Assembly: GCA_029582155.1 (NCBI GenBank)
Contig: CM055909.1
Location: forward strand, 47,184,412 to 47,248,411
Source of the DNA: Panopea generosa
Taxonomy: Eukaryota > Mollusca > Bivalvia > Adapedonta > Hiatellidae
Reading direction: 5' to 3'
Length of the DNA: 64,000 bases
Numbering within the stretch: the stretch's first letter is position 1; each line of letters opens with the position of its first letter. Position numbers and translations under genes: made by a program. The notes beneath the pieces were generated by a model. That model had not been told where the DNA came from and searched no databases. It saw only the letters and a list, made by a program, of their open reading frames with translations. This document shows, piece after piece, positions 1 to 64,000 of this stretch.

Positions 1-1190
1 TTAATTCCTGATTATTTGAAATTATGGATTTCAAGAAAGCGAAGCAAGGAGGAATTATATGTGTTGCAGACTGCATTAATAGACTCAATGACACCGAATT
101 TGCCATTTTTGTCAGTCGCACTGGATGTCATTCTTATATTCATTGATTAAGTGGAACTTTTCCTCATATACTTGACCGATTTAATAACTAAATCCCGCCC
201 ACGTGGAAGCTGGTTTTGAATAGACTCATAAAACCAGGCATACAGATTCCACCAGTGAAAGTCCGATACGTATGTATGCCGAATATTTATCTGATTGACA
301 AGGATTACACTTACTTCAGCAGTAGAAGACAGTGGTTTAATAAAAATGAAACAGTAAATATCGACCATACAAACTAAATTGGTATCGATATTTCTAGTTA
401 AATACATATTTTTGAAGCAAAACACGGTCAACGAATTGTAGAATGCAAGATAAAGCAATATTCAGAATATATATAACTAACACATCGTCGAAGTAATCAT
501 AATGATCACACTGTCAGGAAAGAACAAGTTTTTGTTTGCTAGTAGGAGTTAAACTATGACATTTTTTTAGTAACTATTTAAATACTAAATTTAGTCAAAA
601 GTGCATTATGATTTAAATTTACAAGTCGTGTATGTTTCTTATAAAGTTGTACGCCTCTTTGTGTACTCGAACTTTTTTCTGGCAGGGTTTCTTTTATTTA
701 CACTGATACATTTATGATGTTTTATCCTGTAACTTCTGTATGTATTTAACTTAGTATTGTAACATCTGTATGGTGGTCGTGTTCCTGCTTTGTTGGCTGT
801 TTTTTAATGCCAAGTCTTCTGTTTGATTTATATATAATCAATTATTTACAATTTCATCAATTTCTAAATTCATATTACAGCTGGCATATTTAATTTTAAC
901 CACCGTTCCTATTTCCTACTGGGCGTTCTAGTAAGTTGCCAACCATTATGCATTATCAATGACAGTCAGTTGGAATGAATGATTACTCCAATGAAAGCAG
1001 AAAACCATACACACCCTATGCAACAAACGAAGGGTTCATAATGATGCCAAAACTTATTTTAAAACATTTTATTTTTTGAAGAAAAAAAAATAATATCGGA
1101 ATAAACGTTGGATTCCTAGGTATTATTCGGTAAACAAACGATCGCTTTTACGTAAACCGTTCAAGAAGCTTCAAGGGTCGAATCGCGGCA
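1..1190. other. AT-rich noncoding stretch
   Basis: No recognisable gene is seen here. The longest open frame (147-458, minus, 103 codons) has a cysteine- and tyrosine-scattered composition, no domain motif and no supporting splice context, so it is probably a chance frame in AT-rich DNA. Confidence 0.5.
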
Positions 1191-1199
1191 CGTGACACC

Positions 1200-1440
1200 T
1201 GACACTGTTTTGTGTTATACTGATCATAGAGGAACACACGCCAACGATTGTTAACGTTTCTCTTGATATGAATTGTATGCGTTTTATTTCAACTCGTGTA
1301 GAAGACGCACATGCCAGGTGCGCTTTGTGTTTCCGCGCCTGTCACAAGTAGGCTAATTTGCTACGGTAGAAGGTGTAAGCCGATCATTGACTGTTTTTTG
1401 ATAGTAAATGAAAATGTTTGCATGTATGTCATTAATAGAA
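1200..1440. repeat. Copy 1 of an old local repeat
   Basis: The segment with GTGTTTCCGCGCCTGTCACA, then TTTGCTACGGTAGAA and AAAATGTTTGCATGTATGT recurs in the same order at about 2900-3020. Its front part (ATCATAGAGGAACACACG, then GAATTGTATGCGTTTTA) recurs at about 1650-1735. The copies differ at many positions, so the duplication is old. No coding potential is apparent. Confidence 0.75.
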
Positions 1441-1524
1441 AAAAACAAATGAAAGATGCATTATTTATTCTCTTAATTTAAACATGAAATTTTTTTTTTC
1501 AAAATACATCAATAATGCAGTTCA

Positions 1525-1595
1525 AATAATGAACGAATGAATTAGTGAATGAATGAATAAATGACTAAATGAATGAATGAATCAATCAATCAATT
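1525..1595. repeat. Impure (GAAT)n / (CAAT)n simple repeat
   Basis: Runs of GAATGAATGAAT with interruptions pass into CAATCAATCAATC. This is a tetranucleotide microsatellite. Similar CAATC tails end the tRNA-derived SINEs elsewhere in the window, so it may be the tail of a decayed SINE, but no tRNA-like head is visible upstream. Confidence 0.7.
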
Positions 1596-1624
1596 GGGTT
1601 TAGCGGACACAGTTTGGTACACAA

Positions 1625-1750
1625 ATTGCATTTCATAATATACGTTATACCATCATAGAGGGACACACGACAACTTTGAATACATTTTCTTTTAATGTGA
1701 ATTGTGTGCGTTTTAGTTTAGCCAACGTGGAAGATGCATATTTAAAATTA
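1625..1750. repeat. Partial copy of the 1200-1440 repeat
   Basis: ATCATAGAGGGACACACG followed by TGTGAATTGTGTGCGTTTTA and GTGGAAGATGCATAT matches the front half of the 1200-1440 repeat with scattered changes. The CGCGCCTGTCAC half is absent. Confidence 0.7.
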
Positions 1751-2089
1751 TGTATAACGTAACGTATTCATTAATCAAAAAAAAAGAGACGGAAACAGTC
1801 ACTACTATTGAATGAAATATATCATTTAGTTTAAGACATTGCGTTAAATTTAGATTTTCCTTCGTCTAATCCGATACATCAGATCACGGTGGTTTTGCAA
1901 ATTTAATTTCAACGGAGGATCACTGACACTCATCGCATAAAGCAAATTAATTATTTTCACACTCACGACGGTTTAGCAATGGATTAGATTATTTCAGAAA
2001 GATGTCTTCCATTCAAATGTAACAATACAGCACGGCTTTCATTTCCATTTCCTCATTTTACGAAAGCAATCATATGCATTGTACTATTT

Positions 2090-2431
2090 CATTTAAACGT
2101 CTTGTTACATGACACAATACTTTATTGCATTTAAACGTCTTGTTACATGACACAATACTCTACTGCATATAAACGTCTTGTTACATAACACAATACTCTA
2201 TTGCATTTAAACGTCTTGTTACATAACACAATACTCTATTGCATTTAAACGTCTTGTTACATGACACAATACTCTATTGCATTTAAACGTCTTGTTACAT
2301 GACACAATACTCTATTGCATTTAAACGTCTTGTTACATAACACAATACTCTATTGCATTTAAACGTCTTGTTACATAACACAATACTTTATTGCATTTAA
2401 ACGTCTTGTTACATAACACAATACTCTATTG
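2090..2431. repeat. 38-bp minisatellite, nine full copies
   Basis: Nine back-to-back units begin with CATTTAAACGTCTTGTTACA and end with CAATACTCTATTG. 342 bp equals 9 x 38. Units are nearly identical, differing mainly at one position (TTACATGACAC versus TTACATAACAC) and at CTTTA versus CTCTA, so expansion is recent. There is no open frame of note. Confidence 0.95.
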
Positions 2432-2889
2432 CACGCGCATCGTTTGTTAGTTTTAGATGAATTATCGCATGTTTATTTTCAAGCGGGAAAGAAGGAAACA
2501 AGTTTAGTTTAGTGAAGTTTAATTTAGATTAAACATAGTTTAGTTCAATATTTTACATGAATTGGGCGGCGAGTGACATCAGATTAGGCCCTTCCTCTGC
2601 ATTTTTTTATAAAACAAAATGAATATTATACTGGTTCATGAGCGATTTATTTTAAGAACGAGAACATTCAAGATTATTATATGAATTTAAGTGTACCACG
2701 TGCAAAGTAACTTTGCTCTTTTCATGTAAAATCATATCTGTGAATGTTCATTCCTTATATGCATACAATTAGTGCTATCGGTCTGTACCACAATGACCTT
2801 ATTTGTCTTACTATAAAGCACCTTAAACCGGTTAATAAATAAGTGTACATATATGTTTATGTTGATAAGTGGTACAGCAAACACGAGTC

Positions 2890-3420
2890 TGGCTTTTGTT
2901 GTGTTTCCGCGCCTGTCACAGTAAGGCTTATTTGCTACGGTAGAACATGTAAGCCCGCCATTGATTTTTATTCTTTATTCTATAGTAAATAAAAATGTTT
3001 GCATGTATGTTATTCATAGAATGACCCGGATGAAAGAAGTTAAAGTTTATAAATACATTTTATTGTTTATTGGAAATTATGAGAAAAGTAGGGGCCATGT
3101 ATCATTCAAAGATTTTTGTCTGTTCAGTGTATACACTGTTGACAAAATGAAAGTAGACTTCATGATGTATTCATACCTCAATTTACCAGCATTTTTTTCT
3201 CTAAAATTAAAACATGAACATGCTTTCATCATGTTAAAAATACACCAAATATTGTATGAGCATTAAAATAACGAAAATGCATTTTAAATATTAAGAACTT
3301 TAAGCTTCAAGGAACAAGAAATATATAAAACCGCCATTATGCTATCCAACCGAAGCATTTCCTTTTACCAATGGTGGTACTTTGCATAGAAACTGGAACT
3401 TAACTCCTCCTTATCTCAAC
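2890..3420. repeat. Copy 2 of the local repeat, longer form
   Basis: This segment contains the CGCGCCTGTCACA and GCTACGGTAGAA blocks of 1200-1440. It continues through AAAATGTTTGCATGTATGT and GATGAAAGAAGTTA to GAAGCATTTCCTTTTACCAA and GGTACTTTGCATAG. The second half is matched again at 5330-5590. The open frame at 2961-3266 (101 codons) lies inside this repeat and lacks any recognised domain, so I do not call it a gene. Confidence 0.7.
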
Positions 3421-3424
3421 TTAT

Positions 3425-4520
3425 CTCAATATCTCGTTAACATTATTTTATCGTATAATGTATCCGCAGATAAAACTAACGAGTCATTGGTATTTGTTCT
3501 TCAGAAAATAACGACACAATTATAAGTTTATATAGAAGGTTCAGCGAATGTAACTATCAATGAACCTCTCTGGCCCAAAAATGTCAATTATACATACAAA
3601 CAGATACCTCCAGATAAGTTACAATTACATGTTGATTCTTGACACGTTAATTGGTAACCTAAACACACATTCTGTAGGCAAAAAGCAATGATCCTGAATG
3701 TTGTGTGCATTTGTATTGACCCAATTGCAATTACCCAAAACAATGTATAGGTTGTATATGCATACTGCTGGACCGGCCGTATCCTTTGACTGGTGTGTTC
3801 ACAGGTGAACATATATTTAGAATGACACATATTTGATATATGAAAAGTATACAATACAATTTAATTAAAATGCTAAATATAATTGCCAATGCACTAGTAT
3901 GAGACATTTTTAGAATTAATATAATAATCATTGAATCCATAGTTAAATAACATCGAACGATTGTTATATGGTACACATTTGTGTAACATTAAGGAAACGT
4001 GAAAAAGAGGCAGACGTTACAAAAAAGGAAAGCAAGTCAATTCTTGATAATAATCAGCGCACTTTGGACCCAAATACTCAATCAATTCACGTTAAACTCT
4101 CATCTGGCGTGCATATCTGAAAATATCACAACAGGGTTCCCCCCGCTTTGGAAAACCGCTATTTGTAATAAGAAAATGTCGCATTCTCCCTGATTCTCGA
4201 TATCCCTTTCGATAGGATATTTATATAATATATTGGTATGGGTATGCAAGAAATAATTAAATTCAAGACAATGTTTCCTGAGGGACAAAAGTAGCAAATA
4301 AATGAGTGGACCCTTCGTGAAAACATATGTTTTGGTAAATAGATGTTTTGCACGCACGTCTGAGGCTTTATTTATCGAAGTGGTATTAACACATCTTTGA
4401 CATGCAGGACATAACCGGATTAGCAAAAAAATTGTTTTCTTTGTATGCCATATTACTCCCTTCAATATGATATTGGAATATACGTCATTCCTAATAGATA
4501 GCAGACTGACATAAATGTAC
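3425..4520. other. Noncoding stretch without recognised features
   Basis: Several frames of 60-120 codons overlap on both strands (the longest is 4100-4465 minus). None shows a domain, repeat or codon pattern that supports a protein. A unique AT-rich spacer is the best description. Confidence 0.5.
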
Positions 4521-4521
4521 A

Positions 4522-4702
4522 GACCAGACTATGGCGAGTGCGCCTAGCTACAATGCAAACCATTGACACAATATCAAGGTCTCTGCCAAACCAATAAATT
4601 TGGTGTCAACCATGACTTATAAACTATGGAATTACATGCAACACAACTGGACTGGGCGGACACATTTATATACATGAACGGATAGCTTTATATGAGTAGG
4701 AT
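4522..4702. repeat. Local duplication, copy A
   Basis: CCAGACTATGGCGAGTGCGC and the following ~175 bp (CTACAATGCAAACCAT, CACAATATCAAGG, GGTGTCAACCATGACTTAT, ATACATGAAC, GATAGCTTTAT) recur in the same order and orientation about 403 bp downstream at 4925-5102, with roughly one change in ten. Confidence 0.9.
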
Positions 4703-4924
4703 CCAGTTAGGGATTCATGACTACTCACAAGCTATATAAAGGTCAGATTTATAAAGCCGTTGGATCATATATATATATACAGTGAATTCATATATATTTA
4801 ATTTCATAAAGGCAGACATCAATGGAATTTACGATTTTTGGGATCTTTTCAGATGCTCATTCAAAATGCATGATATCTTTATATGGAGCTATTTATTTGT
4901 GAATAACCAAGACATTTTGGTAAA

Positions 4925-5102
4925 ATCCAGACTACGGCGAGTGCGCCTAGCTACAATGCAAACCATAGACACAATATCAAGGCCTCTGCCAAACCATTAT
5001 ATTTGGTGTCAACCATGACTTATATACAGAATCTATTGGATTATATGCAGCACATCTAGACTAGACGGACAATTTGCATACATGAACTGATAGCTTTATT
5101 AT
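4925..5102. repeat. Local duplication, copy B
   Basis: Second copy of the 4522-4702 segment. The open frame at 4782-5018 runs from the unique spacer into this repeat and is unlikely to be a protein. Confidence 0.9.
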
Positions 5103-5329
5103 ATTATCACAATCATTCAACAGTATAACACTTATCCACCACAAAACTTTAAAATTAACATTAAAATTAACATAGAAGCAATGTAAAGCACATTTAAACA
5201 GTTGAATAAGAAAATTATATGCGAGATATTATAGAGTAAACACCTGTTTAAGATTTGAACATTTAACTGTTAAACAAATATATTCTATAATAACTCTGAA
5301 AGCATGTATAAGTGTAAACCCAACATCAA

Positions 5330-5595
5330 TTTTGTTCTCTATTCTACAGTAAATATAAAAAGGTTTGCATGTTTGTCAATCATTGAAGGACAAAAATGAA
5401 AGAAGTGAATTTCAGTACACAATATGATAAGAAAAGTACATCAATAACACCATTAAAAAGTGAGCTTTGAAATAAGGAAAATGCATGTTTAAATCAGAAA
5501 GATCAAGGGTTCTTTATAACGGTCATTATGCCCCAACATCACGGAAGCATTTCCTGTTTCAAATGTCGGTACTATGCCAGCAAAACACGTTATGC
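5330..5595. repeat. Third, partial copy of the local repeat
   Basis: GTTTGCATGTTTGTCAATCA, ATGAAAGAAGTGAA, GGAAAATGCATG, GGTCATTATGCC, GGAAGCATTTCCTGTTTC and GGTACTATGCCAG follow the same order as in 2990-3400. Spacing is shorter, so some sequence has been lost or gained between copies. Confidence 0.65.
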
Positions 5596-5599
5596 GGTT

Positions 5600-6820
5600 A
5601 TTCTAAACATTTGAGAAGAAAAACACTGGCATACTACCTTTAAAACGACTGAAGATACGTGCCAGCTATGTAGGGACTATGCACAAGCTCGCGTGTGAGA
5701 ACAGCATAACGCATAATTTGCCGGTATTATTCAGAAACTATCAACATATTTTCATCAATGCTTGCATTACGTATGCACCTATCAATATCCATCGGATATT
5801 AAGCAGACAGGTTCAGTTACGATTTGACGTTATGGCAAACAATTACTACAGACACGGTGATTCATAGCAGACTGTAGAACAGGTCCAGCTCTGCCAGCTT
5901 GGGATCTACACAGGGAAAAGGAAATCAATTATATGATCTTCCTTTTAGTCAACCTATCTGTATAACTAACATTGATTCTTTACTAAGTGCCATCATTTCA
6001 CTTAAATGTGAAACACATCGTATTAATTCACATATTTTTACAATTTTAAAGTTTTGCATGTAACTGTCGTCACTTTAAACATGTCTGGACGTCAGTTACA
6101 TGTTATACTTAACTTTGGCTTACAACAAAAATGCAGTTGTTTCTGCTTATATGTAGTCAAACCTGTGAAAGCAGCCACCTTTATTAAGCAGCCACTTAAA
6201 TGAGACAGGCAATGTCGTAGCGATTTCGATCTCATGACGCCGTGCTGAATTGTGCAAATCGCTATAAGTTTACAACCCCATCAGGTGAAATCCTGATGTT
6301 CAATATCTTTAAAAAAAATCAAAGTTTTTAAGTAGATTTCTGAAGTAGAAAGATATTTTATTAAGATTTTCAGTAAATTGTTTCTCTGACCGTATTTAAT
6401 ATAAAAATCCTAGCGTTAATCTGACTGCTTTGAACAACTAGACCCAAGCTCGGCACAATGGTCTCTAAGGATAACACTCAGTGCTGGTTATACACAGGAC
6501 ATGTATAAGGCACGGACACGTTGCCATTATTTATATACAAACTTACTTCGAGAACGAACTAACATATTTAAAACATATGAAATAACTGCACCACCTTTAC
6601 CGTTATCAACATAAAATTACCCGTATATCATCAAATTTGATTTTGCATCTAAGCAAAATAATGACATAACATATTCAAATATTATAGCAATGAAGTGTGG
6701 AATTAGATGATATTCGAGATGTTATGATTGCACAATTCGAACGTGATATAGGATAAGAATTTGATTAGTTTTCTGATAATGCAGGTATGTCAGAACATAA
6801 AACTCCACCAGACTGTGTGA
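5600..6820. other. Noncoding stretch with a short dispersed-repeat fragment
   Basis: No gene is recognised. On the minus strand at about 6150-6225, GTGGCTGCTTAATAAAGG and CACAGGTTTGACTAC resemble the end of the dispersed repeats at 45215-45372 and 62735-62865. The open frame at 5679-5867 has no domain. Confidence 0.45.
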
Positions 6821-6827
6821 TGAACCT

Positions 6828-7039
6828 TGGCAAACGGTTACTATTTATATATTCATAAGTAAGGTAAGGTAAGTGAGCAAACAGTTACAATGTAATTATA
6901 TAAAGTAAATAGGCAAACGGTTACTATTTATATATATACATGGTAAATGGATAAACGCTTACAATTCATATATTTAAAGTAAATGGGCAAACGGTTACTA
7001 TTTATATATATATAAGGTAAATGGGCAAACGGTTTCAAT

Positions 7040-7083
<44 letters not shown>

Positions 7084-7185
7084 AATGGGCAAACGGTTAC
7101 TATTTATATATATTAGGTAAATAGGTAGAAAGTTGCTATATACATGTATAAATAAAGTAAATGGGTTGAGCGTTACTTTTTATAA
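6828..7185. repeat. Degenerate ~40-bp tandem repeat with a TA tract
   Basis: About nine units share the core GGCAAACGGTTACTATTTAT followed by a TA-rich part and AAGGTAAATG. Core starts are spaced about 35-60 bp apart because the TA run varies, with the longest (TA)n at 7042-7078. The length variation suggests slippage in the TA part of the unit. Confidence 0.85.
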
Positions 7186-7189
7186 ATAA

Positions 7190-9205
7190 GAAATATTTCC
7201 TGAAAGGGCTGACAATAATGGCTTCCTTCTTTACCATTATAACTGATAGTTTCTAACTTGATTTGAAAACAGCAAACTATTTTGTCATTCTGTTCTCAAA
7301 AACGGTCTCATTCTTAACATTCAAGTCAATTGCGACGTAAGTATGGAATATTTCAAACGTAATATTTAATATCTAAACACATGTATCTGTTTTAATCTTT
7401 ATTTTGTGAATACATACATGAACGGAGGCCGCAGATGAAAACGAAATAACACGTAGCATTCAAATCTACTTTGTGTATATCGTAACTTCCACAGCTGCTC
7501 CAATTACTAAAATGGCATTTAGATTAGAAATGGAAATGAGAAATAGTTTCCCTATTTTATTTAAATAATGAAATATGACTTTTTTATAACATCCATCTGG
7601 CATTTTCAGTTTAAATAAGATGTTCATTTCAAAGAGCCATAAAACATGAACTTTATTTCATAATGGATATTCAAAATATATAAATTCTCATATAATACGT
7701 ACTATTAGAAACTGGATTTTAATGTATTGCGATATAAAGGCATAATATAATTCGCTCTTTGTATTATATGTGTCTCAGAAAAGGGCATACGGGTGGTATA
7801 GATCTATGAGAACAGACAAAAGTATCCATTTATATTTTCTTGTCCGTATAATATTCTGTCGGAGATTACATTAAAACTAGTATCAATAATGCTGTATTGA
7901 CAGTAATAGTTCTCGTGAAATATCTGTTCATTTAAAGCGTTGTGATTGCCTTTGACAGAATATAAAGTGGTATATACTTTGAACTAATGGAGCAAGTTCT
8001 CAATAGTGCTCAACTACAGCTTAATATGTTTTGTTTTGCATAGTTCATTGCTGTCTATGAACAGATTCAACAGCCTTCGCTATATAAACGCATTATAATA
8101 GGATGAGAATGTTATTTCTTTAATACACTTTTCTATGAGACTACAAGTATGTCTATCTACTTATACGTATTTTATCAGTTAAAAAAAAGTTTATGAACAC
8201 TTCTTCTACGTAATTCTTGAATTTCTTATACAAAATTGTGCAATGTTGCTGCTTCAAGTCTGGAACTCGTTCGTACAGAGGTGATGCTGATGAAATTAGT
8301 TATGTAATGGCAATAATCAAAATAGTTATATTAGTAACGTTTTTAATGTTATAACAATTAAGTCTGACTTTGTGATGTTTAAAAATCATTACTAAATGGT
8401 TCCAAATCTTAACTTGCCACAATGGACGCCACAATATTTCGTGACAAACTGCTTTTAATTAATAATTTTGCAGTGTATATATTCCTAGACATAAAAACAT
8501 GAAAACACTTCTTTGTCAGAAATGGATACTCATAACCGTACCACACGACTGAAATATGACAGCACACTGGATCTTTTTAAACTAACATTAATCTGAAATG
8601 TATGCTACTTTCATGAACTGTTGTTACATATATCACTGTTTTATACCCCAGACATGCCATGTTTATTTCCTCGATAACGTCACCAAGAGACATATTATAC
8701 CATCCTAATACACTAATCTATCATCAGTTCGTCGGACTATCTTAAGTCTTGTCCTTTGCTGGTTTTGTGTTATTAGATTTTAAATTACCTAAATTTTATA
8801 TTGAATATTACGACACCATTTGCATATATTTTGTGTACGATATATTTATGTTGTTGAAACAAACATTGTACTACTTTACCGTATGAAATCTGAAAAAAAA
8901 ACACAGAACACAACAAAAAAAAATAGAAAATAATAATAATTATGTGACAATAGGAAAGGTGTATAATGTATACAAGTTTAAAAGCAATTCAATATAAATA
9001 TGTGGATTTTGATACTAAAATTGATTGCAAAAAGCAAGCATGCCAAATGAATCAATTGTTTTTGTTTTATTTTATATATATTTTTAACGTTTTACTAATC
9101 ATTAACTTGAGCCCATATTGATTGTTTCCAAAAATTAAGTTTAAAACAATTAAGATGGTGGCTTTATTACCCACAATATGTAGGAAATGAGGTATACTTT
9201 CATAG
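7190..9205. other. AT-rich stretch, nothing recognised
   Basis: I see no open frame over 60 codons, no SINE head and no strong inverted repeat in this 2-kb interval. Confidence 0.5.
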
Positions 9206-9206
9206 A

Positions 9207-9208
9207 AA

Positions 9209-9259
<51 letters not shown>

Positions 9260-9260
9260 A
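9207..9260. repeat. (AAAT)n microsatellite
   Basis: About 13 uninterrupted AAAT units. The 81-codon minus-strand frame covering 9067-9312 reads this as a run of FIYL repeats and is an artefact. Confidence 0.97.
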
Positions 9261-9264
9261 AACC

Positions 9265-9985
9265 TTTACTAATGAAATAAATAAACGAAAAAATAAACAA
9301 ACACAATGTCATATATAATCAAATATATAAATTTCAAAGATAAACACTATTTTGACCTTTAATAAATTTAAAAGATGCACCGTACTCGCATGTTTAGAAA
9401 CCACAACTTATAAACTGTCTGCGCATATCAGACAACATAGACAGCTTTTCAAAGATAGCAGTTAAATGCGCATCTATCAATATCAACCAACGCGTCAACT
9501 TCGTCAAAACGTCCAGACGTCCGGCAAGTTTCGGTCTATTGATGGAGAGCGTCATTACAAGAGCGAGTGTCAATATAATGATAAAAAATGACACGTTGAG
9601 TTATCTCAGTAAACAGATAAATTATCTGGGTAAACAGATACATCACCGAGTTAATGCAGCTCATTGATTATTTTCCTTATTAGCTCAATATTTATATCGT
9701 GCTTGTCTAAACCATCGGCTTATGATCCATAAATGTGAGATACGATGATAAAGTATCAATATATCGCAATTTTGTTCAATTATGTGCTGTAACAGAAATA
9801 GTGGTAATTTATCGCAGTTTTGTTCAATTATGTGCTGTAACAGGAATGGTAGTTGTATTAATAATTAAGTTTTGTTCAATTACGAACTGCAAGACTTGAT
9901 GTTTTCATTAAACTGTCGTTATAGTGGACACTTTTATATATAAATGGTGTTTTAATCATTCGTTCGATTTTGGGAATTATTTAGA
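9265..9985. other. Spacer with a short ~60-bp duplication
   Basis: Near 9755-9845, ATCGCAATTTTGTTCAATTATGTGCTGTAACAG-like sequence occurs twice about 60 bp apart. A third weak copy (TTTTGTTCAATTACGAACTG) follows at about 9870. Otherwise no features. Confidence 0.6.
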
Positions 9986-9989
9986 GCAA

Positions 9990-11470
9990 TGTTGGTTGTA
10001 TCAATTGGGCATTTATGTAGAGCAACGGTGGTTGTACCTATAGGAATAATTATGTAGATCGATGGTGGTTGTACCAATTAGAGCAAATGTAGTTGTATAA
10101 TTTGGGCAATTATGTAGAGCAACGGTGGTTGTATCTATTAGAATAATTATGTAGAGCAATGGTGGTTGTATCAATTTGACCAAATGTGGTTGTATCTTTG
10201 GGTAAATATGTAGAGCAATGGTGGTTGTTTCAATTAGAATAATTATGTAGAGCAATGGTGGTTGTACCAATTAGAGCAAATGTAGTTGTATCATTTGGGC
10301 AATTATGTAGAGTAATGGTGGTTGTATCAATAAGAACAAATGTAGTTGTAGCATTTGGGCAATAATGTAGAGAAACGCTGGTTGTATCTATTAGAATAAT
10401 TATGTAGAGCAATGGTGGTTGTATCAATTAGACCAAATGTGGTTGTATCTTTGGGTAATTATGTAGAGCAATGGTGGTTGTTTCAGTTAGAAAAATTATG
10501 TAGAGCAATGGTGGTTGTACCAATTAGAGCAAATGTAGTTGTATCATTTAAACAATTATGTAGAGTAATGATGGTTGTATCAATTAGAGCAATTATGTAG
10601 AGCAATGGTGGTTGTATCAATTAGAGCAAATGAAGTTGTATCATTGGGCAATATGTAGAGCAATTGTGGTTGTATCAATTAGAGCAATTATGTAGAGCAA
10701 TGGTGGTTGTATCAATTAGAGCAAATGAAGTTGTATCATTGGGCAATATGTTGAGCAATGGTGGTTGTATCAATTAGAGCAATTATGTAGAGCAATGGTG
10801 GTTGTATCAATTAGAGCAAATGAAGTTGTATCATTGGGCAATATGTAGAGCAATGGTGGTTGTATCAATTAGAGCAAATGAAGTTGTATCATTGGGCAAT
10901 ATGTAGAGCAATGGTGGTTGTATCAATTAGAGCAATTATGTAGAGCAATGGTGGTTTTATCAATTAGAGCAAATGAAGTTGTATCATTTGGGCAATATGT
11001 AGAGCAATGGTGGTTGTTTCAGTTAGAACTATTATGTAGAGTAATGGTGGTTGTATCAATTAGAGCAAATGAAGTTGTATCATTGGGCAATATGTAGAGC
11101 AATTGTGGTTGTATCAACTAGAGCAAATGTGGTTTTGTCATTTGGGCAATTATATAGAGCAATGGTGGTTTTATCAATTACAGCAAATGTGGTTATGTCA
11201 TTTGGGCAATTATGTAGGGCAAATGTGGTTGTAATAATATTTCATAGTACTTATGGTTGAGAATTTGTGTTAACCAATATATGGTTTATTGGACATTTTT
11301 TGTTAGAAATGGTGGTTGTATTATTTTACAGTAATAGTGGATACATTTGTACAAAAATGGAGTTTGTTTTAACCTATTGTTCTATTGGGCAAATGTGTAG
11401 AACAATGCTAGTTTTAATATTTGGGCAATTATGTAGAGCAAATGTGGTTGCAATTATACGTCATAGTAAT
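9990..11470. repeat. Minisatellite of alternating ~37- and ~34-bp modules
   Basis: Two related modules alternate: CAATGGTGGTTGTATCAATT plus AGAGCAATTATGTAGAG (about 37 bp), and CAAATGAAGTTGTATCATTG plus GGCAATATGTAGAG (about 34 bp). Between about 10610 and 11000 the copies are almost uniform. The edges are more diverged, as expected for expansion by unequal exchange in the middle. All open frames here (for example 10013-10270 minus and 11051-11260 plus) are repeat translations. Confidence 0.95.
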
Positions 11471-11945
11471 TATGGCTCAAAAACCAATATATCGTAGACT
11501 GGACAATTTTGTTAGAAATGGTGGTTGTATTATTTTATCGTAATAGTGGATGCTTTTGTATAGAAATGGTGATTATATGAATATATCGTAGTGCTGGACA
11601 AATATGTACAGTCATGTGATTGTTTTAATCAAACTATCGTATAGTGAACACGAATGTTATGTGATGGTGTTAGTATTAATCTATCGTAGGTGTGGACAAT
11701 TTTTTCGAGAAATTGAAATTTTGTCAATGTATCGTCTGGAGGGTAACTATACAAAGTAATGACGGTTGTATTAATCTGTCATAGTATTGGTAATGTGGTA
11801 TTATCAATATATCGTTATGCTGGCACGTTTTGTTATAAAAAATGGTTTTGTTATTATGTCGTAGTATTGGTCATTTATGTAAAGACATTGTGGTTGTATT
11901 CAAATAGAAATACAATATGGTTTAAAGAATACTTATTATAATTTA
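11471..11945. repeat. Decayed flank of the 9990-11470 array
   Basis: Blocks such as GAAATGGTGGTTGTATTATT and ATATCGTAGTGCTGGACAA recur irregularly. They look like an older repeat made of a related GGTGGTTGTA core plus an ATCGTAG/GGACAATTTTGTTAG block, now too diverged for a fixed period. Confidence 0.7.
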
Positions 11946-12289
11946 ATGGTGCTTTTTTCTTAATTTTCGGTTATAATGTAAAATTCTGTTATCATTTTTT
12001 ATATAATAACTTAATTAATGTATTTGCTTTCAATAACTTAGTTTCGCAATCTATCTAAACTGATGTTTTTGCTTTCAATTACTTAGTTAGGCAATTTATC
12101 TAAACTAATGTATTACTTACTTTAGCAATTAAGAGTAACAGCTTAACAATATTCAGATACAACTATCGTTAGTTGAAAAACATTAAAAGCCCACAATATA
12201 TATATATATATATGAATATGTGAATATAATAAAAACATGGACAATAAAAGGCCATCAATTAAATTTAATGATTTAACCATTTTTAATGG

Positions 12290-12487
12290 GGTTTAACACA
12301 TTTCAGGTTATATATGGCATATCCAGTTTTTATTAGTAGAGGAATATCTCAGAATGTATCCTAGCAGAATCACCATCTTTCCACAAGTAACTGGCAAACT
12401 TTCTCACATTTAGTTATTGGAGCGAACGTTGAGAGGTAATTGATTTCATACGGCGCTGTATAACACTAGGCCACAGAGGACCTAAAA
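12290..12487 (-). mobile_element. tRNA-derived SINE, family B (degraded)
   Basis: Read on the minus strand, the copy starts with a box-A-like GTGGCCTAGTGTTATACAGC and contains a tRNA-like region. It ends with GGATATGCCATATATAACCT and GAAATGTGTTAAA. The tail is shared with copies at 35605-35845 and 42820-43017. The GTTCGANTCC-type box B is eroded here, so this copy is old. Confidence 0.7.
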
Positions 12488-12489
12488 TT

Positions 12490-15030
12490 AAATTAAATGT
12501 TTCAATATGATATGGCTACCATGCATTCGAATATTTCTACTGTGCTATATTAGTTTGTCACCAAGATAAATTTGGTCTAAAGCTCTGTCGACGAACAGTT
12601 TAGTCAGAAAAATTAAAACACATTATACCAGTGTAAATATGTCTCAGACGCAATTTAATAGTTTCACATGCCTCGTTATATGAGGCATTTGTCCATCAAT
12701 GAAATCCACCAATATATTGTGTTTTGGAATTGACATTTAGCGGCTTTAAAAAGAAATTGGATGCTTCGTAAAAGAATTGAAGATTATTCAATTATCACGT
12801 CAATATAGAAAGAGGAAAATGCAATCAAAGGCCAGACTAGCAAAATAAACCCCTGGAAGCGTGTCCCGGAATCAATTATGTCTATTATAGATTAACGTAC
12901 GGATTTAAGAAAGTTTATCGACTGTCTTATTAAAACATAGTCTTCAGCAATCATATACAGTATTATGTTTTTACGATATAGCAAACTGAATATGACCGGA
13001 TATGCAACAGTAGTTTTATATATAGAAAATGGACCAACAAGATCTAGTTTACAGATAATTCTGTAGAACGGACCTGCTCTCCCGTTTGGGTCCGTTTAAT
13101 AGCAATGTTGGTTGATTGCTTCAGGGACAGTTTGAATAATGTTATTGAATAGTAGGTGTTTTATTGCAATGAATTGTGGGACAGGCATAGAATTACCTGC
13201 TTTTTTCATTGGAGATTAATATCCCTGAAGCGGGAGATATAATTTTGTTAGAAATACTATGCAAGGATGTATTCAACTATGTATATTTAGCCATTTGGAT
13301 TCTCAAACGACGTAGAAGACAGATGTGTTTGTTATAATATGTAAAATTCACATTTCATTGCAATGGAATGCGTGAACAGTGTTGTTAAAATCGACCACTA
13401 CGACAAATGTTGCAGACGAACGTACATTATTTTACATGAATTGTCGACACATTGATAGATACTAACCATTTTATTTACATCCCGCAGTAATTTAGTCTGC
13501 TGAAATTGTAAAACCGAAGTCGTCTGCTTAAGCATAATGAAAAGTAAAGTAGCTGCGCCGATTCTGCGCGAGGAAAAAGGCCATTTATATAAGGAGTGAC
13601 AAGTCTTATTGAACAGGAAAATGACCAATTCTGCAATAAATGATCTTTGTGCCCATAGATAACATCCGATGGAAGCGATAATGTGTGTTGCAGAGATGGC
13701 AAGCTAATTTCACTATTTCCTGTCAGACTGACATTAAAACAATATTTTAAAAGAAGTATATCAGGAAGTTTCAAACATGGCAGAAACCATTTGTCTTCAA
13801 TATACCATGCCTATATATATATATCTATATATATATATATATACAAACTGATCCCGTATTGCAATAAAGCTATCTCCTTAAACATGCCAGTATAAAATAA
13901 AGTAGATTTCCTGCTTAAAACTTCAACGTATTTTGCGACGAGTCATGTGATTTTATGTTGAGGCAAATTTTATCTTTTGATTACATATTGCAGAATGAGT
14001 TTCATCTTTGAAAGAGGCCAAATGACAAGGTGAAGGTCGTCAAGCAGTATATGTGTGCTGTCAGTTTTTTAAATTGGGAATTAGTTTCAATTTCACCGCT
14101 GTAAAACATCATTTTTGTCACATGTTGGCGGACATGAAATACCAAATCAATCGTATCTTATTTATTAATTATAATAAGATGCCATGTATCCATTTGAAAA
14201 AAAAATGTTATTATATTCAGACATGTATATGGATTCTTTCCATTAAAACTGCCTTTAACTATTTGTGTAATTGAAGTTGATGTCTATAAATGTTTTCTTG
14301 TTTAATATGATATAAGAAATAACAATAATATGAATAAAAAATTTGCTTGAGGGAAATATAAGACATAGCGTATAAATAAACAAGGGGGTTAGCGATCCTT
14401 TAAGGAAAGATTGTAATTGCATTCATTAATCTTTACGCGCACAAAGTGACATATTTATGTGTCGACGTGCCGCAAAACACCATTCATTCATTCAATCAGG
14501 AAAGATGCAGCAGAAAAGAGAAATGAGTACTACATTTATATAAGTATTCGATGAATATAAAATCAAGCGGTAAATTCGGTCATTTTGACCCCCCCCCCCC
14601 CCAAAAAAAAAATTTGATGGGCTTAAATTTCAAAAATATGCAAATTTTACGCTTTTAACAAAATTGTAAAACAAAACACTTTACTTGACATCCTCTCAAG
14701 TTTCCAACTTATACCAAAATAGGATAATGCTGATAGAAACCAAAAAAGTGGCACGCGTGAACTCATCGAAATACCACATAAGTATGTGTTTAATACACCA
14801 AATATAAATTGCTCTCAGTCATAATTACTGTTATCTGAAATTTACACTGTATGATTAACAAGTCAAAGTCTATAATCAACCTTATTTATGAGAAGAAATA
14901 CTGTGGAAAAAAACATCTCATCTTGTATAAATATACAACGAAATAAATACAGTTTACATTTTTAATTTCAACTCAAAAGGTATCACTGTCTTGGAACAGC
15001 CAGTACGAAATAACGCCGATAGTAGGTTTA
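12490..15030. other. Noncoding stretch with simple-sequence tracts
   Basis: Contents are an (AT)n/(ATCT) tract at about 13808-13843, and a 14-C homopolymer followed by ten A at 14589-14612. Overlapping frames at 13398-13895 lack recognisable domains. No splice-supported exon was recognised. Confidence 0.5.
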
Positions 15031-15039
15031 ACCTGGTTA

Positions 15040-15245
15040 AGGCCGGGCCAGCAAAGGTACAACCATATCAGTCGGTATCGCGCCCGACTGTCAATCCGCA
15101 GATCGTTGTTTCTAATCCCACACAGCCACAGTCTATGTTGTGATTGGATGTGAACTTTCTTCTACAACTACATGTATGAGTATCTCATCTCCAAATGTAT
15201 GTGGTAGAAAAGTAGTCAATGATGTGCAAAGGTTTTTTGAGCTGT
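15040..15245 (+). mobile_element. tRNA-derived SINE, family A (partial, diverged)
   Basis: The tRNA-like head contains ATATCAGTCGGTATCGCGCC, CGACTGTCAATCC and a weak box B (GTTTCTAATCC). It is followed by CACAGTCTATGTTGTGATTG and the block GTAGTCAATGATGTGCAAAG, matching the family A body. The 3' half with CTGGTTAAC is missing. Confidence 0.7.
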
Positions 15246-15524
15246 CACATTTCTTATTTGCGCCTAGAATTGATACAGATTTTTTTAGAAAAAGCAACAA
15301 TAGTACTTCTTTTCCCAGAATATATCCGTGTATACAATGGTGACTTAATATTCTTCACACATGTATATCATTACAAAAATAAGAAAATATATAACCGACG
15401 TAGAGGAAGAATTAAAAGAAGCAGCATAAACACAATCAATGTAACGAGGAAAATATACTCAGTACACATACATAGATAATAAATGACCACAGCGTTGGTC
15501 AGTAGCCAAAGACGCCACAAGTGA

Positions 15525-15705
15525 GCTTAACTCTGGTTGAATCTGGCTCAATCGGAGAGTTAACAAAGGCATCGTGAGTTCGAATCCTCTCACAGTCACA
15601 GTCTCTGTGAAGATTGGTCGTGAATTATGCCCTATCCATATGAGTATCCCATCGCTGTATTATGTGAGGAAGTAGTCAGTGACATGCAGAGATAAAGTAT
15701 GTCTA
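15525..15705 (+). mobile_element. tRNA-derived SINE, family A (partial)
   Basis: CTGGCTCAATCGGAGAGTTA (box-A region) and GTGAGTTCGAATCCTCTCAC (intact box B) are followed by CACAGTCTCTGTGAAGATTG and GTAGTCAGTGACATGCAGAG. It aligns with the 15040 copy about 490 bp upstream and is likewise truncated before the CTGGTTAAC block. Confidence 0.8.
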
Positions 15706-15709
15706 GTAT

Positions 15710-16860
15710 CCGTTATATTAAATTCAACATTCCCATTACGAAAAAAAATATATACAAACAAAAATGACCTTTAAGAACCACCAGCACTTTAATGGCCATT
15801 GACTGGACACGCAGCTGATATCGAAGTAGTCATCAGACTGCATCGTAAAATACGCGAACCAAGATTATTGGACATGCTATAAGATGACACTATCTGTTAT
15901 CATTACGTTTCTAAGAAATCACTATCACAAAATATTTTTCAATTTGCAAACGGAAATTACAAATTTATCCATATTACTTGTATTTTATTATCTTCAGAAA
16001 AGATGTAATTAAATAAGTACATATTATTGTATGTGTTAATTAAAAGGTATAAAAGTCCTCCTCCGGATAAGTATTTTTTTATATGAGGTGAGATGATATG
16101 AGAGCATCATAAGAAAACATGGTACAACCCCCTATGCAATGGCCCCTGTTCTTTCTTGCTGTATGTATGATTCGACCTGATGCGAGAACGACTAATTGCC
16201 CGACCTCTAGCAACGTGGAGTTGTTTTTTATAGTAAATGTAATATAACGAAGAGATTTCTTTGAGACCGGTAGCTTGTCTAAGGAAAATGGCGACCCTAG
16301 AAGCAATATCGATCGCTGATTGGATCAACGACTTGATTGACATCCCGCGTCAGGTCAATTGTACTGGTTATGGCTATTGTATCTGTGTTGATTGCATTCA
16401 TGCTATCGTTGTGACCATTGGATGGCGCCTTTTCTCGTTGGACAAATATTTACGTATTTATTATATCAACTAACCTATACATGATACATATTTTTACAAA
16501 AGTTTTAAAATGGCCGACATTGTGTTTAAATCTTGCAACATGCCAGAACAGCACTTAACGTGTCTGAACGCAAGTTTAACACTGTTGTGGCTTTCAGTCT
16601 TTCAGAAATTGGAAAACATTAATAACTGAGCAGAAATCAATTTCAAAAATAATTTATCAAAATATTACTTTTTGATAAGATCTCTAAACTAAATGCAGAG
16701 GTTGACATCAATTTTGTAAGATGCAAAAGCTATATTTGTTTATTTAAAGTCTAATTGAAAGATTTGTCATTTCCTAATAAGAAGGAAAACTTCTGGGATA
16801 TTAATTAAACAGTCCCAGTAAAGCATCAGACGACAGAAGTGTGTAAAGAGTATTCTCACA
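15710..16860. other. Noncoding stretch, nothing recognised
   Basis: Three frames of 70-78 codons overlap at 16079-16473 on both strands. They are mutual shadows without a domain. No repeat was recognised. Confidence 0.5.
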
Positions 16861-16867
16861 ATAATGT

Positions 16868-18615
16868 CAAACAATACGACGTTAAAGTGAATGTACGTAT
16901 AATACGACGTTAAAGTGAATATATAACACGACGTTACAGTGAATATATAACATGACGTTAAAGTACATATATAACACGACGTTAAAGTGAATACGTGATA
17001 CGACGTTCAAGTGAATATATAACACGAAGTTAAAGTTAATATAGAACACGACGTAACAGTGAATATGTAATGCGCCGTTAAAGTAAATATAGAACATGAC
17101 GTTACAGTGAATATATGATACGACGTAAAGTGAATATCTGATACGACGTTAAAGTGAATGTACGTATAATACGACGTTAAAGTGTGTATATATAACACGA
17201 CGTTACAGTGAATATATAACACGACGCTAAAGTGTATATATATAACACGACGTTAAAGTGAATACATGATACGACGTTCAAGTGAATATATAACACGACG
17301 AAACGGTGAATATATAATACGACGTTAATGTGAATATATAACACGACGTTACAGTGAATATATAACACGATGTTAAAGTGCATATATAACACGACGTTAA
17401 AGTGAATACATTATACGACGTTCTAGTGAATATATAACACGACGTTACAGTGAATTTATAATGCGCCGTTAAAGTTAATATAGAACATGACGTTACAGTG
17501 AATATATGATATGACGTAAAGTGAATATCTGATACGACGTTAAAGTGAATGTACGTATAATACAACAATAAAGTGTATATATAACACGACGTTACAGTGA
17601 ATATATAACACAACGCTAAAGTGTATATATATAACACGACGTTAAAGTGAATACATGATACGACGTTCAAGTGAATATATAACACGACGAAACAGTGAAT
17701 ATATAATACGACGTTAATGTGAATATATAACACCACGTTACAGTGAATATATTACACGATGTTAAAGTGCATATATAACACGACGTTAAAGTGAATACAT
17801 GATACGACGTCCTAGTGAATATATAACACGACGTTACAGTGAATACATAATGCGACGTTAAAGTTAATATAGAACACGACGTTAAAGTAAATATAACATG
17901 ACGTTAAAGTGAGTATATCACACGACGTTTAAGTGAATATTTAACACGACGTTAATGTGAATATAATACACGACACTAAAGTGAGTATATAACACGAAGT
18001 CAAAGTAAATATATAACACGACGTTACTGTGAATATATAATACGACGTTAAAGTGAATATAGAACACGGCGTTAAAGTGAATACATGATACGACATTCTG
18101 GTGAATATATAACACAACGTTACAGTAAATATATAATGCGCCGTTAAAGTTAATATAGAACTTGACGTTACAGTGAATATATGATATGACGTAAAGTGAA
18201 TATCTGATACGACGTTAAAGTGAATGTACGTATAATACGACGTTAACGTGTATATATAACACGACGTTACAGTGAATATATAACACGAAGTTAAGTGAAT
18301 ATATAACACGACGTCACAGTGAATATATAATGCGACGTTAAAGTTAATATAGAACACGACGTTAAAGTAAATATAACACGACGTTAAAGTGAGTATATCA
18401 CACGACGTTTAAGTGAATATATAACACGACGTTAATGTGAATATAGAACACGACGCTAAAGTGAGTATATAACACGAAGTTAAAGTAAATATATAACACG
18501 ACGTTACTGTGAATATATAATACGACGTTAAAGTGAATATAGAACACGACGTTAAAGTGAATATATAATACGACATTGTAGTGAATATATGAATAATACG
18601 ACGTTACATTGAATT
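16868..18615. repeat. ~24-bp satellite array, about 1.75 kb
   Basis: About 70-75 units of the type ACACGACGTTAAAGTGAATA followed by TATA, with 21-24 bp variants (TTACAGTG, TTAATGTG, CTAAAGTG; GAACACG or GATACG junctions). A longer marker, GTGAATGTACGTATAATAC, appears at about 16889, 17156, 17546 and 18221. The surrounding unit order is also partly repeated, so longer blocks have been duplicated. As 24 is divisible by three and the minus strand lacks stops in one phase, long false frames (up to 152 codons, repeating LYIHFNVV) appear on the minus strand. Confidence 0.97.
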
Positions 18616-18619
18616 TTTT

Positions 18620-20915
18620 TGGCGAAAACAAAGAACTGATAAATATAGAAAAATACACAAACTAATGTTTAACGATGAAAACAAAACAAACACATGTTTC
18701 CCACCAAGCAAGCCCTAGTCACTAACGTAACTTTATAACATATAAGACGGAATGTTCAACAAAATACAGGTTAGACACCACTTCTAGTTGAATTGAAGAA
18801 GCAAGATCTCGTAACGAACATACTAATAAAAATCTTGAGTATAACTTATGTGCTCGCAACTATAACTGACACATATTGTCACATAAAGCATTTGACAGAG
18901 CTTGGTGTCAAACCTGAGACCACAGCAGTAAAAAGTGAATGGTGGTAAAACGGTATCTAACACCACATATATCATATATACTAATTATGTCAATGAGAGC
19001 CGTCGATAATGTGGGAGTTTCTACGAGAGGTGAGAGAGGTGGGACGTGTTTATGACAAACCGTAATTACGGAGCAATGTAAATATAACTTAATCCTGAAT
19101 AAATGGATAGCAGAGCACAGAGCGCAAATAAGAAACGAAACAAAAATAAATATTTTTTTTTAATCTGTTTATGAGGAATGATAATGAAATAAACAATACT
19201 CTTACTACCCTATTCGCAACAAGGATGATCCCTATAGTCCCAAAAAGACGAGATATAATGACAGCACTCTGTGTCCGAGAAAAGACAACGATTATGGTGA
19301 AGATTAATGTAAACCACAACACGAATTACATTGTCATAAGACAAATATACCACATGCTAAACAAATAGAAGGCAATCAGTGTTTATTAACATTTATCATA
19401 CACATACCAATATGTTGTATTCAAACATTTCAGATTAATGAGTTGACAGATATTACAAAGAAATGTCCTATCTTGGATAAAAATAAATAATAAAAACCGA
19501 TAAAAACTCCGACTTTCCAAGATGTCTGATGAGAAAGGGTCAATTGGCTGAATCAGATATAAACACTTTCTCCGGACAAGATTACTTTGAAGAAGTTAAT
19601 AGAAAGAATTGTGTCGTATAATTCACTCTTTTTCAATATTGTGAGATGAGTTATTGGTACAAACGAAAACGTGATGTAAGGAGTTGTTAATGCCTATAAT
19701 AATTATTCTTATCTTCGAACATCGATAAAGGCAATATACACCATTGAATTGTGCGTCTGGATACGGCGAGGTAATTAACAGTTAGACCAACACAGGCGCA
19801 ACCTACTGTCGGACAGAACAAATGATTTGTTTAAAACACAACGATTAAAAGCGACATTAATGATAGAGCACAAACAGTCGAAGTATTCATTTAAATTAAA
19901 CAGACACGTATTCAGTCTCCGGCACCGGCCATCACATGTGTATAAGACGAAAGCGAACAATAGGTCTATATAAAATAGTATAAACTTTCGTTTAAATGTA
20001 TTCTTCACTAGTTTTGTTAACTAGTTGTAGTCGACATTCGGACTGGCTGCTGCGAAACTTGGTTATAGTGGAGCATTTTGTTTATTTATTTTATGGCGGA
20101 GGGAGTATTAACTGGACGGTGGAACGTGTTGCAGTCGTGTATACAACGTAGTTTGCCTATCAATCAAAATTTGATCACGAGTGTTTACAACACCGAGGTC
20201 TGTGTACGTACTTATCATCGTTCACTTTCATCTATTCTTGAATCTTACAATCGGTATGTTTGCTCGCGGAAATAATCCCGGTGATAAACGCCTATAACAT
20301 TTACATAAAGATTAGCGTGATGTTGATAATTGCTTGGAGCTGTCAATCATTTTGAATCCTTTAAGGACGTTAAGATATTTCATGTTTGTTTTAACCGCAT
20401 AAAACATAAGGCTTAATTGTAACGCTGAATGTTTATTTGTAGTTTGTTCTTTTTAAGCCTTTGGTTCGTATACATTGTCGCATTTCGCAAGTACGTGTTA
20501 AAATAAAAAAACACAGCAAAAAATCACTTATATTAAATTCGAACACGTCATTCGGCACCGGCTGACAGATACAACTTGTGAAATTTATCGATGATACTGT
20601 TTTTTCGATTAAGTCATTTTCTGTGGTTAGAATACGTTTATATTAACAGGACACACAGCTTATAAGGTATTGAACATATCTGTCGATTTGCATTTTTGAA
20701 ATACAGACTAGTTATCGTGATATTTGATTGACATTTTTGGAGGTGTACCGCTGTATTATATTTGGTGGGTGGGGTGTATACAAGCTTATACTCCACGGGC
20801 AGAGAGGGAAATTCGTCACGCTTGAGTACACACGATAAGTTTATGTTGTAATACACGACAAGAGAAGTGCACGAATCAACGGTTCACCTGTTCAAATTAA
20901 GCCACACCGAACATT
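18620..20915. other. Spacer leading into the LINE; probably includes its 5' UTR
   Basis: No host gene is recognised. From about 20040 the base composition becomes less AT-rich and resembles ORF1 more than the flank, so a 5' UTR with an internal promoter may begin somewhere in 20040-20900. I found no target-site duplication to fix the 5' end. The frame at 20078-20275 (65 codons) has no domain. Confidence 0.45.
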
Positions 20916-20919
20916 TAAG

Positions 20920-22113
20920 ATGTCTTGTCTTAACTATGACACTATAACCCAAGATGCGGAGGCTTATGTTGATTCTATCATGTCGTCCCAACGGATAACG
21001 CGAGTTAATACGCCACAACATAGTGGACGTAAGAGACATCTTTCTGTTCCCCTCGCTAATGATAGTACAGTGAAGAAGGCCAGAAATGACGATCCGTGTC
21101 GCGTTAGGGTGACCGCTAAACGTTCGCTTTATCAAGCCGCGCCTACTCCTGCTCCCCGTAATATCAATGTTACTCAGGCGGAGGTCCATCACGACTCGGA
21201 TATAGGTGTTAAGGATATTCTAGCCAAGATGTCCGCAGACATGCATATGCTTTTTACCTCGCTGTCCGAGCGTATTGATAAGTTAGAATCCGGACTTGAG
21301 CAACGGATATCTGCCAAAGTGGCTCAACTGTTGGACAAACGCGTCAACGTGGAACTAGGGCGCATTAAGAAAGATGTCGACTCTAAACTCGACACTTTCA
21401 GAGACACATTACGTGAAGAGATCGCTGATGATCTTCAAGAGATAAACAATAAAATGAGTTCTATTGTGACTCCTGCGACAAACAATACACCGGATATTTC
21501 TCTGAATGTTGTCATTAGAAATCTCCCCGAAAGTGTCAACGAAAATCTGGATGAGAAGGTCAACTCACTTATTTCACATGGCCTGAAAATTAATTCTGTT
21601 TCTGTTGCCAGTACAGAACGTAAACTGTCAAATAATAACAGTAGAGCCGGTGTGGTAATCGCTAAGTTGAAATCTAGTGCCGATAAAAGTAAGGTAATGT
21701 CTTCCAAGTCTTCATTAAAGAATAACCGTCAATATCCTGACGTTTTTATCCATAATGACCAAACAAGAGACGATCGCTTGATGTCTAATAATTTCAAAAC
21801 CATCATTGATGCCATCAACCGCGGTGATAAATTGTCACTACATGGTTCGCGAGTTGTGAATAGACGCAACCACCACAATGGTAACACTCGTGATAACGGC
21901 TATCATACTCGAGGCGGTAGTACGAGGCCCAGGTCCGATAATTCAACTGACGCTTCTACGGGATCGGTTTCACACTCTGGTGCTGCTCAAACCTCGGGTC
22001 AACAAGGTCAGAACTCAAACAGACAGAGCCAACACAGCTGGAACACGGCAAATGGCAGGCGTGGCGGTCGAGGATATGGTCGACGTGGTAATGGACATAG
22101 AGGTCGTTGCTAG
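20920..22113 (+). CDS. LINE ORF1 protein (RNA-binding, coiled coil, RGG tail)
   Basis: 397 residues. By analogy with other LINE ORF1 products it should bind the element's RNA and package it with ORF2. Residues ~1-95 are basic and low in structure. Residues ~97-185 form a charged helical stretch with heptad-like leucines (SLSERIDKLESGLEQRI onward), a likely coiled coil for oligomerisation. Residues ~191-310 hold an RRM-like region with VVIRNLPE at its first strand and VFIHNDQTRDDR near its end. From ~330 the protein becomes Asn/Ser/Gln-rich and ends in Gly-Arg repeats (GRRGGRGYGRRGNGHRGR), a typical nucleic-acid-binding tail. The ATG has a purine at -3. The frame ends in TAG at 22111-22113. 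Beyond that stop the same frame stays open into ORF2. Function is inferred from layout, not from a database hit. Confidence 0.9.
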   Translation: MSCLNYDTITQDAEAYVDSIMSSQRITRVNTPQHSGRKRHLSVPLANDSTVKKARNDDPCRVRVTAKRSLYQAAPTPAPRNINVTQAEVHHDSDIGVKDILAKMSADMHMLFTSLSERIDKLESGLEQRISAKVAQLLDKRVNVELGRIKKDVDSKLDTFRDTLREEIADDLQEINNKMSSIVTPATNNTPDISLNVVIRNLPESVNENLDEKVNSLISHGLKINSVSVASTERKLSNNNSRAGVVIAKLKSSADKSKVMSSKSSLKNNRQYPDVFIHNDQTRDDRLMSNNFKTIIDAINRGDKLSLHGSRVVNRRNHHNGNTRDNGYHTRGGSTRPRSDNSTDASTGSVSHSGAAQTSGQQGQNSNRQSQHSWNTANGRRGGRGYGRRGNGHRGRC

Positions 22114-22173
22114 GTACACGTCGGGTTCTGGAATGTTAGGGGTTGGAATTGTGATTCTACTAGTGATAATTTT
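22111..22173 (+). other. In-frame TAG junction carrying the first endonuclease motif
   Basis: ORF1 ends TGC-TAG. Reading on in the same frame gives VHVGFWNVRGWNCDSTSDNF directly before the ORF2 ATG at 22174. WNVRGW (tryptophan codon at 22129) matches the N-terminal asparagine motif that binds metal in APE-type endonucleases, so this 60-nt stretch belongs functionally to ORF2 although no ATG precedes it. The base after the stop is G (UAG-G), a context also seen at some recoded stops. Whether recoding happens is inference. Confidence 0.85.
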
Positions 22174-25100
22174 ATGTTGAGGTCATCATGTTTGAACTCT
22201 CTAAACCTAGATATTATAGGCATTGCCGAATCTCATCTTAAAGCTAGTGATGTACTACAGCTAGAAGGTTACCAATGGTACGGTAATAATCGCAAAAACT
22301 TACATATACGGGCTAGGACGGGTTCTGGGGGAGTTGGACTTTTTATTCGCAATGACATTGTAAAGTGGTTTAATATATCTGTTCTAGATAACACTAGAGA
22401 AGGTGTTCTTTGGTTACAACTTACTCATAAAACAGAAGATATCGTGATTTTACCATGCGTATGTTACCTTCCTCCCGATAACTCGTCCCGTCACGTAGAT
22501 GCTTTTAATTTTTACGATAATCTTTTGACGGATATGTATGAATACCAAAATGTAGGAATACCGTTTATATGTGGAGATTTCAATAGCCGTTGTGGCGATA
22601 ACAATGATTTTATTGTTGGTGTTGATTCTTTGTGTGAAAGAAATGTCGTTGATTTTAAGACCAATGCATTTGGTGATATTTTAATTGAATTTCTTATTAA
22701 TGCCAATATGTGTATTCTTAATGGTCGTAATTTTATAAACAATGATTTTACATCTATTTCTACTAAAGGTTGTTCCGTTGTTGACTTCTGTTTAGTAAGT
22801 CATGATAATTTATCACTGTTCGATGATTTTTCAGTTGTACGTGCTGTTGATGCCGTCAACCTTTGTAATAATATTTGTGCAATTGCTCCAACAAGTATTC
22901 CAGATCATTCAGTATTAACATGGTGTATAAAGTTTGAAAATCCAACTGTTTTTACGAATAAATCAGATGTTACTGATGGATACGATAAATTTGACGTACA
23001 TAGTATGCCAAATGATTTTTTGGCTGGTACTGATATTGTTACCAAGGTTAATGCCGCAATTGCAGACTTGGAAGGCAGTCTCCGTTCACAAACTGATATC
23101 GATGTGGCTTTTAATGGCTGGTGTGACATTGTTAATCATGAAATGTATAACCGGCTGCCTTTTAGGTCTGTATGTTGCGGCATTAACAATAAGAAAAGGC
23201 GTATTGGAAAGCCTTGGTGGAATAATACTTTGACTGATTTATGGAACTCTGTTTGTAAGTCTGAAAAAGATTGGTTAAACTGTAATGTTATTTATCTAAA
23301 AAATAAACTCAAATCTGATTACTGTTATGCTAGAAAGTTATTTGATAGAGAGGTTCAACGCTCTAAACGCCATCATTGGTATAAAATACAAGATGATATG
23401 TTAAATGATATAAATAATGATCCGAAAGAATTCTGGAAATCTATTGGTAAAATAGGCATACATAATAACAAGAAAAAGTCAATTCCAATGGAGGTTCTTC
23501 TGGATGATGGTAACTTGACTTCAGATGTTAAGGATGTTTTAAGTAAATGGGAGAAAGATTATAGTAACCTTTATAACTCTACTATTGATTCCATAAGAAC
23601 TAATGATCATAATAATGTTGGTAACACGAATACTAGTTTTATTTTGGATGAGCATATATCTATTCTAGAAGTAAAAAAAGCTATTGAAAATGCTAAAAAA
23701 GGTAAAGCACATGGTATAGATAAAATACCGGTGGATGTTCTTAAAAATGATACTTCGGTATACTTTTTACATGTTCTTTTTAATGTTTGTTTTAATAAAG
23801 GTTGTATTCCATCTTTATGGGGTAAATCTATTATAAATCCTATACCTAAGTCAAGCTCCGCCGACCCAAAAGACCCACTCTCTTATAGGGGTATATCATT
23901 ATCATCATCCATGTATAAATTGTATAGTTCTATATTGAATAATCGTCTATATATTTGGTCGGAAAATAATAATAAAATTGTTGACGAGCAGAATGGTTTT
24001 CGGAAAAAACGTAGCACAATAGACCAACTTTCATCTCTAACAAATATTATAGATACTAGGAAAAAGCTTAAACGCTCTACATTCTGTGCTTTCATTGATT
24101 TTAAAAAAGCTTACGATTACATCAATAGAGACAAGCTTTGGAAAAGATTGCAGTGTATTGGTGTTTCTAGTAAAATGCTTGTAGCTGTCAAATCTTTATA
24201 TGCATCTGTTTCCTCCTGTGTGAGGGTAAATAATTTTTATACCAACTGGTTTCCAGTGAATTCTGGTTTAAGACAAGGCTGTTCATTGTCACCCGTATTA
24301 TTCAATTTGTTTATAAATGACCTAGCATTACGTATAAAATCCCTTGGTAAAGGTATCTGTATTGATAATGAAAATGTTAGCATTTTAATGTATGCTGATG
24401 ATATTGTACTTCTTGCTGAAAATGAAGAAAACCTGCAGCATATGCTTAATGAGTTAAATAGCTGGTGTAGTATTAACAGTATGACAATTAACTTTACTAA
24501 GAGTAGCATCGTACATTTCAGACCATTGTCAATTGCTAAATCAGATATTGTATTTACTTGCGGTGACAATGTTCTAACTTATACTGATAAATATGTATAT
24601 CTTGGATTAACATTGACAGAGCATCTAGATTTTAATGTAACTGCAAAAATAGTGGCTCAAAGCGCTGGTCGTGCTCTAGGTTTACTTATTGCCAGGTATA
24701 AAAGCTTAGGTGGAATGCCCCATAAAGTATTTACAAAGTTGTTTAATTCACTTGTTTGGTCTGTTATATCGTATGGAGCTACAATATGGGGCGTTAAATC
24801 TTATTCGTGCATAAATTCAATACAAAATAGGGCGATGCGATTTTTTCTGGGAACTGGCAAATATACACCTACTGCAGCCATTTCAGGCGATATGGGTTGG
24901 GTCCCTCCAATAGTCAAACAATGGAAATGTATAGCCAGACATTGGGTACGCAACATCTATACAATTGATACAAGATTAAATAAAAGAATATTTATTTGGG
25001 CACGAAATAAAGCTAATAACTCTTGTAAAAATTGGGTTTTCACAGTTATAAATCAATTTGATAGTTTACAGCTTCATATTCATACATACTCAAACATTAA

Positions 25101-25614
25101 CAAAATTAAATTTGTTGATACTGTATTTGAAAAGATGATGTCTATATATATTACGGAGTGGAAAGCAAGTGTAAATCAAACAACTAGTATACGTGGTAAT
25201 GGACGTAACAAATTAAGAACTTATAGGCTTTTTAAAAATGATTATGAAGTAGAAGATTACTGTAAAATTGTGCTACCAATGAAGCATAGATCAGCGTTTG
25301 CAAAATTCAGATGTGGTGTTGCGCCATTAAAACTAGAAACTGGTCGATATGAGGGTATTAATGAGAATGACCGGTTATGTCCTTTCTGTAATGATGCTAT
25401 AGAAGATGAGTGTCATGTTATTTTAAAATGTGCCTCTTATAAAGATATTAGGACAGATCTGATGCTTAAAGCAGTAAGCATAGATGCAAACTTTAACAAT
25501 TTTGATGACTGTAATAAAATGAAGTTTCTCTTTTCCAATAAAGATATGATAAGAATATGTGCCAAAACCTGTTTTACAATACTACAAAAACGTAGAAATA
25601 TTTTATATAAATAA
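22174..25614 (+). CDS. LINE ORF2 protein: APE endonuclease, reverse transcriptase, CCHC
   Basis: 1146 residues from the first ATG. The product would nick target DNA and copy the element RNA there (target-primed reverse transcription). Endonuclease motifs: AESH (E19), YLPPDN, GDFNSR (D135, N137), VVDFCLV (D204) and PDHS (D244, H245). The remaining N-terminal motif WNVRGW lies upstream of this ATG. Reverse transcriptase, about residues 520-830: NGFRKKRST, FIDFKKAYD (D642), LRQGCSLSPVLFN (from about 699) and MYADDIVLL (D742, D743), followed by a thumb/connector with YLGLTL. C-terminus: C1069-x2-C1072-x8-H1081-x4-C1086, a zinc-knuckle-like motif. No frameshift or internal stop is seen. There is no RNase H motif I recognise. 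It is more AT-rich than ORF1. Frames on the other strand inside this interval are shadows. Confidence 0.96.
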   Translation: MLRSSCLNSLNLDIIGIAESHLKASDVLQLEGYQWYGNNRKNLHIRARTGSGGVGLFIRNDIVKWFNISVLDNTREGVLWLQLTHKTEDIVILPCVCYLPPDNSSRHVDAFNFYDNLLTDMYEYQNVGIPFICGDFNSRCGDNNDFIVGVDSLCERNVVDFKTNAFGDILIEFLINANMCILNGRNFINNDFTSISTKGCSVVDFCLVSHDNLSLFDDFSVVRAVDAVNLCNNICAIAPTSIPDHSVLTWCIKFENPTVFTNKSDVTDGYDKFDVHSMPNDFLAGTDIVTKVNAAIADLEGSLRSQTDIDVAFNGWCDIVNHEMYNRLPFRSVCCGINNKKRRIGKPWWNNTLTDLWNSVCKSEKDWLNCNVIYLKNKLKSDYCYARKLFDREVQRSKRHHWYKIQDDMLNDINNDPKEFWKSIGKIGIHNNKKKSIPMEVLLDDGNLTSDVKDVLSKWEKDYSNLYNSTIDSIRTNDHNNVGNTNTSFILDEHISILEVKKAIENAKKGKAHGIDKIPVDVLKNDTSVYFLHVLFNVCFNKGCIPSLWGKSIINPIPKSSSADPKDPLSYRGISLSSSMYKLYSSILNNRLYIWSENNNKIVDEQNGFRKKRSTIDQLSSLTNIIDTRKKLKRSTFCAFIDFKKAYDYINRDKLWKRLQCIGVSSKMLVAVKSLYASVSSCVRVNNFYTNWFPVNSGLRQGCSLSPVLFNLFINDLALRIKSLGKGICIDNENVSILMYADDIVLLAENEENLQHMLNELNSWCSINSMTINFTKSSIVHFRPLSIAKSDIVFTCGDNVLTYTDKYVYLGLTLTEHLDFNVTAKIVAQSAGRALGLLIARYKSLGGMPHKVFTKLFNSLVWSVISYGATIWGVKSYSCINSIQNRAMRFFLGTGKYTPTAAISGDMGWVPPIVKQWKCIARHWVRNIYTIDTRLNKRIFIWARNKANNSCKNWVFTVINQFDSLQLHIHTYSNINKIKFVDTVFEKMMSIYITEWKASVNQTTSIRGNGRNKLRTYRLFKNDYEVEDYCKIVLPMKHRSAFAKFRCGVAPLKLETGRYEGINENDRLCPFCNDAIEDECHVILKCASYKDIRTDLMLKAVSIDANFNNFDDCNKMKFLFSNKDMIRICAKTCFTILQKRRNILYK

Positions 25615-26058
25615 TGTATTATATCTTAAATATAAAACAAATTAATTTTATATTATGTTGAGAAATCGGTGCTAATCAGGTCATTCCAGATCTGATCTGG
25701 GGTGAAAACTGATCTTTTAAAATATTTTTTAAAAAGCTTTTGACTATATAGCGATGCATTTGCATTTATTTTTCCTTTCACGATTTAACAAAAGTTATTT
25801 TAATAATCTTTTAGGTCTCGAGCCAAGATTAGCGCCGGTGTCTCAATTCTTAGTGTATAATGCTTTATAGTTTACATCTTTTTCAAAAATAATGCATGAA
25901 TAATCTGTGATAGTTGTATATATTTTATGTCAATATTATAGCGATAGTCTCTTGTAATTCTAATATTGAATGGCTATGTACGTTGTATGTGTTACTGTAT
26001 GTTTTATTTATATGTTTGTACATAGATGAGACTTAAATAAAGATATATATATAGATAT
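25615..26058 (+). other. LINE 3' UTR with polyadenylation signal
   Basis: No coding frame. AATAAA lies at 26036-26041, followed by a GATATATATATAGATAT tail rather than poly(A), suggesting a simple-repeat 3' end as in several LINE clades. The short GC-richer block GATCTGATCTGGGGTGAAAA near 25690 could be part of a conserved 3' structure used for RT recognition (inference). Confidence 0.7.
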
Positions 26059-26059
26059 C

Positions 26060-28325
26060 CATTAGGATTAGCTAATCTCTTGTCACCTTGATAAGACACA
26101 GGTGGTCATAACGACAGGTAATAAATCACCGTTCTATATTATCGCCATTCAGGTAAATATCATTTTAGTACAGACCATTCACTGTGATAATGACTAATTG
26201 TCAATAAATTAAATATTCATTTAAAATCCAGCCAACAAAGACAAATACATGTTCATCGCGTGTTATAATACATCAACAAAATAAACCATAAACACAAACC
26301 CGTATATCAAGATGATTTTCATACCAAGGACACTGTAGTTATCTAAGAATAAAAGGCCGAATATTGAGTTATCAACATTAGGCCAGTTTTATGTTCGCGA
26401 AGCTTGAAGTGCTTCCCAGCAACATTAAACTAGCCATATGTTTTTCATCACCCGATGAAAACTCAAAATTCGGCTTTTATTCCTTATACAATGTATTTAC
26501 ATTATATCCTCCAGCTATTTTAGATAAAACTATTTGGAATGCTTATTTTTTTTCCGTTTTGATATTTAAAAAGCAAATTATACGCATTTAACCGCAAAGC
26601 CAATGTCATGAATGTAACGGCGACGTTGTCAACATGCTGAATTAGTGCTAACATTTATAGGACAACTTACGGCAAACGTCACGTGAAACTAACGGCAACG
26701 TGACGTCTCACCAGCAAAACAAAATCGTGCAACCAATGAAATGCAAACTGGTCCTTTTTAGCTCCACTCAGCTGCAAGTGTTTTTCATTGAGAAATGAAA
26801 TGCAGTAAATCTATATAGTTCATGTAGGATGGTTGCAGTGGGAATGTAAATATTTTGAATTGGTATTATAACCCATGAATAATTCATAACAATAATAATA
26901 TTATAATAAATGAAAAAATAACATCACTGCAAAGAGCACAACCCTCAGTTCAAAAGTCAATTTTATTTACATTAACTTAAATAGGATAAATATGAAATCA
27001 TACTATCAAGCCATTCCAAGTTCTATAAAGGAATTAGGAAACACATGAAACAATGAAAGGGTGACTCATTTGATATTATATTATTCTTAAATGAGATGTG
27101 ATTCAACTTTAATTTTCTAAAATTCAAATTTAAAATGAGTTTCCGTCCAAAACAACTAGTTTTCTATCGAATTTGAATGGTAATTTTAATTTATTGTGAC
27201 TTTTAGTTTTGTGGTTACAAACTTTAAACCTGTACTTCATGGTTATACGTATGAATTTCATGGAGAAATTTTCATGCTGCCTTCCTCATTCAATGCAGTT
27301 TTTAAAACAATAATAATTATATATTTGTCAGAATTTATTCAGGAGACCAATTAGACAATCGGTTACGTGTATATGCAAATGGATAGACAAATGCATTTAT
27401 TCTATTTGAATATATAAATATATATATATCATTGCCTTCGTGCGTTTGGACGTTATAGATAGTGTGTATTGATGATTGATATTGCCCGTTGCACTTTTTG
27501 GCGTTTTTAGTCAAAACATGACATTTTTTGTTTGGACGATTCTTCATTATGAAATTCCCAAATCACATACAAATATAACTCTGACAAATATTCGAAATAT
27601 ATTCTAAATAAGATGGGTATTTATTTTTGATAAGAACAAATGTGTATGTGCTAGTATCTTTTTTTACTATAAACACGTCTGTATGAAGTGTATACGCTAT
27701 CATAATTACTGCTATCATTAAGTGCAGACATCTTAAAATCTGCAAAACAGTTTAAATAAGTTTCATTATGTATATGGACTTAAACAATTGTCTTATATTT
27801 ATTCAGTAACGGCATGTTCACGTATTTTTTTGTGAAATTTTAGGCATATTAAAGAATAGGAAACTCATTTCATGTTTTTCAACGATTTTGTTCTTATTGA
27901 TAATACAGAATTTTGTGTACTGCTCACGATTTGTAAAAGGTTATTTTACCTGGACATTAAACATATTTATATGGAAATCGTACGTTTCTAGTTTTGTTCA
28001 GTACTTTAAATATACAGTAGAACACCATTTGCTATAACACGGATAGTTTGAACACCACATATATCTTCAACTTCTTTCTGGTCCCGGTCGAATTTCTATT
28101 TCGATGTATACACATATACATGTGTGGTATATGATTTTGAACATTGAAGTTCTGCTGTACATACATGTATATACGATCATGTATACATATGCATTTATTT
28201 CCGATTAAAAACATTTCAAATAAGAACTTAATCTGATATGTTGTATAATGTAATGTTAACTATTTTGTTTTATTAACGTGTTCATTGAATAACTGAATAA
28301 GTCATGTAATGTTTGACGTGAGTGA

Positions 28326-28373
<48 letters not shown>

Positions 28374-29120
28374 TAAAACACCTGTAGTTCTGAAATAACT
28401 GTCACTTTAACGTTCATTGGTAAGGTGAGATGTAGAAAAGATACGATAAATAATCAATAGATGACATGACGTTAACGACATCGTGTGAATAATTTATATT
28501 CAAGTCCCACTGCATTTGAATTCTGTTCTTTGTTCTATATAAAATAAGTGCTTGGATTTCCACGTTAAAAAATCCACATATAATTTTTTAAGTACGGTTT
28601 TCCAAAAGCAGGAATGTATCAGCACATACAAATGCATAAAAACCTGCTAGGTTCACCAGCTAGATTTTGTTTTAAAGACTGAGCTGAAACACTCTACGAT
28701 TTAAGTTTTATTTTTAAAAAAGTCGTCAAATACATCTGTTGTAATCCTATAAAAGTCACTTTTTTAACACCAGTGATGCCTAATTGTAGTATATGCTGTG
28801 CCAACTTTTGCTTTACTAGTCTGCAGTAATAAATTACAACTCTTATGAATCATGTTAAAAATATTTTAAACAAAAAAAACATAGAAACATACAAAAGAAT
28901 CTTGCTACCGTGACAAAAAGGGGCGTGACTGAGTAGCGAGACCTTAAGATGTACAGAGACACAATGCCATGTGTGCATATATGATCCCCAGTCCATCGTC
29001 TCTTATATCTATTTTAAGAATTGGGGTTTACATTCTATGAGATGTGTTTTAACCATATACATCTTTATGTGCAATAGTAGTGTGTTTACAATTAAACGTA
29101 AAAACGTAAAATAAATTAGC
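26060..29120. other. Noncoding interval; possible intron of the receptor gene
   Basis: No exon is recognised. If the receptor exon at 29129 is real, its next exons lie at lower coordinates on the minus strand, so this interval, and perhaps the LINE beyond it, would be intronic. I looked for a WTNYT-like motif and membrane segments on the minus strand here and found none. Contents include a 9-bp inverted repeat (ACGTCACGT at 26676, ACGTGACGT at 26698) and a TG tract. Confidence 0.5.
28327..28372. repeat. (TG)n microsatellite
   Basis: 23 uninterrupted TG units. Confidence 0.98.
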
Positions 29121-29128
29121 AAATGTAC

Positions 29129-29489
29129 CTTCAACAGATATGTGATCCACGTAGCTTGGGCAGGATATGAAAGTTCGTGATGACGGCATGGCATCATCAA
29201 AACATCCGTACCCGTCCCAGGTTCTCGGACAAAATAATCCATCTGTTATATTCCTCTTTGGCGTACTTAGTTGTTTTTGACAGCATTCTTGTGCCGCGTT
29301 ACAGCAGTCGGTCCACCTCACACAATCATTTTCACTTAACGAATTACAAATCAGACTCTTCACCGTAACGTTTGTGACGTCAGCAATGACGGAGAAATTT
29401 TCAGGATATCTGTCATTTCCGGTTGCAGGGATTAATTTCCATGGTTGAGTAGCGTGTTGTTGAAGATCATTTCCAGTATGGAAAAGATA
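29129..29489 (-). CDS. Exon: hormone-receptor domain of a class B1 (secretin-family) GPCR
   Basis: Partial gene. The minus-strand frame 29648-29049 contains a cysteine-rich stretch ending FCPRTWDGYGCFDDAMPS then CPSY. This matches the extracellular hormone-receptor domain of secretin-family receptors, whose hallmark is C-x-R-T-W-D-G-x-x-C-W followed by C-P-x-Y. Here Phe replaces the usual second Trp. Upstream lie CVRWTDCCNAAQECC and possible N-glycosylation sites (NFS, NVT, NIT), as expected outside the cell. After VDHISVE the minus strand reads GAAG|GTACAT, a plausible phase-1 splice donor at 29129/29128. The remaining frame to 29049 would then be intron. The 5' limit is uncertain: a pyrimidine-rich CTACAAG acceptor candidate ends at 29490, but the frame is open to 29648. 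Ligand unknown; calcitonin-like, CRF-like or PDF-like receptors are all possible. The seven-helix part is not in this window as far as I can see. Confidence 0.75.
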
Positions 29490-29649
29490 CTTGTAGCACA
29501 TGGAGCATGAAAATAACTTAAATATCATTACGGGAATATCCCCATATCTGTCTCGGCAAACGGCCTGCATTTTATCGTCAATATAACCGTGCAAAAAGTG
29601 GTTTAAACTTACATTGGCATCTGATATCAAAATATGGGCCGAGCTCATA

Positions 29650-31890
29650 TTTACAAATGTATATATATGCTTTATATTCCAATACCTTGTCCCATGGTGT
29701 TTAATATAAGCTTATAGCAAGTTCACTTTATTTTCCCATGAGATAATTATATACGAAAGTCAATATTTGATCCAACGCTAATCCGACAAGATTTCAATTT
29801 TTAATTTTTTCTTTCCTTCGTGCACTATATTCTGACATGCTATAACAGAACAATAATATACCTCGCGTAGAAAAGTAATAGCAATATATATTTAGTTAAA
29901 TTCCCAACATTCAACTTAGCATGTATTTGATTAATAGATATATATATCCAATAAGTTTTTTTATTAATATATGTCTCCGAGTTAATATTTATATAACAGA
30001 CCCACGTTTTACGAACAGCTTAAAAATGAAAAATATGATTTATCCAAAGTTTTATTGTCTAAGACAATTCATCATTGTTTTAATGATAAACTTGTTTGCA
30101 ATTCAAGGCAGCAAATTAGCATAAACTGCAGACGGTTCTTAAACGAGATTTATATGGCATCGTTTGAATGATTATTCTTAACAGAGCCAGTCAAGTAAAT
30201 CTACTTATAATTACGGAAATCCGTTAGGTAGTCGACGGAAAGCTGTTTCCTTCCATATGACATATATGCCCAGTGTGAAATTTCCACCGTAATACATTTT
30301 TGTGAAGTTTGTATCGATGCAACACGTATTTCAGTCCAAGCATAGCCAATGAACGTTGGTGAAGCTGAATTTCTGGAAGATGATTGATCCGAGTAGAGCA
30401 GACGTTTTCAACAAAACCGATATTCCCTGACGGTTTCGTGCTTCGGCGGTTATAGACGTGTGTTCGCATATGTCACTTGAATAGTTGCTTTTTTCTGAAA
30501 AATATCACAAATATTTGTGAAGTAATTAGCAGAGACTGAATCTAAAACACATACGAGCTATATTTAGCAAACCGATGGTGGTATTGTGGGAAATATACTA
30601 TGCGTGAATTAAGGTTAAAAATGAGAAGAAAAATTGATTAAATAATTATAGTTAGTATGTCAACCATTAAATGTTTAACTAAATAAGGAAATAATCATAT
30701 ATTGTCTGCTGGCAAAATTAGAAATTTTCATTTTGCTGTTCTGCTGGAAATATGAACATTTTTCATTCTGCTGTTCTACTATCTTGACCGGCTTTATATA
30801 TTGTTACATTGGTGTAAAAACACTCTAACTGCTTATATAAATCGCAATTACAATTATACAATTATAGTCCTGCATATACAATTACTGCGAATGTGTGCTT
30901 TTTTGGTGGTAAATACATGCCTTCAAGTTGGTTCGATGGGACCTTAAGCTGACTTAATATGTAGCATACAGTTTTGATCGCATTTATGTTTGTTTATTTA
31001 AATATACTTACATGTACGTAGATTAATAATATTGTGTTTATGGAAACATTTGTGGTAGCGATATTGAAATGATTAATTTAGTATTAAAAACAAATGGTCG
31101 TCATCTTTTTTATTCCTAAAAGCAAACTAAAATATCGTTTTATACCTCCAACGGTGGCAGAGATTCCTAGACATTGAGAAATTGTGTAGAAAATTAAACG
31201 TTGATTTATATAGAAGATAAACAATTCGGAGATAACCTAAGTGGTATCATGGGTATTGCATTTGAAGATAAGGAACACTATATTTTATGTGACCGTTCAT
31301 GAATCAAACGACGACTTTTATTTATAAATACTTGTGAGTTTCATCCCTTAAGTACTTGTAAATTATATTATGACATGCATATCTCACATTAAGGAAAAAA
31401 GCGAGTTTGTTTTTTTAAATAATTCAGAAATATCTCAAATAGCTGCTTGCAACCTGATTACTGACTGGAATGTTATTTATGCAGGACTGTCATTGTTAAT
31501 TCGCGTTTATGTAGTTGGGATGCTGTTGGGGTTGAACGGCATTGCGCTTGTAGTATAAAAGTGATTTATTACTGGTTTAGTTTTACCTATTTTTCAGTGT
31601 ATTCTAATTAATGTTTTCAGTTTTTTTATTCCAGTTTACGCATGCATTTTTACAATTAGTTTTTGTTTAAGTTAAACTGATTGATGAGATTTTTTATCAG
31701 AAGCTGTTGCGATGTAATGTTTGGATGCAACTGTCGTCGGAGGGTGTCCGGGATTGTAGAACAAGCGAAATCTTTGATAAACATATTTGATGGAAGAGCT
31801 AGTTAGATTGATATAATATATCAGTAAATGAGTCGGTGTAACTGTTGTTATTGCATCTAAGTTAGTTTCATGTTCCATTGCTTTCTACAT
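29650..31890. other. AT-rich interval, nothing recognised
   Basis: If the receptor gene is real, its signal-peptide exon and promoter should lie on the minus strand at higher coordinates, possibly here. The 81-codon minus frame at 30224-30469 has no hydrophobic leader and is not called. No repeat was recognised. Confidence 0.45.
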
Positions 31891-31897
31891 ACGAGGT

Positions 31898-32012
31898 GCA
31901 ACGCGTGGCCCAGTGGTAGACCCAAAATCGTGATGGTTGTCATTGGTTCGATCCTCCGCTTCCAACACGACAATCGATATAAAATAAATAAATTGCAAAA
32001 AAATAAATAAAA
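31898..32012 (+). mobile_element. tRNA-derived SINE, short form
   Basis: Box-A-like GCGTGGCCCAGTGGTAGAC at 31903 and box B GGTTCGATCC at 31945-31954 stand about 40 bp apart, as in tRNA genes. There is no acceptor-stem complementarity to make a functional tRNA. The copy continues directly into an ATAAATAAATTG / AAATAAATAAA tail, so it is a short retroposed tRNA-like element. Confidence 0.7.
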
Positions 32013-32269
32013 CACTTCTAGGTTTATACCATGTTTATGTTTATGTATAAATGCGGTATCCGTGACTTTTGAATGGTAGTCAACGTATGCTATTGGACAC
32101 CATTATTTTCTCTCTTTTTTTACTGAAACATACATTTTAAGCAATTGATCAATTTTAACTTAACGTTATATGACTTGGACTAATTGATGTTTTATTATAT
32201 ATGTGCTAAAGCCGATTTGATTGAAATTTTCGGACCGATTGAGGTCAATTTTGACGATATATACATCAT

Positions 32270-32425
32270 TAAGAAACAGTTAATACTTTTTAAACGGTGT
32301 GATTAAACTTAAAGAAAGTAAAAATAAAAAGTCAATTTTTCTAAAGTCAACAAAGAATATGTGACTTTTTTTTTCTGCCATCGTTAAGTTTTATCACGCC
32401 GTTTAAAAATAATTTACCGTTCTGG
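32270..32425. repeat. ~150-bp foldback (palindromic) element
   Basis: TTTTTAAACGGTGTGATTAA (arm 32287-32312) is the near-perfect reverse complement of the arm at 32384-32409 (24 of 26 positions). The pairing continues outward with weaker matches (AACAGTTAATA against TAATTTACCGTT) and inward with AAAAAGTCA against TGACTTTTT. It has no coding capacity. It resembles a MITE or foldback transposon. No target duplication was found. Confidence 0.8.
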
Positions 32426-32429
32426 ATAA

Positions 32430-35025
32430 AATTTATAAAATATAATACAGAAAGTTTGATTGTTATGTCCTCAACGTTTTCATTTGATCGATCCATGCTT
32501 TCCGAGATAATGCAAAAAAGTTAATCGTATAGTGCTTCGATGTGCTGATATCTTTAGTGATGTATTCGTTCTGTCAAAAATTCCATATCTTGATTCATAT
32601 CTTCCTTCTTGTGTGTGCGACAACTGTTTAATGTCACACGTAGATGTACGTGTTCTCCCAGTATTAGTATTTAATGTATATATTGTGTGAAACTATTCTT
32701 GAACGAGAAATATTTTCTAATGTTACGTAGCAGGTAATATTCTCAAGGCTCTCTTAACAAATAAATCGTGTAAAATACAACTTACATTTGTCCTTGAAAT
32801 GTGCAAACAAATGTCTGTTTTCAGTGAAGATTTGCATTTTATAGTTTTGTTAAAACATATATTATTTATAAGATATATACAGCATATTCCAAAACATTCA
32901 TAGTGAAAGGACTGAAACGAAAACAAATCTTACATATTTTCTCTACTTATAGTTTATCAAACACATTCTCGTTTTATGATATGGAGATGAGCGAGACTGT
33001 ACACCCTTATAATCCAGGTTTGAGCTCCCAAGAGGCATTTTTTTTTCCAGTCGTTACAAGGCTATGATACCTGTTGTAATCACTTCTGCGTTCATAATTG
33101 TTTTGTTTATTAATTATGTTTATGATGTTTTGTTGGCAATGGCCTTTGAATGGTATGTCTTATAAGTTATTTTAATTAATTTTTAACATGTATGTGCAGT
33201 TTAAACACATCTTAAAATAAAACATAAGGGAATATTTTAAGAACACAATCTATATCTTAAATTAACTAATGATTGTATATTCTAGGCATGCATAATTCTC
33301 TTAATGATAACAGTTTTGAACAAATCAGTACAAAATGAAATTCCTTTTCCTTTTCCATTTTCACACAATCTGCAGTTTTTTTTAATATTAGTATTTATCA
33401 CATAATTTACGTTGCAGGGGTGTTATAAACCTACGACATAAATTTTATATTAACCTAGTATAATAAGTATAACAATAAGTTCCGATTCATCGTTCGGTGT
33501 TTTCCGTATAAATCGATCCCCGTACGTAAATTACCGAAGTACTTTATGTGATAAAACGATTCTTACATATGTGCTCATTTATTTTGAACGTTTAGAAAAA
33601 TGATATAACGCTCGCAGAGTCTCGCATATTATATATTTTTCACCTCGTTTTATAAATTCAATATAAATCAGCATTCATGGGATGAACACATCTTAATTTA
33701 ACCAATGTATTTCTAAATTTATGCCCATGAGCGAATTGAAATCGAACTGGCGAGTATGTTGATCGGAACTCCTCAACAAAGTGACATACTTTCACACTTA
33801 AATCACAGGACAAAGCTGAATATCAATTGGACATGTTGATTCAAATACGCAGAATATCGGATTTCTCGTCTATACCGATAGTTTCAGGCTGCCCCACACG
33901 AACAGTTCTAAGATCGCATAGTGTAGTTCAAGAGTTACTTTAAAACTGCAGAAGTTTATAGCGCAGCGCAGTTGTTCGATAGCCCAGTGGCATAAAAGCT
34001 CTTCCAACAAATACATCACACGATAACAACGTTTACTAATTGGTTAATATGATTGTTTATGTTTGTGACGGTTTTTATGACTGATAAAGGTTAACTCTGT
34101 GAACATTTGTTTATTGGCAACAGTGTTTAACTACCTCTTATAAGCGAAAACTTTTATTTTCGATATTATTCACGATTTTCAACCCTCGCGAATTTAAAGA
34201 GCACGCCAAAATTACAATCAGTTCACTGTCCGAATATTTACATTATCTGACTCTTTGAATGAAAAATGCATTTTCGGCAGATTCAATTTTCGAACGTCGC
34301 GTATTCAAAATTTTGTGAATAAATAAAATAGGTCTTATCAGAGCAAAATCGCAAAATAAAGTTCACGCGAATTTAAAGTGTTTAACAATAGTTTGTGTAT
34401 CGAAATATTTGGGTACTATGCGCTGGTGAAAGCAGCAGAGCTAGGTATTAAGTATTTGATTATATGTACTATTATACTAGGATATTGTATAAAATATTAA
34501 AGAAAAAAATGATAGTTTTTATCTTTAGACACAATCATTATACAGTCAGTTACTGAGGAACATGTAATGCAATATCAAATATACGCCTACATGACCGCCA
34601 GTATATTAGCATGCGCCAGGGATATCACAAGATGTTTATCAAATTGTTTACAACAAAACATGATACTGCTTTAACATTATCAGATGGTGTTATTTGCTTT
34701 GTTTCATTCCTGCATTTAAGATATAGTTTTAACACTTTAAATATAATGGTTTTCAATAGTAATTTCGTTTAATCAACTCTTAACACCGGTTGTAACACGT
34801 GCTTAAACTTAAAGCATCATTAGTATTCCATCTAATCCTTATAAACAGCATATGCTATCTTTTTCGTGTTTTTTTTGTCAAATTGTTATATCAAGTAAAT
34901 TCTTTCAAAGAAAAAAAACTATACGTTTGAAGTCAATAAGCAAATATGTTAATTAATGATGTCATAATAGAGGAAAGCGAAGTTTGCATCCATAAACAAT
35001 GTAAATACTCCTAATGACTCCTGAT
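32430..35025. other. Noncoding interval with weak tRNA-like scars
   Basis: Near 33730-33800 (minus) and 33990-34010 (plus, ATAGCCCAGTGGCATAAAAG) there are isolated box-like strings that may be worn SINE heads. Around 34140-34380 the motif CGCGAATTTAAAG occurs twice. No gene is recognised. Confidence 0.4.
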
Positions 35026-35030
35026 GTAGA

Positions 35031-35312
35031 GTCGGGCCAAGTTAGCTCAGTCAAAAGCGCGTTTGAATATTAATTCAGAGGTCATGAGTTCGAATACGCG
35101 CCAGGCCACAGTCTCCGTGATGATTAATATACGATATTCCGTCTCATTGTTATTCGTCTGTTACCGCTGATGCAAGTGGAAAAATTATCAGTTACTTGCA
35201 AAGATTGATGTTGTCGAGAACTGGTTAACTTTCCAGACTTCTAGGATAGAGCGGTTAGGTTATTTTAGCCCTCGATGTAATAAAACTGACGCTTAATACT
35301 CAAACAACTTAA
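35031..35312 (+). mobile_element. tRNA-derived SINE, family A (full length, diverged)
   Basis: The head GTTAGCTCAGTCAAAAGCGC (box A) and GTCATGAGTTCGAATACGC (box B) is followed by CACAGTCTCCGTGATGATTA, CCGCTGATGCAAGTGG, a central CTGGTTAACTTTCCAGA and AGCCCTCGATGTAATAA near the 3' end. Order and spacing agree with the copies at 38420 (minus) and 48753 (plus). No clear target duplication, so it is older. Confidence 0.88.
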
Positions 35313-35604
35313 CAAACCTTATTTTTTACATTTTTATTGTCCTAAGTATCACTATGACGACTATATGCACTATTCGTGTTGTTGCCATGTTGGCTATGTG
35401 GTCTAAGGTAATATCTATCCGCTGACGAATTTCTTCACAAATGAAACACGAAATGATGCACTTTATAAACTTTATTCTGATTGGTTGTTCGCAAACGTGT
35501 TGTCAAGGCCGAATACATGAGATAGAGTCGCAGATTGGTTGAGCCAGAAACCTTAGCGTCACGTTGAACTGAACCCATATCAATCAAATATGTTTCATAT
35601 TTTT

Positions 35605-35845
35605 AAATGGATTGAACGCAATTTGCAACATATTTCATATATAGCATATCCAGTTTTATTCGCGGAGTAAGACCTCACAATGAGTCTGAGTAGAACCACT
35701 GTCCTTTCGCTAGTAAATGGCAAAATTTCTCATCTAAAGCATTCGGAAGAAGCGTGTTTTGAACCTACGACCTTGGCGGTGAGAGGTCAGTTATTTCTAG
35801 ACGGAGCTTTGGGTCACCCAGCCACGGACGATCCATGATAATTAT
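35605..35845 (-). mobile_element. tRNA-derived SINE, family B
   Basis: On the minus strand the copy begins CCGTGGCTGGGTGACCCAAA (box-A-like) and has AAGGTCGTAGGTTCAAAACA (box-B-like). The body has GTGGTTCTACTCAGACTCA and the 3' part AAAACTGGATATGCTATATA then GAAATATGTTGCAAA. The body and 3' part are shared with 42820-43017 and 12290-12487. Confidence 0.82.
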
Positions 35846-35849
35846 GTTT

Positions 35850-38035
35850 CAAAACAGTACATTAAAATTAACAACAGTTCATTTTACCAGTTCGCTTCAC
35901 AATGTCAGTGATAGCATTTGATGTATGCTTGTTCTTGCAAGACATGTTGAAGATTAATGAACTAATCAAAAAAACTAGGCAAAAAGATCTCCTGTTCACG
36001 GATGGTCGTCATTACTTAATTTTACTGTCGACTCTATATTTGCTACGTTTAAAAACGAATGTGTTCTTTCATCTGAATGACACGGGGCACAGCTTTATAC
36101 ATAACGAAATGTGAATTTTGAATAGTCTAATTTGTTTGCTCCACGATATTCAACATGAACGTCCAGAGTGACGGCACTTAGGACATTGCTCAAGTAGGCC
36201 ACGTCCTTATATAACTGTAGAATTGTTATTATTGTTATTGAAAACAATACAATGAATATCTTATGTATTTATCTCAATAATATAACTTAGTTAATATGGA
36301 ACTACAACAGATTATCAGCTTGCTTTGAATATTACTAGTACATAAGGAAAGAGAAAAAGAAAGACCTAACTACACAGTTTTCTTTCAGGGGCCGACCAGA
36401 AACAAACATATTCTTTTGGCCCTATAATGGATTCCTTTAAATTCGGATGACATTGCTCACAATATCATCTTAATCAAAATGCATACCTTTGTCTATTATA
36501 CTACAATGTTCTACATAGCTGACTATTAGTCTAATAATTATCTTAATTTTCACATTTATGCTAATTAACGTTTGATAGCGTTTAATTGATGCTATACTCG
36601 TATCTCAGCGGTTATTGCTATTCTACCGTCTATAAAAACGTGTGTAGATATAAAGCATCCGATGTATGCATTTCTTTATTAGTTTTATTGACACATTCAG
36701 TTGTTTTTTTGCAGATGCAGGTGTTATAGTATGAAGTAAGATCATTAGCCACACCGTTCATATCCAACACAAATGATTTAATTGCAGCCCAGATGTCATA
36801 AACAGTGGGAAGTCATTAATACATCATTAGTAAGAAATATCTTATTTTTAATCGTATTATAGAAATACTATGGCAGATGAGATGTTTTAAGAGCCATATG
36901 TATTTATATCTTGATTTATATTTTGAACGTGGATGAAAAGAGTTAATCAAGATTTTTCAAACTTTAGAATTGGCAAAAAAAAAAAAATTTCTCACATGTA
37001 CTCATATATACTATACTACTATTTTGATCTATTTAAACATGTCAATATGATATTATGTTAAAAATAATTTGCTATCTTAGCATTGGCAACCAGGCAATAC
37101 CCAAAAATAAAGATATTTATTTGCTGTTCAAGGGCTTGCGTCATAAATCTCATCACCTTAGCCTCCGAATCGGCTATCGGTAAATCTTTTTATATTTACT
37201 TAAATAAAAATATGTCGAAGTAAACTTTAGAAATTATTAAAATGGCTTAATTATTAGAAAAACGACTTTTGAAACTGTTATTTGTTCTTAATGAATAATC
37301 TACGTTTATCATATATGTATCTGCATTACAGGTGACATTACAGGTTAATCCTATATTGTACTAGGCTATTTATTTACCTGTTTTTATGCTGAATCAAATT
37401 ATGTAACTCACTATGTATTATTGTCTTCGTCATATTACTGTAATCTTTTTAAATGGCAAAAAGCAAATATTTTGCAGAGTTGCTAATACAATTGAAGCTT
37501 TGAAAAATGAATGGATTTTTAAAATCTTTAATCATTAATTATAGTGTATTTAAAAGATATAAATGTTACCTAGTTCATAGCATTAAGCAGAGCAAATTCA
37601 GCTTTACATGCATTCATTAGTACTCAAGCAGATCGCAAAGTATAAATATCGCTAAATGACACTTCTTTATGTATGTATTGTATTTACTATACTTATTGTA
37701 TATACTCACTGTGCATGTGTTGTGACGGTTGATGTTTCCCTTTAATGCTATATGAACTGACGATTACATATTTGGTTCCTTTATTGTATCCTTTATAAAA
37801 GTGTATACTAAGAAAGTATCAAACGATTTCAATCTTCAAACTATTTTTTCATTGAAATAATGGTTATAATAAATCATATCTTCGCCTGAAGATGTCATGT
37901 TCACTTTGCTGGATTATCAACACATCAGTAATATAAAATCCCAAATAATCGTTAGATATTTAGGCTATCTTTGACCATTGATCGGACCTAATCATTAAAC
38001 TTTTCACCTTATTTGACTTCACTTCATAATGCACT
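35850..38035. other. AT-rich interval, nothing recognised
   Basis: The 70-codon frame at 35902-36114 has no domain. No SINE, tandem repeat or exon was recognised. Confidence 0.5.
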
Positions 38036-38039
38036 CCGT

Positions 38040-40010
38040 TTGTAAGTGATGATCCAATGATCTTAATGAATGACGCAAAAGATTAGGCTCAATGTGCTAT
38101 CAAATCGTAAGGGTAGTTGACGTCAGTCGAACTAAGGCAATTACCATGGTAAGACAGCAAAAAATAAATTGGCATAAAGAAACAACGATATTAATGGATA
38201 CAAAGATGGTTGTATATAGAGCTAATAAACTACGAACATTTGTAATATACTAAATGAAATACCAACGTACTGCCTAGAATTAAATCTGAATAATTGAATG
38301 GATGAAACATTTTATCTTTAGATGGTACCCAAACTAATCAGATGACACTTCACGGCAATCCTTAAAATAACGTATATACACTCAAGAAATATAAAATCGC
38401 AACTCATAAAGATACATGATTGATTGATTGTTTGATATTTAACGTTATTCTCATACCTTCGAAGGCTAACAGGCGATCGTTTAACCTTATTAATGTTTCC
38501 TGGGTTCCTGAAAGGTTAACCAGTACTCGAGCACACCCCATCTCCACCAACTAACTGATAACTTCTTAGCTTGAATCAGCGGTGCGAGACGAGTGATAAT
38601 GAGACACAATATCGTATACCAACCACCACGGAGACTGTAACCGGGTGGGGATTCGAACTCACGAACCCTGGATTGATAGTCAGACGCGTTACCGACTGAG
38701 CTAATCGGGCCCTGCAAGATATATGAAAACGTAATATATTTAGCACTAGTGTATATACACCCATACTCTACAGTTTATTAATGTTATAAGTCGTTCATTT
38801 GAGATGTTACTGCATGTTTTATTTCCTCCAATATTGGTGTCACCTTTTTCATTTCCAAATAAGTCCCCTCTAAACCCCGTGTTACGTTTTCATATCTCTT
38901 CCAGGAGTGCATTTTCATATCTCTTGTGTGTAATTAGTCTTATTTCAAATATCACCATTATATCTGAAAGTGTATCAAGTACGTCACTAGTTTTTTAATT
39001 GATCATCAGCATTTTCTGCATTATTTTACATTATAACGTTTTTTAATTCACAGTATGTTATGTATAGGTGGTGAGAAGATTCTTAAACCTGAGGTAATCT
39101 TACACGCTATACCTATCTCTCAACATAACGATGCAATATTGATAAATCGAATGAATTGTAATTCCGTTTTATAAACAACATCACAGTTTCCCTAGCTAGC
39201 GTGATAAAACTAATTCAAAATTCAATAAGCTTTATATACAACAGACACTACAATCGACTATATCTCTTTATATTATTTTCATTTTTTGTTAACATTTAGT
39301 TTAGTTCAACCCGTGTTATTTTATGTAGAAACATTACACACTAATCGCGACTGTCATTGTACATAAAAGGAACATTTTTAACTTCCTGTATGTACTGCGT
39401 GCCTCTAAAGTATAGTTTTGCTATAATTCTTTACAACACTTAAAGTGTTACCCAAAATAAGTATAACCTGTATAAACATCATTTTAAATCTCAGTTATAA
39501 GTAAACACTACTTTGTTAGAATCAGTGTCAATAATCATTTTTTTGTAAATAAATATAAAACCGCATACGTTCCATGTGTGAGTTCAATGCATTTAACGTT
39601 TTGAAACACCAACTAGTGCCATGAACCAAAAAAACAGCCAATTAAACAACAAAACCTACCGAAAATCAAATAAATGTTGTTGATAATACAGCCGTCAAGG
39701 GATTTAAAACATTTATGACCTCAGGCACATGTCGCTCTCCTTAAACTATAACGATCATTTAAGTTCCAATTGCACATAGGGAATAAAACAAACAAAACAA
39801 TGCTCGATTTCAAAGTAGAACTAGGACTCGAAATGTTAACCTGCATTGCCCAGACAATAAGAAAATGAGATAGAAAGAATGCTTAATCTAATATGTCACA
39901 AACACCATGGTGACTTTGTTGGACCCGCTGAGTTCTATTTATTTCTAATGACGCATTTTGTGTACGTGAGGAGAAATTGTTTCAGGACCAAATTGTGTTA
40001 CTTGTTTCTC
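38040..40010. repeat. Diverged tandem duplication, copy 1
   Basis: A series of blocks here reappears in the same order and orientation at 40705-43395. Examples: TGATCCAATG (38047/40712), ATGGTAAGACAGCAAAA against ATGGAAAGACAGCAAAA, AAATCGAATGAATTG (39143/41543), CGTGATAAAACTAAT, CAAAATTCAATAA, and TTTAATATGTCACAAACACC-like (39890/43240) with GTTCTATTTATTTCTAATGA. The offset changes exactly where one copy carries a SINE. No coding function is evident. Confidence 0.9.
38420..38715 (-). mobile_element. tRNA-derived SINE, family A, with target-site duplication
   Basis: Read on the minus strand: GATTAGCTCAGTCGGTAACG (box A), GGTTCGTGAGTTCGAATCC (box B), ACAGTCTCCGTGGTGGTTGG, CACCGCTGATTCAAGC, CTGGTTAACCTTTCAGGA, AGCCTTCGAAGGTATGAG and a CAATCAATCAATC tail. 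Flanks are AAGATACATGA at 38409-38419 and AAGATATATGA at 38716-38726 (10 of 11 identical), a target-site duplication made on insertion. The 75-codon minus frame over it is not a gene. The 3' tail type suggests mobilisation by a LINE that recognises a short simple-repeat end. Confidence 0.95.
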
Positions 40011-40011
40011 T

Positions 40012-40704
40012 TAACTAAACTAATTCTATTTTAAAAGTTTTTTTGTTCAAATTCTTAGTGCACATGATGGAAGGAACATATTGTATAAATGAAGTGTTTG
40101 TTTTATCCCTGGAGAATGCACAAATAAGAAAATATATATATATCTTCCGATAATGCAACAACCCCTCACGAGAATTATGCGCAAAATATTCCTCGCATTT
40201 CGCCCCATTGGTGCAAAAAAGTACCGAGTGCCTTCTTATCACATATACACTTGGTACCCTTTTGCACGCATTGGGGCGAATATTATGACAGTACACGACT
40301 ATCACACTGCATTGACTTAATCATATAATGCATTTTAGTTATATATTACAATGATTTTATAACCACTACCTAGTCTCTCATACATGTATATACGAATCTT
40401 AGAATGGTCAAATATAAGTAATGAGAGGAAGTATACATTTCCATAAGAGATATGGAATATGTTACTCGTATTCATAATTATATAATCGGAAATGACATTT
40501 TAATCGATGATAACAAAACATTTTGAAAAATATAGACAGGTTTCTTTGTTATTCTTCGCGAGAACCTGTTAATTTGGAAAGTCCATAATAACAAGATTTT
40601 AGTGAAAATGTAGATCGTTGTTTTGATTAAATTTTATAATAGTTAGGTATTATACGCTAGCGCATTAAAGATACAGATGGACATGTACTTTTAAAACAAA
40701 TACA
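40012..40704. other. Spacer between duplication copies
   Basis: It contains the strong hairpin at 40199-40280. Otherwise no gene; the 96-codon minus frame 40015-40305 spans the hairpin and has no domain. Confidence 0.5.
40199..40280. repeat. Imperfect hairpin, ~32-bp stem, 17-nt loop
   Basis: The left arm 40199-40230 starts TTCGCCCCATTGGTGCAAAA. The right arm 40248-40280 ends TTTTGCACGCATTGGGGCGA followed by A. They pair with a few mismatches and one bulge around a 17-nt loop, about 82 nt in all. Size and shape would suit either a precursor of a small RNA or the core of a palindromic MITE. It is GC-richer than its surroundings. Confidence 0.8.
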
Positions 40705-43395
40705 AACAGTAATGATCCAATGGCCGACTGCACAGAGGGAATGTACAGATCAGACACAATGAAAGATATTTGACTTCAGTTTTATTATCGGTATTGCTAT
40801 GGAAAGACAGCAAAATATAAGTTGGCTAAAAGAAACAATATATTTTATTTGATAAAAAGATGGATATTTCCAGATATTTCTAATATATTTTAAAAGGAAT
40901 ATATCTTGTAAAAACGCTATAAATACTGTCAATCCGAATATATTCGTATGTCAAATAAACTTAAAACGATATACCAATTCTAAAAATAGACAGCATTAAA
41001 ATACTGTTTGACGGCCTTCACATCGTTATTCGAACTATGACAAGTATGAAACAATTTTAACTTCGTGCCAACATATATAGCAGGTCGAATTAACATTAAA
41101 ATGAAATCACGTGGCTCATTTTATACGTAACAAAATATGTTCAATTCTGAGCGGAAAATCTATTTTAGTCCAAGTTAAGAAGTCCCTATTCAATATATTA
41201 TTTTGTCAGATTTAAAAAGATATCGTTTTGACAATGTGGGGTCAGTGATTATATAAAGGCATGATATATAGGGGAACAATCTTTTAAGACAATTTTAAAA
41301 AAGTGAACAATCTTGATATATTTTCTTAAAAGTGTATCAAGTAAGTTGTTAGTGCTCTTTATTTGTCTAACAACATTTATTTTGCTTTATTTTACTTTAT
41401 AATGCTTTCTTGATTCACATTTTTTATATACAGGCGTTTAGAAGATTCCAAAGACTCCACGTTTTCAGTGTAAGTTTCAGCAAGCAAACCAACAGGTGGT
41501 CTTATACGCTATACCCATCTCCCAATTTAACGGTTCAATATTAATAAATCGAATGAATTGCAATTCTATTTTGTAATAAACAGCACAGCATTTCCTCGCA
41601 AACGTGATAAAACTAATCCAAAATTCAATAAATAGTATATACAACGTGTCAGAAACTATATTCGTTATTTCGTCTAAATCCCTTTATATCCGTTTATTAT
41701 ACTTTTTAACATGTATTTTAGTTCAAACTGCGCTATTTTATATTGAAAAATATCATTCCTTAATCGTTCACGTCATAGCTAACTAAAATACATTAAAGGA
41801 ACGTCTTCTAGAGCTTTACTTCCTGTGTTGTTTCCTGTGATTCGAATGGACCATTTTGATTGATGTTATGTTCAACAATTTGTACATCGGTATTGCAGCA
41901 GATTGTACGTAAGATAAACAAAAACCTGCATATATTGTATTTTCAATCTCAGTCTAAAATATAATATATTGTTAGTTGTGCAATATAATCAGTTTAAACA
42001 ATCATTCCTTGTAAACAAATATAAAAACACGGACAACCAATGAGTCAGTTTTACAATATATTTTTAAATGTTAACGTTGTGACCGACAACTAGTTTTATG
42101 AACTAAAGTCAGCCCTTTCAACAACACAACTGTCCAAAGATTAAATATTACAGAACAAAACATCTTTTGTTTCGTTATAAAGTACATTTTACAACTTAAT
42201 TTTAAACAAAATTAAATACATTGTACACTTTAATTTAAAATATGACATTAAACAGAATTTTGCTATTACAAATATGCAATAAATGACGGATATAATTACT
42301 TAATTCAAATATAAAGATTGGGTTGTAATATATGTTATATCAATAATATAACAAACACCGCGTCACTTCGGTATCTCGTTCTAACATAATTATTTGAAAA
42401 AGGATTTGCTCGTCATTAACTACTACACTAATCCAGTGATTACATATTGTATTTTGAAATATTACATTTTGTTTTCATTTAATTTACAATTGGTTTCTAT
42501 AAGTGACCATAGACTCGTGTTTCAGTTTAAACGCTTTGTATATGCAAACAGAGATGTAATAATACTATTATAATGTGTTTGCTATCAGTTTAAAATAATC
42601 CAGCATATGTGTTAATAATAATACTATGAGATATATTGCTGTGTGGGATTAACAAAATATAATTTGCTTAGATTAAGATGCATGACTTTTTATATAATCA
42701 AGAGTTTACGGTGTTAAAATGCGCCTTTTTATAAAAATATTTGGGACGACATACTTATACTAATGAAGGCGATTGAAGTAATTGGCAAGGAATCTAGATT
42801 ACAAAGTGATTTAACGTCATTTCTAATACATTTCAGGATATATATGGCGTATCTAGATTTTTGGCGGAGGAGTTCCTCAGACTGAATCTGAGTAGAACCA
42901 CCGTCCTTCTGCACATAAAGTTTTTTTTCAGCGAGCACGGCTCGAATCTAATACCTAAGCGATGGGAGGTAAGCGGTATTGAGGCGGCGCCTTAGGCCAA
43001 TTGGCCACGGAAGATCATTTTTCTAATTAGAAGATCAGCTGCAAAGGAAAAAACGGAAACATTTAGCATCAAGGATCTAAGGCCCACGTCGTCGTAAATT
43101 ATAATGAACACTTTCTGTTTCAGTTTCACTCAAATACACACGAAATAATATCAAAGTAACTATGGCCGTTTATCAAAGTAGAACTTAAGGCCATTAACCT
43201 GCAATTCAATAATATAGTGAAGAAAAAAACCGCTTATTATAATTTAATATGTCACAAACACCATTGCGTCTTTGTTGGACCCACTGTGTTCTATTTATTT
43301 CTAATGAAGTGGCATATATTGTATACGTGAGTAAAAAAATGTTTTAGTAACAAAGCCAGTTCTTGGTGTTGAGCTTCTTGTTACAACTCATAAGT
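40705..43395. repeat. Diverged tandem duplication, copy 2
   Basis: Second copy of 38040-40010. It lacks the SINE present in copy 1 and instead has about 0.95 kb of extra sequence between roughly 42150 and 43165 that includes a family B SINE. The small frames inside (40750-40932 minus, 41604-41786 plus) have no domain. Confidence 0.9.
42820..43017 (-). mobile_element. tRNA-derived SINE, family B
   Basis: On the minus strand: CCGTGGCCAATTGGCCTAAG (box A), TTAGATTCGAGCCGTGC (box B), then GGTGGTTCTACTCAGATTCA, CTCCGCCAAAAATCTAGATA, CGCCATATATATCCTGAAAT. Flanks TCATTTCTAAT (42818) and TCATTTTTCTAAT (43017) could be a weak target duplication. Best-preserved head of the family B copies here. Confidence 0.85.
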
Positions 43396-43663
43396 GAACT
43401 TGAAGGGAATGCAAAAAAAAGTAGAGAAAACATACTCCTCGAATATGCGAGTAATAGTTGAATGACACAATTACCATAACATACAAACAATTATTACGTG
43501 AACTTATAATAATGATGAATTTCAAACAAACACATTATGACAAAAAGATGACCTTCTGACGGCCAGTAGCAATACCAAATATATTGTTTTAAACTTGGTT
43601 CAAAGGTGCACCTTCAAAATTATATCTGATATAGTTGAAGTGTATTCTTTTGTCATAACTAGT

Positions 43664-44540
43664 TAATGCAACGACAATGTGCTATCCATACATCAAGCGA
43701 CTACAAGGCAACGTGCTATCCATACATCAAACGGGCACACAGCGCACGGCATTGTGCTATCCATACATCAAACGACTACACGACAATGTGCTATCCATAC
43801 ATCAAACAGACACACAGCGCTGTGCTATCTATACATCAAACGACTACACGGCACTGTGCTATCCATAAATCCAACGGGCACATGGCACATGGCAATGTGT
43901 TAGCCATATATCAAACCGACACACAGCGCTGTGAAATCTATACATCAAACGACTACACGGCAATGTGCTATCCATACATCAAACGGGCACACGGCACATG
44001 GCAATGTGCTATCCATACATCAAACGGGCACACAACACTGTGCTATCTATACATCAAACAACTACACGGCAATGTGCTATCCATACATCAAACGGGCACA
44101 CGGCACATGGCAATTTGCTATCAATACATCAAACGGACACACAGCGCTGTGCTATCTATACATCAAACGACTACACGGCAATGTGCTATCAATACATCAA
44201 ACGGGCACACGGCACATGGCAGTGTGCTATCCATACATCAAACAGACACACACCAATGTGCTTTCCATACACCAAACAGGCACAAGGCAATGTGATATCC
44301 ATACATCAAAAGGGCACACGGCACATGGCAGTGTGCTATCCATACAACAAACGGGCACACGGCAATGTGCTATCCATACATCGAACGGGCACACGGCAAT
44401 GTGCTATTCATACATCAAACGGACACACGACAATGTGCTATTCATACATAAAACGGGCACACGGCAATGTGCTATTCATACATCAAACGGGCACAGGGCA
44501 ATGTGCTATTCATACATCTAATGAGCACACGGCAATATAG
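43664..44540. repeat. 34/41/33-bp minisatellite with trimeric order
   Basis: About 24 units of AATGTGCTATCCATACATCA plus a variable half: CGACTACACGGC (34 bp), CGGGCACACGGCACATGG (41 bp) or CGGACACACAGCGCTG (33 bp). In the centre these three types cycle, giving a repeat of about 108 bp (43826, 43935, 44042, 44151). The unit has no stop codon in any forward frame, so three overlapping frames of about 190-210 codons exist, shifting phrases such as CYPYIKRAH and LSIHQTGT. I do not consider them proteins. Confidence 0.97.
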
Positions 44541-44544
44541 AAAT

Positions 44545-45210
44545 TGGTTTCGTTTATGTTCATGCGTCTAATTACTATATTTACCTATGAACGTGTGAAC
44601 ATATGGACATTTTAATCTCTCAATATTACTATCTGAAACTCTATAAGTATTTAAGAAATAAAACTACTGCGTCACGCTAGTTTGAAAACATGAGTTATAT
44701 TCATAAAAGATGATATTTCAGTCATACCGATAAAATCCAGTTATCCAAAAGCTGATTATTTTTTTTTTTAATAAAACACTAATTATCGTCATTTGTCTTA
44801 CTTTGTCATGAACCTGATTTTCCTTTGCTAATAGTGACTATGTTATGTTGTCAAATGTATTGACGAACACGGATTTTCTATTTATTTATCTAATAACCTT
44901 ACAGCGAGGATAAGAAGTGTGATTTGGAAAAAGCTTAGGATAATCGATCATATATGATAAAAAAAATAATCCTTGAAAGTACAATATGTATCAACCCGAA
45001 CGGCTGGAGTGGTGTTCTATTTTCGACTCCAATACAGAAATAATTATAACACCACTGATTCAAGATATGGCGCGTATTTAACGCCCGCCAGCTATATTAA
45101 CGAAAGGATGTTTAGCCAAAGGAGATTTAGACTTAAATTGACCACGTTACACAAGCAATGTGAACACAATCAATATTTTAATACAGACTTTTCTATATAC
45201 GATGAAACCT
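44545..45210. other. Spacer, nothing recognised
   Basis: The 80-codon frame at 44973-45215 has no domain or splice support. Confidence 0.45.
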
Positions 45211-45214
45211 GTTG

Positions 45215-45372
45215 AAGCAGAAGGAGCAAAAATGACATTTTAAGACAGGTTTTTGCTTAAGACAGGTTAATTTACTCAGAAAGCATAAGTACTTGAAAAA
45301 TCAAATGTGACTGCTTAGGTCAAGTAGCTGCTTTATAGAGTTGACCGCTTACGCAGGCTTGACTGTAAAAAC
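45215..45372. repeat. Dispersed repeat E, copy 1
   Basis: AAGCAGAAGGAGCAAAAATG, CATTTTAAGACAGGTTTTTG, CAGGTTAATTT, GTGACTGCTTAGG and GTTGACCGCTTACGCAGGCT followed by TTGACTGTA. The same blocks in the same order occur at 62735-62865. A fragment of the 3' half is on the minus strand at 6150-6225. No inverted termini were seen. Confidence 0.8.
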
Positions 45373-45379
45373 GATCACA

Positions 45380-48300
45380 TGCAGAACAAACAAGTGACAA
45401 CAGAGGTATGCCCATTGAAACAGTGAAAAGCGAACGACGACACTGAATAGTCTAAACCTGGCTACCGAGCTCTTCCCTCGTAGCCATATCATAAGACGTG
45501 ACAGTGAAAATAAAAGTATCCCTGCCAGACTGTTTTCTTACAAAAACTGCAGCATGCGCACGACTGTGTATGGTTTATAACACAGTAATACTAGGCCTAA
45601 CATAGCACCGGCATATGGTTATTTCTCTTTAGAGACGATTTCAAATATTAAACAATCATTTGTTGGCAAAATAAATGCTTCAAATCGAAACAGAAAAGTT
45701 AAACGTATCTTAACATGAATATATCGAGGGCTTAGTGTAAAACTTGTCTATTTCAATATAGGCCGAGTTGCTAGATAGACACGTTTTGTTCTGAACCTTC
45801 CATATGCTAAAAGCAATCAAAATTATCTGAAAAAAAACACAACATTTATGATGGTTCAATACCACAACTAACACTGACAATGGCATTTGAATACATTCGA
45901 TTAAAATAATTAATTGTACAGTGAATGTTAAATTCATTTCACAACAAAACAATGCATCCCAACGGCTTCAGCGCGTGTTTCATGAAATACGCGTTTAGCT
46001 CATGATCAACAATCGACACGTCCAATTCAATCTACCTTGTTTAAACAAAATCGAAAGTACAACAAGGTGATATGAAGGGCAGACACCACTGACAATTATC
46101 CTATACGGATTAAGTATTTATTTAGTCCATTAAGGAGTGAAATAATAAACACGATTTAATATGAATATTGTTGAAACGAAAATGAAAGTACAAAAAGATA
46201 TAGTGGGCCATGCTAAGCATGTAGCCTTATTTTAAATATTTATTTTAAAGTAGTAAATGATTAATTCATCCATATTCTATACACAGACATATGTTATACT
46301 GGGGCTCCTACTCAATTCTGTATATTCATGAAAAGTAATTTTTCCATGATAATCATGTAACAATATTGACAATCTATGTACCGTAAAACAACATTAAGAT
46401 TTAATCTGTATGCAACTATGCATTACAAAGCATATTTACAAATAACGTTAATTAAATGTTATGTATGCAATAAATAGCTGCAACACATGTTTCTAGATAA
46501 CTTCAACATTCCTATCAGTATCAATAATTAGTTTCAGATCATTAAAGAGTGCAAGAGGTTGCTGTCTTTGCGTTTATGCCATAAAAAATGAAAACTCATG
46601 AACACCGATGTATTCATACAAGCTATTGAAATTTTGGTGATGACATATATTACAGTCAATGTTGAGACCACATATGAAGTAGGTTGTGGCAAATGTGTCA
46701 TAGAATATGCGATAGAAGTAGGACGATTGCGCATTGACATTGCCTGGAATATTGTGAAAACAATTTACTTAGTTGCCATATACGTTACAAAGACAAGTCA
46801 TTTTCCTTATAACGACTAAGAAAATGTTCCTGAGTAGTATAACTGATTTCATGGTAATCTTGTTTTGATTTGCATGAAATGCATTGATTTTAAGCTTGAC
46901 GATGTGTGTCCAGACTCTTATAGACGGAAACCGTCCGGTAATGAGAAATTCTTCTAGTGCTACACCGATAGAATATTTGCGAAGACTACGACTAATATCA
47001 TGAAAGAAACCATTTTGACAACCTAGATGGTTTACATAATGCATCAGTCTAAAGAGGAACTATCTCTTGAGAAGTGGTTAATTGAATGCCCACATAATGT
47101 TCCGAAAAATGTTAATTTACGCTTATCAATTTCACATTCTAACGATTTACAACCATGTAAACTAAATTAGAAACGAGTTCAACAGCATTTTAGATGAACT
47201 TCAAATTTATTTGATCAACATTTATAAGATTGTCCCATAGTTCACATCCATATAATGACTAAGCAGTTATACATTTTAAGGAAGTAGTAGGGTTTATTGC
47301 ATGTATTTGTTGCATTAAAATCAATGGACAGTGACCTTCTATACTCTTTTCCAAGATGTGTTTAACTTTCAGTTTCCATAATAACATATAGACCAAGACT
47401 CCAATTTTTTATAACACTTTCTAAACTCAGATTTAGTTTCATTAAAAACAATTATACCACATTTATTTGGATCATATGCATACATCGATTTACACGAATG
47501 TCTGTACATAAAAAACAACTGCTTTTCATTTTGCAACTTTCTGGACAAGTTTATGCACAAGTAGGATGCTACGTTCGAACAAAATATATTTTCACCAAGT
47601 ACATGTACGTGTTTCATGTTTGTTTAAATATAAAGGTGTCTTTTTAAGCATCAAATATGGTTTATTGTAGGATATAAAACTGATTTGACAAATTCAATTC
47701 GCGTGTGATAACCCTTTTAATAAATTGTTTATATATTGATTTGATAATGATTCCGTGTTCTATTATGGATAACGTTGCAAAGGACCACCGACAATTTGTT
47801 ATATACACTAACTTTTATGCTTCATCGGATATTGGTAATCTTTTAATGGGACACTTGGCAATGTTAAAATCAATTTTACCTGTAAGTTTACGCATATAAT
47901 CATAACCAAATGGCGATACTAGTATCTAAATGTTACTATAGTATGAAATATTTGGCCTTTTTTTTTATAAATTAACGGCGTAACGAAAGTTTAAGTAACA
48001 CATCTTTAGAAATACAAGTTTGTATTTTGAGTATTTTTTTTTCAATCCGTTGAAAACGGATAAAATTAATATATATATATATATATATTACTTTTTTCAT
48101 TGATGACAATAAATGTCAGCAATCCATCTATCAGAGTTATGTCCCTTGGTGAAGTAGAATCTTATATAAAAGTATGTGGTATTTAAATATATAATTTAAA
48201 GAAATAGATGTTTGAAGCGATACTTTGTTAAATTGCCAGGTGTGCCTTTAACAGTGCAAAATGTTAAAAGTAAAACGTTATTTTCATGCCGAAATAAAAT

Positions 48301-48750
48301 CTATTTTCAAAATGTAAATACTAAATCAACACAACAAAATATTTCGCATTATTGTCAAATGACATATTATTTCTAATTTATTTCAATATTCGACACAGAC
48401 GTTTACTTTTATGTCTGTTCCCATAAAACGGTCCATATAACACTGTTTCCCTTTTGTGTTTTATTGTAACATAACACTTTTATGGTCTCCAGCTAATTCT
48501 CGCTGAATATCATCTCTCTTAAAGGCAGGTGGTATATTTATAAAATCGGAAATTTCTGTTTTCCGGAAAGATTTATTATTGAAGCGCTAAGGTTTATTGT
48601 GTGGTTACATTTACTCTCCCTTTAGTATAGGTAAAACAGGAGTAGTAACTCAGAGTTCAGAGTAGGAAAAAGTTTTAAAATGTTGGAACACGGTTATATG
48701 AATGTAAAATCTGTGTTACCCAACCACCGATACTTGCGGATCTTAATACA
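45380..48750. other. AT-rich interval, nothing recognised
   Basis: Frames of 64-91 codons at 45710, 46534-47044, 47369 and 47705 overlap one another or lack domains. A (TA)n tract lies at about 48068-48089. Confidence 0.5.
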
Positions 48751-48752
48751 TC

Positions 48753-49066
48753 ATTACCGGGTCTGTTTAGCTCAGTCAGTAACGCGCCCGACTATCAATC
48801 CAGGGGTCGTGAATTCGAATCCCCGCCCAGCAATAGTCAATCAACAGTGATGATTTATATGCAACAATGTGTCTAATTACCATTAGTCTCTCACCGCTGA
48901 TTCAAATGGGAAAGTTACCAGTAAGTTGCGGTGTGAATGTGTTGGGGATGTGCTGGAGTTCTGGTTAACTTTTCAGGATCCCAGGAAACAGTGGTTAGCT
49001 TAACTGATCGTCTGTTAGCCCTCGATGGCATAAACATAAAATTACGCTAAATATTCAATCAATCAA
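48753..49066 (+). mobile_element. tRNA-derived SINE, family A, with perfect 12-bp target duplication
   Basis: Head: GTTTAGCTCAGTCAGTAACG (box A) and GTCGTGAATTCGAATCCCCG (box B), about 35 bp apart. Body: AGTGATGATTTATATGC, TCACCGCTGATTCAAATGG, CTGGTTAACTTTTCAGGA, TGTTAGCCCTCGATGG. Tail: TTCAATCAATCAATC. TCTTAATACATC stands on both sides (48741-48752 and 49067-49078), proving retroposition. Length is 314 bp. The tRNA-plus-central-domain build resembles known molluscan V-type SINEs, but the family name is not confirmed. Confidence 0.97.
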
Positions 49067-49079
49067 TCTTAATACATCT

Positions 49080-50035
49080 GAGAAAACGGACAAGGGTTAC
49101 TGGTCACACCAGGATTTATGTAAAATGTAAATGTTATAAACATATGTATACGTATATTGTATATAAACTACTGACAATTCTTGCTGTGTTGGACACCTTC
49201 TGATTATAACTTGCAATTAATGTGTAGTATGTGTGTGTGTGGAGGGGGTTATCATGCTTAAATTTTGGATATATTATTTTTATTTTGAAGCTTTATTATC
49301 TTTTTTAATCATACAATAGACTAACCCCTTACTGATCTACGCCCTACTGGTCATTCTTAGATCCGTGCATGGTACACATTTCTAACTGATATCAAGTAAA
49401 AACTGAGAACAAACGACAAAATTGTTCAGCAGTATTACAAGTTAAATATATCTCTTAAAATTATACACACTCGTTAATCTATTTTGCCAATAAATTGTAA
49501 ATTTCAAAATGTTTAAACTTCTACTTACTATGTTTAACCGCGGTAACCACATAACTACTAAACGATTACACACATCCGTTTTGATTATAATTACACAACT
49601 TGTTAGTTTTTAAAATCTGAGAAACTTTTTTCAACGCCAACTTTAATTTCCTCATAAACACACAGAGACGATGTACTTTTATCAATACCATCTGTTTTAA
49701 CAATTAAGATTGGTTAATGTTTCCTTGAGAGCTATGGTTGAAAATACACTATGTCAATATCAAGGATATCATTCAATCCAGCGGATTGTCATACTGTGGT
49801 ATCACGCAGGATCTTTACATACACCAGGGGTCGTAGGTTCGACACACTCTCCAACTCATTATCAGTATAAATGTGATATCAAAATTAATACCCTATTACT
49901 CGATAGCCTGTATTTAAAAGAAACTCCATATAGTATTTATTTGTGCCAAGTTTTTATTAAACCTATTTATTTAACATTGACTGTGAAAGAAGTTCTTACA
50001 ACTTAAACAAATAACGCTTGAAGTCTTCCTGGGTA
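49080..50035. other. Spacer with a possible worn SINE head
   Basis: At about 49825-49850 GGGGTCGTAGGTTCGACAC looks like a box B, without a good box A. The 98-codon frame 49710-50006 covers it and shows no domain. Confidence 0.4.
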
Positions 50036-50165
50036 AATCTAGTACTAATCACATGTGGGCAAAGTGGCTTGCTCAAAGACACTACACATAGCTGTGGCGG
50101 AGGATTGAACCAAAGACTCTCCAATCATGGGTCCAATGTTTTACAACTGAACCACACGCTCCTTG
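50036..50165 (-). mobile_element. tRNA-derived SINE, family C
   Basis: On the minus strand: GCGTGTGGTTCAGTTGTAAA (box A), then CTTTGGTTCAATCCTCCGCC (box B), then GTCTTTGAGCAAGCCACTTT followed by GCCC. A CTTTGAGCAAG...CACTTTGCCC block is common after tRNA heads in animal SINEs. The 3' end is not defined. Confidence 0.75.
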
Positions 50166-50439
50166 GCTCTATCCTTTTTTTAATCTCCGAATATTAAACT
50201 TAACAAGGGCATCGTTTATCTAGGCGGTAACAGTAGCGTCAACAAATAAATGGCGCTCACCAACCCCACCATACACATCGCCTCGGTTTTACAAACAAAT
50301 GAATTACAATTAATGGATAAAACAACCAGATAAGAAGTTCACCTAAGGACATAATAGCACAAAAAAAATATATACATACATACATTCATACAGCAGCATA
50401 GGTCACCGAGATGGAATGGTTACTAACAAAACCAACAAC

Positions 50440-51085
50440 GGGGAGCTAAAATACGGCGGGATACTAATGCTCGCTTTCATCCAAACCTGTCACTTAGTCA
50501 TCCAACTTCTTATAAACAAACCAGGTAACGGCTAGCTTGAAAATGGCGGTACGTCCATCTAATCTACTACCTAGTCATTGAACTCCCAGCACCTGATAGC
50601 TAAAATACGGCGGTGTGGTGTTGCACGCTTTCGCTTTAAACTATCACCTTGTCATCCAACTTCTTATAAAACGGCGGTATACCCATGCTAGCTTTCATGC
50701 AAACTACCACCTTGTCATCCGATTTCTTATTAACAAACCTGTTACCAGCTTGCTAAAATACGGCGCTGTGCCCATGCTAACTTTCACGCAAACAACCACC
50801 TTGTCATTCAACGTCTTATAAACAAACCCGGTACCAGCTAGCTAAAATACGGCGGGGTACCAATGGTACCTAGTCATCGAACTTCATGTAAAACGGCGGT
50901 GTACCCATGCTAGCTTTCACGCAAACTACCGCCTTGTCATTCAACTTCTTATTAACGAACCTGGTACCAGCTAGCTAAAATACGGCGTTGTACCCATGCT
51001 ACCTGGTCATCCAACTCCATATAAAACGGCGGTGACCTCATGCTAGTTTTAACTCAAACTACCACCTTGTCATTAACGTCTTATA
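50440..51085. repeat. ~90-bp tandem repeat with internal deletions
   Basis: Modules of GGCGGTGTACCCATGCTAGC, TTTCACGCAAACTACCACC, TTGTCATCCAACTTCTTATA and CAAACCTGGTACCAGCTAGC then TAAAATAC recur six to eight times. Several copies lack one or two modules, so the period is irregular. The 68-codon frame at 50615-50821 is a repeat translation. Confidence 0.9.
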
Positions 51086-51089
51086 AACA

Positions 51090-52598
51090 AAAGAATACGC
51101 TGATACATCAAACTGTTATCAACAAGGAAACATTACAAAATAATGAAACTCCATAAAATACAGCTGATCTGTTCTGTATATTAAGGAAAAATCTACTCAT
51201 TCTTATCTTGATTATATTTACACTGCCGCCATAGTATTTCTCTTTCTACCTGTTTGTATGGGATTTTTTGCAGGATTTTACGAGCTATGAATGACTGATT
51301 GAAGATAGAAAATGATATATTGACTATTAAGCCATTTAAAATGTAACACTGAATTTCATATTGTTTCCAAATTCAATACAATGTATATGGATACTAGACA
51401 GCCTTTTGGATAAAAAACAATATTAATCTTAATGCTAATTGATTCAATTAACAAAATAATTGGTTAGCGTTGATTCTAATGACTATGGTGATGGCACCTG
51501 TTCTGAAGAGCGATCTAAATATGCTTTAAAATGATATGTATAAAATCTTTAAACTTTGACCGGATACTCTCAAGGAAAGATTCAGTATATTTATTTACTT
51601 TTTCAAGATATGTATACATACAGGTAAAAAATTATATTTCCAGAATTGTGTTTGGCCAATTCTATTGAGTTTGACCATATATGTAATAAACTTTAGGCTT
51701 GGTTATATTGAATCAACGAAAATTACTAATACACTTGTATATTCAACTATTCAATTTATGTACATGTAAGATGCCCAGAGCCGTTAATGGAAAACACATT
51801 ATTTACTGTGACCTAGCTTACTTTTACTTGATTCAAATACAATGTTTATTCAAAGTAAAATATGAGAAATTTAATAACTTACATTGATCCATGTTTACTG
51901 ATGTAATTTATAAATCCATGTTGTTCACCCAACCACAAATACTGCACTAAGTAAAACGCGTCCTGCAGTCGGTGCTGTCATATAAACCCATGCTATGTGC
52001 ATAGGTGCTGTATTCCATACTGTTACTGCTTCAATAAAAAACTGGCGTACACGATGTTGAACAAACACAATACAATAGTCAACTTTTTAGTATAAGAGTA
52101 TAGCCGAAACGATACAGACAGGCAACCTGCAGCTACAAAAACACTGACCCAATTAAAACAAGAATGACTTTACATACTAAACTATCAGCATAGCATTTTA
52201 CAAGGATATATATACTGCAGTGCAAATTAATTAGTTTTAATGCTTTTATCGGGGTGTGTGTTTGTTAAATGGCTTAGTTGTACATTCAGTGGGTTACTTA
52301 GTTTATTTTAATGTAAGCGTGCGTGCATATCTATGAAATGTACAATAGCTAGCTGGTTATGTGTTTATTTAAAAGAACTATGTTTGGAAAACTTGATAAC
52401 GAGTTTCTATTTACATGCTTAGCTCCGCCCCCATATGTCATTGCTAATTAAGTGTATTGTTATATATTTATAGAAAAGATGTAATTATCTTTTATAACAC
52501 TCGATCCATTTACAGTAACGGCAACATGAGGTTGTATAATACAGTTGTTAATATGACTTCAGTAAAATTAAAGGAAAAAGAAAATGCTTATCTTTGTA
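51090..52598. other. Noncoding interval, nothing recognised
   Basis: No domain-bearing frame or clear repeat was found. Confidence 0.5.
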
Positions 52599-52601
52599 AT
52601 G

Positions 52602-52638
52602 TCACATACGCACACGCACGCACTCACACACTCATAGG

Positions 52639-52680
<42 letters not shown>

Positions 52681-52766
52681 AACGCACACACACACATGAA
52701 CGCACACACGCACGTACGCACACACACACACGCACGCACGCATGCACGCACACACACACACACACA
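52602..52766. repeat. Compound CA / CGCA microsatellite
   Basis: CA runs are interrupted by CGCA, GCGC and CATGAACG units, the last occurring twice. Frames on both strands through it (to 52681 plus, 52568-52828 minus) are simple-sequence translations. Confidence 0.98.
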
Positions 52767-52769
52767 ACA

Positions 52770-54390
52770 ACAACAAAAACAACATCAACAAATATTATAA
52801 TATGCATTGTCAACAACAAATAATACAATTGTCATAAATTCAATAAAGATTCATTTGTTATATATATATATGATGTGGTTGGTTTTGCTCTATATTTACC
52901 TTCAAATGATTACACTATCTATTTGTGTTAATTCTAATTTAGTATTCCCTGATTGCTTTCCTTAAACTCGAAAACGAAAATGAATAAGTAAACTATTTTT
53001 ATTTTATATGTGTTGACAATCTTTGTGTTTTCAAATCAGCCGACCAAGTAAGCGTCGGTAATTGGACCAGTTCATTTTATTAGACCGTACCGGAAGTTGG
53101 GTAAATGTGCTATAATACACACATATAAGTAGTAATTTATATCATTAGGTAGTGTTGTTTTAAAATATCGGTGAGAGACAAACAGCTATACAATAACGTT
53201 AGACGCTTGTACCTAATATAAACGTATTCGTTGGAGGTTCAATTCAAAATACGGTGTCAGTAAATAATTGTATACAAATATATCAAACGATATCAAGTTT
53301 TAACGGTTATAAACAGTGGAGAGTATTTTAATGACAATTTGTTTTATAATTTTAAACGAAATATCATGTTGTGTAGTTTCGAATAAAATGACTCTGGAAA
53401 GGGTTTCAATGGGAAATTATTATTGTAAATTGGAAAGGGAATAGCACTGATACAAGTTGTTTTAAAGGACTATTTGCTTTACAAAATTAATTAATAGTCA
53501 AGATGCTATTATTCTAAAAAGAATGTAGATACATTTTTGTGACAAAAGTTCACCCGTTGCCCTTTGATATAGTTGTGTTCAGCTATTTACCACTGACTCC
53601 ATGTTTAGAACTGTGTACATGTTGGTACTATCTTTAAATATTGTAATATTGTAGCATGGCTATATGTACATATATATATAATAGAGAAAACAATACGCAT
53701 CATTTGGAATGGCATAGGGAAGCAGTAAACAAAACCTCGTTATCTAGTTTCTAAAACGATTTGTTTGGTAGTTTGTTTGGGATTTTATCTTTTTTTAAAG
53801 TATTTCAGTTATTTACACCTCAACTTTCATGAGTTGTATAAAATTATATACTTGCAAAGTGGTTTATTCAAGCATACAATTCATTCAAGCACATAACTAT
53901 TATAAAACACACTTCCAGAGATTATGGTTTGTGGAAGGTTGTGATATTTTATGGAAATGGTATAGATAAATCGAAAATGTCGACAAGATAATCAACTTAA
54001 AGATGGCGTGAGAACGGGGAATGCTTTATGTAGCCATTTAATCTAGTTGAAAAACATGGAAGTTATTATCCGCTTAACCTTATCTGTTCATAAGTCACTC
54101 TATGGTGCTTACTTCATAAAAGCGACACACGACGCCTCTGTATCCGTGCACATTCAAAATCATGCAGCCATTAAATTTGCATGTCCGTTAACGCAAGCAT
54201 CATATTCATATCGACCGTAAAACAATCTGCCCTATGTCTCTTTGGTATCATTTTGGTCACATTTGGCTATATCCGTCTCGTCTGTTTCCATTATCGTATT
54301 ATCGGATGTCAAACAATTGGGAAAAAAACACCGTCTAACAAAGTATTAGACAGCAAATCATTGACGAATACACACGCGAGACGATAACGT
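52770..54390. other. Noncoding interval, nothing recognised
   Basis: The segment 54110-54390 is less AT-rich than the flank and has a 68-codon frame (54181-54387) with a hydrophobic middle, but no start, splice or domain evidence lets me call it. Confidence 0.4.
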
Positions 54391-54394
54391 GTTA

Positions 54395-54545
54395 GCAGTT
54401 CGCGCAAGTGGTTGCGGGTTAGATCCAAGACTCGTCCCGATATACTCTCCAAATTAACCCCTAGTACTCGTTCTACCCGGGAAACGGACTCGAGGACATT
54501 TAATATAAGCGTTGAGCTTTCTGCGCAATCGTGCTTATCATAAAT
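54395..54545 (+). mobile_element. tRNA-derived SINE, family D (partial)
   Basis: GTTGCGGGTTAGATCCAAGA is a box-B-like string. Downstream TACTCGTTCTACCCGGGAAA, CGGACTCGAGGA and AGCTTTCTGCGCAATCG form a body and 3' end of a kind I associate with molluscan SINEs. Box A is poor. Family assignment is from memory and unverified. Confidence 0.6.
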
Positions 54546-54549
54546 TAGT

Positions 54550-55140
54550 ATAAACTAGCATTTTGAAATGAATATATGCGGGTGAAAAAAGGTTAGGAAC
54601 ATGCTATTTAGGGTATGCATTGACATCAGAAAGCGGTGATATGTTAATTGATACTGAGAAAGCATAATTATGTCTTACTGTACTGTAGAACGGATCTATT
54701 TGCATTTGTGGTGAATACAACATCGTCCAGAGGCATATAATGTATATAGTTATATTTAAACGTATTTTAAAATTTGTTTAATAAAAATCATAGGCACAAA
54801 GCTTTTTTGAGCCTCACACCATTGAAGGTCAGGGTATTCATAGCAGTAGATAAAAATGATTGTTGTTTTGTAAAAAAAAGAGGTCTTCCATATCAATATC
54901 TATGTGTCTGTGGATGCTGTCATATATGTCAATAAGAGGACTGTCAGACGGGGATACTTGCACACTTGACGATGGAGCAAATATGCATGTACCCATTTAT
55001 CATTACCAGGTTATTTTTGCAATAGAACATATGTATTTAACTTTCTGGAGTGGGTATATCTATTCCTGTCAATTTGTATATTTATTATTATCTCTATTGT
55101 TTAGACCTTATTCCTTTCATACAAGCATGATATAACCAAT
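54550..55140. other. Spacer, nothing recognised
   Basis: The 91-codon frame 54860-55135 has no domain and no splice support. Confidence 0.45.
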
Positions 55141-55152
55141 GTTGTGTTCAAT

Positions 55153-55468
55153 TCGTCGTCGGATACCAACGCGTAATCCATTCCGATACTCTCCATTTAT
55201 CACCCGTGGGATACTACACCAACTTTGCGTCATTTCTACCAAGCCACGATGCAACCATATGATTAGTTCATTCACGATTTCATGAAGGGAACGTTATCCA
55301 ATCGCAACGTTAGTTTTATGCATACGCCATTTTGATAAGACGTTGTTAACATTTAATTTAGCTGTATTTTGTTCTGTTCTGTTCAAATAAAACAACGCAG
55401 TGAAAGCGTAATTTCCCACGGGTGATGGACGGAGAGTTTCGGAATTGACACCCGTGGGTATCCGACGA
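55153..55468. mobile_element. MITE with ~55-bp terminal inverted repeats, Mutator-like
   Basis: The left end TCGTCGGATACC (from 55156) through ATCACCCGTGGGA is matched in reverse complement by the right end (TCCCACGGGTGATGG through GGTATCCGACGA, ending 55468) over about 55 bp at roughly 80%. TGTGTTCAAT stands directly outside both ends (55143-55152 and 55469-55478), a 10-bp direct repeat. Long inverted termini plus 9-10-bp target duplications are the hallmark of Mutator-like elements. At about 316 bp it cannot encode a transposase, so it would be non-autonomous. Confidence 0.85.
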
Positions 55469-55479
55469 TGTGTTCAATC

Positions 55480-57280
55480 GTGTTAACTAAAAATATCCAT
55501 ATACGAGTATTCTTTTATCATTTAAGATGAACACACACGTGGAAAAACAAATACAAAAACAATATAAGTAAATAATATGGTAAGTAAGCCTGCTTTAAAA
55601 TGACATGAGTAAATACCATAACATAACATAGTATGTAAATATGCAATTTAAAAAGACACACCCAGCCCAATTGACATATAAGTCGTCATATATACAAATA
55701 TACCTCAATGTAATTTCACATGTAAATAAATCCTATCTTATAAGTAAGTTAATATCATTAATATTATAAATCCAAGGCTATTATATAATTTGATATTAAT
55801 TCAAAAACTCGTTTGAATGTCACTGGTTATACATGGTACTACTGCTTCTGAGGTTATCATTGACAATATATTTTGCTATGTTTTTAACAAGATGCTTCAA
55901 CTTGTCGACATTGTTCATATTCTCTATTTCTATATTTAAGCAATTATTTATACTTGTGTAAACTTGGCAGAACTCATAAAAATGTTCCAATGATCTCATA
56001 ATTATGTACAACGAAATATGACCATTTCAAGCATTTTCAAAAAATAATAAAGCCCAGTATATTTACACAGCCACTACTCTAGTTTCATGGACACAATAAT
56101 CTTGCTTCCGTCACTAAGGGAAAGTAATTGGTAGAAACCTTTAAGACAGTTTAATGTATCGCTAATATTTTATTAAGTTGAATAAATGCCACTATAGATA
56201 CTATTACACGAATACTCTGCCAATATAATCTCACATATAACACGATATATATTTTTGACGAGCATTTCGAATGAAAAATAGTAATTTTTTTTATAATTAT
56301 GTGGATTTGAGAAAAAATATATTTCTCTCTGATGACGTTTAAATCAAAATAACACTTATACTAAATGAAATATTAAAGTACAGAACTAGGCATGAAGTAA
56401 TACCATAACAATAAAGATCCTGAAGCACTTAAAGATGAAGTTGTCCAAGTGGCATAGTTTCACAAACACAAGTAGTTCAATTATTTATGATTTTATTCTT
56501 GTCAATATAATTTCCTCATAGCAAGATATAATATAATTATAGTTTAAGTTCTTAACAACCGGTAAGATATACGCCGGTCAATGATTAGTTGGTATGATAA
56601 GATGGTATTTGATTTGAATCGACTGGACGATATTAAAAGTGTCTTTACATTTAATTTCATCACATTATCTTTTTTTATGTTACCTTTGACTTCAAAATAA
56701 AACTATACATTTACAATTGAATTACTTTAATTTATGATGACATTTGATACATCTAAACATAATGTTTAAAACCATATATGAAATTTCAAACTACTACTTA
56801 TTTCCACACCACATGGTGTTTTATATCCCATGAATGTATTCGATATTTCATATCAGCAACTAAAGATAAATTACTGTTGTACACAATGCAAACGCAAGAA
56901 AATAAGCAATGAAATTAAGATATTATTAACTTTTAAATAGTATTCATAATTATGATTTTCAAATAAGACTTCATGTTATACATCTTTCATATGATTCCCA
57001 TATGCTTATATAAATCATGTAACCTTCTCATTTGTCAATCATATGAAACTAGGCTGGTTTTCCAGATATGTTTACCATGAGTATTATATAATACATATGA
57101 CAGAAGGATCATATGTAGCTCATTTTTCTCATAGTTTGCTTAGAGTTAACGATATAAACCAAACATTTCTTCTCTTCTAATCAATTCAATGTACTGTATA
57201 AACACTACATCTTCTTATCGGCTAATTTTGATATGATAATTAAGCTATTCTTCTCTTCATTTCAGTTCAATGTTCAGGGC
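55480..57280. other. AT-rich interval, nothing recognised
   Basis: No gene or clear repeat was recognised. The last ~100 bp show worn units of the following array. Confidence 0.5.
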
Positions 57281-57284
57281 GATG

Positions 57285-58125
57285 TAATGATAGAGTACTA
57301 TTTCTCGTCTTATCAGTTCAGTGTGATGTGATGATTAAGCACTATTTCTCGTCTTATCATTTCAGTGTGATGTGATGATTAAGCACTGTTTCTAAACATA
57401 TCAGTTCGGTGTTATGTGATGATTAAGCACTATTTCTCGTCTTATCAGTTCAGTGTGATGTGATGATTAGGCACTGTTTCTGAATATATCAGATCGGTGT
57501 TATGTGATGATTAAGAACTATTTCTCGTCTTATCAGTTCAGTGTGATGTGATGATTAAGCAGTATTTCTCGTCTTATCGGTTCATAGTGATGTGATGAAT
57601 AAGCACTATTTCTCGTCTTTTCAGTTCAGTGTGATGTGATGAGAAAGCACTATTTCTCGTCTTATCATTTCAGTAATATGTGATGATTAAGCACTATTTC
57701 TCGTCTTATCAGTTCAGTGTGATGTGATTAGTAAGCACTATTTCTCGTCTTATCAGCTCAGTGTGATGTGATGATTAAGCACTGTTTCTCGTCGTATTAG
57801 TTCAGTGTGCTGTGATGAGTAAGCACTATTTCTCGTCTTATCAGTTCAATGTGATGTGATGACTAAGCACTATTTCTCGTCTTATCAGTTCAGTGTGATG
57901 TGATGAGTAAGCACTATTTTTCGTCTTATCAGTTCAGTGTGATGTGATGTTTAAGCACTGTTTCTCATCATATCAGTTCAGAGTGATGTGATGATTAAGC
58001 ACACTTTTTATGTCTTTTCAGTTCAGTGTCATGTGATGATTAAGTACTATTTCTCAACATATCATTTCAGTGTTATGTGATTATTAAACACTATTTCTCA
58101 ACATATCATTTCAGTGTTATGTTAT
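57285..58125. repeat. 44-bp minisatellite, about 19 copies
   Basis: Unit TGATTAAGCACTATTTCTCG, TCTTATCAGTTCAGTGTGAT, GTGA. Variants replace CTCGTCTTATC with CTAAACATATC, CTGAATATATC or CTCAACATATC, the last near the 3' edge. Units stay close to 44 bp throughout. No open frame survives. Confidence 0.96.
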
Positions 58126-58373
58126 GTTATGTTATTGATAAGTTGTTATAAAATTGTTTGATGATATATGCGTATTGATAAGAGTTATACCCCTTTAATA
58201 TAAAAATGAGCAAACTATACTATTTGTAAATGTACATTATGTACATACTTAATAGTAAAAATTAATCATTTAATAGCCAATACATTTATTTGCTTTTCAG
58301 TATTTGATTTACAACAACCATATTATTTATATGTATTTCTATAGACAGGCTCTCACCAGATATGTTCACACCA

Positions 58374-58556
58374 GGGGTGGTATTCTTCAACCATTCTTGA
58401 AAATATTGTCATACTTAAGCTTGAGAATATAAAGTTCAATCTTACCCATTAGTTCACCGCGACCAATAGAATAATTGTCTGAGTATATTTACATATGTAT
58501 TAGGTGTTCCTATCTGCTTGAAAATGTTCTTAAGAATTATTGTTGAATACCACCCC
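58374..58556. mobile_element. MITE-like element with GGGGTGGTATTC termini
   Basis: GGGGTGGTATTC at 58374 and GAATACCACCCC ending at 58556 are perfect inverted 12-mers. Weaker pairing continues inward (CAACCATTCTTGAAAAT against TTTTCAAG / TTCTTAAGAATTATTGTTG). Length is 183 bp, noncoding. No convincing target duplication. Confidence 0.8.
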
Positions 58557-58559
58557 AAA

Positions 58560-59495
58560 TATGTCCATTTTATATTCTATTGACATGATTTCTTTTGAAT
58601 ATTTAAGTCAGAAAATCAATCTTCGTCGGCTCTTTCTCTGTAACTTCGTAGTATCTAATAAAAGTAAATGATGATTATAATGTAGTATTACAGTTGTGCA
58701 AAGCTTTGAACGAATTGTGTCCTGATCGAAAAGTCATTTTTTCTTATTTTTAAAACAACATATATACGCTATGGCCAAAAGGTAGCCTTATCAGATGTCT
58801 TGAATAATGTAGTTAGCATAACTTTAACAGTAACTTAATGCTAGATTGCAACGAATGCTATATCTATGGTTATTATATGTAAATATGAGTGACACGTCTC
58901 TCGATCATGTCTAATAGCACAGTCACTAGGGATATAGGAAAACAGTGATAACCGTGAAACTCATAAATCTTATAATACTTGAGGAGTTTTATAGTCATAC
59001 AAGTAAGTAGGTTTATGTCCAACAGCATCATAGCATTCGAATTACACAGCCTTGATAACCGTACATATACAAACAAATATCTGTTTATAAAAACGACGCT
59101 ACTGATACAAATACAGAGAAAGTGAGGTGAGACCTATGGTTACTTTTAACTTACATTTGCGAAACAAGGTCCTATCTTCTACGGGGTAAAACAAATACTA
59201 GACACATACAGATAAAACGTAAGACTAAAGCATGTCCTCAGCGGGGGTCTGACAAATGAACATTCGAGCATGCTCTATGGCTAGATTACGCGCTTCATAC
59301 AGAACCGAGATGACATGAAACTATCATTTTTGCTCTTTAAATGTACTGAAAAAGTTAACACAATATATATGTCAATACTAATGATATTAATCTCAACAAA
59401 TGGTTCAATTAAGTCGTGCTGAATTGTTTATATGTTATTCAATTGGAAATTGTGAACAATATCTATCGACATCGTCTTGAGTAGAACAAGTTCTA
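58560..59495. other. Noncoding interval, nothing recognised
   Basis: The 67-codon minus frame 58873-59076 has no domain. Confidence 0.5.
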
Positions 59496-59498
59496 AGT

Positions 59499-59746
59499 CA
59501 AGGCCCCAGTTTAACTAAACATCTCGACTTGAGATTTTCCTCAACTAAAACTTTTGAATTGTTATAAAATTCATTTACAATGATCATTTTACATGCTATC
59601 AATTTCTTATTGGTTAATATTTGTTCCAACTTCAAATCTGTGGTATCATTAAACACATAATGCATTTGAGTAATGATCAAAAGAAATTGAAAATGTTGAG
59701 TTGTGTAAAATCTCAGCTTCAGATGTTAAGTAAAACCAGGCCCTTG
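59499..59746. mobile_element. MITE-like element, ~47-bp inverted termini
   Basis: The left end CAAGGCCCCAGTTTAACTAA, ACATCTCGACTTGAGATTTT, CCTCAACT is mirrored by the right end, whose reverse complement reads CAAGGGCCTGGTTTTACTTA, ACATCTGAAGCTGAGATTTT, ACACAACT. Length is 248 bp, noncoding; the 60- and 64-codon frames on the two strands are artefacts of the arms. No target duplication longer than 2 bp was seen. Confidence 0.85.
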
Positions 59747-59749
59747 TAT

Positions 59750-60980
59750 ATTAAATACGTTGTTTATATAAAGACAACCAATATTCCTGGCGGTTGGTCA
59801 AATTTACATTCCTAAATCTCGGATTTGCTGTTGTAACATTAAGCCACACACCAAAAAACAAAACGTTGTCTATCCTAAGCTTATGGTATTGAGTAGCCAT
59901 GTAAATATGCATGTTTAAGATATAAAGTTTATCCTATAGTTATGTTTGGTTTTGGTGAATTTTATTATTATAGTAGTGTCGTTAATTAACTATTTCATTA
60001 TTGATATCTTTTTATATAACGTATATGGCAAAAGGTCAATACGTAAATTGTAAATTCCAGACGATGTGCAGATTCGGATAAGCTCTTTAAGCCTCACTAC
60101 ACTGTTACGTCCCTTTTTTTTGACAGTAATATGAATGAATCTTAAGCTCACTAGAAGTCTTATGTAATTTGGTTTGGTATATTTGCAAAATGGTCCTTAT
60201 GGGCTGCCATTTGTTGTTGTAGATGAGTAAAGCAATATCTGGCATAGTATATGCTACAATAAGACACCGCTGGTGTTAAAACATGACTTTTATTGGAGTT
60301 GAACAAATGGATGTATTTCTGAGCATTTGAGGACAATTTTTTTAAAAGAAATAATGAAGTCACTGATCTGTGTTTAAAAGAAAACTCAAGCTGACAAACG
60401 TTCAAGTTATTGTGCATTTTAATTCATTCCTGCTATTAAAAAAAATAAAATATTTAAAAAACAATTTAATGTGGAATTTCTCCCTTTTTTCGTGGACAAT
60501 CCTAGACCTTATTGCATACAGAACAAAGAACAAATAAAGTCTCATGTCTCACTACAGAGTTATTCTCCTTGTCGTAGACAGCAGGACAAGTATTAGCCTT
60601 AATACGTCTTTATTATAAAGTTTGGAGTGTAGTCAAAATGGTTCATTTCAGCTGAAGATAACTTGAACACAACATACAGCAATTGGGCATCACAGCTTCA
60701 GACATGGCTTTTATCGGATCTTATCAAACGGATTTAGTTTTATGCTGTCGGGAACTTCCTTATCAAATCAAATAATCAGGCGAATCTTCGCACTGTCTCT
60801 GAACAACTCTTAAAAATGTCAATTACCGAGCATGTTTATATGCCGATAAAGTTCTGCTGAATAACCATTACCTTAACCCTTTGTTCCATAAGCATTTTCT
60901 AAGACTCTTCCAAATTGAAAGCATTAATTCACCACGTATCAGCAATGGGTGAATTATGTTTATATTAACTGACAGAGTGA
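59750..60980. other. Noncoding interval, nothing recognised
   Basis: The 85-codon minus frame 60160-60417 has no domain. Confidence 0.5.
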
Positions 60981-60984
60981 TAAG

Positions 60985-61041
60985 CAGTGCAGGAAGTGTT
61001 CAGACTGCTCATTACGAGCAATCTGAACTCTTCCTGCACTG
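60985..61041. repeat. Near-perfect hairpin, 26-bp stem, 5-nt loop
   Basis: The left arm CAGTGCAGGAAGTGTTCAGA then CTGCTC (60985-61010) pairs with the right arm (61016-61041) at 24 of 26 positions around loop ATTAC. Pairing extends about three more bases outside with a G-T pair. Total about 57-63 nt, the size of a small-RNA precursor, although the loop is short for an animal miRNA. Confidence 0.85.
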
Positions 61042-61044
61042 TTT

Positions 61045-62730
61045 TCAAAGGCCTTCTGTGATTGGTGCGGAAAATGCGTATCTATTTCAATACTAGTCTA
61101 GATACAGAGAAATAGCTGGAGAGTCTCACATTACTATCTTTAAACCCTAGTGTATTATTGAACCTTATAATAAAACCTTCACACCCCTGTCAGAGACTGG
61201 AGAATCCCATTACATAAAATATAACATAAAGTAGAACTTTACAATAACATTTATAAGGATCTTTATTTAATATAATTTTTACAACACTGCAATGAATAAG
61301 TAAGCAAAGATTTACAGACATATTCATGTAATTATGCAGTTACTTATTTATGCTCTATTGGGCATAGCATTGCTTTAAATTTTGATTTGTCTTGTTATTA
61401 TTTTCAAAATATCTTTCTTAACCTGTTGCTGTGTTTTCAATTAAGAAAACTTTTTTCTATGAGGGTTACCTTGGAATATACTCTAATATATAAATTTTAT
61501 ACCACTTGAAGACTCAAATGGTATAAGTAAGGCCTTTACAGCCATAGAAATAAAACGCTTAAGCAGACGTAGTATTCTTGTATAATTGCACTGTTTTCAT
61601 TAGATAGTATGAAACTTAATTATAAAAGATATAGATACAGATCACAGGATCAGTAGTTGGGCGATTGTGAACCGTAATATTTTTACAAAACACGTTATTT
61701 TTTGGACAAGACTTATTCAACACAAATTCAAACAGCACTTAATAATGCAATCATAAGTAATCCTAAATGGAACAGTGATAGTTTATCTAGTTTAATTCCC
61801 ATCCAACCACAGCAGTTGTCTCAGGTTAACCTGAAAATGATACCAGAAGCTTCCTCGCTAGGCGTAAACTTTAGAGGATAGTTTTAGGTCTTGACGGCCC
61901 AGTGTTAGTTTAATGTGATTGGGAGGGGTATTATGACATGTGTCTGCGGAACGTTACTCCAGTGTGGCAGCGCTTAGAATGCTGTTTCAAGTTAGCACCG
62001 TCGCTTTATAATTTAAAACTCGTTGAAAGAGACACTAAACAACATAGAACCAACCACCCAACAAACCATATCCCATCGATACAATAAATGATACTACTTT
62101 TTTTGATTTGCTGTTTTAATGAAACCCATGAAAGACTCGTCATGTCAATGTTAGGGACCTATTTGAGGAAAGTTTCAATTTAAGATATTAAGTCAACTAT
62201 ATTTTTCTTCAATGATATATTAACCATAAACATATTATTATTAGATATTATAATAAACAAAATGCAAACGTCGCAATTTACCTGACATTTAAAAGCAGCG
62301 GAAATGTGAATCATTTATACCAATATAACGTGCCAATTTGTACAACAAATGTCTAAAACTATAATGAAATATCACGACGAATGCACTTCTAACATCAAAA
62401 AATGATATTGTTTGCGCCGAACGGATGTATCTGCCGTTTGACAAAGTGAATAGCTCTGTTGTTTCATACCGTTTAAGTGATTTAAGCGCGTTTAGTTTGG
62501 TTTTAACACGTTATATAAACAATCGGTAAAGTGCATTGCAAGTGTGCACGCTCCCATGAAAATGAATTTGTAACATTAACTGTATCATTCATTACTGTGG
62601 AGTTAATGCATGCGTCAAATCATTTTTAAATTACGTTTTCGGCAATGCGTTGATATTGATCGAACAAAATGAAGAGACAGTCGTTGACAATGAAAATGCA
62701 GTAAAAACTGTCTTTAGCAGCCAGTGAAGA
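61045..62730. other. AT-rich interval, nothing recognised
   Basis: No frame over 60 codons, no tandem repeat and no SINE head noticed. Confidence 0.5.
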
Positions 62731-62734
62731 GAAG

Positions 62735-62865
62735 AACAAAAAGTGGCATTTTAAGACAGGTTGTTTAATGCAGGTTAATTTGCTTTTAAGGCAAATCAAT
62801 TGGGAATAACAACTGTGACTGTTTAAGATAAACAGAGTTGGCCGCTGTTACTAGTTTGATTGTAC
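62735..62865. repeat. Dispersed repeat E, copy 2
   Basis: GAAGAACAAAAAGTGGCATT, TTAAGACAGGTTG, TGCAGGTTAATTTGC, TGTGACTGTTTAAG and AGAGTTGGCCGCTGTTAC followed by GTTTGATTGTA repeat the block order of 45215-45372. Confidence 0.8.
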
Positions 62866-63227
62866 AATGAAAACAAACAGGTTGGTATTAGTTTCACTGT
62901 TGTGGTGAATTGACTGTCCATGCAAGTCCAACACGCTTCGACGATAAATTTTGTACATTTTCACTTGCAATGTTCGTCTCATGCCAGAGATCGTTCAATA
63001 TGACTGTTCATTGTTCTATAGATCAAAAAAGAAATACTCTTCAAATAATTCAACTATAACTAACTAAACGATTTAAACTGATAAAATACTATTAATATTA
63101 AGATATGTAATTTCATCACATCGTTAATTTCAGATTTTTTGGTTGTTAATTATTCAACCTGTTGCAAAACATATATAACTTAAACAAATCATGATCGGTG
63201 TCTGCCCAGGCAGTATTTACATAAAAC

Positions 63228-63305
63228 ACATTTTCTGTTTGTATGATCGAACCCACAACACTGGCATCATATATCCGATGCTCTTGCATTAGACCACGTG
63301 ATATA
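63228..63305 (-). mobile_element. tRNA-like SINE head
   Basis: On the minus strand CACGTGGTCTAATGCAAGAG (box A) and GTGTTGTGGGTTCGATCATA (box B, GGTTCGATC) are about 40 bp apart. There is no closing acceptor stem, so a SINE remnant is likelier than a working tRNA gene. Confidence 0.65.
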
Positions 63306-63309
63306 CAGC

Positions 63310-64000
63310 AATTTGTTAAATTTAAACTATTCTAACCAAACCGTTTAAGCAGTCGTTTAGATATAATATAAATGCTATCCTATAATTATGTTTCACTTTA
63401 ATTTATTTGATTTACATTGTATAATATCAAGTTATGTGTCTTTTTAAATATTTTATACAATATATTAGTAAATAAAATTAATAAGTAATGGAAAATAAAC
63501 GTCTATAAGACTGAGTACTCTAAGATTTCATACTTCATTGCATAGTAATACTGTCGGATAAATGTTATCCTTAAAAACCCTCAGAGTCTTTAATGTTTTC
63601 TTTCTCTGTTTGAAAATAATGAAAGAAGAGAGTTAAGTTTAGTAGAAATACATTTTTACTGTTTCTCATCTATATCGAATTATACTTTGGTACTTAAACT
63701 ATTCAAACTATATATCTTAGTATATAGTTGTCATGTATTTGCCATACGTTTTCGAACATATAGTATGTAGTATTTAGAGTACAGATAAAAAAAACAGACC
63801 ATGAATGAAACTTCAATGATACTGCATGCAAATGGGGAACTGTTATTTAGTAGTCATACAATACAGATCAAAACCCAAGCTTGTGTTTGTCTATTTATAA
63901 TTCATAGACATTACATTGTCTAGAGGCATATAAATTGAATTAAATTAAAATTAAACGATTACTTACATATTTTCATAGCGTTTGTATTTTATTGCTATAG
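63310..64000. other. AT-rich end of window, nothing recognised
   Basis: No gene or repeat was recognised. GTCTAGAGGCATATAA near 63919 echoes GTCCAGAGGCATATAA at 54727 but the match is too short to call. Confidence 0.45.

Follow-up and report, generated by a model that had tools for sequence, protein, structure and literature searches.

A LINE in the window (the whole 64,000-nt stretch of Panopea generosa DNA analysed here) carries its two open reading frames (ORFs) in one common frame, divided by a single stop codon, and this stop is fixed within the family of sister copies to which the element belongs. It is neither a product of chance nor a private change in the window copy. Since recently active elements carried the stop and no good start codon precedes the endonuclease motif of ORF2, translation of ORF2 probably needs an unusual step, and an element that depends on the complete nuclease would have to get past the stop or make use of it. 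We favour programmed readthrough of the UAG, yielding an ORF1-ORF2 fusion, as a reading on which our belief and doubt are evenly balanced; with slightly more doubt than belief, we propose that the endonuclease-reverse transcriptase is made only in this way, i.e. that a non-LTR element follows the Gag-Pol strategy.

Organization of the element

The element is a nearly full-length copy, which extends over approximately 20570-26053 of the forward strand (on which all features given below also lie), as delimited by a blastn comparison with 39 sister copies and by comparison of their 5' and 3' ends; the interval assigned to it in a preliminary description of this DNA was too short. Its predicted endonuclease/exonuclease/phosphatase (EEP) domain and non-LTR reverse transcriptase identify it as an APE-type non-LTR retrotransposon (LINE). 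The frame from 20920 to 25614 is, as had been described, open except for the TAG at 22111-22113, which separates ORF1 (20920..22110, 397 codons from the ATG at 20920) from ORF2 (22114..25614, 1166 codons followed by TAA at 25612-25614). ORF1 gave no match to any Pfam family above the cut-off; its C-terminal tail is rich in Gly and Arg and reaches the stop, and its product is probably a nucleic-acid-binding protein. ORF2 comprises the endonuclease, the reverse transcriptase (residues 585-834, 23866..24615; RVT_1, PF00078, E 2e-40) and a C-terminal Cys/His-rich stretch.

The preliminary description had also placed an endonuclease motif directly after the stop, with no ATG between the two, and both statements agree with our analysis. 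The 20 codons at 22114..22173 encode VHVGFWNVRGWN according to the translation and the Pfam register, and the first in-frame ATG of ORF2 (22174..22176) is codon 21. Within the encoded peptide, VHVGFWN is what we take to be the first strand with the metal-binding Asn, as in the L1 and APE endonucleases. The match to PF03372 (E 8.2e-8) covers ORF2 residues 28-235 and profile positions 27-208 of 225, which places the start of the profile at about the first codon past the stop and the domain at residues ~1-235 (22114..22818); this start is an extrapolation, because residues 1-27 lie outside the scored match. Thus defined, the putative endonuclease would follow the stop with no codon in between, in the same frame as ORF1. 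An AlphaFold model of the endonuclease, computed without relatives, has a mean pLDDT of 33.6, and the assignment of the first strand therefore rests on sequence, on the Pfam register and on what is generally known of these enzymes. Among solved structures, R2 proteins and L1 ORF2p are the nearest by sequence and lead the PDB matches via the reverse transcriptase region, while a phmmer search of the PDB with the endonuclease alone returned no match at E up to 1.

The 5' end of the element is reached by 23 of the 39 sister copies, which run 12-18 nt past the end of the window copy; the latter lacks ~18 nt (AGTGGTGTGTAACCTGTT) of the family 5' end that are present in most full-length copies. The remaining sisters start inside the element, or their 5' end cannot be recognised, as is typical of LINE copies. 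The 3' ends mostly agree, with AAATAAAGAT followed by an AT-rich repeat in most copies, the window copy included. Exact and near-exact matching revealed no convincing target-site duplications, and there is no second copy of this LINE within the 64-kb window.

Elsewhere, the window contains seven long tandem-repeat arrays with units of 24 to >100 bp (2084-2433, 6865-7125, 9981-11233, 16876-18590, 43671-44536, 50671-51091 and 57272-58126), and a strong GC skew (0.476) in the stretch 10001-12000. Two diverged repeat families, both perhaps SINE-like, are also present, one common to 28524-28875 and 60168-60532, the other to 35034-35307, 38422-38727 and 48743-49068.

Sister copies and the fixed stop codon

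The genome (1.47 Gb in 39 contigs) was searched with positions 22000-22300 of the window as a query, and the best 40 of 70 candidates, 97-100% identical, were retained, i.e. the window copy and 39 sisters; as only these were scored, older copies may be missing from the sample. The sisters are dispersed over many contigs. In the aligned pieces they match the window copy at 97.3-99.6% identity (95.8-96.2% in L050), and we treat all 40 copies as one young family. Three pairs (L037/L038, L028/L043 and L017/L026) have common 3' flanks and are local or segmental duplications, or haplotypes duplicated in the assembly, not separate insertions; the 40 copies therefore stand for no more than 37 independent insertions, and the 12 copies with both ORFs open for no more than 11. 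The members of each pair lie on one contig, ~13 kb apart in the case of L037/L038 and ~220 kb apart in the other two.

The codon at 22111-22113 is TAG in 39 copies and TAA in one (L029), and in none of the 40 is it a sense codon, while at any other codon of the 1564-codon frame a stop occurs in at most 3 of the 40 copies. Within this one young family the stop is thus kept in 40/40 copies, with both flanking frames open in 12/40. A private nonsense mutation in a fused frame, one of three options raised in the preliminary description, is ruled out by these counts; of the other two, recoding stands, and reinitiation on a non-AUG codon stands in a narrower form.

ORF2 is open in 19 of the 40 copies, including the 12 in which ORF1 is open as well. 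Ten of these extend to the 5' end of the element, and the other two, L016 and L029, break off within the 5' UTR. The 12 open copies, among them the duplicate pair L037/L038, differ pairwise by 0.62% on average (range 0.09-1.09%); all of them carry the stop, so elements with the stop were recently mobile. Synonymous and nonsynonymous changes were counted in 11 open copies, with L038 dropped as a near duplicate of L037, and lean to synonymous: omega is ~0.40 in ORF1 (26 synonymous, 33 nonsynonymous), 0.26 in the endonuclease from codon 21 onward (11 and 10) and 0.29 in the rest of ORF2 (36 and 39). Alignment figures for 20570-22050 were not used, since unrelated flanks of the 5'-truncated copies, aligned to the element, inflate them.

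A midpoint-rooted tree of the 40 copies (positions 21918-26030, 88 informative sites, support of at least 0.9 at 12 of 37 inner nodes) groups the young copies in a cluster, outside which lie a few branches at distances from the root of up to 0.03 substitutions per site. The earliest to split off are L050 and then L051 (0.911 and 0.997), and L027, L045, L049 and L039 also fall outside the young cluster. All six have TAG at the junction, so the stop has probably passed through more than one burst of amplification, still within a single family.

Proposed readthrough of the UAG

According to the reading that we favour, the UAG at 22111 would be the true stop of ORF1 in a recently active APE-type LINE, and a minority of ribosomes would decode it as an amino acid and continue into ORF2, the endonuclease starting from the next codon. 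This would yield plenty of ORF1 protein and little endonuclease-reverse transcriptase, the latter joined to the tail of ORF1, in the manner of Gag and Gag-Pol. We infer here the occurrence of readthrough, its rate and the role of the fusion as the working enzyme. Readthrough would explain jointly the shared frame, the absent spacer and the absent start codon, and it predicts more ORF1 than ORF2 product. That a LINE enzyme can be supplied through a leaky stop is suggested by premature stops placed in human L1 ORF2, after which low-level Alu mobilisation persisted, a result credited by the authors to readthrough (excerpts of PMC4176336).

Several observations speak against readthrough. Two ORFs would share a frame for unrelated reasons in about one case out of three, and as the 40 copies represent one young family and at most 37 insertions, the stop may go back to a single old event. 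No stimulator is visible. The stop lies in the context UGC-UAG-GUA, which is not among the known strong readthrough contexts (e.g. UAG-CARYYA). Stretches of 60-150 nt, taken either directly behind the stop or beyond a 6-nt spacer, do not stand out from shuffled sequences in folding energy (z from -0.61 to +0.49), and a scan of the ORFs in 153 segments of 100 nt likewise showed nothing unusual downstream of the stop; the segment 22060-22159, which contains the stop, has z -1.84, equalled or exceeded by 6 others of the 153. Neither a known leaky context nor, in local folding, a stimulatory RNA structure was found. The 20 codons ahead of the first ATG show 3 nonsynonymous and 0 synonymous changes among the 11 open copies, too few to judge or to show selection there. 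TAA is usually read through less than TAG, and the open copy with TAA (L029) counts against readthrough as well; it says little, because this copy is truncated in the 5' UTR.

Alternative routes to ORF2

The main rival to readthrough, which we regard as unlikely and yet deserving of serious attention, is termination-coupled, AUG-independent reinitiation, in which ribosomes would restart on a non-AUG codon at the UAG or adjacent to it and produce a separate ORF2 protein, with the endonuclease strand at its start. The putative endonuclease begins, by extrapolation, approximately at the stop, as a restart site would demand. There are precedents: excerpts of PMC5972666 describe an overlapping stop-restart site in SART1 and an unconventional termination-reinitiation proposed for L1 ORF2, and in the L1 element the ATG of ORF2 can be replaced by any sense codon (excerpts of PMC1965478). 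Against this, the in-frame codons after the stop read GTA CAC GTC GGG TTC TGG AAT GTT AGG, and codons 1-7 contain neither ATG nor a near-cognate in the 40 copies, except for one AGG. Counted from the stop, the earliest near-cognate stands at codon 9 (AGG) in 38 copies; of the other two copies, one has an AGG at codon 4 and one an ATT at codon 8. Between the stop and the endonuclease motif none of the 40 copies offers an ATG or a near-cognate better than AGG. Neither the overlapping start nor the downstream structure of SART1 is seen here, and TGGGA, the calicivirus-type 18S motif, is absent from the 120 nt upstream of the stop. Moreover, reinitiation does not require the two ORFs to share a frame.

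The ATGs at 22052, 22076, 22091 and 22133 belong to another frame, where they lie inside a 106-codon open frame in the +1 register (21860..22180) that overlaps the junction, is open in 36 of the 40 copies, encodes a hydrophobic end and is probably incidental. It does not link ORF1 to ORF2, as entry to ORF2 from it would need a frameshift; inspection by eye revealed no slippery site near the junction.

It is improbable, in our estimate, that ORF2 simply starts at the ATG at 22174, with an endonuclease that functions without its first strand or is dispensable. This ATG is kept in 40/40 copies, the changes in codons 1-20 (all nonsynonymous in the 11 open copies) give no sign of constraint, and the first ORF2 ATG matters in the yeast element Zorro3 (excerpts of PMC1965478). 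A protein started there would lose the first strand and the Asn motif. Both are essential in APE-type endonucleases. In addition, the pre-ATG codons are no more variable than the remainder of ORF2 (0.54% vs 0.50% of cells), a comparison that carries little weight in a family this young.

Still harder to accept is a removal of the stop from some of the RNAs, either with an intron that ends at the AG of TAG or by A-to-I editing of UAG to UIG (Trp). The AG does directly precede the first endonuclease codon, UAG is a favoured triplet for A-to-I editing, and its A is paired in four local folds of different width. Splicing is disfavoured because no pyrimidine tract lies ahead of the TAG; nor does any internal deletion in a sister copy end at 22113, although the search favoured copies that hold 22000-22113 and was thereby biased against spliced ones. 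Editing is disfavoured because copies of an edited RNA would show TGG, which was found in 0/40 (upper 95% bound 7.2% if all 40 are independent). Finally, we consider it most improbable that the family is dead at the junction, i.e. that a source element gained a nonsense change and its copies spread with proteins borrowed from another element: all copies could trace to one such source, and help in trans by other copies was raised as a possibility for Zorro3 (excerpts of PMC1965478), but the other 1563 codons are open in 12/40 copies, the changes lean to synonymous, and the stop is also found in the branches outside the young cluster.

Relatives, literature and implications

No relatives were confirmed in viral_contigs or genome_contigs with six exact peptide patterns per scan, which reach close relatives only, and none were found in phages by tblastn. 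Plasmids gave three weak matches, of which one record was inspected: NZ_CP104070.1 (L001, L002), deposited as a plasmid of Alicyclobacillus fastidiosus, combines IncFIA and catA1 with a broken LINE-like reverse transcriptase, and has the appearance of a cloning vector that carries a eukaryotic insert and contaminated the assembly. A degenerate pattern of reverse transcriptase motifs retrieved two records from viral_contigs (L003 and L004); L003, a phage-like record, was rejected as a relative, since the match looks like chance.

Some Repbase families may already be described as having same-frame ORFs split by a stop. In a search of full-text literature, with subscription journals mostly outside it, none of the listed titles or the excerpts consulted describes readthrough as the normal step from ORF1 to ORF2 of a LINE; the available portions of PMC2734521 contain no mention of a stop between ORF1 and ORF2, and those of PMC4837594 nothing on the Asn motif. 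The earlier remark that recoding in a LINE would be unusual holds only in part: StopGo/2A has been reported in non-LTR elements (excerpts of PMC4981915), and low-level readthrough of premature stops has been inferred for L1 ORF2 (excerpts of PMC4176336).

It is established for only a few LINEs how a single RNA gives rise to the second protein, and the geometry described here combines one frame, one stop, no spacer and no good start with many near-identical open copies. If readthrough does occur, annotation of ORF2 from its first ATG would cut off a part of the nuclease, and the ORF1 tail would form part of the enzyme and might help to keep it with its own RNA. Such a junction could go unnoticed: a survey of bivalve LINEs defines autonomous elements by an endonuclease and a reverse transcriptase in one ORF without stops (excerpts of PMC10294476), a rule that the present element would pass.

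Comparison with known systems

Like mammalian L1, the element possesses an ORF1 and an ORF2 with endonuclease and reverse transcriptase. In L1 the ORFs are separated by a 63-nt spacer and an AUG of ORF2 is present (excerpts of PMC5972666), whereas here there is no spacer, the frame is shared and no AUG precedes the endonuclease motif. Translation of L1 ORF2 is nevertheless described as a non-canonical event independent of its AUG, unlike that of Zorro3 ORF2, which needs its ATG (excerpts of PMC1965478 and, for L1, also of PMC5972666).

In SART1, a non-LTR element of the silkworm, translation of ORF2 is coupled to the ORF1 stop through an overlapping stop-restart site and a downstream structure, and the restart codon is AUG according to the title of a reference cited in PMC5972666, of which excerpts describe this system. 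Coupling to the ORF1 stop is one possible reading of our element too; unlike in SART1, no ORF2-frame AUG overlaps the stop (first 60 nt downstream) and no structure stands out.

Recoding by StopGo/2A has been reported in non-LTR elements of trypanosomes and sea urchin, the 2A peptide motif being D[V/I]ExNPGP (excerpts of PMC4981915 and, for its occurrence, of PMC5972666). The use of recoding by a non-LTR element would be a trait common to these elements and ours, while 2A differs in acting by a peptide motif without a stop codon, and none of the three forward frames of the present element contains NPGP.

In gammaretroviruses, Gag and Pol lie in the same frame and are separated by one UAG, which is followed by G and by a downstream pseudoknot. 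Although the host element is here a LINE and not a retrovirus, and no pseudoknot is demonstrated, the present arrangement resembles that of gammaretroviral Gag-stop-Pol in that the upstream ORF and the enzyme ORF share a frame and are divided by a single UAG followed by G.
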